Assembly: GCA_029891345.1 (NCBI GenBank)
Contig: CM057009.1
Location: forward strand, 309,817,666-309,881,665
Reading direction: 5' to 3'
DNA from: Dryococelus australis
Lineage: Eukaryota > Arthropoda > Insecta > Phasmatodea > Phasmatidae
Length of the DNA stretch: 64,000 nt
The notes beneath the pieces were generated by a model. The model did not search any database, was not told the DNA's origin, and saw nothing but the letters and a program-made list of their open reading frames with translations. Below, one piece after another: positions 1-64,000 of this stretch (its first letter is position 1; each line of letters starts with the position of its first letter). Position numbers and translations under genes: made by a program.

Positions 1-1580
1 CTTTTTAACACTATCCAGAAGTATATTGTTCGATTGTAAGTACTTTTTGAAATTGTGCATCAACCTCGTCTTCTTGCACCACTTTCAAGTGTGTTTACCA
101 CCATTAGAAAGCAATTAAGGCCCTGGGTCGTATATGTTTCCATCCTATTTTTTGTAACGACTACACATATGGAGTTCGTGAGTTTGTTCATCCAGTTAAG
201 TTGCAATCTGTATTTTAAGAACAATGAAATTTATTTCCATCAAAATATGTGCACACTTTTACTTTTAGCCAGATAACCAAAATTTGCAACGTTTCAGTAG
301 GGCATACATTTAAATCCCAAATAGTGCTTATTCATGTTTAAAGATTCCATGTTTATCTAGAGAGCTTAATGTTTTATAGGAGTAGCAACAACTGAAAATG
401 TTTATCTTCTCTTATTCGACAGCAGGAGCAGAACTGTATTAAGGGTTATTATTATAGATCTCATTAAATTTGGTGTTTTTTGTTTTTTTTTTTTTTTTGT
501 TTTTTTTCCAATGGAACAGAATGAAGGATTTTTGTGTTTTTTATAGAAATAACTTAAAATTTTACAAAATAGAACTTACCATTTTCCGAAATGGTAGAGT
601 TCAGTATATCTGATAATACATGAAATCTTTAAACTGGAATTGCAACATAATTATTTAACAATGTATTTGTAGTGCACAGACTATTTGATGTTTTATGTAC
701 ATTTTATGGCTATTTTGGAAAATAGTGCAAGACAAATTAAGGAAAACACTTACTTTGTACTATAAGGAAATGCCTGAATTTGACAGTTAAGTAGAATTGA
801 TTTTATTTGGTGTTTTTAGTCCCCCTGAACCAATATACATATTTATTATTAGGCTCAATGTTGTTTTATATAAATGGCCACCTACCAAAATGCTATTGCC
901 AGCATACTGTGTGATATCTCTGGAATTATTTTACTGCTGTTGGCAGAAATTCTAAATAAAGGTAGTTATACACTCTTTGATTTTTCTGTGACTTTTTAAG
1001 TTCTTTTGTCAAATGTCATCTTCGTTTTATAAAATAATATGCTCTTGAATTTGCATTTAAATCCGTAATAGAAGTAAAAACGTCTCAAACATCTGCCCAT
1101 AATTTCTTAATAGTTTTTAACTTGCTGAAATTAAGCTGTAAAATATGGTTATAGCACCACACTAAGTAAATTTTATGCAGTAATAAATTGAACTCAGTTT
1201 CAGGCAAGCAAAGTAATTGAATTTGGTTTACAGAAAGAAAAAAAAACCGACAGAAATTTTAAATTAATGTATGAACATATATTTTTGGGACCAGTGTGGA
1301 TCCAGTGCTGTTCACATCAAAAAAGAAACTGGAGTGATTTGTAAATTGACACTAATATGACATCAGTGGAAAAAGACCAACGTAACATACTGTCAGTGAT
1401 TTTTATAACACGTAATGTAGCATAAAAATTATGATTTCTTCAAAGCCAAAAATTACATGAACATTATTTTTAATGAATATTAATTGTCCTTGCAATGCAA
1501 TAAAACTTCAAATCCATGTTCTATCTCACTGTGCCTTTTGGCTACGAAAGCCTTGTCCTCCCTGGAAAAGGAGGGCAGGG
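1..1580. other. AT-rich non-coding stretch
   Basis: I see no exon or recognisable repeat here. The stretch is AT-rich, has a poly-T run near 482-498, and its open frames are short with no protein-like composition. It lies upstream of the first exon I can support for the host gene, so it may be intron or 5' flank. Confidence 0.5.
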
Positions 1581-1620
1581 TATATAACTCGGCCGTGACA
1601 ACAAAAAATCTCGAAAGAAT
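1581..1620 (+). repeat. Left terminal inverted repeat of the 1.6-4.0 kb transposon
   Basis: The core is a CGGCC block followed by GTGACAACAAAA and a CGAAAG block. Its reverse complement recurs with a few changes at 4001-4044. Flanking TA dinucleotides fit a TA target site but are not decisive in AT-rich sequence. Confidence 0.6.
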
Positions 1621-4000
1621 GCGGTTCTGCTGGGCTGGCCGTCGCCTCAAGAGCGGGCGGACGAGGGTAAAACCCAGCGAGCCAGTCAGAGGCGAACAGC
1701 TGAACACGAACACGTACAGTCTGTACTGCATGAAAATCGACAAGGCCAGTCTTGGTTGGTGGTAGTAATAAACGTAGTCTGAAGGAGCGCCTATTTACCA
1801 GTACCCAAGTAGTTGATCGTTCCAAACGTGTACATATATTTGAGCGCCAGTGTCAATGTTAATAACATTATGGCTTCGTGTAGTAAAAAAACGTCCCCCT
1901 ATTCATAGTGAAGGCCCCAAAATAATAGGAAACGTAATTTCATTGTTTGATGAAGAGAAGGTACCTGGGAAACATACGTATCCAATTGAAAATGCAACAA
2001 AGCGAGCAGCAGCTGCAATAGGAAAATCTGAGGCAACAATATGTAAAATACGGAAGGAAATCAGTGTAGGGAAACTAACAGGCAAAAAAACTATGTACGC
2101 TTGGGAAGAAACGGAAGACGAACGCCCGAAAAATTGTGTTAGATGATTTTGATTTGTGTGTTGTTCGACATACAATCCAAAAATTTTATGCTCATAGGAA
2201 ATAAGTGCCTACATTAAAGAAGTTAATTTCTGGACTACGAACAGAAAATAATGTCCGCAGAGGCAAGGAAACGTTGCGGCAAATTGTAAAGAAGATAGGC
2301 TTCCGATTCAAGTAATGCGAAAACAAGAGACTTGTATTAATGGAGAGAACATACATTGTTGCATGGAGGGAAAGGTATTTAAGGATAATGAGAAAAAATT
2401 ATAGTCTGGGGGAGAACAGGTTACCGGTGGTTTATGTATGTTGACGAAACGTAGATTCATGCTGCGTACACAGTCAGCAAATGTTGGCAAGATCCGCACA
2501 CGCCAGGTGTGCTGAAGAACAACACGGCAAGCCAACGATGGAGTATTGTGCATGCGGGTTCGGATGCGGGGTTTGTTCCTAGCGCGTATCTCATCTTAAA
2601 GTTTAAAATCAAAAGTGGCGACTACCACGATTAGATGAATAGTGGGAATTTTTCCAAATGGGTACCCGAAAAACTCTTACCCAATCTGTCCCGTATATGC
2701 ATAATTGTAATGGATAATGCATCCTATCACTCGGTGCAGACAAACAAAGCCCCTACAATGACATCACGTAAGGCTGAAATACAAGAGTGGCTCAAGTTCA
2801 ATAACATTGTATATGAGGAAGAGATGACTAAAGCAGAACTACTCCACATCGTGAAATGTCAACGATCGGTTAGGAAGGATTGCATAGACGAATTTCATAA
2901 AGAACATGGCCATGAAGTAGTCAGGCTGTCTCCATATCACTGCAACTTAAATGCCATCGAATATATATGGAATATTGCCAAGTCTCGTGTGGTGAAGAGC
3001 AACGTTTCGTAAAGAGCCGACCAAATAAAGCCACTGACAGATGAACAGTATTTCTTAAAAAGACTGTAAATCAGCAGTGTTACATGTGAAGAGGGAAGAA
3101 GAGCAGTATTTGGAAAAACGATCGTTGCATGGAAGAAGAAATGGAGAAGATTGTAATTAGTTTAGGTGGTGACAGTGACAGTGACTGTGGAGGCGACAGT
3201 AGACATGATACTGACAGCTTCAGTGACAGTAGTGTACATGGAAATGTAGCCGATGGTAAACGTTCAGGTATCGAAGAACTTTAGTAGACTTAAGCATCTA
3301 TTACCGATGCTGCGTAACTTTACAGCTCACATTATATCACTAAGTGTTTCGGTAATTTCTGACGCATTCCTTTCAAACAGTCCGGATTTCTTCAGTGTAC
3401 ACTTATCAACACGGGCGGAGCCCAGGAGTCGGAATATACAAAACACTGGTTTAGTGATACGTAGTTATTAATGTGACACTTTGCTATTGATTTGTAACGT
3501 TAACAGTTGTAACTGTATTATGTATGGAAACATGTTATTGCTATTATGGGGTATTATTTTAATATTGATCTGTCAATTGTTTAAATTATATGTATACTTA
3601 CACTTACAGTAATGTGGGTATTGTAAAATAGGACAAGGCATAAATGTGAGGAACGTGTGTAGTAAATATAATTTGTTCGAGGGTGATTTGCAACTATATA
3701 TAATTGTATATTCTGTTAACGTTATTATGCCAAGCTAGGCGGATGTTTTTAATATGTAGATTTATGTACCGTATGTGCGGAACTAACTGTGCTTGTTGAA
3801 TTGTACCAAGCCTCGATAAAAAGGGGGGGGGGGAGGAGGTTCTACAGTTTGTTGTGTAGGCGCGTAAACAGCTTTCATCAGTACGAGATTCACAAATACT
3901 ACACTGCCCTTTGTGAGTGCCAATGTACTGTTGACGGTTCTCAGTAGGCTGTCCTGAGTGTACCACTCTCCCCCTGGGCGTGTCGCTCTAGGAGGGGTAG

Positions 4001-4044
4001 CGCCTTTCGGGCTGTTTTGTTGTCGTGGCCGACTAAATTATAAT
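4001..4044 (-). repeat. Right terminal inverted repeat of the 1.6-4.0 kb transposon
   Basis: Read on the minus strand it gives a TCGGCC block, then ACGACAACAAAA, then CCGAAAGG, matching the order of the left repeat at 1581-1620. Weaker similarity continues inward for perhaps 60 bases more. Confidence 0.6.
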
Positions 4045-4976
4045 AGACTTATCATGAAATATGTTCCCGTACCAACCAAAAACTTCTGTGTTATTTTTTC
4101 GTCGGTTGTTCTTTCTCAAGTCGCAACACAATTTGAACAAAACATGCTGATCTCCCTTCCAGGAAAAAAAGATTTCAAAGCTCCCAAAAATAAATTTTTG
4201 CATTTTTAAAGTATAGGTGTTTTATTTACGCACATGTGAGAATTAAGCGATCTACTGTACCGGATGTCATGGTTGCGGCAGGGAAATAAGATGACATGGC
4301 TTACCGCTCAGGTTAAACAATACAGGTAGTCTTAATACAATTCATGATATTTATTTCGATGTTCTCCCTTTATCCTACAAATAAGAAAGGTTTATAAAAA
4401 TTGTTGATGAACATTTTACAGTGTTTCTGTACATTTCTGGACGTTTGTTGATGTGGAATTTTTGTTCGTTTCCTTTTCAGTAATGACCTCCTGAAGTTTG
4501 TCCCCATTGCGCTGCCTTACTCTGTATAAAGCCGCAAGATATTTAATTCTTTGAAAATAACCCACGGCTGTGAATATTTCGATATATTTACTTTCGTGAA
4601 TGTTTACCTGAACAGATAGGAAAGCGAGAGAGGAATGTCATAATTTTGACGTTTTTATAAATATTTGTGAACTGCTATAAACAATTAAACCTCTCATTTG
4701 TGGTGCTAATAATACATTTAAAAAAATATTTTTGTCATCTACCGAATTATACACACCAATAATTATTGTTAAAGCCTTTTAATATACTTCGTATACGATT
4801 TTCATGATGTCCCATAATCATGCATGTATTAATTGGTTTCCCTATTATAACATTTCACATTTTATATTAAATATTTTACATTTGTGTTGAGAATGTAGAG
4901 TTTTATTAATGTATGGGATATTTTATCACCCCATCACATTTCATAAAAGTATAAAGTGAACAATATTTTTTTACAG
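4045..4976. other. Non-coding stretch upstream of exon
   Basis: AT-rich, with no recognised gene or repeat. Its last bases form a strong 3' splice site (T-rich tract then ACAG) for the exon that follows. Confidence 0.5.
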
Positions 4977-5119
4977 GACTCTAATGGATAGACTCCAGGT
5001 CAGTCCATACTTCAGCAACATAACAATTTTGGCGGGCCAGCAACCCCAGTATATACTTAATTCAACAAGCAGACAGACTGATTTCTTCACTAATTTTACG
5101 CTTGATGCCTACAATAATG
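4977..5119 (+). CDS. Host gene, internal exon A (extracellular-type protein, uncharacterised)
   Basis: The acceptor is a run of seven T then ACAG, and the donor is ATG|GTAAGT, both close to consensus. One frame is fully open over 143 bp, entering in phase 2 and leaving in phase 1. It encodes 47 residues, beginning with T-L-M-D-R-L-Q and ending D-A-Y-N-N, and includes three N-x-T sequons (N-I-T, N-S-T, N-F-T). That suggests a glycosylated extracellular or luminal protein. The last base (G) plus the first two of exon B make a valine codon, so the exons join in frame. The text looks like part of a globular alpha/beta domain, possibly von Willebrand factor A-like. I do not recognise the gene, and no upstream exon was identified in the window. 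Confidence 0.72.
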
Positions 5120-5233
5120 GTAAGTAAAGTAAAATATATTTTATTTAAACTTCTCGTTATATTTGTAATTTCATTCTCAGTTCAGGTCGATTACAAATTA
5201 TTTACGATCGATGGGAAACTTTTAAAAGTCTTA

Positions 5234-6644
5234 GGGCCTTATTCATTGTCGTTTTTAGTCCGGACTAAGGAAAAATCATCCTCCGACCAATATTTTTCGT
5301 ATTCAGAGAGATTTTTTATTGCTAGTCCGAGGATCATCTTACTTTTAGTACGGCCTAACCTTTAGTCCAGACTGAGGGTAGGATTAACGAGGTATCAAGG
5401 TCAAAAAGAAACATGGCGAATATAAAATACGACGGTTTCGTTAGTAAGTATTACATACCAGTAAAAGCTAGATAAAGTTTACGAATAAAAAAATTACGTT
5501 TAAAGCCGATTCTGTCAATCTGTATGCAAAAATATGCCGACCTAATGAATGAAATGTTCCATAAATAATAATTCAAATGAAATATACCCTATAAGCTTAA
5601 TAAAACATGAGTTTTTAGTTACACCAATGCCTGTCTATTTTGTGTCAATCAAATGCCTTCTCTGAAAACATATTCTTAGGAGACGTGATATTAATACACT
5701 CATAGAGAATTTTAATACGAATCCATCTTTGCGAATATATACAGTATTTAGTCAGAAACAGAATGTATTGGTAGCTCAATGGTACCATCGTGGGTTGATA
5801 TGCAGAAGGATGCGAGGTCGAACATAATTATAACCATTTTTAAATGTCTTTTTGTAATGTATCTAGCATTACAATACTCATTTAACATCATTATAAAGAA
5901 AATATTGGCGTAATAAAATGAAACCAGCCCATATTACACTATATGATAGTCTCTCATAAAAACAAGGTTAAAACGAATAAAGTGAGGTTGATGTAGTAAA
6001 AAATAACAAAATTGCTATCCTCGCTTAGCAAAATGTTGTGGATGAATGTAAAAAGAGATTATAAATTAAACTGTATGAATAATGTGATTTCTGATTTGTT
6101 TACAAGAGTAGGCATACAATACTCAGCATACTATAGAGAGTATCACTTTTGAAAGGAAATAATCAAAACCTTATAAGGGTCAAGACCTTTTATATAACCT
6201 TTTGCTTCCAAAATTACTTTGTAGGATATAGTACATTTACAAACCTTCTACTTTTATTTTCAATTCAGCACACGATATAACTGATTATATTTTATTTGTT
6301 CTTGCGCAGATTAACGCTTATTGTAAATTACTATTCAATTTGAAAAGTAAAAACATTTTAATTTTAAATAAGTTATATTAAGTTTAGCGCTATCCAGTTA
6401 CTATTTTGTCATGAGCGGAAATTAAACGTTTTATTTGAGACGAATAATCTGTAATGTGCATGCACGGTAAACTTGGCAACAGTGTACTTTGATGATCATT
6501 CAACTAAAGTTCGTCTAGCTCTAATCGGGGTTTATGAATATGATATAGTTAGTCCACCCTTCGTCCGGACTAACCCCAGACCAACACCAAGGAAGACCAT
6601 ATCTGGATCATCCTTGGACGAAGCTCTGACTATGAATAAGGCCC
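5234..6644. mobile_element. Non-autonomous PIF/Harbinger-like element (about 1.4 kb) in intron 1
   Basis: The ends are inverted repeats beginning GGGCCTTATTCAT (5234-5246 and, on the minus strand, 6644-6632), followed on both sides by a GTC block. Each end also has a subterminal GTCCGGACTAA motif. A direct TTA lies just outside each end (5231-5233 and 6645-6647), matching the 3-bp TWA target duplication known for PIF/Harbinger. No transposase or Myb-like frame is visible inside, so it would need a helper. It sits in the 4.9-kb intron between exons A and B. Confidence 0.85.
5769..5825 (+). other. tRNA-like segment (A and B box) inside the Harbinger-like element
   Basis: GTAGCTCAATGG at 5771-5782 fits a Pol III A box, and GAGGTCGAAC at about 5814-5823 approximates a B box at tRNA-like spacing. 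The arms do not fold into a clean cloverleaf by eye, so this is more likely a SINE or tRNA relic than a working tRNA gene. Confidence 0.35.
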
Positions 6645-6833
6645 TTAATTATTGCCTTATATTTTCACATTTCATATTTTACTGCCACATGTAAAAACAA
6701 ACATTTCTCTGGATCTAACGGCTACAATTCATCTTCTAAACAAATGATAATAAAAAAAATTTAGACACATATATAAGATCAATTAAATTTAAAGTTGCTT
6801 GTATGTCTACAAAATGTTTTGCAAGATATGTAT

Positions 6834-7920
6834 TTAAGCATGCTTTCCATATGCGTCAATGTATTTGTCCCACTGAGAAACGAAGTGATGATTGCCATCG
6901 TAGGAATCCTTGCTTCGTGAATATAACAAGTCTGTTACAGTAGAAGTCACTCCCGTATCCGACAAAAAACGGTGAATTTGAGACATTTCTTCAGAGCACT
7001 GAGAACTTGAAAATCGCAAGGACTCTGGTGCGGATGATAGGCTAGGTAACCAATCACTTCCCCAGAGATACTTAGCAAGCCATTCGGTCGTAATCCTGGC
7101 AACATGGAAGCCACGTGTTATCACAAAGCAGATTGGTACCCTTGTTGATCACAACACGTCGGTATTGCATTGCCATACTCAAACAATGCGGTGTGTTATA
7201 AAGTACACGAATGCGTTGAATCTTCGCCATTTAATAAGTAACAAAGGACACATTTGACAGCAGAAGACAGTCAGTATGACCTTGTCAGCTGACTGAGCTG
7301 ACATGATTTCTATTGGTTTTGGCAGAACCAAGTTTATTAAATTGCACATTGTTAATTTTTTAATACCAGTTGGAAGTGGCAACACCTTGGCCTATAGACA
7401 GCAACTACCCTTGATTAGAAGCCCTCGCCATTTTCACGATTTCGGGAGAAAATCATCAGATACAGCGCTATTTTTCCCAGTTATTGCTCCAATGACAAAC
7501 ATTTCGGCACTAATTGGTAATTCACTTTCATGTAGTGTAGTCATTCCTTTGGCATGTGCTGCACACTGCTATTGGACAAGCCAACTGTCTCACTGATGTA
7601 TATCAGAAGAATCCTTCAGTTTACGTGATCAATGAGTAAATCTCAGAAATGTTCTTATCAGAATCCAGTTAGTCATCTGGCCAGGACACATGTCGTTCAA
7701 TGAAATACCGTCTAGTACTAAACTGTTCACTCCACTTTTTTTCTGTCTTTGTCGATACACACTTGTAGCCATAAACAGTGTTCAGCCATATGTGAATATC
7801 CACTGATGAAGCACCTTCCGCACAAAGGAAACAGACAACGCCTCGCTGTTCTTCTCTTTTTACTCCCATCATTGGCAGTTTCATTTTCCTATCACGTGGC
7901 AGCTGGGTAAAGAACAACTA
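6834..7920 (-). mobile_element. Mariner-like transposase relic, minus strand
   Basis: The N-terminal region (7917-7669, minus) has E-Q-R-G-V-V, then A-E-G-A-S-S-V-D-I-H and K-W-S-E-Q-F, the helix-turn-helix pattern of mariner-type transposases. A middle piece (about 7290-7180) has D-K-V-I-L-T-V-F, which matches the strand holding the first catalytic region. The C-terminal piece (7124-6834) ends S-Q-W-D-K-Y-I-D-A-Y-G, a typical mariner C-terminus. The frames are broken between pieces and much of the catalytic centre is unreadable. It lies in intron 1, antisense to the host gene. Terminal repeats were not found. Confidence 0.6.
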
Positions 7921-8700
7921 TTAAGTGTCAGCGTGCAGTTTCGTGGCCGACACTTGCGCAAATACGCCAGTGTCCCAGCGTGGAGGTATCATATACACTT
8001 GAGGCTATCTGCAGTGAAAGGCAACTTTTTAATTCATTGCTTCTTGTATATTACTAGAACGAAAACACTAAATTTAAATTTTATGAACCAGAAAGATATC
8101 AGTTGCATTGGCCATCATTTAACCGATTTTATTTATATAAATACGTGACATAAAACGACATTTTGGAAGTTTCTGCCAGCTTTACAATGCCAGTAGAATT
8201 TTTTGTTTATATGAAATTACATAGAGTTACAGTTGGTGACTAATCTTAATGGATGATTTCAAAAATGCTTAGTTAAGCATACTCCAGCTTTAAAAAATGT
8301 ATAAAATGCCACAAACAGTTTTTTTGAGTTCATCGGCCTCGGTGATGTTACCCACTAAATGAATTTCACATTCGTAACATTCATGATCATTTGTCGAAAG
8401 GAATCATATAAACTAGATATTTTATATGAACTTTTTGATATATATATATATTGACTTCTTGTATATATTTGTCATAAATTTCAATCTTTTTGGATAGTTA
8501 GCATGTTTTAAGATTGTCATTTTAGACATATTACTATCTCTTTTTTACTTCTACCCCAATAACCTCATGAACTCGTTAAAAAAAAAGAATATTATAATTC
8601 ACTGTAAATCTATATTATGGTATAGATTTGAAATAAAGTTATACATGATGTGTGAAATACCTTCGACATGATTCACTCACTGTTTAGTTTTTGACAGTAC
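7921..8700. other. AT-rich intronic stretch
   Basis: No exon, transposase or clear repeat was seen. It contains a short TA run near 8441-8453 and is part of the intron between exons A and B. Confidence 0.5.
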
Positions 8701-8716
8701 ATTTAATACTGGGTGT

Positions 8717-9690
8717 CCATAAATTACTTGTCTATTTTGTTGAAAGAGTGATTGCACATGAAAACATAATATATGTTCGTTACACACTGAATTCAACATG
8801 TGCACCATTCAAATCTTGACACATCTCCCATCCGTCGGCAGTAGCACGAAATATATTCCTAACAATTTGCCAGTGACAGAAGCGGATTGCATAATGTGGT
8901 CTCGGAGCTCCATCAAAGTGGTAATGAATCGGCTGAGTGTATATACTTTTGATAAATTCCCATACGATTAGGTCCATGGGTGTGAGCTCATGCTTGGAAC
9001 GCGCCACTCACAGAAAAGGTACTCCACAAATAATCCATCCCCTAGGAAACTCAATACGCATAAAAGATCGGACATCAACTGCACAATTGCATGGTATCTC
9101 TTCGTGGTAAACGGTGTTTTTACGTCTATCCTGGTCAAGCTGTGACAACAGAAAGTGTGTAAACACATCTAAGTAGATTATCCCATTGATGGTTCTTTCG
9201 TCGAAGTATAATATGCCTTAAAATTTCTCTCTGGTTATCCCCATCCACACATCAGCCTTTAAAGAGTCTCGCGGGAATACCGCATACTCCACTGGTGGCG
9301 TGCCTATTTAGATGGAGCATTATGTGTGTTAACCATTCCACTAATGCGGGAAGTTGCTGCATCACTAAGGCATGTGCGAGGACATTGCCGTCGTCATTTA
9401 CTGCAAGAAATTCGGTGCACATAGCCACACACTCGACCAAGTCCCCTTGATGTAAGTGATGCAGAATCTCCAGATGGCGAGGTTTCTTGTTCAGAGTGAC
9501 TCACAACAACTTATGCACTGTCTTACGTGGAATGTTTTATTCCCGTAAGAAACGTCGCACTGATTTTGGACTTCGTTCAATAGACAATCTAATGGCTCAA
9601 TCTTTCGTCGGCGGTTGATCGCCCTCCTTGTACGGGCGTTGTCGCCACAGCCCAGTGCACTTAAACTTATCAACAAACTTTTGAATTTTT
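8717..9690 (-). mobile_element. Tc1/mariner-like transposase relic, minus strand (GAHVEF type)
   Basis: Minus-strand pieces at 9676-9491, 9440-9252 and 9007-8780 follow the order of a Tc1/mariner-superfamily transposase. A helix-turn-helix region comes first. The strongest piece is last: L-T-P-M-D-L-I-V-W-E-F-I-K corresponds to the 'SPDLTPxDFFLWGxxK' block, and it ends N-G-A-H-V-E-F, a usual C-terminus in this group. The copy is heavily frameshifted. The GGGTGTCCATAAA at about 8711-8723 looks like a transposon end, but its partner was not found. Confidence 0.65.
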
Positions 9691-10060
9691 TGTTCGAAGG
9701 TCCAGTTTTATGGGGTTGGCTTTGAAATTCCGTTCAAATTACCCCTCCAGCTCTCACACCTCTCATGTATGAAAATTACTGTGCCATGTCAGTCATCAGT
9801 AACAACATAACAATTGTTAAATTCCACTGTGAACGCCTTTGTGAGAATTTCAACAGCAAATGTATGCACGTTGTGGCAGCAGTGCACTGCCATACACATT
9901 GTGCAACTAACTGCCCTATTTCTATAAACTCGATACTTATTTTACTGACATCTTGTTCACAAAAATGGGTAACTGTTATTAATGGTGTCTAAATTATGTG
10001 AGTAGATAGAGATAGATAGAATGTGCATGAGTGTAAAACAACCATACTTTATGTTTTCAG

Positions 10061-10267
10061 TGACACGTGGTATGAACCTCCGAGTTTTGATGGCCTCTAA
10101 TCTGGTCTCGCACTTCCAAAACAAGCTGGATGAGGAGAGAAGACTAAACATTGCTGGCGGACATGCAACCGCTGTTCTCTTCATACCGGCGCAGGGTTAT
10201 GCTGTTTCTGATGACGACCTACAAGCGTGCATACAGTCTTTCAGCTGGTACAAGTTGAGGCTTCCAG
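10061..10267 (+). CDS. Host gene, internal exon B
   Basis: The acceptor is ATGTTTTCAG and the donor CCAG|GTAACT. The 207-bp exon enters and leaves in phase 1 (69 codons, symmetric). After the junction valine the protein starts T-R-G-M-N-L-R-V-L-M-A-S-N, continues with a charged helix-like stretch (N-K-L-D-E-E-R-R-L-N), then a hydrophobic strand-like stretch (A-T-A-V-L-F-I-P-A) and a D-D-D-L-Q-A-C-I helix. This alternation of strand and helix fits an alpha/beta (VWA-like) fold. The reading is confined to the splice-bounded part: downstream of the donor the frame soon becomes simple and ends. The 1-1 phase matches exon C, but another symmetric exon could be hidden in the 22-kb intron that follows. 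Confidence 0.78.
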
Positions 10268-11470
10268 GTAACTGCGACGACTTTCAAATAAAGTACTGCT
10301 GCGACTCAATATTTGAATGTGCATGTACCCAATTTGTAGGAAGCAGACAAATTATTTAATTTGTTAAGTGAAAGTCAAGATTTCGAACTTTTGGGGCGTT
10401 CATGGCACATTTTGCAATTTGACCATATTTCTAAATGCCTTGGAGAACTCTGGGTCAGTACGAGAGATATTAAATACTCTCCATAGCAGTTGCCAAGTAA
10501 CAAATAAGACTGCACTCTGTATAAAGAGGTTGAGTGAAGTACAGTCTGCAAGTCATTCAAATAGAAAATTCTCACAGTATATAGAGATACTGAGTTAAAA
10601 TTGAACTTGGGCTAAAAACTTAGGAGTGGGTACTTAAGGTATTTGTGCAATATTTTTTACTATTATAACTGACTAAATTAAGATGTTACACTTCGGCTTG
10701 GAAGATGAAGGAATACTGAATTCCATGATACACTAGAAAATATTTCAATAAATCTTGAACATTATTTTAATAACATATACATTTCTGGCGATACACAAAC
10801 TATGAAGTTATTATGAACTATCATGTATACAATTCTACAAGAGTAACTAAATCACTACAAAAATACAGCCATTGCTGCATTTTTTCTTCAGAATCAGGCA
10901 ATGCTTACGAAACTTATAGGTGAATGTCTTTACCTAGGTTTTCACTTCCCAGGATGTCACATTTACCTGTGACGAATGTCTCTGTTAACTGATTCTCAAT
11001 ATATATATATATATATATATGATTGCACACAAATAACTTTAGACGCCTTATTTACACTGCAGTGGTGCAGTAATAATGTTTTGAAAGCAGACACGATAAA
11101 AATTTGTTTTTCTTCTTCTCATACAATGTGTAAAAATGATGGGTTTTAACACCGGCTTAGTTTAGAGAAGTTAAAACGGTGAGGAAGATATACAGGTCAT
11201 TTTGCATTATGGATAACCGTTTCGTCACATTGGACTCATGAATCTAGCTTATGATCGCTTGTGGGTTACCGGCATCACTACACAAGGAAGGGGTTGAACT
11301 CGGCACTCGATTTGGGAACAAAACTACGTACAGGCCGGATTAACTGTGCTATGCGAACGTATGTGACTAGCAGTGCTAATAAATAATCACCTCAATAGCC
11401 TACCAGGCATTTGAGAATAGTTCGATGCTGTTGCAATAAGATAATGTACTAGGTTTTTTATTACATTCTG
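10268..11470. other. Intron 2, first part: no gene seen
   Basis: AT-rich, with a TA microsatellite at about 10999-11020. No transposase text or further exon was recognised. Confidence 0.5.
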
Positions 11471-11478
11471 ACCATCTG

Positions 11479-12540
11479 ATGAAGAATTTACGTGACGCAT
11501 ACTGCGATATGCATTTGTTGCTTGGTGGCTGTGGCAACAGATATTTTGCTGCTGTCATAGAATATGCACACTGTTATCTAGCGTGGCGGCATTCGAATAC
11601 AAACGTGTTTCGCCGCCTATATCATAGAATGAGTGAAACTAGAAACGTACTTCCAACACATATGTTGATAGAGAGCAGACCTGCACACACCAGACACCTC
11701 AAGAGGATAACATGATTCTCGGAAAAGCCGATTAATATCCCCACACTAGTACCTACACAGTTGCTAGAGCATTGCAATTTAACATGTTCACTACACACTT
11801 AATCACTTGAAATAATTATTTACACCCATTCCAATAGAGACATGGTCAAAACCTTATTCTACATTACCAATTTCCTCGCGCACGCTTCACTGAATGGCTC
11901 CAACATGAACTTGGGCGTAATCCACACTTTTCCCAGAACATTTTGTGGACTTATGAAGTTACTTCCGCCTGGACGACGTATTCAATATACACAAGTCATG
12001 CGTGAGAGATGGAAAATCGTAATGCAACACATGAGCGAGGGCTGCAAGTTCGTTGGAGTGCAAATGTGATGGTGGATAGCCTTGCCAATGGGATTGTTTG
12101 TCCCTGTTCTCTACCCGACCATCTGACTGTGCATTATATAATGTTTTCCTGAGAGATGTGTTTTTTTAACTACTTGTAGATGTGCCTATAGATGTTGGCA
12201 GGTGCACATTGTTCCAGCACGATAGTGCACCGACGCATTATATGGCTCGTGTGAGAAACCACCTTCACAACACCTTCCCTGGTAGGTATATAGAACATAG
12301 TGGCCCCGTACCACGGCCTGCGTGATCACCAGACCTCAATCTCTAAGACTTATTTTTCTGTGGGGACAAAGTGAGGAACATGTATATAGGGATACACCAA
12401 ATGACCATGCAGTTATTTTGACAACACTTCATGCCACAATTACTACAATTTATGAGAAGAATCTGAATAATGTGCAAGGCGATATTCTGCGACGTGCGGC
12501 CGTATGCCAGCGAATGGACTCTGGAGACTTGAATATCTAA
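11479..12540 (+). mobile_element. Tc1/mariner-like transposase relic, plus strand
   Basis: The N-terminal piece (11479-11712) has the layout M-x-N-L-R-D, then a G-rich turn, Y-A-x-x-Y, and F-R-R-L-Y-H-R-M-S-E-T-R, matching the helix-turn-helix of an abundant arthropod Tc1/mariner-like group. The middle (11842-12067) and the end (12322-12537: L-R-L-I-F-L-W-G, then R-R-A-A-V-C-Q-R-M-D-S-G) follow in the expected order and length, about 350 codons in all. Stops and frameshifts separate the pieces, so it is inactive. It belongs to the same broad group as the copies at 8.7-9.7 kb and 42.2-43.3 kb. Confidence 0.72.
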
Positions 12541-13394
12541 TGTAAAACCCACCCGTATTGAGGCTGTTTGCGATTAAGTGAGCACTTTTGAAGTAAACCT
12601 TAGAAAAAAGTCACTGTCCACGCCTGCATATATTTTTACGGACTCACTGAGTGACATCCGTCCAGTAAAGTTGGTAGCGATCAATGGAAGTAGTTCTAAA
12701 TCTCAACTTCAAATAAAAAATGTTAGGTAATGATTTGTAATAACTTAAATTTTTTTTAGATTTCTGTTGGTTTTACTGCATCGAAGTGAAAAAATGAGCA
12801 GATTTGTAAAATATTTATTTTTCTAATAATTTCACAGTTTCACTTGCCCGATGCATTAATAAAGTGACGAGGATCAAGGCAATGTTAATTTTACATAAGG
12901 CGGAAGAATACACAACGTGCATACAAGTATATCTTAAGCAGGGCTTTCAAAAGTGCACATTTTACCGCGAACAGCCTACAACAAAGTGTTTTTGACCCTT
13001 ATTATAAACCACCAATTCGGCTCCTATTCTTGCACACTTAGAGTGGCGTGTGATAATGTTTATTGTCATTACATAATGTTATCACATGTCGAACTTTAGA
13101 ATGCACAATCTATTGGCGCCATCACATCACTTCTGTGTAGCTGGTGCAGTGCCCCACGCATGATCATACACTTTATTCATGAGGCCACTGAGACCAAATG
13201 TTTGACCATAATAAACAGGAAGTTACTGATATAACTCATGAGTCTACTTTCCTCAACATAGGTGCAATTACTTATAAAATAATTTCTTCAAAGCTGAGTT
13301 GGTAGGAAGGACTTGAATTCTAATAGATAGCGATAACTTTAGAAATGAAACCAGAAGCTTGTGCAGTAGTAGTGAGACAGTTACAAAAAATACA

Positions 13395-13455
13395 CACATG
13401 TCTTACCCGGGAATTGAACCCAGAATACATCGCGCTATAAGCTATCAAGCAATCC
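13395..13455 (-). other. tRNA-like B-box relic, minus strand
   Basis: On the minus strand GGGTTCAATTCCCGGG matches the T-arm and B box of a tRNA well. The upstream A box is not clear. Most likely it is a SINE head rather than a tRNA gene. The sequence from 12560 to 13390 holds nothing else I recognise. Confidence 0.35.
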
Positions 13456-13539
13456 ACTTCATTACGGAGGTTGGATTCGGAAAATCAAATTCGGATTTAA
13501 TCAGTCTAATGTTTCGAATGATAAGGTTTACTGATCTGA

Positions 13540-15700
13540 AATATTTACAGGGTCTTTATTTTGAAAATAAGTGGCTAAACCACATAAAGCATGTGAATTT
13601 ACATAGCCTACAATAGCGCTACTTGTGTGAAGAATTGGATGGAAATAGGTTGTTGGGATCCCTGAGATATGACATAAAAATCTTTATTTTCTTATTCGAT
13701 GTTATCGTACAAAATTTCCAGAAAAAGAAACTCTATCTACGATGCTTCTAATGTATACTGTTTTCACGCAAATTTTGGTTGAATTTGGTTAAATTGTTTA
13801 GTATATATGTCGAACTTACCCAAATGATGTATGAAGCTGCCATTTTGCACATCGTTGCCTGATCAATTTAAATCATGAAGGTTTACATGGCATTCTGTAG
13901 AACTTATGCTGTGCATAATTTGGTACAATTTATTTGAAATGTTCCAGTGTCATATCTGGTGGGAACTGATTGACTGGTCCTCGAGACGTGGCATTAAACA
14001 TCCGTAAGTTTCCTTCGGCAATCTCCATAAATGGAAGACGAAAAAAATGATGCATTAGTAATTTCGACCGATGGTCGTACTCTGCCAATATACAATGTTA
14101 ACTTAAAATAGATTACATAGTTTCATAGACATTGCCAACAATAATAAAATGATTTCATAGCCACCGTTCTTAAAATAAGCGTGTCTTACTATTAAAAAAT
14201 ACATTTATTATATTGGCCTGCCACAATACAATATCATAGCCAAATTATCCAAATTATCCAAATCCAAATTGTTTCCTGAGATGCGAGATAAAAACATTAA
14301 TTTCTATTGGTAGGTCTATCTTACAAAATGGAAGAGAAATAGACAAATTTGATCGTTGTAATAGGTACTGACAGTATATGAAATTAAATTGTAGTTTGTT
14401 TCGTTAGTAAAATATAATGAGCTAAAATATTTATGTAGCCACCATTTTTAAATCAGTGCCTAACCTACATAAAACGTATCAGTTTACTCAATCTGCTGCA
14501 GGACTATTTGTTTACCAAACTTGGAAGGAATCTCAATTTTTCCAGAGATATGACAGAAAAAATTTATTTACTCGTAAGGTTATATCTTACGAAATTGCGG
14601 ACAAAATATGGTCTATGTACATACAGTCGATATCTGTAATATCTAATGCCAGCATGCAAAGTTTATTTGAAATTAATTACATGGGTTCGGAGATACAGCA
14701 TTCTTAGCTATAAATGGCTATATGGCCGCCATTCTGAAAATAAATGACTGACGTGCTTAAAACTACCCCATCACATTTTCTGACTGAAGGCTACCTTTTT
14801 GTCCAAATTGATATGAATTGGTAAATTCTTTCCCGAGATATGATATAAAAACACTATTTTATTCGTTTAGTGCTATCTTAAACATTAGCGCACAAAAGAC
14901 GCTCCATGTAGATACAGTTCATAACTGTAATGTCTACTGCCAGCATACAGAGTTATGTTATAATTGATTCCATAGCTTCCACAATATAGCATTCTTAAAC
15001 TGGCTATATGGCCGTCAATTAGAAAACAAGTGTCTTACGAGTTTAAAACATATCGCTTAACTTAATCTGCATTAGAACTACGTGTTTGCCAAATTTGGTA
15101 GGAACCGATTAATTATTTGCTGTGTTATGAAAAAATACATTTATTTATCCGCATGGTGCTGTCTTCCAAAATGGCTGATAAAAGTGGTTAATTGTTGGTT
15201 TTATGATGCTTGTAAAAGATACTTTCAGTAAACAAAATTTGGTCGAAATAGGTTAAATGGTATGACAGTTATACCAAATAAACTTAAAACATTTGTATGG
15301 TTGCCATTTTGAAAATAAGTTTACATGGCCTACCATAGTATTACGCACATGCCAAATTGGGTGAGAATTGGTTGAATAGTTTTAGATATATAATCTAAAC
15401 TCTTTATTTTTCAATTGGCGCCATATTACAAAATGTCCTGCCAACAACAATATCCATCTCAAAATTTAATGCATTTACAATTCTCTGCCAGCATAGGAAA
15501 TTTGGTTTAAATCGGTTCAATGGGTCCCGATATATGACATATCACCTAAAAAAAATAATTAATTACAGCCATTTTTAAAGTAAATGCCCTGCGTGGTTGA
15601 AAACTATAAGAGTCAGGTGGCCTCACTAAGTATTATAGGACTACTAAGTTTGGTGAAATTCGGTTGAAGCGTTCAAAAATTGAAAGGGGGCACACACGCC
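13540..15700 (+). repeat. Degenerate tandem array, about 285-bp unit, about 8 copies
   Basis: A landmark resembling GCC(A/G)CCATTTTGAAAATAAGTG recurs near 13556, 13842, 14160, 14443, 14722, 15010, 15300 and 15566, with spacings of roughly 266 to 318 bp. Within each unit the same order returns: 'CCAAATTTGGT..GAAATTGGTT', then 'CCCGAGATATGACATAAAAA', then 'GCTATCTTACAAAATGG', then 'CTGCCAGCATACAAAG'. The copies are strongly diverged. The last one runs into a CA-rich tail (15690-15750). The array is in intron 2 and has no convincing coding capacity. Confidence 0.8.
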
Positions 15701-15940
15701 CAGACACACACGTACACATGCACGCTCTCACACACACAGACACATAGAAAGTAAAATTATCTCACAAGCCTTTCTTTTCTTCAGAAAGTAGGCTAAAATG
15801 ATCTGTATATTTCCCCTTAACTGTTCACTTCTCTACACAACCCCGGTGTTACAATCCGCCATTTTTGTATAGTGTTTATTTTGTAATTAACATCAGATTG
15901 GTGTACCAAAAATTTGGTGGCAGCGTACTGTAGAATGTAG

Positions 15941-15970
15941 TTTCATATTTGAACGCCATCAAATATGAAA
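15941..15970. repeat. Perfect 12-bp hairpin
   Basis: TTTCATATTTGA (15941-15952) and its exact reverse complement (15959-15970) flank a 6-base loop. No neighbouring gene explains it; it may be the scar or end of a small element. Confidence 0.55.
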
Positions 15971-15975
15971 TATTT

Positions 15976-17440
15976 TGATTGGTACCCCCTCAAATGTAAT
16001 CCTTTTTTTTTTTTTTTTTTTTTCTAAGTGCGTGAGTAAGATCTGGCACGAAACTAGTGTATGTTCCAAACATATTCACGTCGCCACTTCACCTAAGCAT
16101 GCATTCTGATGATTAGTTTCACAACAGTGCTCATTTTTATACTTGGCGGAAAGATACACAGTGCGAATACCAAGTTTAATCGTCTCTGGACCCTGCCTTC
16201 AAGTAAAAGATCGTGGTATTCGTACGCAGAGAGACTAGCCGTTACCCTACCGACCTTCGGCTTCCAAGGACAGAAACTCGAGAATATTGTCGATCAACAC
16301 GGTTATCCGCAGCTTACCCGACAGGTGGCTAAATAACTTGCGCCCTCTTTGGCTTTTCTAATACTTGCTTTATCGTCCCGATGTCCCTCGTCTATTCAGA
16401 ACACCCACGATCGCATCGTAGCAAAACCCACACCCTTGTCGTCTCTCCATGAGAGCAATGGTGGCTTGTCACCACTAACTACGTTAGCCTGTCATTCGGA
16501 AACGTATTCCACCAGTCCTACCACAGCAAATATAGTTTACCAATGCCAACACAAGTCCAATTGAAGGTTTCAGGGGGAAAAGGTGCTAAGTAAATTTTGG
16601 CATTTATTTCAGGAGAGCAGTTTTAAAGTCTATATGCTTGTATAGGACTTACATACTGCCAGTAATTTTTTTAGACACTTTTATAGAATATCGCAGTAAC
16701 TAAGCTTTATCTATAAAATGAAACATGTTTTCCTTTATATACCATGAAATATTTAACAACTATAAACACATTGTTGTGACTCGGAAAGTTTTTCGTTGGT
16801 AATTTGTATTGTGAATGGAAAATAAATTGCTACAATGTATATTATATTATGGCAAAAAAAATGCCAACTAATAATTACTGGTTTTCATAAATATTCGATG
16901 TTATCATAATATTTAAAAAAAATTCATTGTCGTTAAATGAAACGTAATTCGTAATTATTATCGTAAATAGTAAGTAGCAAGCATTCACTTATGTGATAGA
17001 ACAGCGCAGAAGTCTGCCGTCCTTGGAACTATATAGCAGTTCTTCAAAATTTGCAGATTATCATAATTTTCTTTAGTAGTCGGCAAATTAGCTACAAAAG
17101 AAATTATAAATATGCGAACAATATAAAAAGGACAAAAATTATTTTCACATTAACTAACTTCTGTACTGTATTTGTAATACCGGTGATGCATTAATGCAGT
17201 TTATTATAACCTAATCTTCCAGGAAATATGCAAAAATATAATTCGACTAAAGCATGCATTTCAGTCATTTTGCAACACTGTAATACGTTAGGCTATTGGA
17301 ATATGAAATAATCTTACAGAAGATGGAAAAAATAGTGACAGAAATCCAAATCAAGACCTAATAACAAGTAAGAATATAATTTATGTTTAGAGTATCATCT
17401 CTTAACGCACCATCATCGACAATAAATGGCAGAAGAAACT
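15976..17440. other. Intron 2 stretch without recognised content
   Basis: It contains a T run of about 20 bases ending at 16023. The open frame at 16109-16336 lacks family resemblance, and the rest is AT-rich. No exon of the host gene was found. Confidence 0.45.
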
Positions 17441-17449
17441 GTGTTCCTG

Positions 17450-18750
17450 AAATTGGCTCATGTTGGAGTGGCACTTCTGCTTATTTTTGTGTCTTTGTAG
17501 GTAGCAATGGGACGTTGTTCCAGGATCCATTAAAAGAGTTCCGATAGCTTGCAAGAACTATTTGATCTTCTGATACACTAACAACCTTCATAGCTCGAAA
17601 AGCATACTGCAAATTCTTCAGTTATATAGTACCCTTGTTTTTTGATTATCATCTTTGAGCTCTTGTCGCATTCGTTGTATGAATCGTATTATGCGAAAAG
17701 TACACGTGACACACTATAAGCGAAGCTCCTTGTGCGCATGGCTAAGGAGAAATTTTAATATTGTGTTGTTTTTCTTTAGCTCAGGGCAAGAATCACAACA
17801 CGAATCGAATTCTGTGACGTTTTCATCCAGATAGTTATAGATGAAGTGGTGGAGAAAAGAACGTACTTCATAACTTTCCTTCCATGTCACTGTTTCAGGG
17901 TAAACACAAACACACTTTTTCCAGGCGACAAAACATGAACATTGAAAAAGAATACAAACAGTTGATGCCTATAGTATACTTCATTGGTAGAGATGTTAGG
18001 AATCGAATTGATCTATGAGTAATCAAAAATTATTGCCTATGCTTCGTGATATTATGTCTACATTTGAGTTTGGCTCTTCCATTCAGTTCGTACCATTTTC
18101 AGCTGCCACGTGACGTGATTCAATTATTCTCCGTACAGATAGACTGGATTTCCGTAGTTAAATTTTTTTTTTTTTCATTTTCTTCGAAAACTTGTAGTTA
18201 TGTTTCTACGCAATTTTTTCTGTCAGTAAAGGCCTCACACTGTGTTCTTGTGTCTTTTTTGGGGTATCCAAAAGCTATATTAAAATCTGCACCGAAAATA
18301 CCTTTGTAGGACTCGCATGATACGTTAATATCAGTGTTTCTCTAGAAATATTTTGCACACTTTTAATACGTCTAACTCTTCTGGTAATTACTTCTTCTTG
18401 TTGCCTTTTTGACTATAATGGACTCTCTCTTCTGATTTACCCCTCGTTCCATGTGAAAGTGCATACATGCGAGTCTTGTGTTATACACGTTTGTCTCTCT
18501 GCGCATAAAACTGAATCTCCAGTGAAGGAAAACTATAATTTAATTTGTTTCTTCCTATCCCATGTACTGGCATGAAATTTTTTCGGCGAACACTGACTTC
18601 AACCGGAATCCCACCTATGTATCGTATACGGTAGGCAGAGGTTGAGTCCCTGAGATTTGCTACTTCTTCTGACTCTTTAGGACGCCGTTGTGTCACGGGT
18701 AATATGGTTATCAATGCAGTGATATACAATGTCACTATCGCCATAAGATT
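17450..18750 (-). mobile_element. Relic of an unclassified arthropod transposon protein, minus strand
   Basis: Read on the minus strand, pieces occur in the order seen in a large arthropod and cnidarian family of uncharacterised transposon-like proteins: an N-Y-S-F-P-S-L-E-I-Q-F-Y-A-Q piece (about 18560-18490; family 'SFPRxESHYCR'), a V-C-K-x-F-L piece, then F-G-A-D-F-N-I-A-F-G-Y-P-K-K-D (about 18300-18240; family 'FxxxFNIGFxxPKKDxC'). A further piece at about 17920-17760 is rich in Cys and acidic residues. Many interruptions separate the pieces. The assignment rests on motif memory only, and the superfamily is not one I can name. It is antisense to the host gene in intron 2. Confidence 0.45.
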
Positions 18751-19189
18751 GCATACTGTTCAAAGGTTTAATAATCCATTTTCTGTTATCTTTATCAACA
18801 ATCTCAAAACACTGTTTTGTACATTGACAATCTGGGCGTATATTTCATGCTTCCGAAGTTTCATTTTCTTCCTAGCATCTCAAAAACGGTCGTACTTGTT
18901 ATTTTTTGAATCGGATGGAATATTCATGCCATCTTATTCACATGGATGCATTGCATCCTTTGGTGATGCCACATTGAAGCATTAAGATAAATAGAGCGTA
19001 GTAGTAATTCAATGAAATGTAAGGTAAACTTCTAAATGCACTGTAGTACTGGTATCCACACAACTACAATAAACAAACAATCAACCAGAAATGGATATAT
19101 TTAAGTTCTGTTACAACTGCGAACATTATTTCTCATTGACTTAGCATGTTCCTTTTCCTGTTTAGGTATGATTAGGCTTGTTCTTTTCT

Positions 19190-19495
19190 TGTATGTGTGG
19201 TGGTGTAGTGGTCAGACTACACGCCTCCCACCCAGGCGAACAGGGCTCGAGTCTCAGCATAGTCGCTTCCGGATTTTCGCATGTGGGAATCGTGCCGGAC
19301 GATACTGGTCGGCAGATTTTCTCGGGGATCTTCCGTTTCCCCGGTGTTATATTCCAGCGCTGCTCCACACTCGTTTCACCCTCATCGGCTCTCAATACCT
19401 CGACGTTAACAGCCGCCAAAATCTTTCCTCTCTTCTCCACCTCCACTTCACTCCCTGTATGTTGTTTATTTATCTGCTCATATCTCGTGACTTAA
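19190..19495 (+). mobile_element. tRNA-derived SINE, plus strand
   Basis: The A-box-like GGTGTAGTGGTCAG starts at about 19202 and the B-box-like GGGCTCGAGTCTC at about 19243, at tRNA spacing. The body after the head (GCATGTGGGAATCGTGC, then a GGCAG...TTTTCTCGGGGATC block, then CCCCGGTGTTATATTCCAGC) matches the minus-strand copy at 59622-59925, so it is a true interspersed family. The copy is diverged, and its target duplications were not found. Confidence 0.8.
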
Positions 19496-19499
19496 CAGG

Positions 19500-22400
19500 T
19501 TAGTCCCCTGTCTCTTAACAGTGGTATAAACATCTCATTTGTAGGTAGAAGACGACGGTAGGTGCAATACAAGATCGCTGATTTCTGACATAGTACGTTT
19601 TTCGCGTTGACCCTTCAATTGTACTAACCGAATGCGAAAGGTAACTTAGCGTGTAGTATATCTAACGTTATTTGTGGAAGTTGTAGAATTTACAATGACC
19701 AGATAAGTCACAGATACCTACGCCAATAAATCACCCCCCCCCCCCCCGCCTTTTTTTCTAAACGCTTTGAAATCAAAACTCTTGGAATAACTTAGATGCG
19801 AGTTCAACTCACGTGTACAGTATCATCCTCAGCGCATCGTGCAGTTCATTGATTTTCCATGAATTTCTTTGCTTTCATATTCGTATCCTAGTGCCACAGC
19901 CAGGAGCATGTTCAAAAGCAAGGAACCCATTCCATCGTCACGAATTTCTTCGTTTGGACCCCAGCATCCTGAGGGCTTGTAGAATTTCAGGTCTTTTGTC
20001 AACAGTATTTACCGGTTATTTCTGTCGCAGTATGTTTTGTCGCAGTATTTAGCTAGTCTTCCAAGGCAGAATATCTTAACTGAGAGCTAAGGAAAACCTA
20101 AACAAAAGTACCACCTGACACGGTCCTTTTCGTTAATCAGACAATGGTGCTACGAAGAGGCTGAGAGATTCCTTGCCTTGGAGTAAGTGCCGAGATTTGG
20201 GCGGCTCTTAACATCGAGGTCATGAGATCCGACCTTGCCTAGGAGAAGATTAATTTTGACGTTACTGATTATGGCCTTCCAAGAATATAAGCGTCGCTTC
20301 TTTCGGACACTAGGATTTAACAAGAACCACTATGAATCGTTAGGAAGTGGCATGCTCCAAGGAGGAGCTACTCATTTAGTATTTGGTGTTTATATACTGG
20401 CTGCTAAAGACAAGTAAATGTCACATATTATGACATCACCAGGTCTTGTCTAACATATTTCTCGGTTCTGTTGTGTAAAACGATGATATATTTTTTTTAA
20501 TGGTGTTTTTAAATAGCGGTATAAAATGACACACTAGGGGCACAAGCAATCGCTTGTTTATTTTATTTGAAGATGAACAACATATCCACAAAAAAACTTA
20601 ATTTGAATGTATTAAATTTGCACTTTCCTAAATATTTATCTCAATCACAACTAAGTAAAAAAGTTCACGTACCATCTTGTAATAAGGCATTTTCGGTAAA
20701 ACGCTTTAATAAACAAAGCAACACATACAAAGGAAAATTAATTAAATCAAAATATGGAAAAAAAGGAATATGAAAACATCTTATTAAACAGAAATTCATC
20801 ATTGCGCATTGTCAACCAAAGATGTTTTTCTTTGTCTTTAGTTCTGATAGGCACACGTGTTCTCGAGTTTGTTGCAGTGAGAACATTTCGTATCTTAATG
20901 ATGTGTATGACAGTATAAATAATACCGTTTGTCACTGTCATTTTCTATCTGTCCATCCTGTTTGGGAATAATTTTAAACCTCGGTTTGGAAAGTAGTCTT
21001 TTTTTTGTGACAGAGCTTCTCGCTGTTCGTGAATTGTATGTCTTTTCTGTTCTCATTCCTAATATTTTGTATAGGTTTTGTTCCGATTTAAGATGACAAT
21101 TTTTTCAATTAATGAAATGAAGGAAACTTCCTGTTATTTTTTCACGTGGCTCCATGAGAAAAAAATTCGTTGAAGAACTTTTGTAGTTGAATTTGAGATA
21201 ACGAAATTCAAACTTTGGAAAAAGGGTTGCAGACGAACGTCGGAGGTGTGATCATTTGGTACTGGATTGGAAGGACGTTGATACTGCACCGACAATGGGA
21301 GTAATGAGGCCAGGTGGCAGGTCTACCAAATAAGGTGTCAACTTATGATCTTCCCTTGTATGTTCCGGTTTAGTGAATGGTTGTACATTTCAATGATGGA
21401 AACAATTAAAAAAAAACTGCATTACTAGTTGTCCACCAGTATAAAGAGTGGTGTATACATACGATAATCGTATTTGAATTAGAGTACATATAAACCCTTG
21501 GCTACACACAAATATTAATATTATAATATTGCAATATTGTTTTATGAAGGCATTATTCACCATGAATATATTATATCAAAATGATTATACTCTATAAATT
21601 TAGTTAAATATATTTATATTTAAAAATATTTTATTTATAGAAATTATAATACACATATTTTCTATTATTAAAATATTTTTATTTGATCACTGGTGCATAA
21701 AATAAAACACTTTACTTGAAATATTATTTTTAAATGTTGAAACATCTATACAATAATATATTTACTTTTAAAAGAAATTTCATAGTATTTTATCTCTATT
21801 GACATTTACTTCATCTACTGGACGGAAACACCTGTACCATATTCACTGGATACAAATATATGTAGATAATACACTCGTCACAGCCTGAAATTATAATATG
21901 ATTCTTATGATACATTGAAAATGTTTCAGATGTAAAATTCTTCTACCTGATCGCTGGAAACGGTGATCGTTACAGAACCTTGGTAGATGACAGCAGCCGA
22001 GATATTTTCACTCTAACGACTGGAGTTTCTGCTATTGATAGTACGGTAACGCCGATTGCTTCCAGATTCATCACATGTAAGTATGCTTATGAAACATCAG
22101 TTGAAAATGAGGGTATTCCATTGAAATATTAGGTCAAAGAAGACAGAGTCACGGTTACCATAATGGTCTCCAAACCATTTTAATAACGACTTGGTGCTAG
22201 TAAACTGCCATAGCTAAGGGCAGATGTAAGCATCAGGGCTTTCGGAAATAAACTGTTTTATTGTTCAACAATGCAATGAGTTTCTGAATGTAATGAATAC
22301 ATGTGCAATATTAAGAATGGTCATAACTTGCACCGACACATCTCTGCCAAAGATTTCCTGGTCTCGCAAAACAGTCCTTGAAGAAAACTTGGTTGCTATG

Positions 22401-24400
22401 TTGCAATTAAGGCCCAAAAGGCTATTTATTACCTATCTCGTTATTAAACAACCTGTCCTTTAGGAAGTGGTGTAAATACATAAAACGAGGTAGTTTGTTG
22501 GTATTGAGCTTGAAAAATATTCATTCATCCCGTCCATCAGTCTTTAATTTGTCATTTTGTCATATGGATTTTGATGTTGTCTAGCAATAACAGACAACAC
22601 TTCATATACACTTTCGATGGCTGAATTTTGCATAACTGTCGGTGCATTTCATCATTTTCTGCACAGTACGAGACGTTGGTAAATTGAAGAAGATAACTCT
22701 TCAACGAAATCTCCCAGTAGTGTCCAACACCCTAACAACAAACTATTGGGTGGCACTAACATTTATTTTGGAAAGTATTTGGAAGTTTAATTAACACATA
22801 AGTGCTAACCACTTCACTTGTGATTGTCGTACAGGATATCATTCTCATTGTTCGTTACGGTACATTCAATTGTTGTAATAGAGCAAAATTTCATTGCGGA
22901 TATCTAACAGTTGCTGTTTGTGATGTTTTGTCATTTTATGCTGTAACTAAGTCAACTTAACACATTTAATAAAATCAAACACTGAAACATCTACACTTGC
23001 AGTTATGCATCTACTTATTTGGCGTTGTAGAGAGAGAGTTGACTTGGTACATATTATTATAAAACAAAATGAAGTCGTGACTGGAAGCAAAAACATAATG
23101 TAGCCACTGTGATGAAGGAGGTGGAGTCTCAGTGCAGTTCAGGCGAGTCGTCCCAAGCGGTGATGTGCAGTCTCTGGCGTCATCTGCTGAAGTCTCTAGT
23201 CTCCAGGCCGTGCATGGCATAATAAAGCGACAGGCGTGCAGTGGGGAGAAGTCTCCCTCTACCAAGAATTCAGCGCATGAGCAGTCTCCCACCAATGAGA
23301 AGTCAGGGCGTGGAAAGTCGTCAGCCAATAAGAGAACAAGGTTAGGGCGTCAGCCAATGAACTGAAACTTTGCACACGGCCCCAAAGTGTGATATTGAAA
23401 TCATGTGACGGGAAAATAATGTGTGATACAGCGCGTGATTCAGGAGTCACGGGACTGAAATATCGTGAAAAACAGGACGTTTTTCCCATCAAAAAGTGGT
23501 TAGTATCACGATCATGTGGTGCTGAAATCACCGCGGGCAGTATTAGAGCGGATACAGCTTCCTGCTGCAGGCACGGCAGAACTTAATAAGTTGCGAAAAA
23601 TGCTTCATCTAAATGTTCTCTCTCTGCTTTGGAAAGCTGGCGGAATGTCCACGTACTACGTCCTGTTTGCTATAGATGGCCGGGAAAGGTTGAACAGGAA
23701 AAATCAAACTGTCAGGGAAGTTCTCTGATGGCAATACAGGTGGATTTAACTCCGATGCATGCCTTTCAATCGTCGTTATCCACTCTTGATTTGCGTCTTC
23801 TATATTCATGAACTTGAGGAATGTGGTCGCTAGTACGGAATTTTTCAAACCAGTGAAGCAATATCTGTTCTGATACTGAACACATGCTACATGAACTCAC
23901 AAATTACGAAACGTTTTGTCTCCCTATGTTTCAATTTGAGCTAATGGAACAAAGTTGCCATAAATCATAACATTCCCACGTGTTTCACACAGCACTGTAA
24001 TACGGGGTTTAAGGGCTTCCTGTTATTGTGACGTTAAGCGGTTCCTACTCATACAGTATATCCATCGATCCCAGACCTTGATATAAAGGAAGTGTTGAAT
24101 GCCTACAATAATGTTTTTCGGGTATTTATTTCCGAACAACCAGTTATCGTAGGTCTGTCATATTTGTCACATAAACGTCACTACTAAGCCTAAAAGATCA
24201 CAAGTCATACTGTATATGCTTTGGATGAATACCTTGGATTGATATCTTGGATAATGTCTCATACAGCTCTGCTAATGCAAGAGTATCACTCCCTTGCCAA
24301 ACGCCCACTACCTGCAGTTCATCTTCCTGTATCCTTGAGTGTATATAAGCTGTTTCTGGTAAAGTGAGCACATCTGTAACTAACCACTAAGAAAAATCAA
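19500..24400. other. Intron 2, AT-rich with no recognised gene
   Basis: No exon or transposase was recognised. A run of 14 C lies at 19734-19747. The stretch at 21490-21800 is nearly pure A/T. A more GC-balanced block at 23100-23800 repeats short 'GTCAGCCAATGAG'-like phrases (near 23286, 23322, 23350) and could be an unnamed LTR or repeat edge. Confidence 0.4.
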
Positions 24401-25379
24401 TGCTCGTTAACCACATATATGCTACTGTTACAAAATTTCAGGGATGCATCCGAGTTCGTGAGGATGGAGGTCTTAATAAAAATAAAGGAACTTAATTTTA
24501 TTATTTGATTTATTCACACAAATATTACTTACAAAATTTACTACCTTAGCTCTACTATGACACTTGTTAATCTAAGTAAACGCAACATATAATGTGTATC
24601 TCGATTTTAATTGAAGTCCTCTTCACTGTCTCTATATAGTTTAGTCATTTAATTCACACTAATCATACACACATATACAAAATATCTATTGTCATCATCA
24701 CATATATGTCACTCATGCATCCAGTTCAATAGTCCCAACCGGTGGGCTCACTATCCACTGTACCTAGCTCGCAGTCCGCAGACTTCACTTTCGCTGGTCA
24801 CTGTCGCCGCTATTCGCCGCTTTCTGGTTCGTCGCTTCGCTATTTTCGCACACCTGGTGCTTAAGGTCGCACAATAATCCAAACTCTAAAACTGTCGGCT
24901 CGGAGATCTGTTGGGGATAAAGTGGTATCGCTGGCCCGATATAAAATGTTACCCGCACCCTGAGTCTCGCTGAGAGTGGCTAGAGAGAGGACCAAAACAT
25001 TCTTGCAATGATAACCCAAGAAATTCTATCCCCTCAAGAATGGGTACGCACGAGGCCCGATAGGCTTATTGTTGATCAAATGCCGGTTCGCCTCTGTAAA
25101 TCTCCGCACACTCGTCAGGTTGCCCGCAATACCATTGATACACTCCTTCGCATTCTCATGTTATAATGCATCATTCTGTCACTATTTATTCCGAGGAGCT
25201 TTGATCAAAATTATTAATGCAAACTAGTCTATCGCATAATTCACATGCTTAATCTGGTGCAACAAATTCCTCTTCTGTCGGTCGACCAAACAGCAGCACA
25301 CTAAGGAGGAGTACCTCTCTGCCAAACTATCCTTGATGGTGTTACCCTTGTAGACTCGTGAACTGCCAAGTGTTAAGAA

Positions 25380-26660
25380 AGGAGAAACAGTCACACCTCA
25401 GAATTTCAGTCTTTTATTTGTCTGCCACAAAGATAGCCAGATAATGTTCAAGAGAGCAGTTACACATCTCGACCATTTCATCGGATTGAGGATGTAAGGC
25501 TGTAGTCCCAGTCTTCTCTAATTCCAGAATCTCTGTTACATCCTGGAACACAACAGCTCCAAAATTTCATCCCTAATCAGAATATAGTTCTATTGGCAAA
25601 CCAAATCTCGAGCATATGTGCTTTACAAGTACATCGGCCACGGTATGTGCTTCCTTATTTGGGAGGAGAATAACCCCAGGCATCTAAGTAAAGTAATTTT
25701 GGGCCACCAGGAGATACCGATTACCTCCCCCTCTGTAACAGGCGAGGGGCCCAGAATATATAATACCATCATCTATAATGGGGCTCCAAAATTGTATTTT
25801 TGGAGGTGACCTTGTACCCTAGTTTTTGGTGCATTCCTCGCTGTGCAGGTGTCGAACATTCGACACCACTTCTCAACATCCTCCCGACAATGAAACCCGT
25901 AAAATCTCAGTCGAACTCTGTCGAGTATCTTATTAACACCAAAGTAACCACCCACTGCGGTGTTGTGCAGTTTCTTTTAGACTTCGGGAACCCTGCATTC
26001 TGGAAATTGCACTGTTCGAATGTGTATAATCCATCATTAATTTCCTAGTTCCTCTAAATCATGATATTCTTCAGTACGAGGCTTTTACTGCTGTGCTCAA
26101 GAAAGATAAATCTTCCCATTTTGACCAACTACTAGCTTCTTTCCAATTCAGTAATTGATGCAAAATTGGTTAATTTTGCTAATGATTCCTAATGTCCTCA
26201 TCACTCCATGTAGGTGACCCATTATGAGATACAGAACCTGCATGATGTGAAGGCTTACAGAGCTCTGTTGTATTGCAATGTCGAATTATTGGAGATGCTG
26301 TATTCATCAGGCTATGTGATTATCGATGTTCTTGAAATTAATTAGCCAGCATAGTGAAGCATTGACGGTTCGTAGAATTAAATGTATGCTGTAAAGGTAG
26401 GAGTGGAAGAGTTAAATTGCCTTCATCATGTCCAGAAGCACCCTGCGTGCAACATAGTATTCTCTCTCGGGCCTGTGGAATACTTTAATAAAGTATTCTA
26501 GTGGTATCTCCTTTCTATCCTGAATCTAAAATAACACAGTTCCAATGCCTGCGTCTCTAACAACAGTATCCAAAATGAAGGTTTCCACACTTTTCGGGAA
26601 TCCCAGAACTGGGGGGAGGAGATCAGAATTCTATCGTCGTATTGCTCCCACTATTAGGGC
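25380..26660 (-). mobile_element. Gypsy-type LTR retrotransposon fossil: pol fragment (RNase H and integrase)
   Basis: On the minus strand the order is RNase H-like text (about 26600-26300), then the integrase zinc-binding region with its Cys pair (25955-25773), then integrase core-like text with an L-Y-S-D-Q-G-R-N-F stretch (about 25600-25400). This is the gene order of Gypsy/Ty3 pol. The element is truncated and broken at many places. No LTR pair or gag was found, though its edges may reach about 24400 and 26950. It looks old and lies antisense in intron 2 of the host gene. Confidence 0.75.
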
Positions 26661-26949
26661 AATGTCGTCATGGGTATGGTGAGAGGGACACTAAGCTTAT
26701 TGGAGACGGCTGCCATAGCTGAAGGACAGATGGGACTTTCCTGACCAGCACAGAGAGTGGATGAGGTAAACCGAGGTGTGGGTGGAGAGGCGACAGAATA
26801 CAGCGAGGTAAATGTGAGTACTGCTTCATTTCTCTCTCCTTGAAAGTCTCGACTATAGGCAGTAATTGATCCGACGTGGATAAACATGCTGGGAGGCTGG
26901 CGGTGTGATAATCGCTAAGAGACTCTTTTCCTACCATAATGTGCACGGG

Positions 26950-29520
26950 AGAATAACATCTGCAGAGTAAGTCTGCATGTCACTTTGCACCTCTCAGTGC
27001 AGAACTTAAGAAATATGGTGACTTAAATTCCGTCCATCCATTTTTATACAGCTGATTTTTTTCCAATGAATATGAGAATAATAAATAACAGAATCGCAGA
27101 ACTAGAGCTCTCGCAGAAATACTTACCCATACATAAAAATATGTGTTGCACTTAATTTAACTCAACTGTTCGAATGTTCGGATGCTAGAAACTCGAAAGA
27201 GTACTTGTTCTCGGTAAAGGTCACAGTGTTATGCATGGAATTCGATTAAGAATTTCTAATTACACAAACAGTACATAATTATACATCTCAAATCTTCATA
27301 GCACTCGCTTTTGGCAGTGTGTTGAGTCTCTTAGTTGTATTTTCACACTTGTACTTTACAACTGAAGGCTTATTTAAGCAATGTTTCATTTTAAATACAT
27401 TACTTTTCAAACAAGATCCTTACCTCATGAATGTGCGTAAAAATGCCCCAAAAGCAGTAGGTTGGGATCAAACACATAACTTTACCTCTCGAACACGAGT
27501 CTGGTAGAGTACTGACATATCCACATATGCACAGGCAGAAATCGGATATATATTTTACAACCATAGTTGCTCTAAATGCCCACCATTTCGATTGGCATAG
27601 AGAAATGTTGTGCAAAACTATCCTGATTTATTATTTCGTATCAGAAACATCTTGTACGAACGTATATGTAAAAGGCCGATTCTGGACCACTTTCACATAT
27701 CTAAGTTAGTTAACAAAATATTAATATCTTAATTTACTGATAACATCATTTCTAAATCTAGAATCTTAATTTACTGACAATACAATCAATATAATAAGAA
27801 ATTTAAAAAATTAAAAATTAAAATTACAATGAAAATTATATATTATGAGTTGATTGATCTTTATAAGTTTTTTGAAATACGTTATAACAAAGATACCAAC
27901 ATTTTTCATTCATAATTTTCAAATCTTTATTTTCAATAATTTTAATACATTAGGCAAAATAATTTTAAAACTTTCTTTCATAAACACATGACATTTTTTT
28001 CATAAATTGTTTCTATAATTTGAAAATTAGATGTTTCATATTTTATTATTTTATTCTAACTCATTTGGTTTTACAAAAATATGTTAAGAGTGAGACCACT
28101 TTCATAAATCTCAAAAATGTTACAAAATGTCAAGAAAATAATAATTCCCAAAAGTTGAACAAAATATTAAAAATTAGAATTCATAAAAAAAATTAATTTT
28201 AATTTTAAATAAAAAATTTGTTACTATCCCATTGAAAAAACATTCACACAAGTTTACCAATATTTCTACTTACACAGCCTGCCCGACCGGTTATCTTTTC
28301 CATTTATCTCTTTTTTTTACAGGCTGTCATTTACTCAAACAAGACTAAAATGCACACAAAACTGATCCCACGATTCCTTTTTTTTGTGTGTATCATACTT
28401 TAGCATCGTTTTAGAAGAAATGGATAATTTTCATACACATATTTTAAGCATTGCGTGTAAACAAGCAGACAGAGGTGCGTTGGACATCCCTCTATACGGT
28501 ATCTGCCTGCGGTGGCCTCAGCGGGACTTGGTTGGAAATACCAACTCACGAAACTGTACGAAATCCATTGCGTTCGTGTAAACATGGCAACTCGAATAGC
28601 GAGCAGGGAGAAAAGGTGAACAAAGAGAAACGAAAATACATCAAACTAGAAGCCAAATTCCATCTTGTAAAAGAAAGTATCTCATATGGGCAAGCAAGTA
28701 TAACTAAAAGAAAAGGAGCGGGAAATTTTAGAAGTTATGTAAAGTTATTTTTTAAATGTCTGATATTATTTTATATGGGAATTAGTGTTTGCCTGTAGTT
28801 TCTGTTGGAATACATACCATTGAGGTCCTCTTAAGGAACGCGAGACGGGTCCACTCTAGGCACCCGCCATATTTTCGTGTTGCCCAACCAACTTTCTCTC
28901 ACCTTATTAAAAACACTCAAATTAAATGATTAATAATTAATACAACTTTGTATCTATCACTACATAACAAACTAAATTCCCTTACTTGCATGCAGATATG
29001 ATGTAAACGCTTCAAAAACTCTTCGAAAAAAATTTCAAATATAAAAAATCACAAAAAACAACACTATCACTTACGGGTTGTGCGGTAGACTGGCGAGGCT
29101 TCTCCCATACTCCTACTGCGTCCTTCCGCAGTAGTTCAAGCACTCGCCACTAGATTTGAGAAGCACACACCACATTTGGAGAAGGGATCAACTCTGGGGA
29201 TACGTGTCTGGGTTTGGCGCACTTCCTACTACTTAAGAATCCATATAAATTTGTTTTAAACTCTCAGAATAAGCAGAAACAATGTTTTCTTACATTTAAT
29301 CATGACTACAGTGAAATTCCTTCATTTCAAAGCAATGTTATAATTTTTTAACATAACAGGAAAATATTTTTTTTAAATGAAAAACAACCATTTACAAAAA
29401 TAAAATACCATAATATCCAATTATTTTGGCTTGTCACACTACTTTTCTATCTCTTTCTCAAAAAAATACTAGAGCTCCCAAAAGAAAAAATGCAACTGTG
29501 GTCGGCACCTATTCCACCCT
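26950..29520. other. Intron 2, AT-rich with a tRNA-like relic
   Basis: Most of this is extremely AT-rich (27700-28260). A minus-strand tRNA-like segment at about 27455-27535 has an A-box-like CAGTACTCTACCAG and a B-box-like TGTTTGATCCC, probably a SINE head. No host exon was recognised. Confidence 0.4.
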
Positions 29521-29522
29521 CC

Positions 29523-29623
<101 letters not shown>

Positions 29624-30362
29624 CACCAATTGCCAGGGTAACACTTGGTAAACAAACTCACACATTTCCAGGACACTAGCCCTGTCTGAAATCAAATAAA
29701 CCAAAACAGACCACAAATAAAAAAACAAGTTTGAAATGAACAGTTTTCAGTAGCAAATTCTAGTTTCAGCCATCGTCGGTTCTGTGTTTGAGGCTATTCC
29801 TAGCTACGAAATTCGAAGGGGGTCACCAGTGGACCCTAGTATCAGCAACCTTATACTGGCGGAAACACAAACAATTCCACGTGTTCGTCTAGAACTAACT
29901 ACGGGGTGGCATCGCTTTCCATCTCCCTTCCTTCGGACAGGAAATACCGCCTCTGTTTATCGACTATCGCGTGGAAGGTTTCATGGATTCTAGCTCTCTC
30001 GGAGCAGATTACGCTTTCACACAAGGCAATAAATTTACGTCTGCGAACTTCGCACTGGTACAGACCAGTCTCCAGTTGCAACATCACCGACTCGTCATCT
30101 TATGCCAAAATTAAACTTCATGCCACGGAAAACACCTACTCGGAGACACAAACACAGAAAATATAAACACTGAATACAAAAAAAAAAAAATCCTCACTAA
30201 CTCTACTAGGCAAAAAGGGCAAACAGCTCCAAATTCTACACGACAATAAACTTTTCAAATAAAATTTCCACATATTTTATTTTATAACTGTTCCTATCTG
30301 ATAGTTGTCCTCGAATAAATACAGGGTTGCTCCACCGAAAAACCACGACTATAATATTTCTT

Positions 30363-30380
30363 GGGGGGGGGGGGGGGGGG
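30363..30380 (+). repeat. Run of 18 G
   Basis: A pure G homopolymer in an AT-rich intron. Similar runs lie at 3823-3833 (G), 19734-19747 (C) and 54006-54019 (G). Exact lengths may be affected by sequencing error. Confidence 0.85.
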
Positions 30381-30686
30381 TTGGACAGCACTCGGATCCG
30401 TGGTCACCAATCTTTTCAACAAACATATTCAGGCTTCTGTCACCTTTCCTGCCGAAATCTCCGCACTCATTCCTTCTGTAGGAGTACGTGGAAATTGTGT
30501 TTAAAATACGACCTTCAAATTAACAACACAAAAACTAACACATTTCTTACACCCTTTTGTTTTTCTACAGAACAAATAACCACAGGTTTAAATATCTTAA
30601 TCGCGAAACGGGTCCCCTTCTTATAGTCACCAGGTAGCACTTTCTTACTACCTGCACATGCTTTAAATTTGAAATCCCTTTTCAAC

Positions 30687-30765
30687 TTTTTTTTTTTCCT
30701 TCCAATTCCTGGGAGTTGAACCCGCTAAACTCTGTCCGGGTGCTCATGAGATAGGCAACACCAGA
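30687..30765 (-). mobile_element. tRNA-derived SINE head with A-rich tail, minus strand
   Basis: On the minus strand GCGGGTTCAACTCCCAGG (about 30726-30709) is a good B box. It is preceded by tRNA-like text with CTCATGAGC and followed about 20 bases later by an A-rich run (the T run at 30687-30697). The body is short or missing. The flanks from 29640 to 31490 hold nothing else I can name. Confidence 0.45.
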
Positions 30766-31498
30766 CTCGTATTGCGTACATTTTCCCTCACTATTTTTCA
30801 GTGGGATCTCACCCATTGACCCACATCTCTATTCTCCTCATAATTCATTTTTCATTTTTTTTTTTCCACCATAAATTGCTTTAATATGGACAGTCCAACT
30901 TTACTATGCTACACGTCAATAATAAATTAATTTCTTAGAAAAATTACAAAACAATAATATGCTTAAGTAAACATAATTCCTAGATATCTTTAGCTTTCAA
31001 TAAACAGGCACAACAAAAACATTTAACTATAGAAACAACACAAGATTATTTAAATTATCATTATACAACTGCCGTGAAACATATGAAATTCAAAAATATG
31101 CGTACTGCATTGAGACACGTTGTTAGCATCGGTCACTCTGCCATGACTCGCTCAGTTGCCATCCCTTTGGTCACATGGAAAACAACATTTGTGGTTCTAC
31201 AGGCACTCACTAGATAATAGCAACTCGACGCGAGCGCGCTCTAGTAGCGCCCGAGTTTCAAAATCGGTTGTAGTTTACCTTGTCGAAAAACAGAGCGCAG
31301 CACCTTACTACTGCCACCTTTGTCGTAAACATATGCACTCATACAGTACCTAGATAACTAATTAACCTAATCACGTAAATTTAATTGGCACTTTTCCCTC
31401 GTAGCTAACTCAGCATTTACTTGCTACTGTTCTATTTCTCGTATTTCTTCATATTACTTTGTTACACTTTCTTACTTAATGCCGTATTTAAGTTTCTA

Positions 31499-32053
31499 GG
31501 GCCGCCTTCCGTTACAGCTGACGAGCACTGAAATCACTGATGGTTTATCAGTGTTCACCAGCAATAAGAGAACAGTCGTCAGTAAGAAGCTTAATATTTC
31601 TTTTCGTCAGTAAATCGATTGTTTCGGAGCGTCTGGCAGTAGTATTCCCGTGTGCAAGAAAATATAAACAAGTATGGCGGACACACTAACCTCACTAATT
31701 TTCATGCAGTATTTGCACTAAAACAGAAAAAATGTTACTCGCCTTCTACTGCTTTTTGGGCATCTTCTGACGGCACCACAATATTATAAGTGATTGTCTC
31801 AGTATCTGTACCTTCCGTGAGTATAGTTTCCTCGAACATGATTTGAACTTCCAGCCAAACCTAGGGTTTACCTGGAAACACTGAGGTATTAAACGCCAGT
31901 GAAATCCGCGATCTCAGCAACGGCTGTAGCCTCGCACAGGGTATCTCTCAGATGCGACCAGCAGTGGTCATCAGTGCCTTCAAAATTATCGGAACAGCAG
32001 CTGACGTTACTGAAACTACTGGCCAGTGAAATCAGTGAGTAACGGAAGACGGC
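31499..32053. mobile_element. MITE-like element with CCTTCCGTTAC inverted ends
   Basis: The left end (GGCCGCCTTCCGTTAC, 31499-31514) and the right end (GTAACGGAAGACGGCC, 32038-32053) are inverted repeats with one or two changes. ACTGATTTCACTGG-like inner segments extend the similarity to about 45 bases. CTAG lies at both outer edges, so the target duplication could be TA, CTA or TAG and cannot be fixed. No transposase is inside. It lies 250 bp upstream of exon C. Confidence 0.72.
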
Positions 32054-32304
32054 CTAGGTATGCAGTGTTGGAAAAAATATATATATTTTTTTAAATAAAT
32101 ATATTTATTTTGTAGTGTTTATTCATAGCACAACTGCGGTCCGTGTTAACGTTTTGTTTAAACGCGACGGAAGGATGCATAGCGAATAGCCTGGAAGCAG
32201 AAGTTGAGCAGGTCCTCTTGTTAGTCGGGGAAGTGATTGCGAAGAGGTGTCACAGTTGCGACGGAAGTGTGCGGCCTCGCCCTGCTCACGTTGTTGTTTT
32301 GCAG

Positions 32305-32459
32305 TGCACCAGCGAATCGTGAACCCCAACTGCGGCTCGGACTGGACGGAGCGGTCGTACAGCAGCACACAGTTCGCCGCCGCCATAGAGCCCTTCACCG
32401 TCAGCTACTACCTCCTCCGCCCCAACTACTTCTACTCCGCCACCGCTGGAATGCTAAGG
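32305..32459 (+). CDS. Host gene, internal exon C
   Basis: The acceptor is TTGTTGTTTTGCAG and the donor CTAAGG|GTGAGT. The 155-bp exon enters in phase 1 and leaves in phase 0. After the junction valine it encodes H-Q-R-I-V-N-P-N-C-G-S-D-W, then a Ser/Thr-rich turn, then a Tyr-rich stretch (Y-Y-L-L-R-P-N-Y-F-Y) and A-G-M-L-R. The composition (single Cys, Tyr and Phe clusters) fits a beta-rich extracellular segment. GC content is far higher than in exons A and B. A MITE lies just upstream (31499-32053) and another element starts 27 bp after the donor. Confidence 0.8.
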
Positions 32460-32486
32460 GTGAGTCGAACGCCGGTACACCTCCCG

Positions 32487-33063
32487 GGCGGATTTCCAAC
32501 AACCCGTCGCGCCCACTCGTCCGTCAGTCATGTCCGTCCGTCTAAAACCTCTAACATTTGGCGAACAGACGGATGGAATTAAAGTCTTTTAAACATTTCC
32601 TTCTCGTTGCCCGTTCATTCCGAGTTCATTAGAATGCCATTTAGTGTGTAGAGTATTTGTTTTCATATATTTGTTAATGTAGCAGTAAAATGCATAAGTT
32701 ATGCTTTATATTTTTCCCAAAGAGGTGTTGATAATCATGTTGGAAACACTAATTCCTCCTGTGCAATAGCAAAAGTATTAATCATTCTGGTTATGTTATT
32801 TATTTTTTTTATATCTGCTAACTTCAATTATTTGAGTGTAGTTGCACTTTTTCTATTTGCATACACAATACCGCCAATAATTCGCATTATTAATGCAGAT
32901 ATTTTTTTTTTCCAATTTCTAAACAGTCCTGTGTTAGTTTGCAGCAGCGAACTGACAACGGACATATGGAGTCTGATTGTAAATCAACTCGGCTGGGAGA
33001 CGTGCGGTCGTATGACGGACTGACGGAAAACGGATATATGCGACGTGCTATTGTAAATCCGCC
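32487..33063. mobile_element. Inverted-repeat element, copy 1 (577 bp), abutting exon C
   Basis: The left end GGCGGATTTCCAACAACC and the minus-strand right end GGCGGATTTACAATAGCAC match, and both are followed by CCGTC-rich subterminal repeats (CGTCCGTCAGTC on one side, CCGTCAGTCCGTCATACG on the other). The interior shares its full order with copy 2 at 36541-37582 in the same intron and orientation. No transposase was seen. Target duplication unresolved; hAT-like by general look only. Confidence 0.75.
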
Positions 33064-33643
33064 TTAAGAAAGGCCAGCTCCTCACACCACAGCTCATTCA
33101 GGGCCTTGGAAAGTGTCGCTGTGCATGGATTTCACAAATATAAATTCATGAACTGTGTTTGAACTATGTATCTAATGTAGGCATGTTAAAGGCATTTGTT
33201 TATTGTTTATATTTTTGAATTTACAAAGCCATCATACATGAAAACAGCTGATATTTAGCGTAATTTCCAAATAAGTATATTTTGACTTTTTATAATTATA
33301 AACCATAGAAAACATCAAATCAGCATATATGCAAAAATAGTTATTTTGAAATTTATAACATTTTACTATGTAGAACTAAGCAAATAATTTTTAAATAGCT
33401 TTATTTTTCAAAAGCACATGTTAGATTTTTCTTCTTTTTTTTTTTAAGTATTCTCCTCCAAGATATTAACATTTCTACACCGCAGAGTTCTAAGTAATAT
33501 TTGTTTAAATTTAAGACACTTTAATTATTTTTGCATACTAACTTATATTGTGGTTTGTACTCCTAATATTTTCATAACGTTGGCAACTTTTAAATATAAA
33601 TCAGTGTACTGTTCCAACTGTTGCTGTATGTGATAGAAATCAG

Positions 33644-33645
<2 letters not shown>

Positions 33646-33677
<32 letters not shown>
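33646..33677. repeat. Run of 32 T
   Basis: A T homopolymer inside intron 3. It could be the poly-A tail of a minus-strand retrotransposed piece, but no body was recognised beside it. The rest of 33064-33884 is AT-rich with no gene. Confidence 0.85.
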
Positions 33678-33884
33678 CATGTTGCGGTATTTTACACACT
33701 GCGATACTTTTCCTCACCCCATCAGTTAGTTTACGCAGAGGGAAAGCAAAATCTCGCGCAGAGGATGGGCGTAAATTGGACGCACATATCATCGCAAAAT
33801 TAACTTCAGCGAGACATTTCATCTCGCATTTGATCTACGCTGAGATAGACATATTGTTCAATCAACAAAACATTTGCTTATGTA

Positions 33885-34451
33885 CACTATCTACCAAAAA
33901 GTAATTGGCACCCGTGAAGAGAGGTAATTCAGTACGTCAGTCGACATGTGTTCCACGGCCTTCGGCGTAGGACCGCTGGTGTTTGTCCGTGGTAGCATGA
34001 ACACAGCGGCCTATTGTAACATTCTGGATAATGAGATGCTCCCAGCATTGTGGCGTTTTTACGTAATGGACCAGTGTTACTTCCAGGATGACAATGCCAG
34101 GTGCCATGTTTCAAGGGCTACTATGCAGTGGTACGCCGACCACAATGTTCGCCGATTGGACTGGCCCGCCCAGAGCCACGACCTCAGCCCTATAGAACAT
34201 CTTAGGGACGAATTGGATCACTGGTTAAGGGCTCATCAGGCACGGCCAAAATCCATTGCTCAACTCATGGAATGGTTGCAAGAGAATGACGACGAATCCC
34301 CGTGGATGTCCTGTAAACACTCGTAGAGAGCATGCCAGACAGGGTGGCTGATGTTATAGCCGCAAGAGGTGGCCCTACGAGATTCTAACGGTGTGACAAC
34401 CACCGAGCAAACACTGTGGACAGGTGCCCAATTACTTTTTGGTAGATAGAG
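33885..34451 (+). mobile_element. Tc1-like (DD34E) element, 567-bp deletion derivative
   Basis: The ends are near-perfect inverted repeats, CTATCTACCAAAAAGTAATTGG on the left and its complement on the right, flanked by TA on both sides (33883-33884 and 34452-34453). The open frame from 33946 to 34323 keeps F-Q-D-D-N-A-R-C-H with the second catalytic Asp and S-P-I-E-H with the last Glu. I count exactly 34 residues between them. The region coding for the DNA-binding domain and first Asp is missing, so this is an internally deleted copy. The clean ends and long frame suggest it is younger than the other Tc1/mariner relics here. Confidence 0.92.
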
Positions 34452-34453
34452 TA

Positions 34454-36540
34454 CTTATGGCAAAACAGGCATGTACTCTGTCTTACAAAATATTTTGTTT
34501 TGTTAAAATGAATTTGTATGATTTTGTCCAGTTAAATGTTATAAACATAAAAACACTGCCACTACCACCACTATAGTGTTCCACAGGTTGGAGTTTTTCT
34601 GGAATAATTTCGCTTTCTGTAGCTACAGAGTCAGAAGTAGATACACGTTGAGTGTCCAGAATGTTAATGTTGTTCTCAATCTCAGAAACTGCATCCTGTA
34701 GAGGAGAGTTTGTCAAGTTTACTGAGGATTCTGGCAAAAGTTTGGTTTAAGAAACTTAATTTGCTTATTAAACTGACATGGCTTCAGTGCTGAGGCAACT
34801 TGGCCACTCTAAGTTTCAAGGCCGTACCACATATCTGCAATTTGCTCTGTATTACAAATAGTTAATGTAAAATAATGTAGGGGGGATGAGTTTAAGATGA
34901 AGCGCTGATGGAGTGAATGAATGTATCAGAGGAATCTCCCACCCGAATTAGCTGTAAATGAAATACTTTTTTACTAATATCATTTTGTTAGGACTTGGAA
35001 AATATTAATGTACTGGTAACATTTCTTCACTATAGTATTCCTTTACAGACTTGTTGAAAGCACTCTCAGTAGCATTGTGTGTAACATTATACACTGTATA
35101 AAAAATTTGTAATATTTACTTGTAAGAGTACAAATATTTCTCTTGTAAAACTACTCGATTGAAAAACTACAAGAGTCGTGTTTGTAATATACCTCAAGAA
35201 AGGTTTGTACCATACTGACCCGTTTCCAAGAGCTTCGGCAAAATGGCGGACACTCAACAACGTAAAACCGTATTTACCTGTTGGTGATAACTATGGGTGA
35301 TAAGCACTAAAAAAATTTTTAAAGAGTGTATAAACCAAATGAGAGCCCATTGCCTTACCTACGCTCAAAATAGAGGTTTGGGAACGGTTTGAATAATACT
35401 TGAGAAGAAAGTGATAATTCCCGAATTGTGTAAGTTTAAACATACCTTATGAATTTCTGTTGAATGTCTGACGCTGATTTTCTATAAGTTTCTACCATAG
35501 ACATTGATTTTTCATGTTGCTGGTAATATCTTAGGCAAACTACATCATAAGCTGAAATGAATGAACAATTTATTTTAAAATATAAGTGAAAATAACCAAT
35601 TTTCTGGTAAGTTACCACTACAAAGAATATTTTTCTCCCGAACGAAACTTCAAGATGGAAAGATCACGTAAGAAAACACCTATTAAACAGTTGCAGATAC
35701 GACTAAACGACAAAATGAAATAAGATTAGGGCCTAACAGATGTGCAAAACCATTCCATCCGTTATACAGAAAGAGCCGTAAGTTGAAACACATGCCTTAT
35801 GTCGGAGTCACAATAGTACGACTACCACGGCAAGACACGACGCTAGTGCACGTTTAAATTTCATATTGAATTTTATTCAGCGATCACAATTCCGCCCGAC
35901 GATATCTGCACGACAGGTGTTGCAATTGATTGTTGAGAAATCCTAAAACGGCAAGTCACCCACGTCATGTCCTATATTTACAGCACAAGACTCACGATAA
36001 AGTAAATTTTTCTTAACTTTCGACTACATGAGAAAACATACAAAAATGTATCTAAGAACAAAGCGAAACGCGATATTGGCACCAAGTTAGCTTATTTATT
36101 ACTTACTACAGCACGAAAATATACCCGAAATTTTGTTTTGTAATGTTGGATTCCATTATTTGCGCATCCCGACGAGTCCGACACGACGAAAAGTAAAAAA
36201 TTTGATCTACAGAATATTTATCGCAGGTGAGCCAGGTGTCGGATTTCAAAGAAATTGCAATTTGTTATTCCCCGCGACATCAATAAGTACTTAACTCGAA
36301 AATAAACTTTATGTAAAAACAATTGTTTTGAAATTTGTATGAATCATTATTTTAAAGTCATCTTACAGTACGTATGCTAAAACAACATGATACATATAAT
36401 TTTTCAAATAATTTGACATTTTTATCCAGTTATCATTAATATCAACCAACGAAAATATTTTTATACTCAAAACCTAGAAATAAAATTGGTCTCTTGAGCA
36501 GCCCTGACAGGAACCTTCCCCATTCCGCCTTGGGCTATAG
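34454..36540. other. Intron 3 stretch, no gene recognised
   Basis: AT-rich. The minus-strand frame at 34737-34483 is Ser/Glu-rich and could be a transposon exon, but no family motif is visible. The text at 35200-36300 has local C/G islands of the kind seen in small repeats, without clear ends. Confidence 0.4.
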
Positions 36541-37582
36541 GCAGGATTTATAACGACCCATCGCGTCCGTCCGGGCGTCATCCATCCGTCAATCACGTGA
36601 CCAACAGCCAATCAGAGGTGGCCATTAATTATATTCGTCCGTTCGTCGAAATCTTGGCAAGCTTTAACTTTTGACAGATGAACGGATGAAATTACAGACT
36701 TCTAAACTTGCACGTTTTGTTACTCGTTCTTCCCGAGTTCTTTACAAGGCTGTGTAGTGTGCGCAGTGTTTTGTTTTGGCTCTCTTTGGTTTTCATGTTT
36801 GTTTATGTAACTGCTAAATGGAATTAAGTTACTTTTTTTTTTTTTTTAAAGATTAATTGATAGTTCCGTTTGTAAACACGAGCTTCTTTCGTGCAATAGT
36901 AAAAACAATAAAATTATGCTTTATATGCAATAACATTTTTTTTTTCACATCTATTAATTTCCGTTGCGTACGTGTATTGTTATTTTGAGTACTTTGAAAC
37001 GTAATACCGCAAAAGATTTTCACTTGTTATGGAGAATTTTCCCCTAGTTGTAAACAGTTTTGTTTTTATTAGTTTGCAGCAACGAACGTACGACGGACGT
37101 ACGAAGTTTGGTTGTAAACATAGACTAAAGATGAGGTATACCGATCTCGCTGGCTGCGCACAACCAATCTCCGTGTCCCAACATTGAACTGCTTTTCTAC
37201 CAATAGCCTACATCTAGCGAAAACAGCATGGTTTGGATTTTAGGTTAAAAAAAAATGATTTGCAAACAAATGGTTTGAGATGCATGTATATTTCCTCTGA
37301 CCAATTTCTAAAGCAGTTTGATCAAATTCAAATCGGTAAAAGTATTTTATTCATGCAATGGTGCTTCTAATTTAACAATTAAGATATAAACAAACACTTT
37401 CATCACTGTCGACCATGTGTCTTTGACAGTTGCGTTCCTTTTAGGTAGATCAATGTTGGGTACACGCGCAGAAGACGAACAAGCGGCCTGCGTCATCTTT
37501 AGTCTATGGTTGAGAACCGCTCGGCTGGGAGGCGGACGAACGTATGACGGACGGGCGCGACGGGGCTATCGTGAATCCGGCC
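36541..37582. mobile_element. Inverted-repeat element, copy 2 (about 1.04 kb with a nested insertion)
   Basis: The left end GGATTTATAACGACCCATCG and the minus-strand right end GGATTCACGATAGCCCCGTCG match, with the same CCGTC-rich inner repeats as copy 1. The middle aligns with copy 1 in order (CGAGTTC, TAGTGTG, TGTTTATGTAA, TTAGTTTGCAGCA and CTCGGCTGGGAG landmarks). A 390-bp element (37119-37508) interrupts it, which explains the greater length. Its right end lies 61 bp before exon D. Possible short target duplication ATAG. Confidence 0.75.
37119..37508. mobile_element. Nested hAT-like MITE (390 bp)
   Basis: The ends are perfect 16-bp inverted repeats, CATAGACTAAAGATGA. Flanking 8-mers GTTGTAAA (37111-37118) and GTTGAGAA (37509-37516) agree at 6 of 8 positions, fitting the 8-bp target duplication of hAT. 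Copy 1 shows the uninterrupted site (GATTGTAAATC...CTCGGCTGGG), so the insertion boundary is confirmed inside the window. No coding capacity. Confidence 0.85.
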
Positions 37583-37643
37583 ATAGGGGGAGGACGATGA
37601 GGGAAGTTGCGTGAGATGAGGGCGTTGGTTGCGCGTGTTGCAG

Positions 37644-37869
37644 GTCCAAGGCTCGCCGTCGGGTTCGCTGCGTGTGTGCTGGTCCCGCTCCGCGCAGTTC
37701 CCCAACAACGCGTCGGCGGGCAGCAGCTCCGTGTCCTGCCAGGTGGTCAGCAGCAACGCGCACGAGATCTCGTTGGCGTCGGCCTGCGACGGCTACAGCG
37801 TGTCGGAGTGCCCACCGCTCTACCTCTCCGTCGAGTCCACTTCTGACAGCTCCAGCTTCACCTGCAACG
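37644..37869 (+). CDS. Host gene, internal exon D (cysteine-rich segment)
   Basis: The acceptor is GCGTGTTGCAG and the donor AACG|GTCAGT. The 226-bp exon enters in phase 0, matching exon C, and leaves in phase 1. It encodes V-Q-G-S-P-S-G-S-L-R-V-C-W-S-R-S, then S-S-V-S-C-Q-V-V, A-C-D-G-Y-S-V, S-E-C-P-P-L-Y-L-S-V and S-F-T-C-N. Five cysteines at regular intervals and alternating hydrophobics suggest a small disulphide-bonded beta domain of a secreted or surface protein. Codon use is strongly GC-rich. I do not recognise the family with certainty. The next exon was not found in the remaining 26 kb and may lie beyond the window. Confidence 0.8.
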
Positions 37870-38504
37870 GTCAGTCCCGCTATCTGATGCGTCGATAAAG
37901 TTATTTATTGTTACGACAAAATACAGGCTCGGAGGAAACAATAACAGACGGTTTTTTCAGTACAGATATAATTTTCGTGTCAGTCAATCATGGCTTTTTC
38001 TGTTCTATAGTCTGTTCACGGTAAAGTGAGCTTTGAAATCGAAATCTGATTGCAATCACCGACCATAACTACGTACATTTTGCAGTACTCTCTGGCATGC
38101 TCTCTCCTACTTAATTGGCAGGGAATAAATACAAACAGTTCCTAGACAATACGTGTATTACGAGTGTAATGTTTCACTTGATGGTCACTGAAATTAGTGT
38201 TTTATATTTATATGAAGGCTTCATTAGAGTACGAATTTGTATATAAGTGACATATTCACTTTTGTAGCTATTCCGCTGCTTCAATTGTATGGCACGTGAA
38301 TGAAATGGTCAGGTTCATGGAAATGTTAGTTTTGTGTATGGCAGAAGAATACAAATTGGGCAAAAAAATATTTCCTAAGCAGGTATTTTAAAAGAGCTCA
38401 GTTAACCATGAACAGCCTATAACCGATAGTAATAACTCCACGAAAGAACAGTTAACTAAAAACAAACAAGTATGATGGTGTTCACAAACCTGAAATATTT
38501 ACAG

Positions 38505-38990
38505 GACTATCATTTTGAAAATAAATGTCTAAGCAAAGCACGCAAGTTTACGTGGCATAACATAGTACTACCTGTGTGAAGAAGTCGGGGAAATCTGATT
38601 AATTGGTTCCCGAGATATGGCATACAATCTTAATTTTCTTATTCGGCGCTACGTTAACAAATATTGCCTCAAAAAAGGTTCTGCATACAATGTTTCTAAT
38701 AAATACTGTCAGCATAAAAAAAACTGGTGGAACTTGGTTAAATTTTTTTTAAATGTGTGACAAGCGTATATAAATTATTTTTATCGCCACCATTTTGGAA
38801 CTCAGTTTCTAAACTCACTTAAATAATATAGGTTTACATGGATTTCTGCAGCAGCGGTGGTGCGGAATATGGTGCAAATTATTTGAATGGTTTTGGAAAT
38901 TTGGCAAAATGTTCAGTTTTCGTATGTGGAAAAATCGGACAAACATGCTGGCATATGATAGTAGTGGAGACGTATGACTTTAATGCCACT
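38505..38990 (+). repeat. Second piece of the 285-bp tandem family, about 1.7 units
   Basis: It repeats the landmark 'ATTTTGAAAATAA' (38513) and 'GCCACCATTTTGG' (about 38792) at about 285 bp spacing, with 'CCCGAGATATGGCAT' and 'CTTATTCGGCGCTA' between. These are the same phrases in the same order as in the array at 13540-15700. It lies downstream of exon D. Confidence 0.72.
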
Positions 38991-40450
38991 TCTAGAATGA
39001 CAGTTGGTTCTCCTTGTTGCCTGGTATGATTGGTTTGTTTGACTGGCTAGTATAACTGGTTCATATGATTATTTGGTATGGCTGATTCATGTGGTCGGCT
39101 GGTATGGATGGTTCATATGGTCTGTTCTGTGTGGCTGGGTGACATAGTCAGATTGTGTTGCTGGCTGATATGGTCTGTTCACATGATTCGTTGGTATGGT
39201 TGGTTCGTATTCTGTTTGGCTGTTATGGATTAATTGTATGAATATATCATACGATTGGACTTGAACCATTTGCATACCTAGTAAGTTTTGTGCTGTTGGC
39301 CTGGTTGGGTAGAAATTGTGTTTGGTATGGATGATTTGTATGCTCAATTCGTATGGCTAGCTGTTATGGTTGGTTCGTATGGTCAGGTGGTCTGGTTGGT
39401 TTATATTGTTGGCTGGTATGATTGATTCGTATGGTCAGTTTGTATGGTTGGTTGGTCATGTTTGACAGTAGATCTGGTCAGCTGGTATTACCATTTGATA
39501 TGGTCAACTGTGAGTGAGATGTTTTGCAAAATTTTTCCGAAGATTTGCTGATACTTTGCGGTGTTCTAACAAAGTTTTCCAAAACCTTTGAGCGAAGAGG
39601 TTAGCAATAAGATTCGTACAAAGTGGTTTTTTTTTTTTCAAGATTGGTCGTTATCGTCTGTTGCTACAGATGGATGGCCTTGTCCATTGTTCAATTTAGT
39701 TTTGCAGGAGTTGGTCTCGGCAGAAGCCAGTATTGGGGGGGAGTCAGTTTCGGGTGGAGTCAGTCTTGGGATAAGTCAATCTTGGGCAGAGTAAGTCTTG
39801 AGTGGAGTCAGTTATTGGCCAGTATGTATGGTTGGTATTTTTGGCTGATCTGGTCAGCTTGTATGATCCTTTCGTATGGTCTGAGACAATCACGAGCGAT
39901 AGTGAGGGGGTGTTAATGGCCGACAAAATAACTAATAAAATATAGTTGTGGGAAAAGGTGGTCGAACCATAGTAAGTAAATTGAGCTGGTTGAATTGATG
40001 GTAGTGTAAGAAGTGTGCTCCATGGCTTGGTGGTTATTGTAGGAGGGGAGCCGAATTTACTAATGATATATTCTTCATGTTTGGGGGCCTCGTCGCCAAC
40101 AGGTATGGAAATGGCCGACATGTGAGCTCCCTGGTGGTTGATGCTAAAAACACGAATTACCAACACACTGTAGCGGCCAATACGGTAACTATGGGTTAAA
40201 AGTGCAATCTAGTGACCAACAGATAACAAGATTATTTGACAGAGGTGGAGGTTTCATTTGTTACTTAAAGCCGATAATTAATTTTTGTGGGGGAGGCTGT
40301 AGATTAATCGACTATATAGCCAACGAAATATAAAGTTTTGGGTTCAGTTATCTACTGGTCAACTTATGGGGATGGAGTGTATGCTCCGCTATCTGTACAA
40401 GAACAGAACACTTAATTGTGTGATGTTAAGGCGAATATTTTCTGATTTTT
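38991..40450 (+). repeat. Degenerate TATGGTTGGT-rich low-complexity tract
   Basis: From 39005 to about 39520 the sequence is a decayed short-period repeat of GGT(A/T)TGGTTGGTTCGTATGGTC type. From 39700 to 39880 it shifts to GGAGTCAGTCTTGGG phrases. Similar TATGGTTGG text occurs in the inverted arms (58990-59400 and, complemented, 45960-46400), so the tract may be related to them. No gene. Confidence 0.55.
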
Positions 40451-40564
40451 TTATTTTTTATTTTTTGTATTTGTTAAGTTATTATAAATGCTGGCTTTAA
40501 ATTACTCCTGGAAATTTAAAAAAATGTTTTATAACTTTGAATATTTTAAAGATATTTCCTTGAT

Positions 40565-40925
40565 TTGTACAGTTGCTAGGGAGGTGGAGGTGGGCATGAT
40601 TATGGGTGGTGAAAAGGGGAGTGAATTTGTGGAGGATATCATGGGTGGGGGAGGTTGAAAGAGTGTAATGGGGTGATTAGGAGGGACAAGGGGGTGTCAG
40701 GATGAGGTGGTGTGATGGAGTGGATGAGTGATGGTCGGGGTGGGGGAGTTGGAGGGTTTGAGGAGGGAGAGATTTGATGGGTTTTAGGAATGTTGGATAA
40801 GGGTTTGAGGGGTGATGGGGGATAGGAAGTGTGTGAGGGTGTGGAAGTTAGGGTAGGGTTAGGTGGTGCGATGTGGTGGGGGAGTAGTGTTGGGGTTGAT
40901 CGGGGGTGTGGGAGCATTGTGAAGG
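40565..40925 (+). repeat. G-rich low-complexity block
   Basis: Dense GGTGG, GGGGAG and GGGTTTGAGG phrases give strong purine/G strand bias. The minus-strand Pro/Ser/Thr-rich frame over it is a by-product of composition. Nothing recognised follows up to 41790. Confidence 0.6.
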
Positions 40926-41792
40926 GTGGTTGTTGGAGGAGAGGACTATGACAGCGAATCTGCTGGGCTTGGCTCCGAGCCTTCGAATCCAAAATGCTGC
41001 TCTAAGGAATTTTGGCTCCTGCATCGAGGTGCCTCAAATCCGCTTTGCTCATTTGAGGACTTGGTTGATAAATGTTCCCATTTGGGGTGTGAGCAAGTGT
41101 TATTTTGGTCAAAGTTATCGATTTCTGAAGTGGTTTTTTGGCTAAACTGATACTTTTGTTCTGTCGGACATAGTGAAATTTAACATGGCTGATGGCTCCA
41201 TTTTCCAATCCCTGCATTCTCGGACGGCTCCAAGCTCCGATTCAGACGATCCGTGTCCCCGAAAGTACATAACTATAGTACTGTAAATTTATATTGCTTT
41301 CAATCAGGTGAAAAATCATTCAGTAGTGTAATAATTGTATTCAGTAGTTTATCAATGGCATTTAGGGAAGATTACATATAATGAATGCAACACCGAGACT
41401 ACATTTGAAATTGTTAATGGAATACAGATGAATATGCTCGAATTAAAAAAAAAATTACGCGATGCTTTGTTGCTCAAGGGAACATTCGAATTCGAATTCC
41501 ATTAGTACAAAAGCTTGATTTTTTAAAACTTTACACATGCCTTGAAAATACTAAGATTTTATATGCATGCACTGTCATGATGGCCAGAAAAACAGATCCA
41601 TGATATATAAGTTTGGTAACCTGTGTTAACAATTTTGCCACTGTGTTTGTAGTATGGCCCAATAGGTTAGCTGGTAAATTAATTTTAGATTATAATAATA
41701 ATTTGGGTGCTCTGTCTATTTGGCCTATGCTGACTGCAAAATAGGCCATAGAAAGAAACCGCAATATGCAGGATGATCGACCTAACGTGTAG

Positions 41793-42140
41793 ACCCCCAA
41801 AATTTCCGGAGTAGTTTCAAATCACGAAATGCGGTTTTCGCTAAATTATGTATGGGGGCAAGTAATTTTCTGCAAAGTGATAATTCGTAACATGCATATA
41901 TATGGACAGAAATATTTAAATAACATATGATTTTTCCCCTGGAAAAATACATTTATTTCAACGGCATCTGAAAGTGCATGCAAAGAGAGATTCAGTGATA
42001 TAGCACATGCAATGGAAAGTAACACAGAAATACCAAGAAATAATGTGCAAATATGATTAAGTTAAGTGGGCCGGTGCCATTGGGAAGTGGACCTGTACTC
42101 ACAGCTGTAAGCAAGCAACATGTCCCGTTAGTTATCTTGG
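41793..42140 (+). repeat. Left long terminal inverted repeat
   Basis: It starts near ACCCCCAAAATTTCC and ends near CAGCTGTAAGCAAGCAACATG. It pairs with 43605-43950 over about 350 bases with scattered differences and small gaps. Confidence 0.85.
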
Positions 42141-43604
42141 CAGGACCTCTTCCTAGTAGCAGTACAGCACCATTCCCAATAATCTGTCATCTTAAGTGTT
42201 ATTGCAGAGTGTGGCTGTACATGAGCAATGAAGTTCACGAATTAGGAAAATCTGTACCCTCTACTCATTTATGGTGAGTGTGGCAGAAATGACGACCAAG
42301 CCGTCCAAATATATGGTGAAAGGTATCCTAATCGGGCGCCTATCTCATGGCAAACACTACAAAGAATTTGCACACGTCTCTTGTCACAAGGTGATTGTAA
42401 TTCCACATTAGTGCGACGAAAGACTGCTATGAACGAGACGCATATACACTGTGTGTTGGCACATGTCAATGCAAACCCCCAAATGGGTACACGAGAACTT
42501 TCCAGGTTCGTAGGAATAAGTAAAACTCGTGTGTTACGGATACTGCACCAATGGAAATTCCATCCATATCACTTGGCTATTCATAAGGCATTACATGAAG
42601 GTGATTTCCAGCAGCGTGTTCAGTTTCGCAGGTTTGTTCTGATCTATGTAAGTGATGACAGCAATTTCCTGAAGATCATACTATTTACTGATGAAGCGAC
42701 CTTCACAAACCATGGGCGCATAAATTTACGAAATATGGACTACTGGGAGACGAAAAACCCCCATTGGGTCAGCCACGTGGAGCATCAGCGACAGTGGAAA
42801 GTGAACATGTGGTGTGGAATCGTTGGAGACTACATAATATGGCCATACTTCATTCAAGGGACTAAGACCGGCTGTAAGTAAGCCTATTTTCCTCAGAAAG
42901 ACTTTACAGGCACTTCTGGAAGACTTACTGCTCGACATACGTCGTGATATGTGGTTTCAGCATAATGGTTGTCGTGCACATTTTCCTTTGGTGGCAAGGC
43001 AATTGTAAAATGAAACCTTTCCAAAATGGTGGTTAAGGCGTGTTGGTGTTGTAAGGTGGTCAGCTCGCACCCCCGACCTCACACCTCTCGAATTTTTCCT
43101 TTGGGGAACACTGAAATATAGGGTGTACAGCACAGTTCCTACGACGCCAGAAAACATGCAGGAATGCATTGTGGCAGCTTGCTGAGGTATTACACCAGAA
43201 ACACTTCATGCTGCTCGTCGCTTGCTACATGCGCGTTTACAGACGTGTATTGCTGTCGATGGTAAACTCATCGAACTCATGCTGTAAAAAGACCTAATGT
43301 AAGCGTTTCAACCATAACTGTGTTCTTTTGTACTACGCATGCATATGCGATTGCATTTTTGTTTAGGTTGGTTTGTTCTATTTTTGTTGTACATCTGTAC
43401 GCACTTGTTACTCAGTACAGTTAATTACTAAGAAACAAATCTCCTGAACTAAATTGGTATCTGAATAAAATGTAGTGATATCAGACTTGCACTCGCATTG
43501 CCCGTCTTCCCTCTGCTGAAGTGCTTTCTTTGTCCAATGTCGCATTCCGTGCCTTTTGCCCAATTAAGGTAATGCTAAGCTGCTACAAGGAAGCGGTTCT
43601 GCCA

Positions 43605-43950
43605 AGATGAGTCACGGCACATGGTGCTTGCTTACAGCTGTAAGTACAGGACCACTGCCCCATGCTACCGGCCGACATAACATAATCATATTTGCACATT
43701 ATTTCGTGGCGTTTCTGTGATACTTTCAATCGCATATCCTATATCACTGAATTAATCTTTGCACGTACTTTCAGATGCTATAGAAAAAATGTTGTTTCGA
43801 GGGGAAAAATCATGTGTAATTTTATTATTTCTGTACATGCACGTTTTACAAATCATCACTTTGCGGCAAATTACATGCCCCGGTACGTACTTTCATTTAG
43901 CGAAAACCACATTTCGTAATCTGTAACCATTATGGAAATTTTGGGAGTTT
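43605..43950 (-). repeat. Right long terminal inverted repeat
   Basis: The reverse complement of the left repeat. The terminal phrase on the plus strand is GGAAATTTTGGGAG. The exact outer boundary and TA duplication are not certain. Confidence 0.85.
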
Positions 43951-44289
43951 CCATATTAGGCGGGCCATTTTGTATAATGAGGAACTAATTTCAATTCATA
44001 CAAACACAAAATAAAATTTCAGTTCTGGACCACTGGGATACTCCAATCCAGATAAAATAGAGAGGAACAGAAAGCAGTAAGGATCTTTACCAAACCAAAG
44101 ACAGCATGATCACAGTTCCTGAATTCACTCAACTCTCAAGAAATGTACTCTGTACATTTTTTCTCAATAAACTTCAGTGAATAGATATAGTTTCTTCGGG
44201 CACACCGGGATCCGGGAGTGGATCGGTGGATATGGACGTCATGTTGGCTGATGTCACGTAACTTCCATGTTGGATTCTGCCATGTTCGT

Positions 44290-44430
44290 AGCTAGTATGC
44301 CACTATCTTTGTAGCCAGTATGTCATCTTGGGCCGCCATATTTATAGCCAGTATGTCACCATCTTGGACCGCCATTTTTAAAGCCCGTACATCGCCATCC
44401 TGGACTGCCATCTTGGTGACCAGCATGCCA
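44290..44430 (-). promoter_or_regulatory. Tandem YY1/Pho-like motif cluster, left arm
   Basis: Repeated phrases of about 30-36 bp contain CCATCTTGG and GCCGCCAT (minus strand: CCAAGATGG, ATGGCGGC), separated by GTAGCCAGTATGTCA. AAGATGGCGGC is the known YY1/Pho consensus. Binding is inference only. Confidence 0.5.
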
Positions 44431-44943
44431 TTTTATCAAGCTCTTGCATTTCGAGGGATTTCTCCGAGTGCTCACATTTTTTCTTTGGTATTCTTTATGT
44501 TTCTTTCTCTCTACTTCTCTCTCCTTATTTACTTTCTTCCTTTCTCTTGCTCTTTATCTTTCTCTCTTTCTTGCTCTTTCTCTCCCATTCGTTCATTTGT
44601 TTACATCAGCTGTTACTGGAGGCCGCCATCTCGGTTGTTGTCGTTTGTCATTGGAGGCTGCCATCTTCGTTTACATTTACATGGAAGCCATCATCTTTGT
44701 TTACATTTACATGTAGTCCACCATCTTTGTTTTTTATTTGTCATTTGTTTCCCACTTTAGTTATGGCATTGGCCGTTATGAGCGCCGCCATCTTGGTTCT
44801 GGCATTGGCTGCTAGGTGGGGCACCAGTCGTTCGATTAGTCGATCTCGCATCTGCTGCATGCGCTCGGCCGCCATATTCGTTCTGGAGTTGGTACTTGAG
44901 GCACTGCTTTTTTTAGAACTCAAAAAACTATCTGGAATGAGCA

Positions 44944-45000
44944 TGGGATCGAACTGCCAAACCTTGAGTCGCCAGACTTTAGACTACTCGGCTATTGCGA
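44944..45000 (-). other. tRNA-Leu-like Pol III promoter segment, left arm
   Basis: On the minus strand an A box TAGCCGAGTAGTC, an anticodon-arm-like ACTCAAGG and a B box GCAGTTCGATCCC follow one another as in tRNA-Leu (CAA type). The acceptor stem does not pair, so it is tRNA-derived, not a tRNA gene. Transcription would run outward to the element end at 44180. Confidence 0.6.
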
Positions 45001-47170
45001 CATGCATTGGGACAAGAGTTTATAAGAACCTATATAGCTTGGAGACAAATAAATAATATCTTGTCTCTCGTTAAAGACATTACATTTTTATTTCTTATAT
45101 AATTTCTAAGGTTTTTATTTACATATCAATAATTTTTATGTATCACTTTTTGTATTATTTACATATAATAATTTTTATATATAATATTATTTTTTATTAT
45201 ATTTTTAAGTTTTTTTTATTGTTTTGGTTTAACTTGTATATATATATATTATTTAAATTTTAACTTATATACTTTATAAGTATTTTATTTTTATTTTTAT
45301 CATTTTGTATATCATATTTTTATTTAACTTTTATAAAGAAGTGTATTGAGTGTCGTGTCTACAGATTTGTATTTTTTAGACAGATAAGAATATGTTATCA
45401 GAAAAGATATATGACTACGTGACTATGACAAGTGACATATTGGATTTTTTAATAACTATATATAAAAAATGGATTAGTAAATATATGCCAAGTGTCATAT
45501 CTTAGGAACATTGATTATTCACACATTTTCGATTTTTATTTACATGTAATAATTTTTTTTTCCTATCCCAGACTTAAGTATTTACATTCCCAGACTTAAG
45601 TATTTACATGTAGGGACTTTCTAACGTATGTTGAACTTAGAAAATATTTCCTACCCCTATTCTAGGACTAATAAATTTTTCCAACAGACCATCCCATTAT
45701 CATACAGAACAGTTCAATATCGACTTAACCTTACCTTATCATATTGTAAGAACTCTGGATATATATTATATTTCTCTCAACTTTCACTTAACCTAACCAC
45801 CACACTCTAGTCATCTCCAGAACCCCTCTTCTCCTCCCCTTCTTACAGTCTTAATTATCAACTATATTGAATGGTATTGAGTACCAAATAAGATATAAAT
45901 CCCTTCACCATAGCATTAGCTTGTCTCATTCGTGCTATTAAAAATACAGGTCATATCCACCACCATACCTCAGATTTTCCATTTCAGCCCATATAACCTC
46001 ACCAGTTACACATATAAACAAGCCATACCAGCAGCCGAACCAATCAAATATTCCAATCATAAGCTCCAACCATGCTATCATAAGATCAATACTATTAATT
46101 TAAACATCTACGACACCCATATTGTCTTAATTCCCAAATACCATCCAATCATAGTAACCAACCATACCAACTAAGCGTTCTGCCCCTCTCATGATAACTA
46201 AACATCCCATCAAACCATTACACTCTTACAAACTAGTCAAACAAATAAAAACCCATTCTCCTCACAGCATCGAAGCTACACTTTCTTCATAGTGCCAAAA
46301 AAATCAAACATGTGATCAGGTCATACCAGTCAACATAACAGCTATACCAAACATATACGGAAAATAACAGTACAACCAAATCAATCTTGTATGCATTCTA
46401 ACCCAAGTCAGGACTTTGAATATATTTTTTATTTGGTTTATCTCGCCATCCACTTAACCTAATCACCAGTCCAAGTAAAAATTCCATTTAGTCACCTTCG
46501 CTGTCCACCTCGTGTAGAACTTAGAATGTATTTTCATATTGTGTAGGACAGTGAATATTTTTAACTTAGTCACGCCCATTCTACCCCATGTCAGGTCTTT
46601 GAATATTTGTTATTTCTCTTGACATTTTTTTTTATATCATGAAAAGTGTACCTATAGAGCTACGGAGCGAGTCATTTTTGAGCCAAGAGTCAAATAATCA
46701 GTCTTGTGAGTGGTCGGTCTGACAGGAGTTAGTTGTCTGCTTTAATTGTGACGATGAGTTCAACCTGGGTGAAGATAACACGAGGACGAAATATATTTTC
46801 TCATTAAGAAGAACTTACTCACTTGCATCCAAAATATTTACCTCATTTCATTCATTGGCCATTTAGAACTCAATCGCTGTTACGAATACTATAGCCTTCC
46901 TACAACATGCGCTCGCATAAATGTTGATTTAAAATACCACTTTTTAGATAAGTCTTTCAGGGAAGCAGAAATACATATTAGTATGAATATATACATTTGT
47001 ATGTTATTATTTACGTTACTTTTCTTTTTATTCGCATTCATGTTATGCTATTCAATAGATAAATCACTGCATTTTTGCAGAGTATATGCTCTACCAATCA
47101 TCATCAGACGAGATGTGCGCACCATTTACTAGAATTCAAGCAGGCCTCAGCCCTCATTGACCGTACCAAA

Positions 47171-50100
47171 ATACTCACACGTCCAACATGTTTGTCATAG
47201 CACCAGGCACCGGCCAAATATCATACCAGACATTAATATAAATCATTATATCAACCAACAAACTAGTTAATTATGCCAGCCATCCATATTAATAGCTAGG
47301 TGAAACCTACAAGGTAACATACCTCCAGCATACTTAACAACCATATCGAATGGTAGCCTACTGAGTACTGAAACATATATACTGTATAATAACTTTCACC
47401 ATGTTAAGGGGTTAAACAATTTTTTTTTTTTTACTATATGTAATTTCACCTTTGATATGCCTTTATATAGGCGTGATCGACGTAATAAATAGTTATGTTT
47501 CAAGTGTGAAATATTCCAATCCTTGTTATTAGCGATGCTGCGATATACGTCTGGGCCAGAGTACTGGGTTCGAATCTGGTATCATGTTGTCAATATGTTC
47601 AGAAAATTTTTACGCTTTGCATATGTCGTCAATTCATCATAGTCTGTAAAATATGCATTTATCATAGCAGTTTTGAAGTCCGCATTTTCGTTCTTAGGGA
47701 CACCTGGATTTTTGTTTACAACTTCTGGCAATCTGTATCTCTCACATTTTTCATAGCAACACTTTTATTTCCCTTCATCATCCATTGTGTTGAAACACGA
47801 TAAATGCTCGCGCAATGTTATGGGCGCTTTCGCTGAAGATCTTGTCTCCGCACAATAACGAAATTGTTAGGCGAATAATATATTAAAGGCAAAATGAAAT
47901 TATTCTGGAGTCGGGATCAAATTAATGTTATTAATGGTGCAAGTTTTCGTAAGATTATTAGCGCAATTCGTGCACTGTTTAGTGTGCATGTGCACCTGTT
48001 ATAAATCTGTAACTGTAAGGGATGGCGTAGGGACCCGTGTCCGTAGTCCGGAAGTATTCAAAAAATATTAATTCACTTTCGGACTTAGAAAAATATCGGA
48101 CAACGTTTTCCAAATGATGGGAGAAAATGTGTCTTTAAGAATAAAAAACCATATAACGAAAATGGAATTGATTTGTCCTGGTAATTGTAACAGGCCCGAT
48201 TTGAGAATTAATTGTATGCGTGTATATATGTATGTGTATATATAATATATAACATAATACATAGAAATATAAATTATATTTAATAACAAGTAATTACGAT
48301 TTATGCATAAATCTTGTGTCGAGCAATGTGTAAATTATGTGAATGTTTACTTCTCATAGGACACTACAGCCGTGTCAGACTGTAAAAGCGAATGCCTGTT
48401 TACAGAATATTAGCAAACAATTATATCTTTCAGTCTCGTATTGACTACGTTCTCGGGAAGCTGTACCTAGCTAAACAAGAACAAGAAAGGTGTAAGAATT
48501 GAAATGAAATATATTTTTGTATAAACAAATAGAATACTGTAAAATATTTTAGCCCATCAATACATCTTGACGCCAAAATCACAGAATCACGCAATTAAGC
48601 GTGTGTTTTCTATTATCTGCGCTTCTTAACCGACTAAGTTTTACAGAAAAAAACTGTTTTATATTAATTTGAAAAATATCAAGTTTGTAGCAAATTTTCG
48701 TCAGCAGTCCCATTTAAAAACATAATTATATTAACATTGAGTTAATCGTATAACACTTGATGGGAAAAATATTTGGCTGCTTTGAGGATACGATAGAGGG
48801 TTTTACGTGAACACGCCTGCATTAGCAGGTCTTAGCGCCTTAGCACATCGGAGTCGTGAGATGTACTGCCCGGAAATGTTTGTCCTTGCCCGAAATTGCA
48901 AACAGTCGCCGAGAGCCCCCACCCCGCCTCACATGCGTTCGACACCAACTCAAGATCATGCCCGCATCCTTGTATACAAATCTAACGAAATCACGTTTAT
49001 TTCAATAGTAAGTGTATTATTGTTATAGGGCGGAATGGATATCTCTGCAATAATTAGGCTACATCGTCCTGGTTGCCATGTGTCGGTCTGATTTTAAAGA
49101 CGTCTTCACGACACAGATTTTTTGGCCTTAATTTAACCCCTTGCTTGTACCCGCAGTGCCGTCTGTGTTGTGCGCTCGCGAGAGAGTACTGAAAGCGTCT
49201 GACTTGAATAAATTCCATTTTACTGCTGAACAGTCGAGGTTCATACAGAATGCCTATAGACAGTTTTGTTCCTTTAGAACTACGAGATAAAATAAAATGG
49301 CAGTGCACTTCTCCCACTCTTTATTTCCATACATATCAGTCATTTTCTATTTTTCTGCCTAGCAGTTTACTCCATTACAGCTGTCAAAAAAAACTTGTTT
49401 TACCTAAGGTGAACTCCACTCCCGTGCTGTTCTTTGGGAAGAAGATTAAGTTTGAAATTGGGGCTCAAATATGTTTCTATCGGAAGTTGGTCGGTACTAC
49501 AGGAAATATGTATGTATTGGGCCATGCCGAAATTATGTTTAATTCATAAGTAATAAATAAAACCTATATTGGTCCTAATATTTTATAATTATATTTAAAT
49601 TTATTATTATTATTTCTATTATATATTTATTACTAAAAGAGAGGTAATTACGTAGACAGACATACGTACACGCCACTGATTAACCCACACCCCTGTGACA
49701 TATGGCAGTGATATCAGTTCCTGCAGTGAACTCACTACGAGGATGCCACCCTCGTGTTGGCATACATATGTACAGTAATTGAACAGTTTATTTAAGCTCC
49801 AACATGCAGGCAATAAGCTGTATTTGGCCATTAATACTTAAATTAGAAAAATGTAATTATATTAAACTTATTGGTATATAACTCAGAAAAATTTCAACAT
49901 TATAATTTTTTTTAATGCCGATTACTCTATTTTCTTCTATAACACCAACAAACATCAGCTGACACAGTAATTTGTAAACGGTGCCGGAGGAGTTAGTTTA
50001 CGAGTTCTCCTAACTTAACAACACCGCTTTGTGTCCAGGGTTGTATGTTACTGAGAAATAAGGGCCCCTTCGTTTTTTTTCTGAAAATAAATAATTAAGT

Positions 50101-50540
50101 TACAACCACAACACACCACTAGGGTGTATTGTCCCTACGATTCACCTTATAGGTGAATAAATTCACTGTCAGTGGCCACAGTCAGTAAGTGAATACGTAT
50201 TTTCACGTGTGTGTCACTATACCTTGGTTTGAAACTGTGGTAGATCAATGAACATTTTATTTATTATGTCTGTAGTAGTAATTCTCAGAACATCAATAAC
50301 TAATTCCAGAAAAAGACCATAGTTGGATAAAAATTAAAGCAATTTAAAAAAAAAATTATAAAACTGAATTATTATTTTACCATGAAGAAATAATTGACAA
50401 GAAAAGAAAATTAATTATATTCGTAAAGAAATTACACAAGGAATAAATAAATAAAATACTCAAATACATTTACGTACACTATTTATTTAGTACGCAGTCA
50501 TTACAAAACATATTTATAATTTTTTAAAAATTAGTTGTTG
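47171..50540. other. AT-rich interior between the inverted arms, left part
   Basis: No gene recognised. A tRNA-like segment at 47529-47583 (plus) has a B box GGTTCGAATCTGG. The frames at 48807-49028 and 49250-49549 have no family resemblance. TA-rich short runs occur near 48225-48275. Confidence 0.45.
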
Positions 50541-50547
50541 TAGTTCT

Positions 50548-50922
50548 CTACTTTCGAAGACTGTCACATACAATGCTAAGAAGTTCTCGAATGACTGTAA
50601 GCATTAGCTTCTTGCGAAAGGCAGCGCCAGTCTCTGGATCATGACGATGTCCATCGGCCCCCAGTTGACCATCCACCTCATAACAGCAGGACTGCAAATC
50701 TTGCTCCTCCTCAACAGTTGGTTCTACGACTTCTGCCTCTCGAATGGTGGGACCACCGACAACAGCAGGTCCGGCATCCACAGCTCTAAGAATATGCACT
50801 GCTGGGCGGCGCCGACGGGTAGGTGCAGGTTTTCGTTTCCCGAGATGGAGGCAGACACATGCGTGGCGAGTACCGTCACGTTGGGCTGGCGCCGACACCA
50901 GCTTTAAATTATCAATTGACAA
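50548..50922 (-). CDS. Unrecognised open frame, 124 residues
   Basis: An intact minus-strand frame with an Arg/Pro-rich middle (T-R-R-R-R-P), an acidic stretch (V-E-E-E-Q-D-L) and a Leu-rich C-terminal helix-like end. It directly follows, with no gap, the protease-like end of the LTR fossil on the same strand. It could be part of that element, a captured host piece or chance. The C-terminal helix faintly recalls BESS-type tails, which is not enough for a call. A polyadenylation site was not identified. Confidence 0.3.
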   Translation of the reverse strand: MSIDNLKLVSAPAQRDGTRHACVCLHLGKRKPAPTRRRRPAVHILRAVDAGPAVVGGPTIREAEVVEPTVEEEQDLQSCCYEVDGQLGADGHRHDPETGAAFRKKLMLTVIRELLSIVCDSLRK

Positions 50923-51395
50923 GAATTATTGCGAAAAATTAGATAGAGATGCGTCAATATCCTCAGTTGCGCCTGCTGGAGAAAATATTCCCTTAACTGG
51001 GGTTCGTTTGTCTTTATTCACTAAGGTGGTCGCCATCCAGGAACGAGAACATCCTGTATCCATTAAGGCATTATATGTTTCCCCAGCTAGTCTCACAAGG
51101 ACACGCGGTGTTGATGTTTTCACATACCCCGTGCGACACTCCTCCTTAGCGACTGGCTCGGTCTCCTTATTGAATGACTCTAAGAACGGCCGGTGGCTCA
51201 GATTTCGCTGACACCTTTCAACACCGCCAACTGGTCCCGTGTAGTTATTTACAGGACTGTGTGCTCCCGTGCGTGGTAACTCAATTCGTGTCTCACCAAT
51301 CCCGAACCTTTGTTTAAATCGGTGGAACTGCGCCGCAACGTCTGTATGAAATGGGACCTCCCTATCGGGAAATAATAGCAATCGTCCGCTGATGA

Positions 51396-53276
51396 TTTCT
51401 GTACAAACATAGCACACACACACATACACACACACACACACATGGATGACATTCCCGAGCGCGGCCCGACGAACGCTGTTCTTGTCGTCTTGACGCCACT
51501 TTCCCATTCTTGCTGCACGGCCGTGTCGCACACCGCCGCTTCCACGATGCGAGGAGTGACGTGTTTTCTGTACAAACATAGCACACACACACAATGGATG
51601 ACATTCCCGAGCGCGGCCCGACGAACGCTGTTCTTGTCGTCTTGACGCCACTATTGTGGTTAGGTTCCCATTCTTGCTGCACGGCCGTGTCGCACACCGC
51701 CGCTTCCACGATGCGAGGAGTGACGTGTTTTCTGTACAAACATAGCACACACACACACACACACACATGGATGACATTCCCGAGCGCGGCCCGACGAACG
51801 CTGTTCTTGTCGTCTTGACGCCACTATTGTGGTTACGTTCCCATTCTTGCTGCACGGCCGTGTCGCACACCGCCGCTTCCACGATGCGAGGAGTGACGTG
51901 TTTTCTGTACAAACATAGCACACACACACACACACACAATGGATGACATTCCCGAGCGCGGCCCGACGAACGCTGTTCTTGTCGACTTGACGCCACTATT
52001 GTGGTTAGGTTCCCATTCTTGCTGTTCCAGGCCGTGTCGCACACCGCCGCTTCCACGATGCGAGGAGTGACGTGTTTTCTGTTCAAACATAGCACACACA
52101 CACACACACACATGGATGACATTCCCGAGCGCGGCCCGACGAACGCTGTTCTTGTCGTCTTGACGCCATTATTGTGGTTAGGTTCCAATTCTTGCTGCAC
52201 GGCCGTGTCGCACACCGCTGTTTCCACGATGCGAGGAGTGACGTGTTTTCTGTACAAACATAGCACACACACACATACACACACACACACATGGATGACA
52301 TTCCCGAGCGCGGCCCGACGAACGCTGTTCTTGTCGTCTTGACGCCATTATTGTGGTTACGTTCCCATTCTTGCTGCACGGCCGTGTCGCACACCGCTGC
52401 TTCCACGATGCGAGGAGTGACGTGTTTTCTGTACAAACATAGCACACACACACACACACATGGATGACATTCCCGAGCGCGGCCCGACGAACGCTGTTCT
52501 TGTCGTCTTGACGCCATTATTGTGGTTACGTTCCCATTCTTGCTGCACGGCCGTGTCGCACACCGCCGCTTCCACGATGCGAGGAGTGACGTGTTTTCTG
52601 TACAAACATAGCACACACACACACACACACATGGATGACATTCCCGAGCGCGGCCCGACGAACGCTGTTCTTGTCGTCTTGACGCCACTATTGTGGTTAC
52701 GTTCCCATTCTTGCTGCACGGCCGTGTCGCACACCGCCGCTTCCACGATGCGAGGAGTGACGTGTTTTCTGTACAAACATAGCACACACACACACATGGA
52801 TGACATTCCCGAGCGCGGCCCGACGAACGCTGTTCTTGTCGACTTGACGCCACTATTGTGGTTAGGTTCCCATTCTTGCTGTTCCAGGCCGTGTCGCACA
52901 CCGCCGCTTCCACGATGCGAGGAGTGACGTGTTTTCTGTACAAACATAACACACACACACACACACATGGATGACATTCCCGAGCGCGGCCCGACGAACG
53001 CTGTTCTTGTCGACTTGACGCCACTATTGTGGTTAGGTTCCCATTCTTGCTGTTCCAGGCCGTGTCGCACACCGCCGCTTCCACGATGCGAGGAGTGACG
53101 TGTTTTCTGTACAAACATAGCACACACACACACACACATGGATGACATTCCCGAGCGCGGCCCGACGAACGCTGTTCTTGTCGTCTTGACGCCACTATTG
53201 TGGTTAGGTTCCCATTCTTGCTGCACGGCCGTGTCGCACACCGCTGCTTCCACGATGCGAGGAGTGACGTGTTTTC
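51396..53276. repeat. Minisatellite: 11 units of about 170 bp, CpG-rich with a variable CA tract
   Basis: The landmark ATGGATGACATTCCCGAG begins at 51442, 51594, 51767, 51939, 52112, 52291, 52460, 52631, 52796, 52967 and 53138, with spacings of 152 to 179 bp. Length differs mainly in the (CA)n tract before the landmark; the first unit also lacks a stretch of about 16 bp. Two linked variants, GTCGAC for GTCGTC and CTGTTCCAGG for CTGCACGG, occur together in units 4, 9 and 10 only. Units are otherwise nearly identical, so amplification is recent. It sits between the gag-like and protease-like parts of the LTR fossil. Confidence 0.97.
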
Positions 53277-54005
53277 ACGGGCGCGACGATTTGTTTGTTT
53301 TCCGGTTTGGCCTTGAAGTTGATGTCTTAATTAATGCTAATTCGCCCTGATCTGCTTTGTGCATCCCGGAATGTGATGCAAGGTCGCCTGTCTGCAACGT
53401 TTCGTTGTTTACTCTGTGGTTTATTTCCCGGACTCTGAGATCGCTGTTGCGTTTGAAATTCTTGTCTGCGGGAACTAAATGTGCCAATTTCTGCGTATGT
53501 GCGATTTGGTACTCTCTTTGCAAATAATGCCTGGCATGTATTAAAAACATGCGAAAATTTGACTTCGGGTGGAACGTGTCTTTTGCCCTGACTTTGCCGA
53601 TGTGTGCCTGGAAAGTATTAATAACATGCGGAAATTTAACTTCGGGCGGAACGTGTATTTTGCCCTGACTTTGTCGATGTGTTTCTCCCCACGGACGGTC
53701 CTGAATTTTATGGTCGTCTCATAAGGACCCTGCCTGTCAGTTTCGTGCTTGGAATTGTTTTTGAGTAGAATTATTGTGTGGGTGTTGTACCTCTCCACAT
53801 TGTCCCATTAAGGGGCCTGGCTGCCTGTATGGTGTGTAATGTGAATGCATCCTACTTTTGGACCTGTCATACTGGGTGGTGCCTACAGCCCCCTCGTGTA
53901 GAAGTTTTTTTGGTTGTTCTGTTTGCTTGTGTTGGTGTCTCTGCCGTTTTATCGGTCTTCTCTCTGGCTGCGGTTATTTTTTTGTTGCCTCTTATTTGCA
54001 TTATT

Positions 54006-54019
54006 GGGGGGGGGGGGGG
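54006..54019 (+). repeat. Run of 14 G
   Basis: A G homopolymer within the gag-like region of the LTR fossil (a C run on its coding strand). Confidence 0.85.
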
Positions 54020-55966
54020 AGGTTACTGTGAAATTCTTTGAATCCCGATTGTGTGCTGCTGGAAAATTGGCTTTTCACATATTTTTGCTGTTGTGGAGAA
54101 TAGTCTGCCCTTGCTACAAAAGGCCGACGATTTTGTTGGTAACTAGAGTTTGTGTATTGAATTTGAGTTTGAGATTGTTTGTGGTATTTGGTGCGTTTTT
54201 GATTCTGTATCGCCATCTTCGCGATTTCCTCTTTTAATTTTACTACTTCCTCTTGTAATGCATCTGTGTCCAACATTTTGTGGTACTACGTTATTGCCTG
54301 ATTGTACTGGAAAATACCTAATTCCGCTCTCTGAATATTTGTTATAGTGTCATTTTTAAGGCCAACAGTTTTATCTGCTATGGAAGGTAGTATGGAGTGC
54401 CATATTATACCTATGAAGTCGGTATCAGTTACATTGGGATTGTATTTGCGCCTATAGAACATGAGAGTTTCAATGTGTTTTTGACTGCTCTCGCTTAATT
54501 TCTGTTTAGTGGTGAACAGAATTGGTTTTTGGTACTCTTCGATGGCCGGTGTGGAGAATGTGGTTTTGAGTGTGTACAATTCCTGGCCATGTTAGTTCAC
54601 CTACACGAGTCTGTTGGTAGTTGTCTAATGTATGCTTATCTGATCCTCTTACATAGGATTTTAGCTTTTAACATTTGTCCTCCTCAGTCCAATTATTGTT
54701 TTCGGCTGCATGATTACACTGTTCAATGAAACCTGCCCATTTTCCTGTATCATCGCCTGAAAACGTGGGTATTTGCATAGGTTGTTGGACGGTGATATTC
54801 ACCGGTGGAGCGTTTGTCATGTTGGCCGTTTGTGGTGTGTCCTCGAGTGATAACGCTAAAGTGAATTTTCGTAAAAGTTTTCTGTGGTGTCAGTGTTAAT
54901 GTGGACTGGTGTAAGACAATCTGATGTGTGTTGTTCAACGTTTTGGTATGTGGGTGGTGGGTTTGTCGGCAAAAGGCCGCTGTTGGAGATCTTTGTAATG
55001 AGGCTACGCGTAATGCGTGTTGAGGTGGTATTAAATTGATCAATTAATTCAGGATTTTCCTGTAAGAGTTTCTCTGTGAATTCAATTAAACTTTGCAATT
55101 TGTATACTGTCATTGTGTTACGGGCTGATAGTTTTTTTTTTTAGTGTCAGACAAATCAATTGCTGGGTGTTTAATTATACTGCGAGCTGTGTTCAAAAAC
55201 GACGTGTCAGCTTTATCCATCATAAAGTGTGGTAGACTGTCTTTCAGTGGAACTTGTGGCCTTAATAACTAACATGCACACACATAAGCTGGCCTTAGTA
55301 ATTTTTTCCACACTACGAACGCCCTTGTGGAATTTCTTCCGTTTGAAAAGATTAAAGCGGTCCGAAAAGCGGCCGTGATTTGTCATGCATTAACTTTTAA
55401 CGAAGCGAAAGCACACACACACACTCACTACACTAGAATGGGTGCCTTGGCGTGCCGAGGAAACTGCAATCCGGCTCTTTTGCCCGCACGCACTGGCGTG
55501 GCTGGAATTCGCTGAGAAGCGCAACACTTTGTGGCTTTGAATGACTTTAGCAAGTGCACAATGTCACTATGGTTTACTATCGCTCTATCGCGGTTACTAA
55601 AGTGCGTTGGCTTTAAAGCTTCCTCACAGAGGGTAAAACCCTGGGTGGCAGGTATTATGACGTGGTTGTGTATTCTGATTTTAATCGGAAATACCAATGC
55701 AATGACTTGAAGTGAAAGAAATAACACCATTGCCTCAAGGCTTGTTCACTCTTGAAGTTAATTTTCTATAACCTGCACGATTTTGCCAGGGAATGGAACC
55801 CTGTGAGTTGGTGGAAGTTGATACTCTTTTCTAATTATTACTAAGCTTTAATTATGTGGCTACAATGTTAATTCTATCTTCCACTGATTTTAACTGTAAT
55901 TTACTTTACTTTAAGCTGTGAGTGCACTAAGGGGGAGGTTGGAAGCTTCGGCTGCCTCCACCATTT

Positions 55967-56661
55967 GTTGTGACCTGTCCTGAGGATGAATCAGGCCATG
56001 CAATGAAGGGGGATAGTCGTAATAGAGCACTCAATATACAAAATACTATGTTTATTAATCTCACAGCTTCTATACAGTATTACGCATAACTTGCACCCTG
56101 TGTTGCTTTACAATCAACCATATATCTCTACTTCGCAGTTATCCAGTATAGTAATTAGAATCTACTGCACGATTGTAATTACTTTAATTAGTGTGATCAT
56201 GACTCTGAGGGAGTCTTAAGGATTGCCCGAAGATCCTAACTCTGCACGACCTAGGGTACCCTACTGGGATTATAGTTACCCTGGCTATGTCTCGTCGTCG
56301 CCAACGTGCAGACATCCTCGACTTTGGAAGTGGCTGGCGTCGAAGTAGGGCCACAGGCCTAATGATCCTCACTGAAGTCATCCCGTCGTCCTCTGGAATC
56401 AAGATGGCCATGAGCTGCCATCGCCCCAGCCCAGTCTTATATAGGGCCCTGCCTGGCCTCAATACCATCCTTGGCAGGGGATGTTTCGCAAACAACCGGA
56501 CTGGCCTCCGAGGTCGCACCATCCTGGACTCTCACACGTCGCTTGCCAGCCCTGGCTAATAGTGTAGTCACTGTAGATGGAGTCACTGGTTTCTTCTGTT
56601 GTAGTATCACTGAAGGATGAGTCACCACTGTTGTTATCATAGCCACTGCTGCTGGTGTACA
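55967..56661 (-). repeat. Candidate LTR of the minus-strand retroelement fossil
   Basis: On the minus strand it would begin TGTACACC and end CACAACA (TGT...ACA). It contains TATATAAG at 56443-56436 and AATAAA at 56056-56051, in promoter-then-polyadenylation order. Two or three bases after its end comes TGGTGGAGGCAGCCG, a plausible primer-binding site. No second copy was seen in the window, so the outer boundary is provisional. Confidence 0.55.
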
Positions 56662-56866
56662 TAAGCTATGGTTCATGAACAAACAAATCTGAATTAATTA
56701 TGTAGTCCAGCTTGAATTGATATGAATATTTTTGGGGAAAATCTAGATTCTCGAAGCAGTTTTTGCCTATATACGGAGCACAAATTGATGCACAACATGT
56801 ATCCATTGTTGGTAAACGACCAAGTGTGTCTTTCTTAATAATTCTATAATGTTGTTTACCATTGCA

Positions 56867-57268
56867 TTATTCTCTGTACTTCATGTCCTTGGGGTCCCTG
56901 GGCATCGCATAAGACGGTGTTAGCTTCGAAACACAGAGATGAACGGCGCAATTACTATCTTCACACACGAAGAGGGTTACTACCCTGGAGGTTTCGTGTG
57001 GTGAAAATTCATTCCACTGAAGATGGAAATGTATGTTCTCACTACACATTTCAAAGTAAATCGAGCTGTAAATAACACCACACTCATCTTTAGAAGTAAT
57101 GCCATACTGCACACAATGTAAGACTTCACGCACGTAGTCGTAGCCAGTGCTGGTGTTGTACATTATGCATGGTGCCGACACGGTGCTAGTAGGATCAGGC
57201 AACAGGAACACCACTTCATCTTCCTCACAGTCTTCAGAGAATTGTTCAACATCATATTCAGGATCCAT
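56867..57268 (-). CDS. Unrecognised open frame, 133 residues
   Basis: An intact minus-strand frame starting M-D-P-E-Y-D-V-E, with an acidic N-terminus (S-E-D-C-E-E-D-E) and eight cysteines, several in the pattern E-V-L-H-C-V-Q-Y, F-E-M-C-S-E-N and F-V-C-E-D-S-N-C. No signal peptide or known motif is seen. Shorter frames at 57796-57533 and 57990-57840 on the same strand have a similar Cys/Trp-containing look and may belong to one decayed or spliced gene of the enclosed 11-kb segment. Chance cannot be excluded. Confidence 0.35.
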   Translation of the reverse strand: MDPEYDVEQFSEDCEEDEVVFLLPDPTSTVSAPCIMYNTSTGYDYVREVLHCVQYGITSKDECGVIYSSIYFEMCSENIHFHLQWNEFSPHETSRVVTLFVCEDSNCAVHLCVSKLTPSYAMPRDPKDMKYRE

Positions 57269-57936
57269 GGTGGCTGTGCTGGCTGACGGGTTAACTGTAG
57301 ACTGGGCAGAAGAAAAATGGTTTCAGACCGATGCTCAGACAACACATGCAGTGTACACATCACAGGTTAGTGAGGTGCACATAGTCTCCCAAGTTGATTT
57401 ACCATGTTTCGAAATGGTGGTTTCAGGTTCTCCATTGCAGTGCTCATACCACCAGGTAATCTGGTAGCTGTCTGGCCTTCTGAGTTAATATCCAATTGTG
57501 CTATTGCCCCAAATTTGATGTAGCCGTTCTTCTTATGCTTGACTTATCATCTCACTAGTAGTACAGGGTAGCTTCGAGCCTGGTCGGAGGTGGTACACTG
57601 GGCAGCTAATAAAGCTGCATGGTACTGAAACCAAGCTGAAAAAACCACATTCTTCATTCATGCTGATCCAATGTTCAAATCTGTTGCAGACTTGTGCGTG
57701 CTCTGGCATACCAGGTATCCAGAAATGAATGTGACAGTAGCCCACAGTAATATAAGAGTAAATGGCAGCATCTTCAGGTCGGAACTGCACAAACATGATG
57801 GGATAAAACTAATACTACGAGCCTTCTTCTCCAATTTTATATATCAGCTTCCCCATTTCCGCTGAATTTTCCCACTGCGCCACCATTCCAGATGGGTCAG
57901 TGTATAGCTCGTGAAGCCTGCTGACTCATTATCTTT

Positions 57937-58200
57937 AATTACCAGATGCCGGTCTGTTGCAGAAATGCTAACATAGCTATTACCACGCACGTGGTCATCC
58001 GACACTATGTAAATTGTGAAAACGACTTGTAAGCACCTACAGACTCCAATTACCAGACACCAAGCAGGTGTAGAAATGCTATATGCTGATTTAGGCTATC
58101 TGACACCATCAATATGTGAAAACGGCCAGGAAGCACGTACAGACTCCAGTTACTGCGCAGGTGCAGACTTGCTACCAATGGGCTTGACAGTGACAATGTC
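57937..58200. repeat. Short tandem duplication, 100-111 bp period, about 2.5 copies
   Basis: AATTACCAGA-like starts recur at 57937, 58048 and (diverged) 58148. Each is followed by AGAAATGCTA, CATC(C/A)GACAC-like text, GTGAAAACG and AAGCAC.TACAGACT. It lies just inside the right inverted arm. Confidence 0.7.
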
Positions 58201-59621
58201 AGCTGGCCCTCAGATAAAATGAAGGGGGTAATGGCGTGGTGAGTTTAAATCTAGCAATGGTCCGGTCAAGATGTCTGAACTGTGGGCTGTGGTATGCTTG
58301 ACTTCTAGTAAGAGGTATGAATATATATATATATATAGTCTGATGATTGTTAGTAGAGCAGATATTCTGCAATAATGTGGGGAACTATCTATTGAATAGT
58401 ATATAACATGTATACGAATAAAACACAAATAAACTAAAAAATGTATATATTCAGCGTAATACATATATGTGCTTCTCTGAAAGATTTATTAATTCGATGG
58501 TGTTTTAAATCAAATATATGTGAGTGTGTGTCGTTGGAGGGATATAGTACTCATAACATTGACTGAGTTTTAAATTGCCAACGATAGCTGGTAACTAATC
58601 ATCATTGCCCTGCCAGTGAATAAGTTCTTTTTAATGTGAAAATATATTTCGTTCTCGTGTTATCTTCGCTCAGCTTGAACTCATGATCACACTTAAAGCA
58701 GACACATAAATCCTGTCAGACTGGCCATTCACAAGACTTATTCTTTGACTCGTGACTCTTGATCCTTGACCCATTGACTCAAAAATGACCCAAAAATGAC
58801 TTGCTCCATAGCTCCATACGTATACAATTTTATAATTTTTTTTTATATATTGAATATTTTTAAAATGAAAAAAATAATTATAAGTTATGTACATGACTAG
58901 AGTGTGGTGGTTAGGTTAGGTGACGTCAGGTTTAGTGGATGTTGATAGAAATAAAATAAAATATATTCAGAGTCTCATACAAGGTGGAATAAATACAAGT
59001 ATGGCTTGGTTGAATTGTTAGTTTGCTTGTATGGTTGGTATAGCTGTTATGTTGATTGGTATGACCTGATCACATGTTCGGTTATTTTGGCAGTATGACT
59101 AAAGTGTAGCTTCGATGGTGTGAGGAGAATGGTTTAATTGTGTTATTAGTTTGTAAGAGGGGAGTGGTTTAATGGGATGTTTAGTTAGTATGAGAGGGGC
59201 AGAAACCTTAACTGGTATGGTTGGTTATATTATTGAATGGTATCTGGGAATTAAGACGATATGGCTGTTATAGATGTTTAAATTAATAGTATTGATCGTA
59301 TGATAGCATGGTTGGAGCTTATGATTGATTAGGCAGCTGGTATGACTTATTTATATGTGTAACTGATGAAGTTAGATGGGCTGAAATGGTAGCCAATATA
59401 GTTGAATATTATTATTGAACAGTAAGTCCGAGGTATAGTGGTGGATATGACCTGTATTGTTAATAGCATTAAATTGTTGTCAAGTAAGACTGGAAGAAGG
59501 GGAGGTGAAGAGGGGCCTGGCAATGACTAGTGTGTGGTGGTTAGGTTAAGTGAATGTTGAAAGAAATACAATATATATTCCGAGTTCTTACAAGATGATT
59601 AAGAAAGGTTGAGTGGATACT

Positions 59622-59925
59622 AATTATAAATGTGTGTAGGGGTGGACCCAGGGTGAGGCAACACCCTCCTAGTTACGGGCTTTCCAGCCGAGACCCGTAG
59701 GTGCCCATCATCCCTGAACATGACATGAAATGAGACCCTATGATGGAGCGGTGCTGGAATGTAAGGGTGGGGGAAAAGGGAGTATCCCAAGAAAACCTGC
59801 CGGCAAGTTGCATCATCCAGCACGATTCCAACATGCAAAAGTCAGGGAGCTAACCCACCAGGGATCGAACCCAGATCGCCGTGGTGGGAGGCGAGTGCGC
59901 TAGCCACTGCGCGACCACTGTCCCA
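59622..59925 (-). mobile_element. tRNA-derived SINE, minus strand, inserted in the right arm
   Basis: On the minus strand a tRNA-like head has an A box GCAGTGGCTAGCGCACTCGC and a B box GGGTTCGATCCC (59870-59859), followed by the body shared with the copy at 19190 (GCATGTTGGAATCGTGC and later blocks). Flanking 10-mers AGTGGATACT (59612-59621) and AGTGGCTACT (59926-59935) are a target duplication with one mismatch. The left arm lacks the SINE at the matching place (about 45725). Confidence 0.92.
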
Positions 59926-60623
59926 AGTGGCTACTGAACTCTTATGAATGATTATGTGATGGTTTGTTGGAAAAAAAATTATAAAATCCTAGCATAGAGG
60001 AAGGAAATATTTTCTAAGTTCAACATAGGTTAGAAAGTCCCTAGATGTAAATACTTAAGTCTGGGATATATTTAAAAAATATCTATTGTTAATAAAAATC
60101 GCAAATGTGTGAATAATCGACGTTCCTAAGATATAACACTTGGCGTAGTATATTTACGAATACAAATTTTTATATATGCTTATAAAAAATCCAATATGAC
60201 ACTTGTCATAGTCACATAATACTTTTTTTGACAACATATTCTTATCTGTCTAAAAAATACGAATCTGTAGGTACGTCACTCGATATGCTTGTTGGTAAAA
60301 GTTAAATAAAAAATATCATACATCAAATAATTAAAATAAAATTCAAAATACTTTAAAAGTATATAATATAAATCTTCAAAAATATAAATGTAAGTTAAAC
60401 AAAAATAATGAAAAAACTAAATCAATAGAATAAAAAATAATATTGTATAGAAAAAATTTACATAAATAATACAAAAATAAATACTTAAAAAATTATTGAT
60501 ATAAAAATAAAAACCTTTAAAATTATATAAGAAATAAAAATGTAATGTCTTTAATGAGCGACCAGATATTATTTATTCGTCTCCAAGCTATATAGGTCAT
60601 ATAAACTCTTGTCTCAACGCATG

Positions 60624-60688
60624 TCGCGATAGCCGGGTGGTGTAAGGAGCTTGTCTGGCAACTCAATGTCCGGTAGTTCGACCCCGCA
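60624..60688 (+). other. tRNA-Leu-like Pol III promoter segment, right arm
   Basis: A box GATAGCCGGGTGGT (60629-60642) and B box GTAGTTCGACCCC (60673-60685), with CTGGCAACTCAATGTCC between. It mirrors 44944-45000 and points outward to 61378. It is not a functional tRNA by stem pairing. Confidence 0.6.
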
Positions 60689-61129
60689 CCCATTCCAGAC
60701 GGGTAGCACCCCTAGCAGCCAACTCCAGAACCAATATGGTGGTGCTACTAGCAGCAAATGGCAGAAATAATGTGAGAAACAAATGGAAAATGAAAAAACA
60801 AAGATTGCGGCCTCTAGTAACAAATGACAAATGTCAACATCCAAGATGGCGGCCTTCAGTAACAGCCAATATGAACAAATGACGGACTAAGGGGAGAGAA
60901 AGAAAAAAGAGAAAGGTATAGAGAAAGAGAAAGGAAGAAAGGAAATAAGGAGAAAGAAGCAGAGTGAAAGAATGCGAAAGAATGAAAAAGAGAAAAATGG
61001 GAGCACTCGGAGAAAACCCTCGGAGATTAAGAGAGAGACGTATAAAGAAGGAAAGAAAGAGTAAGAAATAATGCAAAAGAGAACAAGAATGGGAGTTCTC
61101 AGAGGAAACCCGCAGAATGCAAGAGCATG

Positions 61130-61325
61130 AAAAAATGGCATTCTGGTTACCAAGATGGCAGTCCAAGATGGTGACGTACTGGCTACAATGATGACAATGT
61201 ACTGGCTACAAAAATGGAGGTCCAAGATGGTGGCGTACTGGCTACAAATATGGCGCCATACTGGCTACCAATGTGCTGTAATACAAGATGGCGGTAGCAT
61301 GAGATCATCTAACATGGCGGCCAGA
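61130..61325 (+). promoter_or_regulatory. Tandem YY1/Pho-like motif cluster, right arm
   Basis: CCAAGATGG(C/T)(G/A) and CATGGCGGC phrases recur near 61150, 61166, 61211, 61283 and 61313, separated by GTACTGGCTACAAA. It is the mirror of the cluster in the left arm. A further CCAAGATGGCGGCC is at about 60841. Confidence 0.5.
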
Positions 61326-61378
61326 TCCACCGATCCACTCCCGGATCCCGGTGTGCCCGTAGGAACTATATCTATCTA

Positions 61379-64000
61379 CTAACTTCCTACATTGTAATGG
61401 AAAATATAAACAATATATAGAATGGAAAATTTACTAAGACTACAATGTTACTATGTATACACAATTGGATATTTCACTATGCATTTTACCATTTCCTGAA
61501 CAAATGTAGGAAAGCTACGATAGAAGTATGGAAAAATAAACTATACAATTCGTGCATTATCAGTACATGTTTTAAGTGATGTAAATTTGCAAAAATTTTC
61601 TTATGGAGTGAGGTCTCTTTTCATCGGCTTATGATTCGATGACGTGAAATAGCGAGACTTCCCAATTAGATTTCTCTGTTATTCACATAATTGGTAGAGA
61701 CATTTAACTGTCTTCCTCGTTCGTCGTTTCCTTACCTGGACTGCCAGTGAAAGCAATAAATGGAATAAACATCACGGTCAGTAGTGGTATACATGTCTCT
61801 TAATCCGAAGTATAAGTGACTAACTTAATTGTCAAGTGGGTTTTTAAGTTTTGCTCATATGGTCAGGTCCCTTTCAAATATAGGTGGATATACATATTTT
61901 AACTTAAAATTACGAAGATTTTACAACTTCTGTTAGGGACTTTGAATTACTTTGTTTGCGCATGAGAGTTGAGAGCATTTTCGATTGCTTGTCTGAAATC
62001 GACACTGATTCACGATAATTACTGTTGTCATTTAAGCATGTAATATTTAGTAAAAATTAGTTATTATTTCCGACTGTTTCTAATGAGATATAACCTTTGC
62101 ATATGTTGAAAAAAATTAACTTATTTGTTCTTAGTACACTTACCTTTCTGCCGCTTCTGATAATAATTTAAGTGTACAAACATTGCTGACCGAATAATGT
62201 TTTCAGAATTCAAGACTGATCCTGCCATGCTTGTTAATTGATATTTTACAGTAAGGCGAATTATAATTTTTCCATTCGGTAATTTTCACCCACTTATTTT
62301 ATTTCCAGAATTATGTTTTCCTGCGGTATTTATTTTACCTATATTATAGTGTTCTATAATATACTGTCTTTCAGTCGGAATGTGGTTCGGATCTTTTCAC
62401 AATCAAAAAGTAACGCCGCCTTTTCCTTTTCTACAAATATCTTGACTAAACCAAAGCCAAAACATTTTTCACTGCTGGATGTTAGACTGTTGCGAGTTGC
62501 TGGCGATTACTTTTCACTAAAACTACTGCTTCGCTAGTTAACGCATCAGCTCCTAAAATGTGATTCTGCAGCTAACTTTATGTCTCAAATGTTTATGTGT
62601 GCGACGTGTAGCTCTGCGATGGTTATTGACATCTGCTGTCTGCGCCGAGAGCGTAACAGTAGCGGGCAAACACAATCGTAATATGCGGTTATAGTCCATT
62701 CACGACTGGAAGAAACTTTTGAAAACGAACCTTTGAAATAACACCCCACGCGTAACATGTCAACTATTTTGCCAGTAACTTGTATTCCACAAATATGTAA
62801 CACTGTGATATACTTTTAAGTACTGTATTCGTGAATAAATTAAACTGTAACTTAGTATCTTCTATAACTTGTAATATTTATTTCGTATTGAATATGAATT
62901 AAAAACAGTGAGACCAGCGACGTGTTGGCAACGGTCGGTTAGAAATAGTTCACATTAAAAATATTATTTTAACATTGTTTTTTTGTATGCTATTTGTAAA
63001 TTGAACGTTGCCTATTAAAATATTTAAATAGCCAGGTAGCCCCGATGACAACATATTTAATTTTTACAGTTTAAATTAACAGTGAAAAATATCGTGCGTA
63101 AGCAAGTTACGATGTTGTGGTAAATCTGTGTTTCCATGGCAGTAATAAATATACTGTTACGTGTGTTTCATTAATCGCTGCGTGTGAAATGGCGTGACGC
63201 TGATGCGTGGTGGTCGTTACTCTGGCCCTGTGTGTGTGCGTGATTTCAAATATTTGATGTGCACTGGTTATACGTTTTAACTGTGAACTGTTTTTATAAC
63301 GAAATTATCTATTTACCACCACGTCGGTTTATTTATCACAACTTTGTACCGTTGCCCTAGATGTTTGAAACACAGTCGTGTAACGTAATTTGCCACAATC
63401 CCAACAATATACTAAGCCCAGCCTGATAAATTTCAATAAACCTAATAAACAGTAAGTAGCAATACATAGAAATATGGGCGGAATAAAAGTTACGGTGGAC
63501 TTATTTGTGTGAATGTCCACAGCTATATTTTAAGTTTGTATGGCAAAAAATAAGTGACACGAGTTGCATGCTTGAAATGAATGTGTCTTTTTCGTTGACT
63601 GGTTGTTTCGTCGTTTTAATATTTATTCCAACTGAGGCCGTCCTTTTAAAGAAATGACCAACACATATCAATAAGAAGAGTTAAATACTACACTTCTTTA
63701 CCCCGCAGTTAAACACAGTCGCGGCAAAATATTAACATGCATTACGTGTAATGTGCTATGTCGTGGAAAACAAATATGTTAATGTAAAATAACCGTAAGA
63801 ACTATCATCAATTCAGGCATTTTAAAACGTCATGAAGCTGACCTAAATTATGGTATAGGCCTATACACTTAATATTCGTACGGAATGGTTTTTGGAATAT
63901 GACAGATTCCTTTGAAAAGCTGCAAACAGTAAATAATGCATTAGACAGGTATAAAAGCAGAAGTCACATTTCAATGTTTATGTTTAGGTGTAACGAAAGT
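61379..64000. other. AT-rich stretch beyond the right arm, no gene recognised
   Basis: No exon, transposase or tandem repeat was recognised. The frames at 62313-62534 and 63520-63329 have no family resemblance. This could be more intron of the host gene or intergenic DNA. Confidence 0.45.

Follow-up and report, generated by a model that had tools for sequence, protein, structure and literature searches.

A 17.2-kb insertion with terminal inverted repeats of about 3 kb in the phasmid Dryococelus australis, very probably a non-autonomous relative of Polintons/Mavericks

The DNA between positions 44176 and 61380 of the window (the whole 64,000-nucleotide stretch of the D. australis genome that was analysed) very probably arose by one old insertion of a Polinton/Maverick-related, non-autonomous element with terminal inverted repeats (TIRs) of about 3 kb, and the copy appears to have decayed and taken up other repeats since it inserted. 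Its exact ends are given by a flanking duplication and its length is 17,205 bp. The duplication, AACTTC, is a perfect 6-bp direct repeat abutting both outer ends (Table 1). The termini are AGT...ACT, and the ends read inward as AGTGAATAGATATAG (left) and AGTAGATAGATATAG (right), with terminal bases AGTGAAT and AGTAGAT. Self-comparison of the window gives collinear inverted blocks from 44176 to ~47156 and from 61380 to ~58281. On global alignment the arms, each of about 3 kb and facing inward, are 80.8% identical over 2,598 ungapped columns (K2P 0.22), as against 43-44% in three alignments with a shuffled right arm. The SINE-like repeat of the right arm is absent from the left in the self-comparison. 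A sequence-only reading of this DNA had proposed long inverted arms with about 11 kb between them. The arms are real, and ~11.1 kb separates their inner ends. The length it gave them, ~2.9 kb, becomes ~3 kb, and the sharp outer ends that it put at 44180 and 61378 are indeed exact but lie at 44176 and 61380.

Table 1. Features of the element and its flanks, in window coordinates
Feature	Position	Strand	Basis or occurrence elsewhere
Left target site duplication AACTTC	44170..44175	+	Flanking sequence read
Left arm (TIR)	44176..47160	+	Self-comparison; inner end approximate, from last blocks 47114-47156
Terminal ~55 bp, AGTGAATAGATATAG...GGGCACACCGGGATCCGGGAGTGG...	44176..44230	+	Portion in common with otherwise different elements
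Left (distal) interior	47160..48125	+	Common to arm-bearing loci L011, L018, L022, L028
Distal interior	49413..50335	-	Collinear with C1:151730434-151731276, 67%, 972 columns, E=2.4e-98
Gag-like stretch	50926..55140	-	Gag-like frames and sub-threshold aspartyl-protease match; no LTR pair
Tandem array	51426..53276	.	Unit ~171 bp (345 bp as double unit), CA runs
Right interior	56563..57703	-	Common to L015, L023 and partly L010, adjoining their arms; occupies C1 polymerase position
151-codon ORF	56867..57322	-	No Pfam family; homologues in L015, L023, L010, 71-78% amino acid identity
Spacer	57651..58227	-	Homologous to C1 stretch from arm to polymerase 3′ end: 79% over 321 columns, 83% over 53
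Right arm (TIR)	58275..61380	-	Self-comparison and alignment; inner end approximate
tRNA-type SINE-like repeat	59744..59918	-	Right arm only; resembles 19197-19367
Right target site duplication AACTTC	61381..61386	+	Flanking sequence read

The perfect AACTTC at both ends, taken with the facing arms, argues that a 17,205-bp unit was inserted once and that these are not two stray repeats. The sequence-only reading had left the choice between one large transposon with giant TIRs and two inverted copies of an unnamed interspersed repeat. The former is upheld by the exact ends, by the duplication outside them (which that reading had named as a sign of a single element) and by recurrence of the arm-interior-arm plan elsewhere in the genome. 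The latter, two independent copies in opposite orientation by chance, would be in keeping with the dispersal of the arms in the genome searched (3,415,067,245 bp in 646 contigs), where the left arm gave at least 112 match rows with 40 scored of 7,989 candidates. It would also be in keeping with the 65 of 81 merged arms for which no partner is listed. It is nonetheless extremely unlikely: a perfect 6-bp duplication located exactly at both outer ends has a chance of 1 in 4,096 per fixed boundary, both flanking interiors reappear beside arms elsewhere in the genome, C1 included, and close pairs of arms face inward without exception among the matches listed. The 81 merged arms derive from 80 of the 112 left-arm rows and 65 of the 86 rows of an arm-plus-spacer search, weak rows being omitted and 40 candidates being scored in each search. 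Eight pairs among them (16 of the 81 arms) are less than 40 kb apart; all eight are inward-facing, with spans of 2.9-17.2 kb. Lone arms at varied spacing, which had been proposed as grounds for abandoning the single element, do occur in part among those listed, but each search scored 40 candidates and the pairs all face inward.

Twenty loci of 10 kb around arms (L009-L028) were read, the arms there having 67-82% identity to those of the window in main blocks. The interiors adjoining them fall into two classes, one with the window's left interior (the four loci in Table 1) and the other with parts of its right interior (L012, L014, L015, L019, L020, L021 and L023). Facing arms are present within L012 and within L013. 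L025, a bounded element, measures 8,348 bp; its target site duplication (TSD), TGCGAT, matches at 6/6 positions and both ends read AGTTGTA, but its inverted end is only 203 bp long. Facing termini on C9 and on C5 each have AGTAG at both ends and a 5/6 duplication (GATACT/GATAGT and CTTATC/CTAATC respectively). With the window (6/6), 6-bp duplications thus flank four of the four bounded pairs read. With up to 3 mismatches allowed, the terminal core matches the genome 64 times and the reversed control pattern not once. At 11 loci examined with a terminal probe, five score 44-78 from the first base of the probe, exceeding the highest of 60 shuffles (32); four others begin at the first base with scores of 32-38, and two fall short of it. 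Among the matches listed, neither protein-primed-type DNA polymerase B (pPolB) nor capsid lies within 25 kb of any of 54 termini (54 of the 64 core rows, 10 rows of one tandem array being omitted). At C11:122370244-122370723 the core pattern occurs 11 times in succession at 41-bp steps, and this minisatellite seems to be derived from the end of such an element.

Arm length and spacing differ between loci. This, with very long TIRs that contain internal repeats, is a likeness to Foldback, Galileo and Tetris of flies, as far as the available accounts of these go, and would suit a DNA transposon of the P or Mutator type whose long and variable TIRs are repetitive within. Such an origin is very unlikely here. 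FB makes target duplications of 9 bp and Galileo of 7 bp, unlike the 6 bp of this family. None of the 39 window ORFs scanned (of 56 listed) matches a transposase of the P or Mutator type, and the arms are linked to a polymerase B that they flank.

The link to polymerase B comes from C1. At least 54 genome matches to PF03175 are listed, and a stop-free one, at C1:151724804-151726246, was selected for first reading. Its frame is 635 codons, stop-free and antisense (PF03175 E=2.7e-21), with an Endonuclease_7 match (E=6.6e-6) at its start. From the left the order is arm (L039 1-2332), spacer and antisense polymerase frame, so the arm is on the 3′ side of the polymerase. The mate arm, located by searching the genome with arm and spacer, is at C1:151735020-151736441 and in opposite orientation; it is 92% identical over its initial 514 bases, 81% identical beyond them, and ends where the spacer starts. 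Counted from a tentative left end at C1:151719584, whose terminus score of 32 is no better than the best of 60 shuffles, the TIR is ~3.1 kb, and the copy is at least 18.1 kb from that end to the point where matching of the right arm stops. The right terminus is unrecognisable, hence no TSD is readable for the C1 element. Since the same facing arms enclose polymerase B on C1, they identify the window element as Polinton/Maverick-related.

The window element is collinear with the C1 copy on both sides. Read in reverse it has the right arm, the spacer (58227-57651), 7.3 kb in which nothing matches the polymerase, 50335-49413, 48125-48019 and the left arm; the C1 element carries the last of these interior segments too, within its distal interior, where the two have the same order. 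The centre of the window element, 50.3-57.6 kb, does not resemble the C1 copy. L021, which was picked by its arm alone, also bears the polymerase (82% over 3,184 columns; tblastn 2.9e-118). The two polymerase frames differ at 39, 36 and 40 of 1,110 sites at the three codon positions, and from this equality the two copies appear to have decayed unconstrained since they arose, with no selection visible between them. The family and its setting suggest that the polymerase B is of the protein-primed kind. Two stretches in viral_contigs fit a pattern for relatives of the C1 polymerase, with neither confirmed, and a comparison with solved structures gave no match at E up to 1.

The lack of a polymerase in the window, the lack of a visible integrase in the C1 copy and the difference between the two centres would also be compatible with an unrelated foreign element having acquired Polinton-like arms, the link to pPolB being due to a nested insertion. 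This is very unlikely, since nesting does not yield recurrence of order, orientation and spacing, and such recurrence is found among the listed matches. Of 63 listed arms, nine have a pPolB copy (from 40 listed) at a distance of no more than 20 kb, and in all nine it is on the inner side of the arm. Six are proximal, with the polymerase in the same orientation at 1.5-2.5 kb; three are distal, with it in opposite orientation at 6.4-8.4 kb. The spacer abuts the polymerase at 12 listed loci, in the same orientation at 12 of 12, and distal interior and pPolB form eight listed pairs that are alike in order and orientation in 8 of 8. (The 63 arms are 40 from the arm-plus-spacer search together with 23 drawn from the 41 merged arms that the left-arm search gave; spacer, pPolB and distal-interior linkage uses one main row per locus. 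The arm, spacer and distal-interior counts each include the C1 element, which was the source of the queries, and as they rest on the matches listed they are not genome-wide rates.)

The 6-bp TSD, the AGT...ACT ends, long TIRs and a length within the 15-20 kb of Polintons/Mavericks all place the window element close to them, as does the polymerase B of its collinear relative. AG(T)...(A)CT termini are features of the window copy, L025 and the C9 and C5 pairs, and long TIRs of the window and C1 copies, L025 having only its 203 bp. For intact vertebrate Mavericks the consulted portions of PMC8097293 give TIRs of 46-1,447 bp, unlike the ~3 kb here, and ends of (AGT)2//(ACT)2 or (AG)3//(CT)3. The polymerase is present in the family (C1 and the linked loci) but not in the window copy: PF03175 has no match among the 39 of 56 listed ORFs scanned there (two of which overlap in frame only partly; a frame that is a piece of another is counted once), nor does the C1 polymerase match the window in tblastn at E up to 1. 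In those 39 ORFs and in the C1 ORFs scanned, which excluded 800 bp at C1:151729300-151730099, there is no match over cut-off for an RVE-family integrase or for an FtsK-type ATPase, cysteine protease or jelly-roll capsid. Unlike in Polintons, no Polinton gene was recognised in the window copy within the ORFs scanned, and the polymerase-bearing C1 relative has no recognised integrase, ATPase, protease or capsid in the parts seen. Because integrase, ATPase and capsid were not recognised in the parts scanned, the element is filed as Polinton-related and not as a complete Polinton. The earlier description of it as undescribed is only partly apt: its terminal layout and its collinear relative's polymerase put it among Polintons/Mavericks. 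Double-jelly-roll capsids have at least 126 listed genome matches of 18,148 candidates, up to 309 bits and several of them stop-free. Of the 126, a single one has a listed arm within 25 kb, and a single one a listed pPolB copy within that distance; capsid-bearing Polinton-like elements seem to be abundant in the genome, apart from the listed arms.

The unmatched middle of the window element contains the 151-codon ORF, the 171-bp array and gag- and protease-like frames below cut-off. Homologues of the ORF at three other loci adjoin the same spacer or arm. Its dN/dS values (NG86) are 0.096/0.252 against L015, after removal of 3 stop codons prior to counting, 0.118/0.290 against L023 and 0.111/0.119 against L010. 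The window copy is probably one of a small polymerase-less subfamily. An LTR insertion in the interior, as had been suggested, is in accord with minus-strand frames whose translations were judged gag-like and with an aspartyl-protease match (E=0.024) that is under Pfam's cut-off, but self-comparison of the interior reveals no long direct-repeat pair to flank it. The array, which has about 10 units, is within the element. Matches to DUF429 and RBM39linker above cut-off were rejected as repeat artefacts: the frames cross the array and no stretch passes alone.

Polintons are replicated by a protein-primed polymerase B and inserted by a retroviral-type integrase (PMC4028283, PMC6431247, in the portions consulted). 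The present element probably moved by the same route: protein-primed polymerase B would copy a linear DNA form starting at its two identical ends, which an integrase would then join to a target cleaved with a 6-bp stagger. As the window copy is without a polymerase, both polymerase and integrase would be supplied in trans by other copies. Panhandle or strand-displacement replication might, at a guess, keep such very long TIRs alike. It is conceivable, though doubtful, that a reduced Polinton-type lineage keeps polymerase B and ~3-kb TIRs, has shed integrase and capsid and borrows integration from full Polintons, with a second-order polymerase-less subfamily having the 151-codon ORF in the polymerase's place (the window, L015, L023 and L010). 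Whether the polymerase-bearing core has lost integrase and capsid bears directly on how virus-like transposons decay into parasites of their own kind.

Over half of the repeats of D. australis, 1.56 Gb, are unclassified according to the available part of its genome paper (PMC10268593), and the words Maverick and Polinton are absent from its main text. No paper on the family in phasmids was found in the open-access literature searched. One unclassified repeat family of this species can now be named by its ends, and its kilobase TIRs exceed the range given for vertebrate Mavericks in the consulted portions of PMC8097293.

Several neighbouring features were met in passing. Just outside the left end of the element, at 41781-43960, is a second, smaller inverted pair (~387 bp, 80%). 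Between its arms is an ORF, 42246-42881 (+), with a helix-turn-helix match, DUF4817 (E=1.7e-6), that resembles a Tc1/IS630-type transposase. The segment 39001-41000, with a strong GC skew (0.40 and 0.53) and a 26-bp tandem repeat at 39348-39453, is like the arms in character but does not match them in the window self-comparison. At L009, 1015-1485, a frame with a weak match to a baculovirus-F-type envelope (E=3e-5, slightly under cut-off) is probably from an errantivirus-like retroelement. At L014, 8140-8769, beside an arm, there is a piggyBac-type transposase match (DDE_Tnp_1_7, E=1.6e-22), probably a nested insertion.
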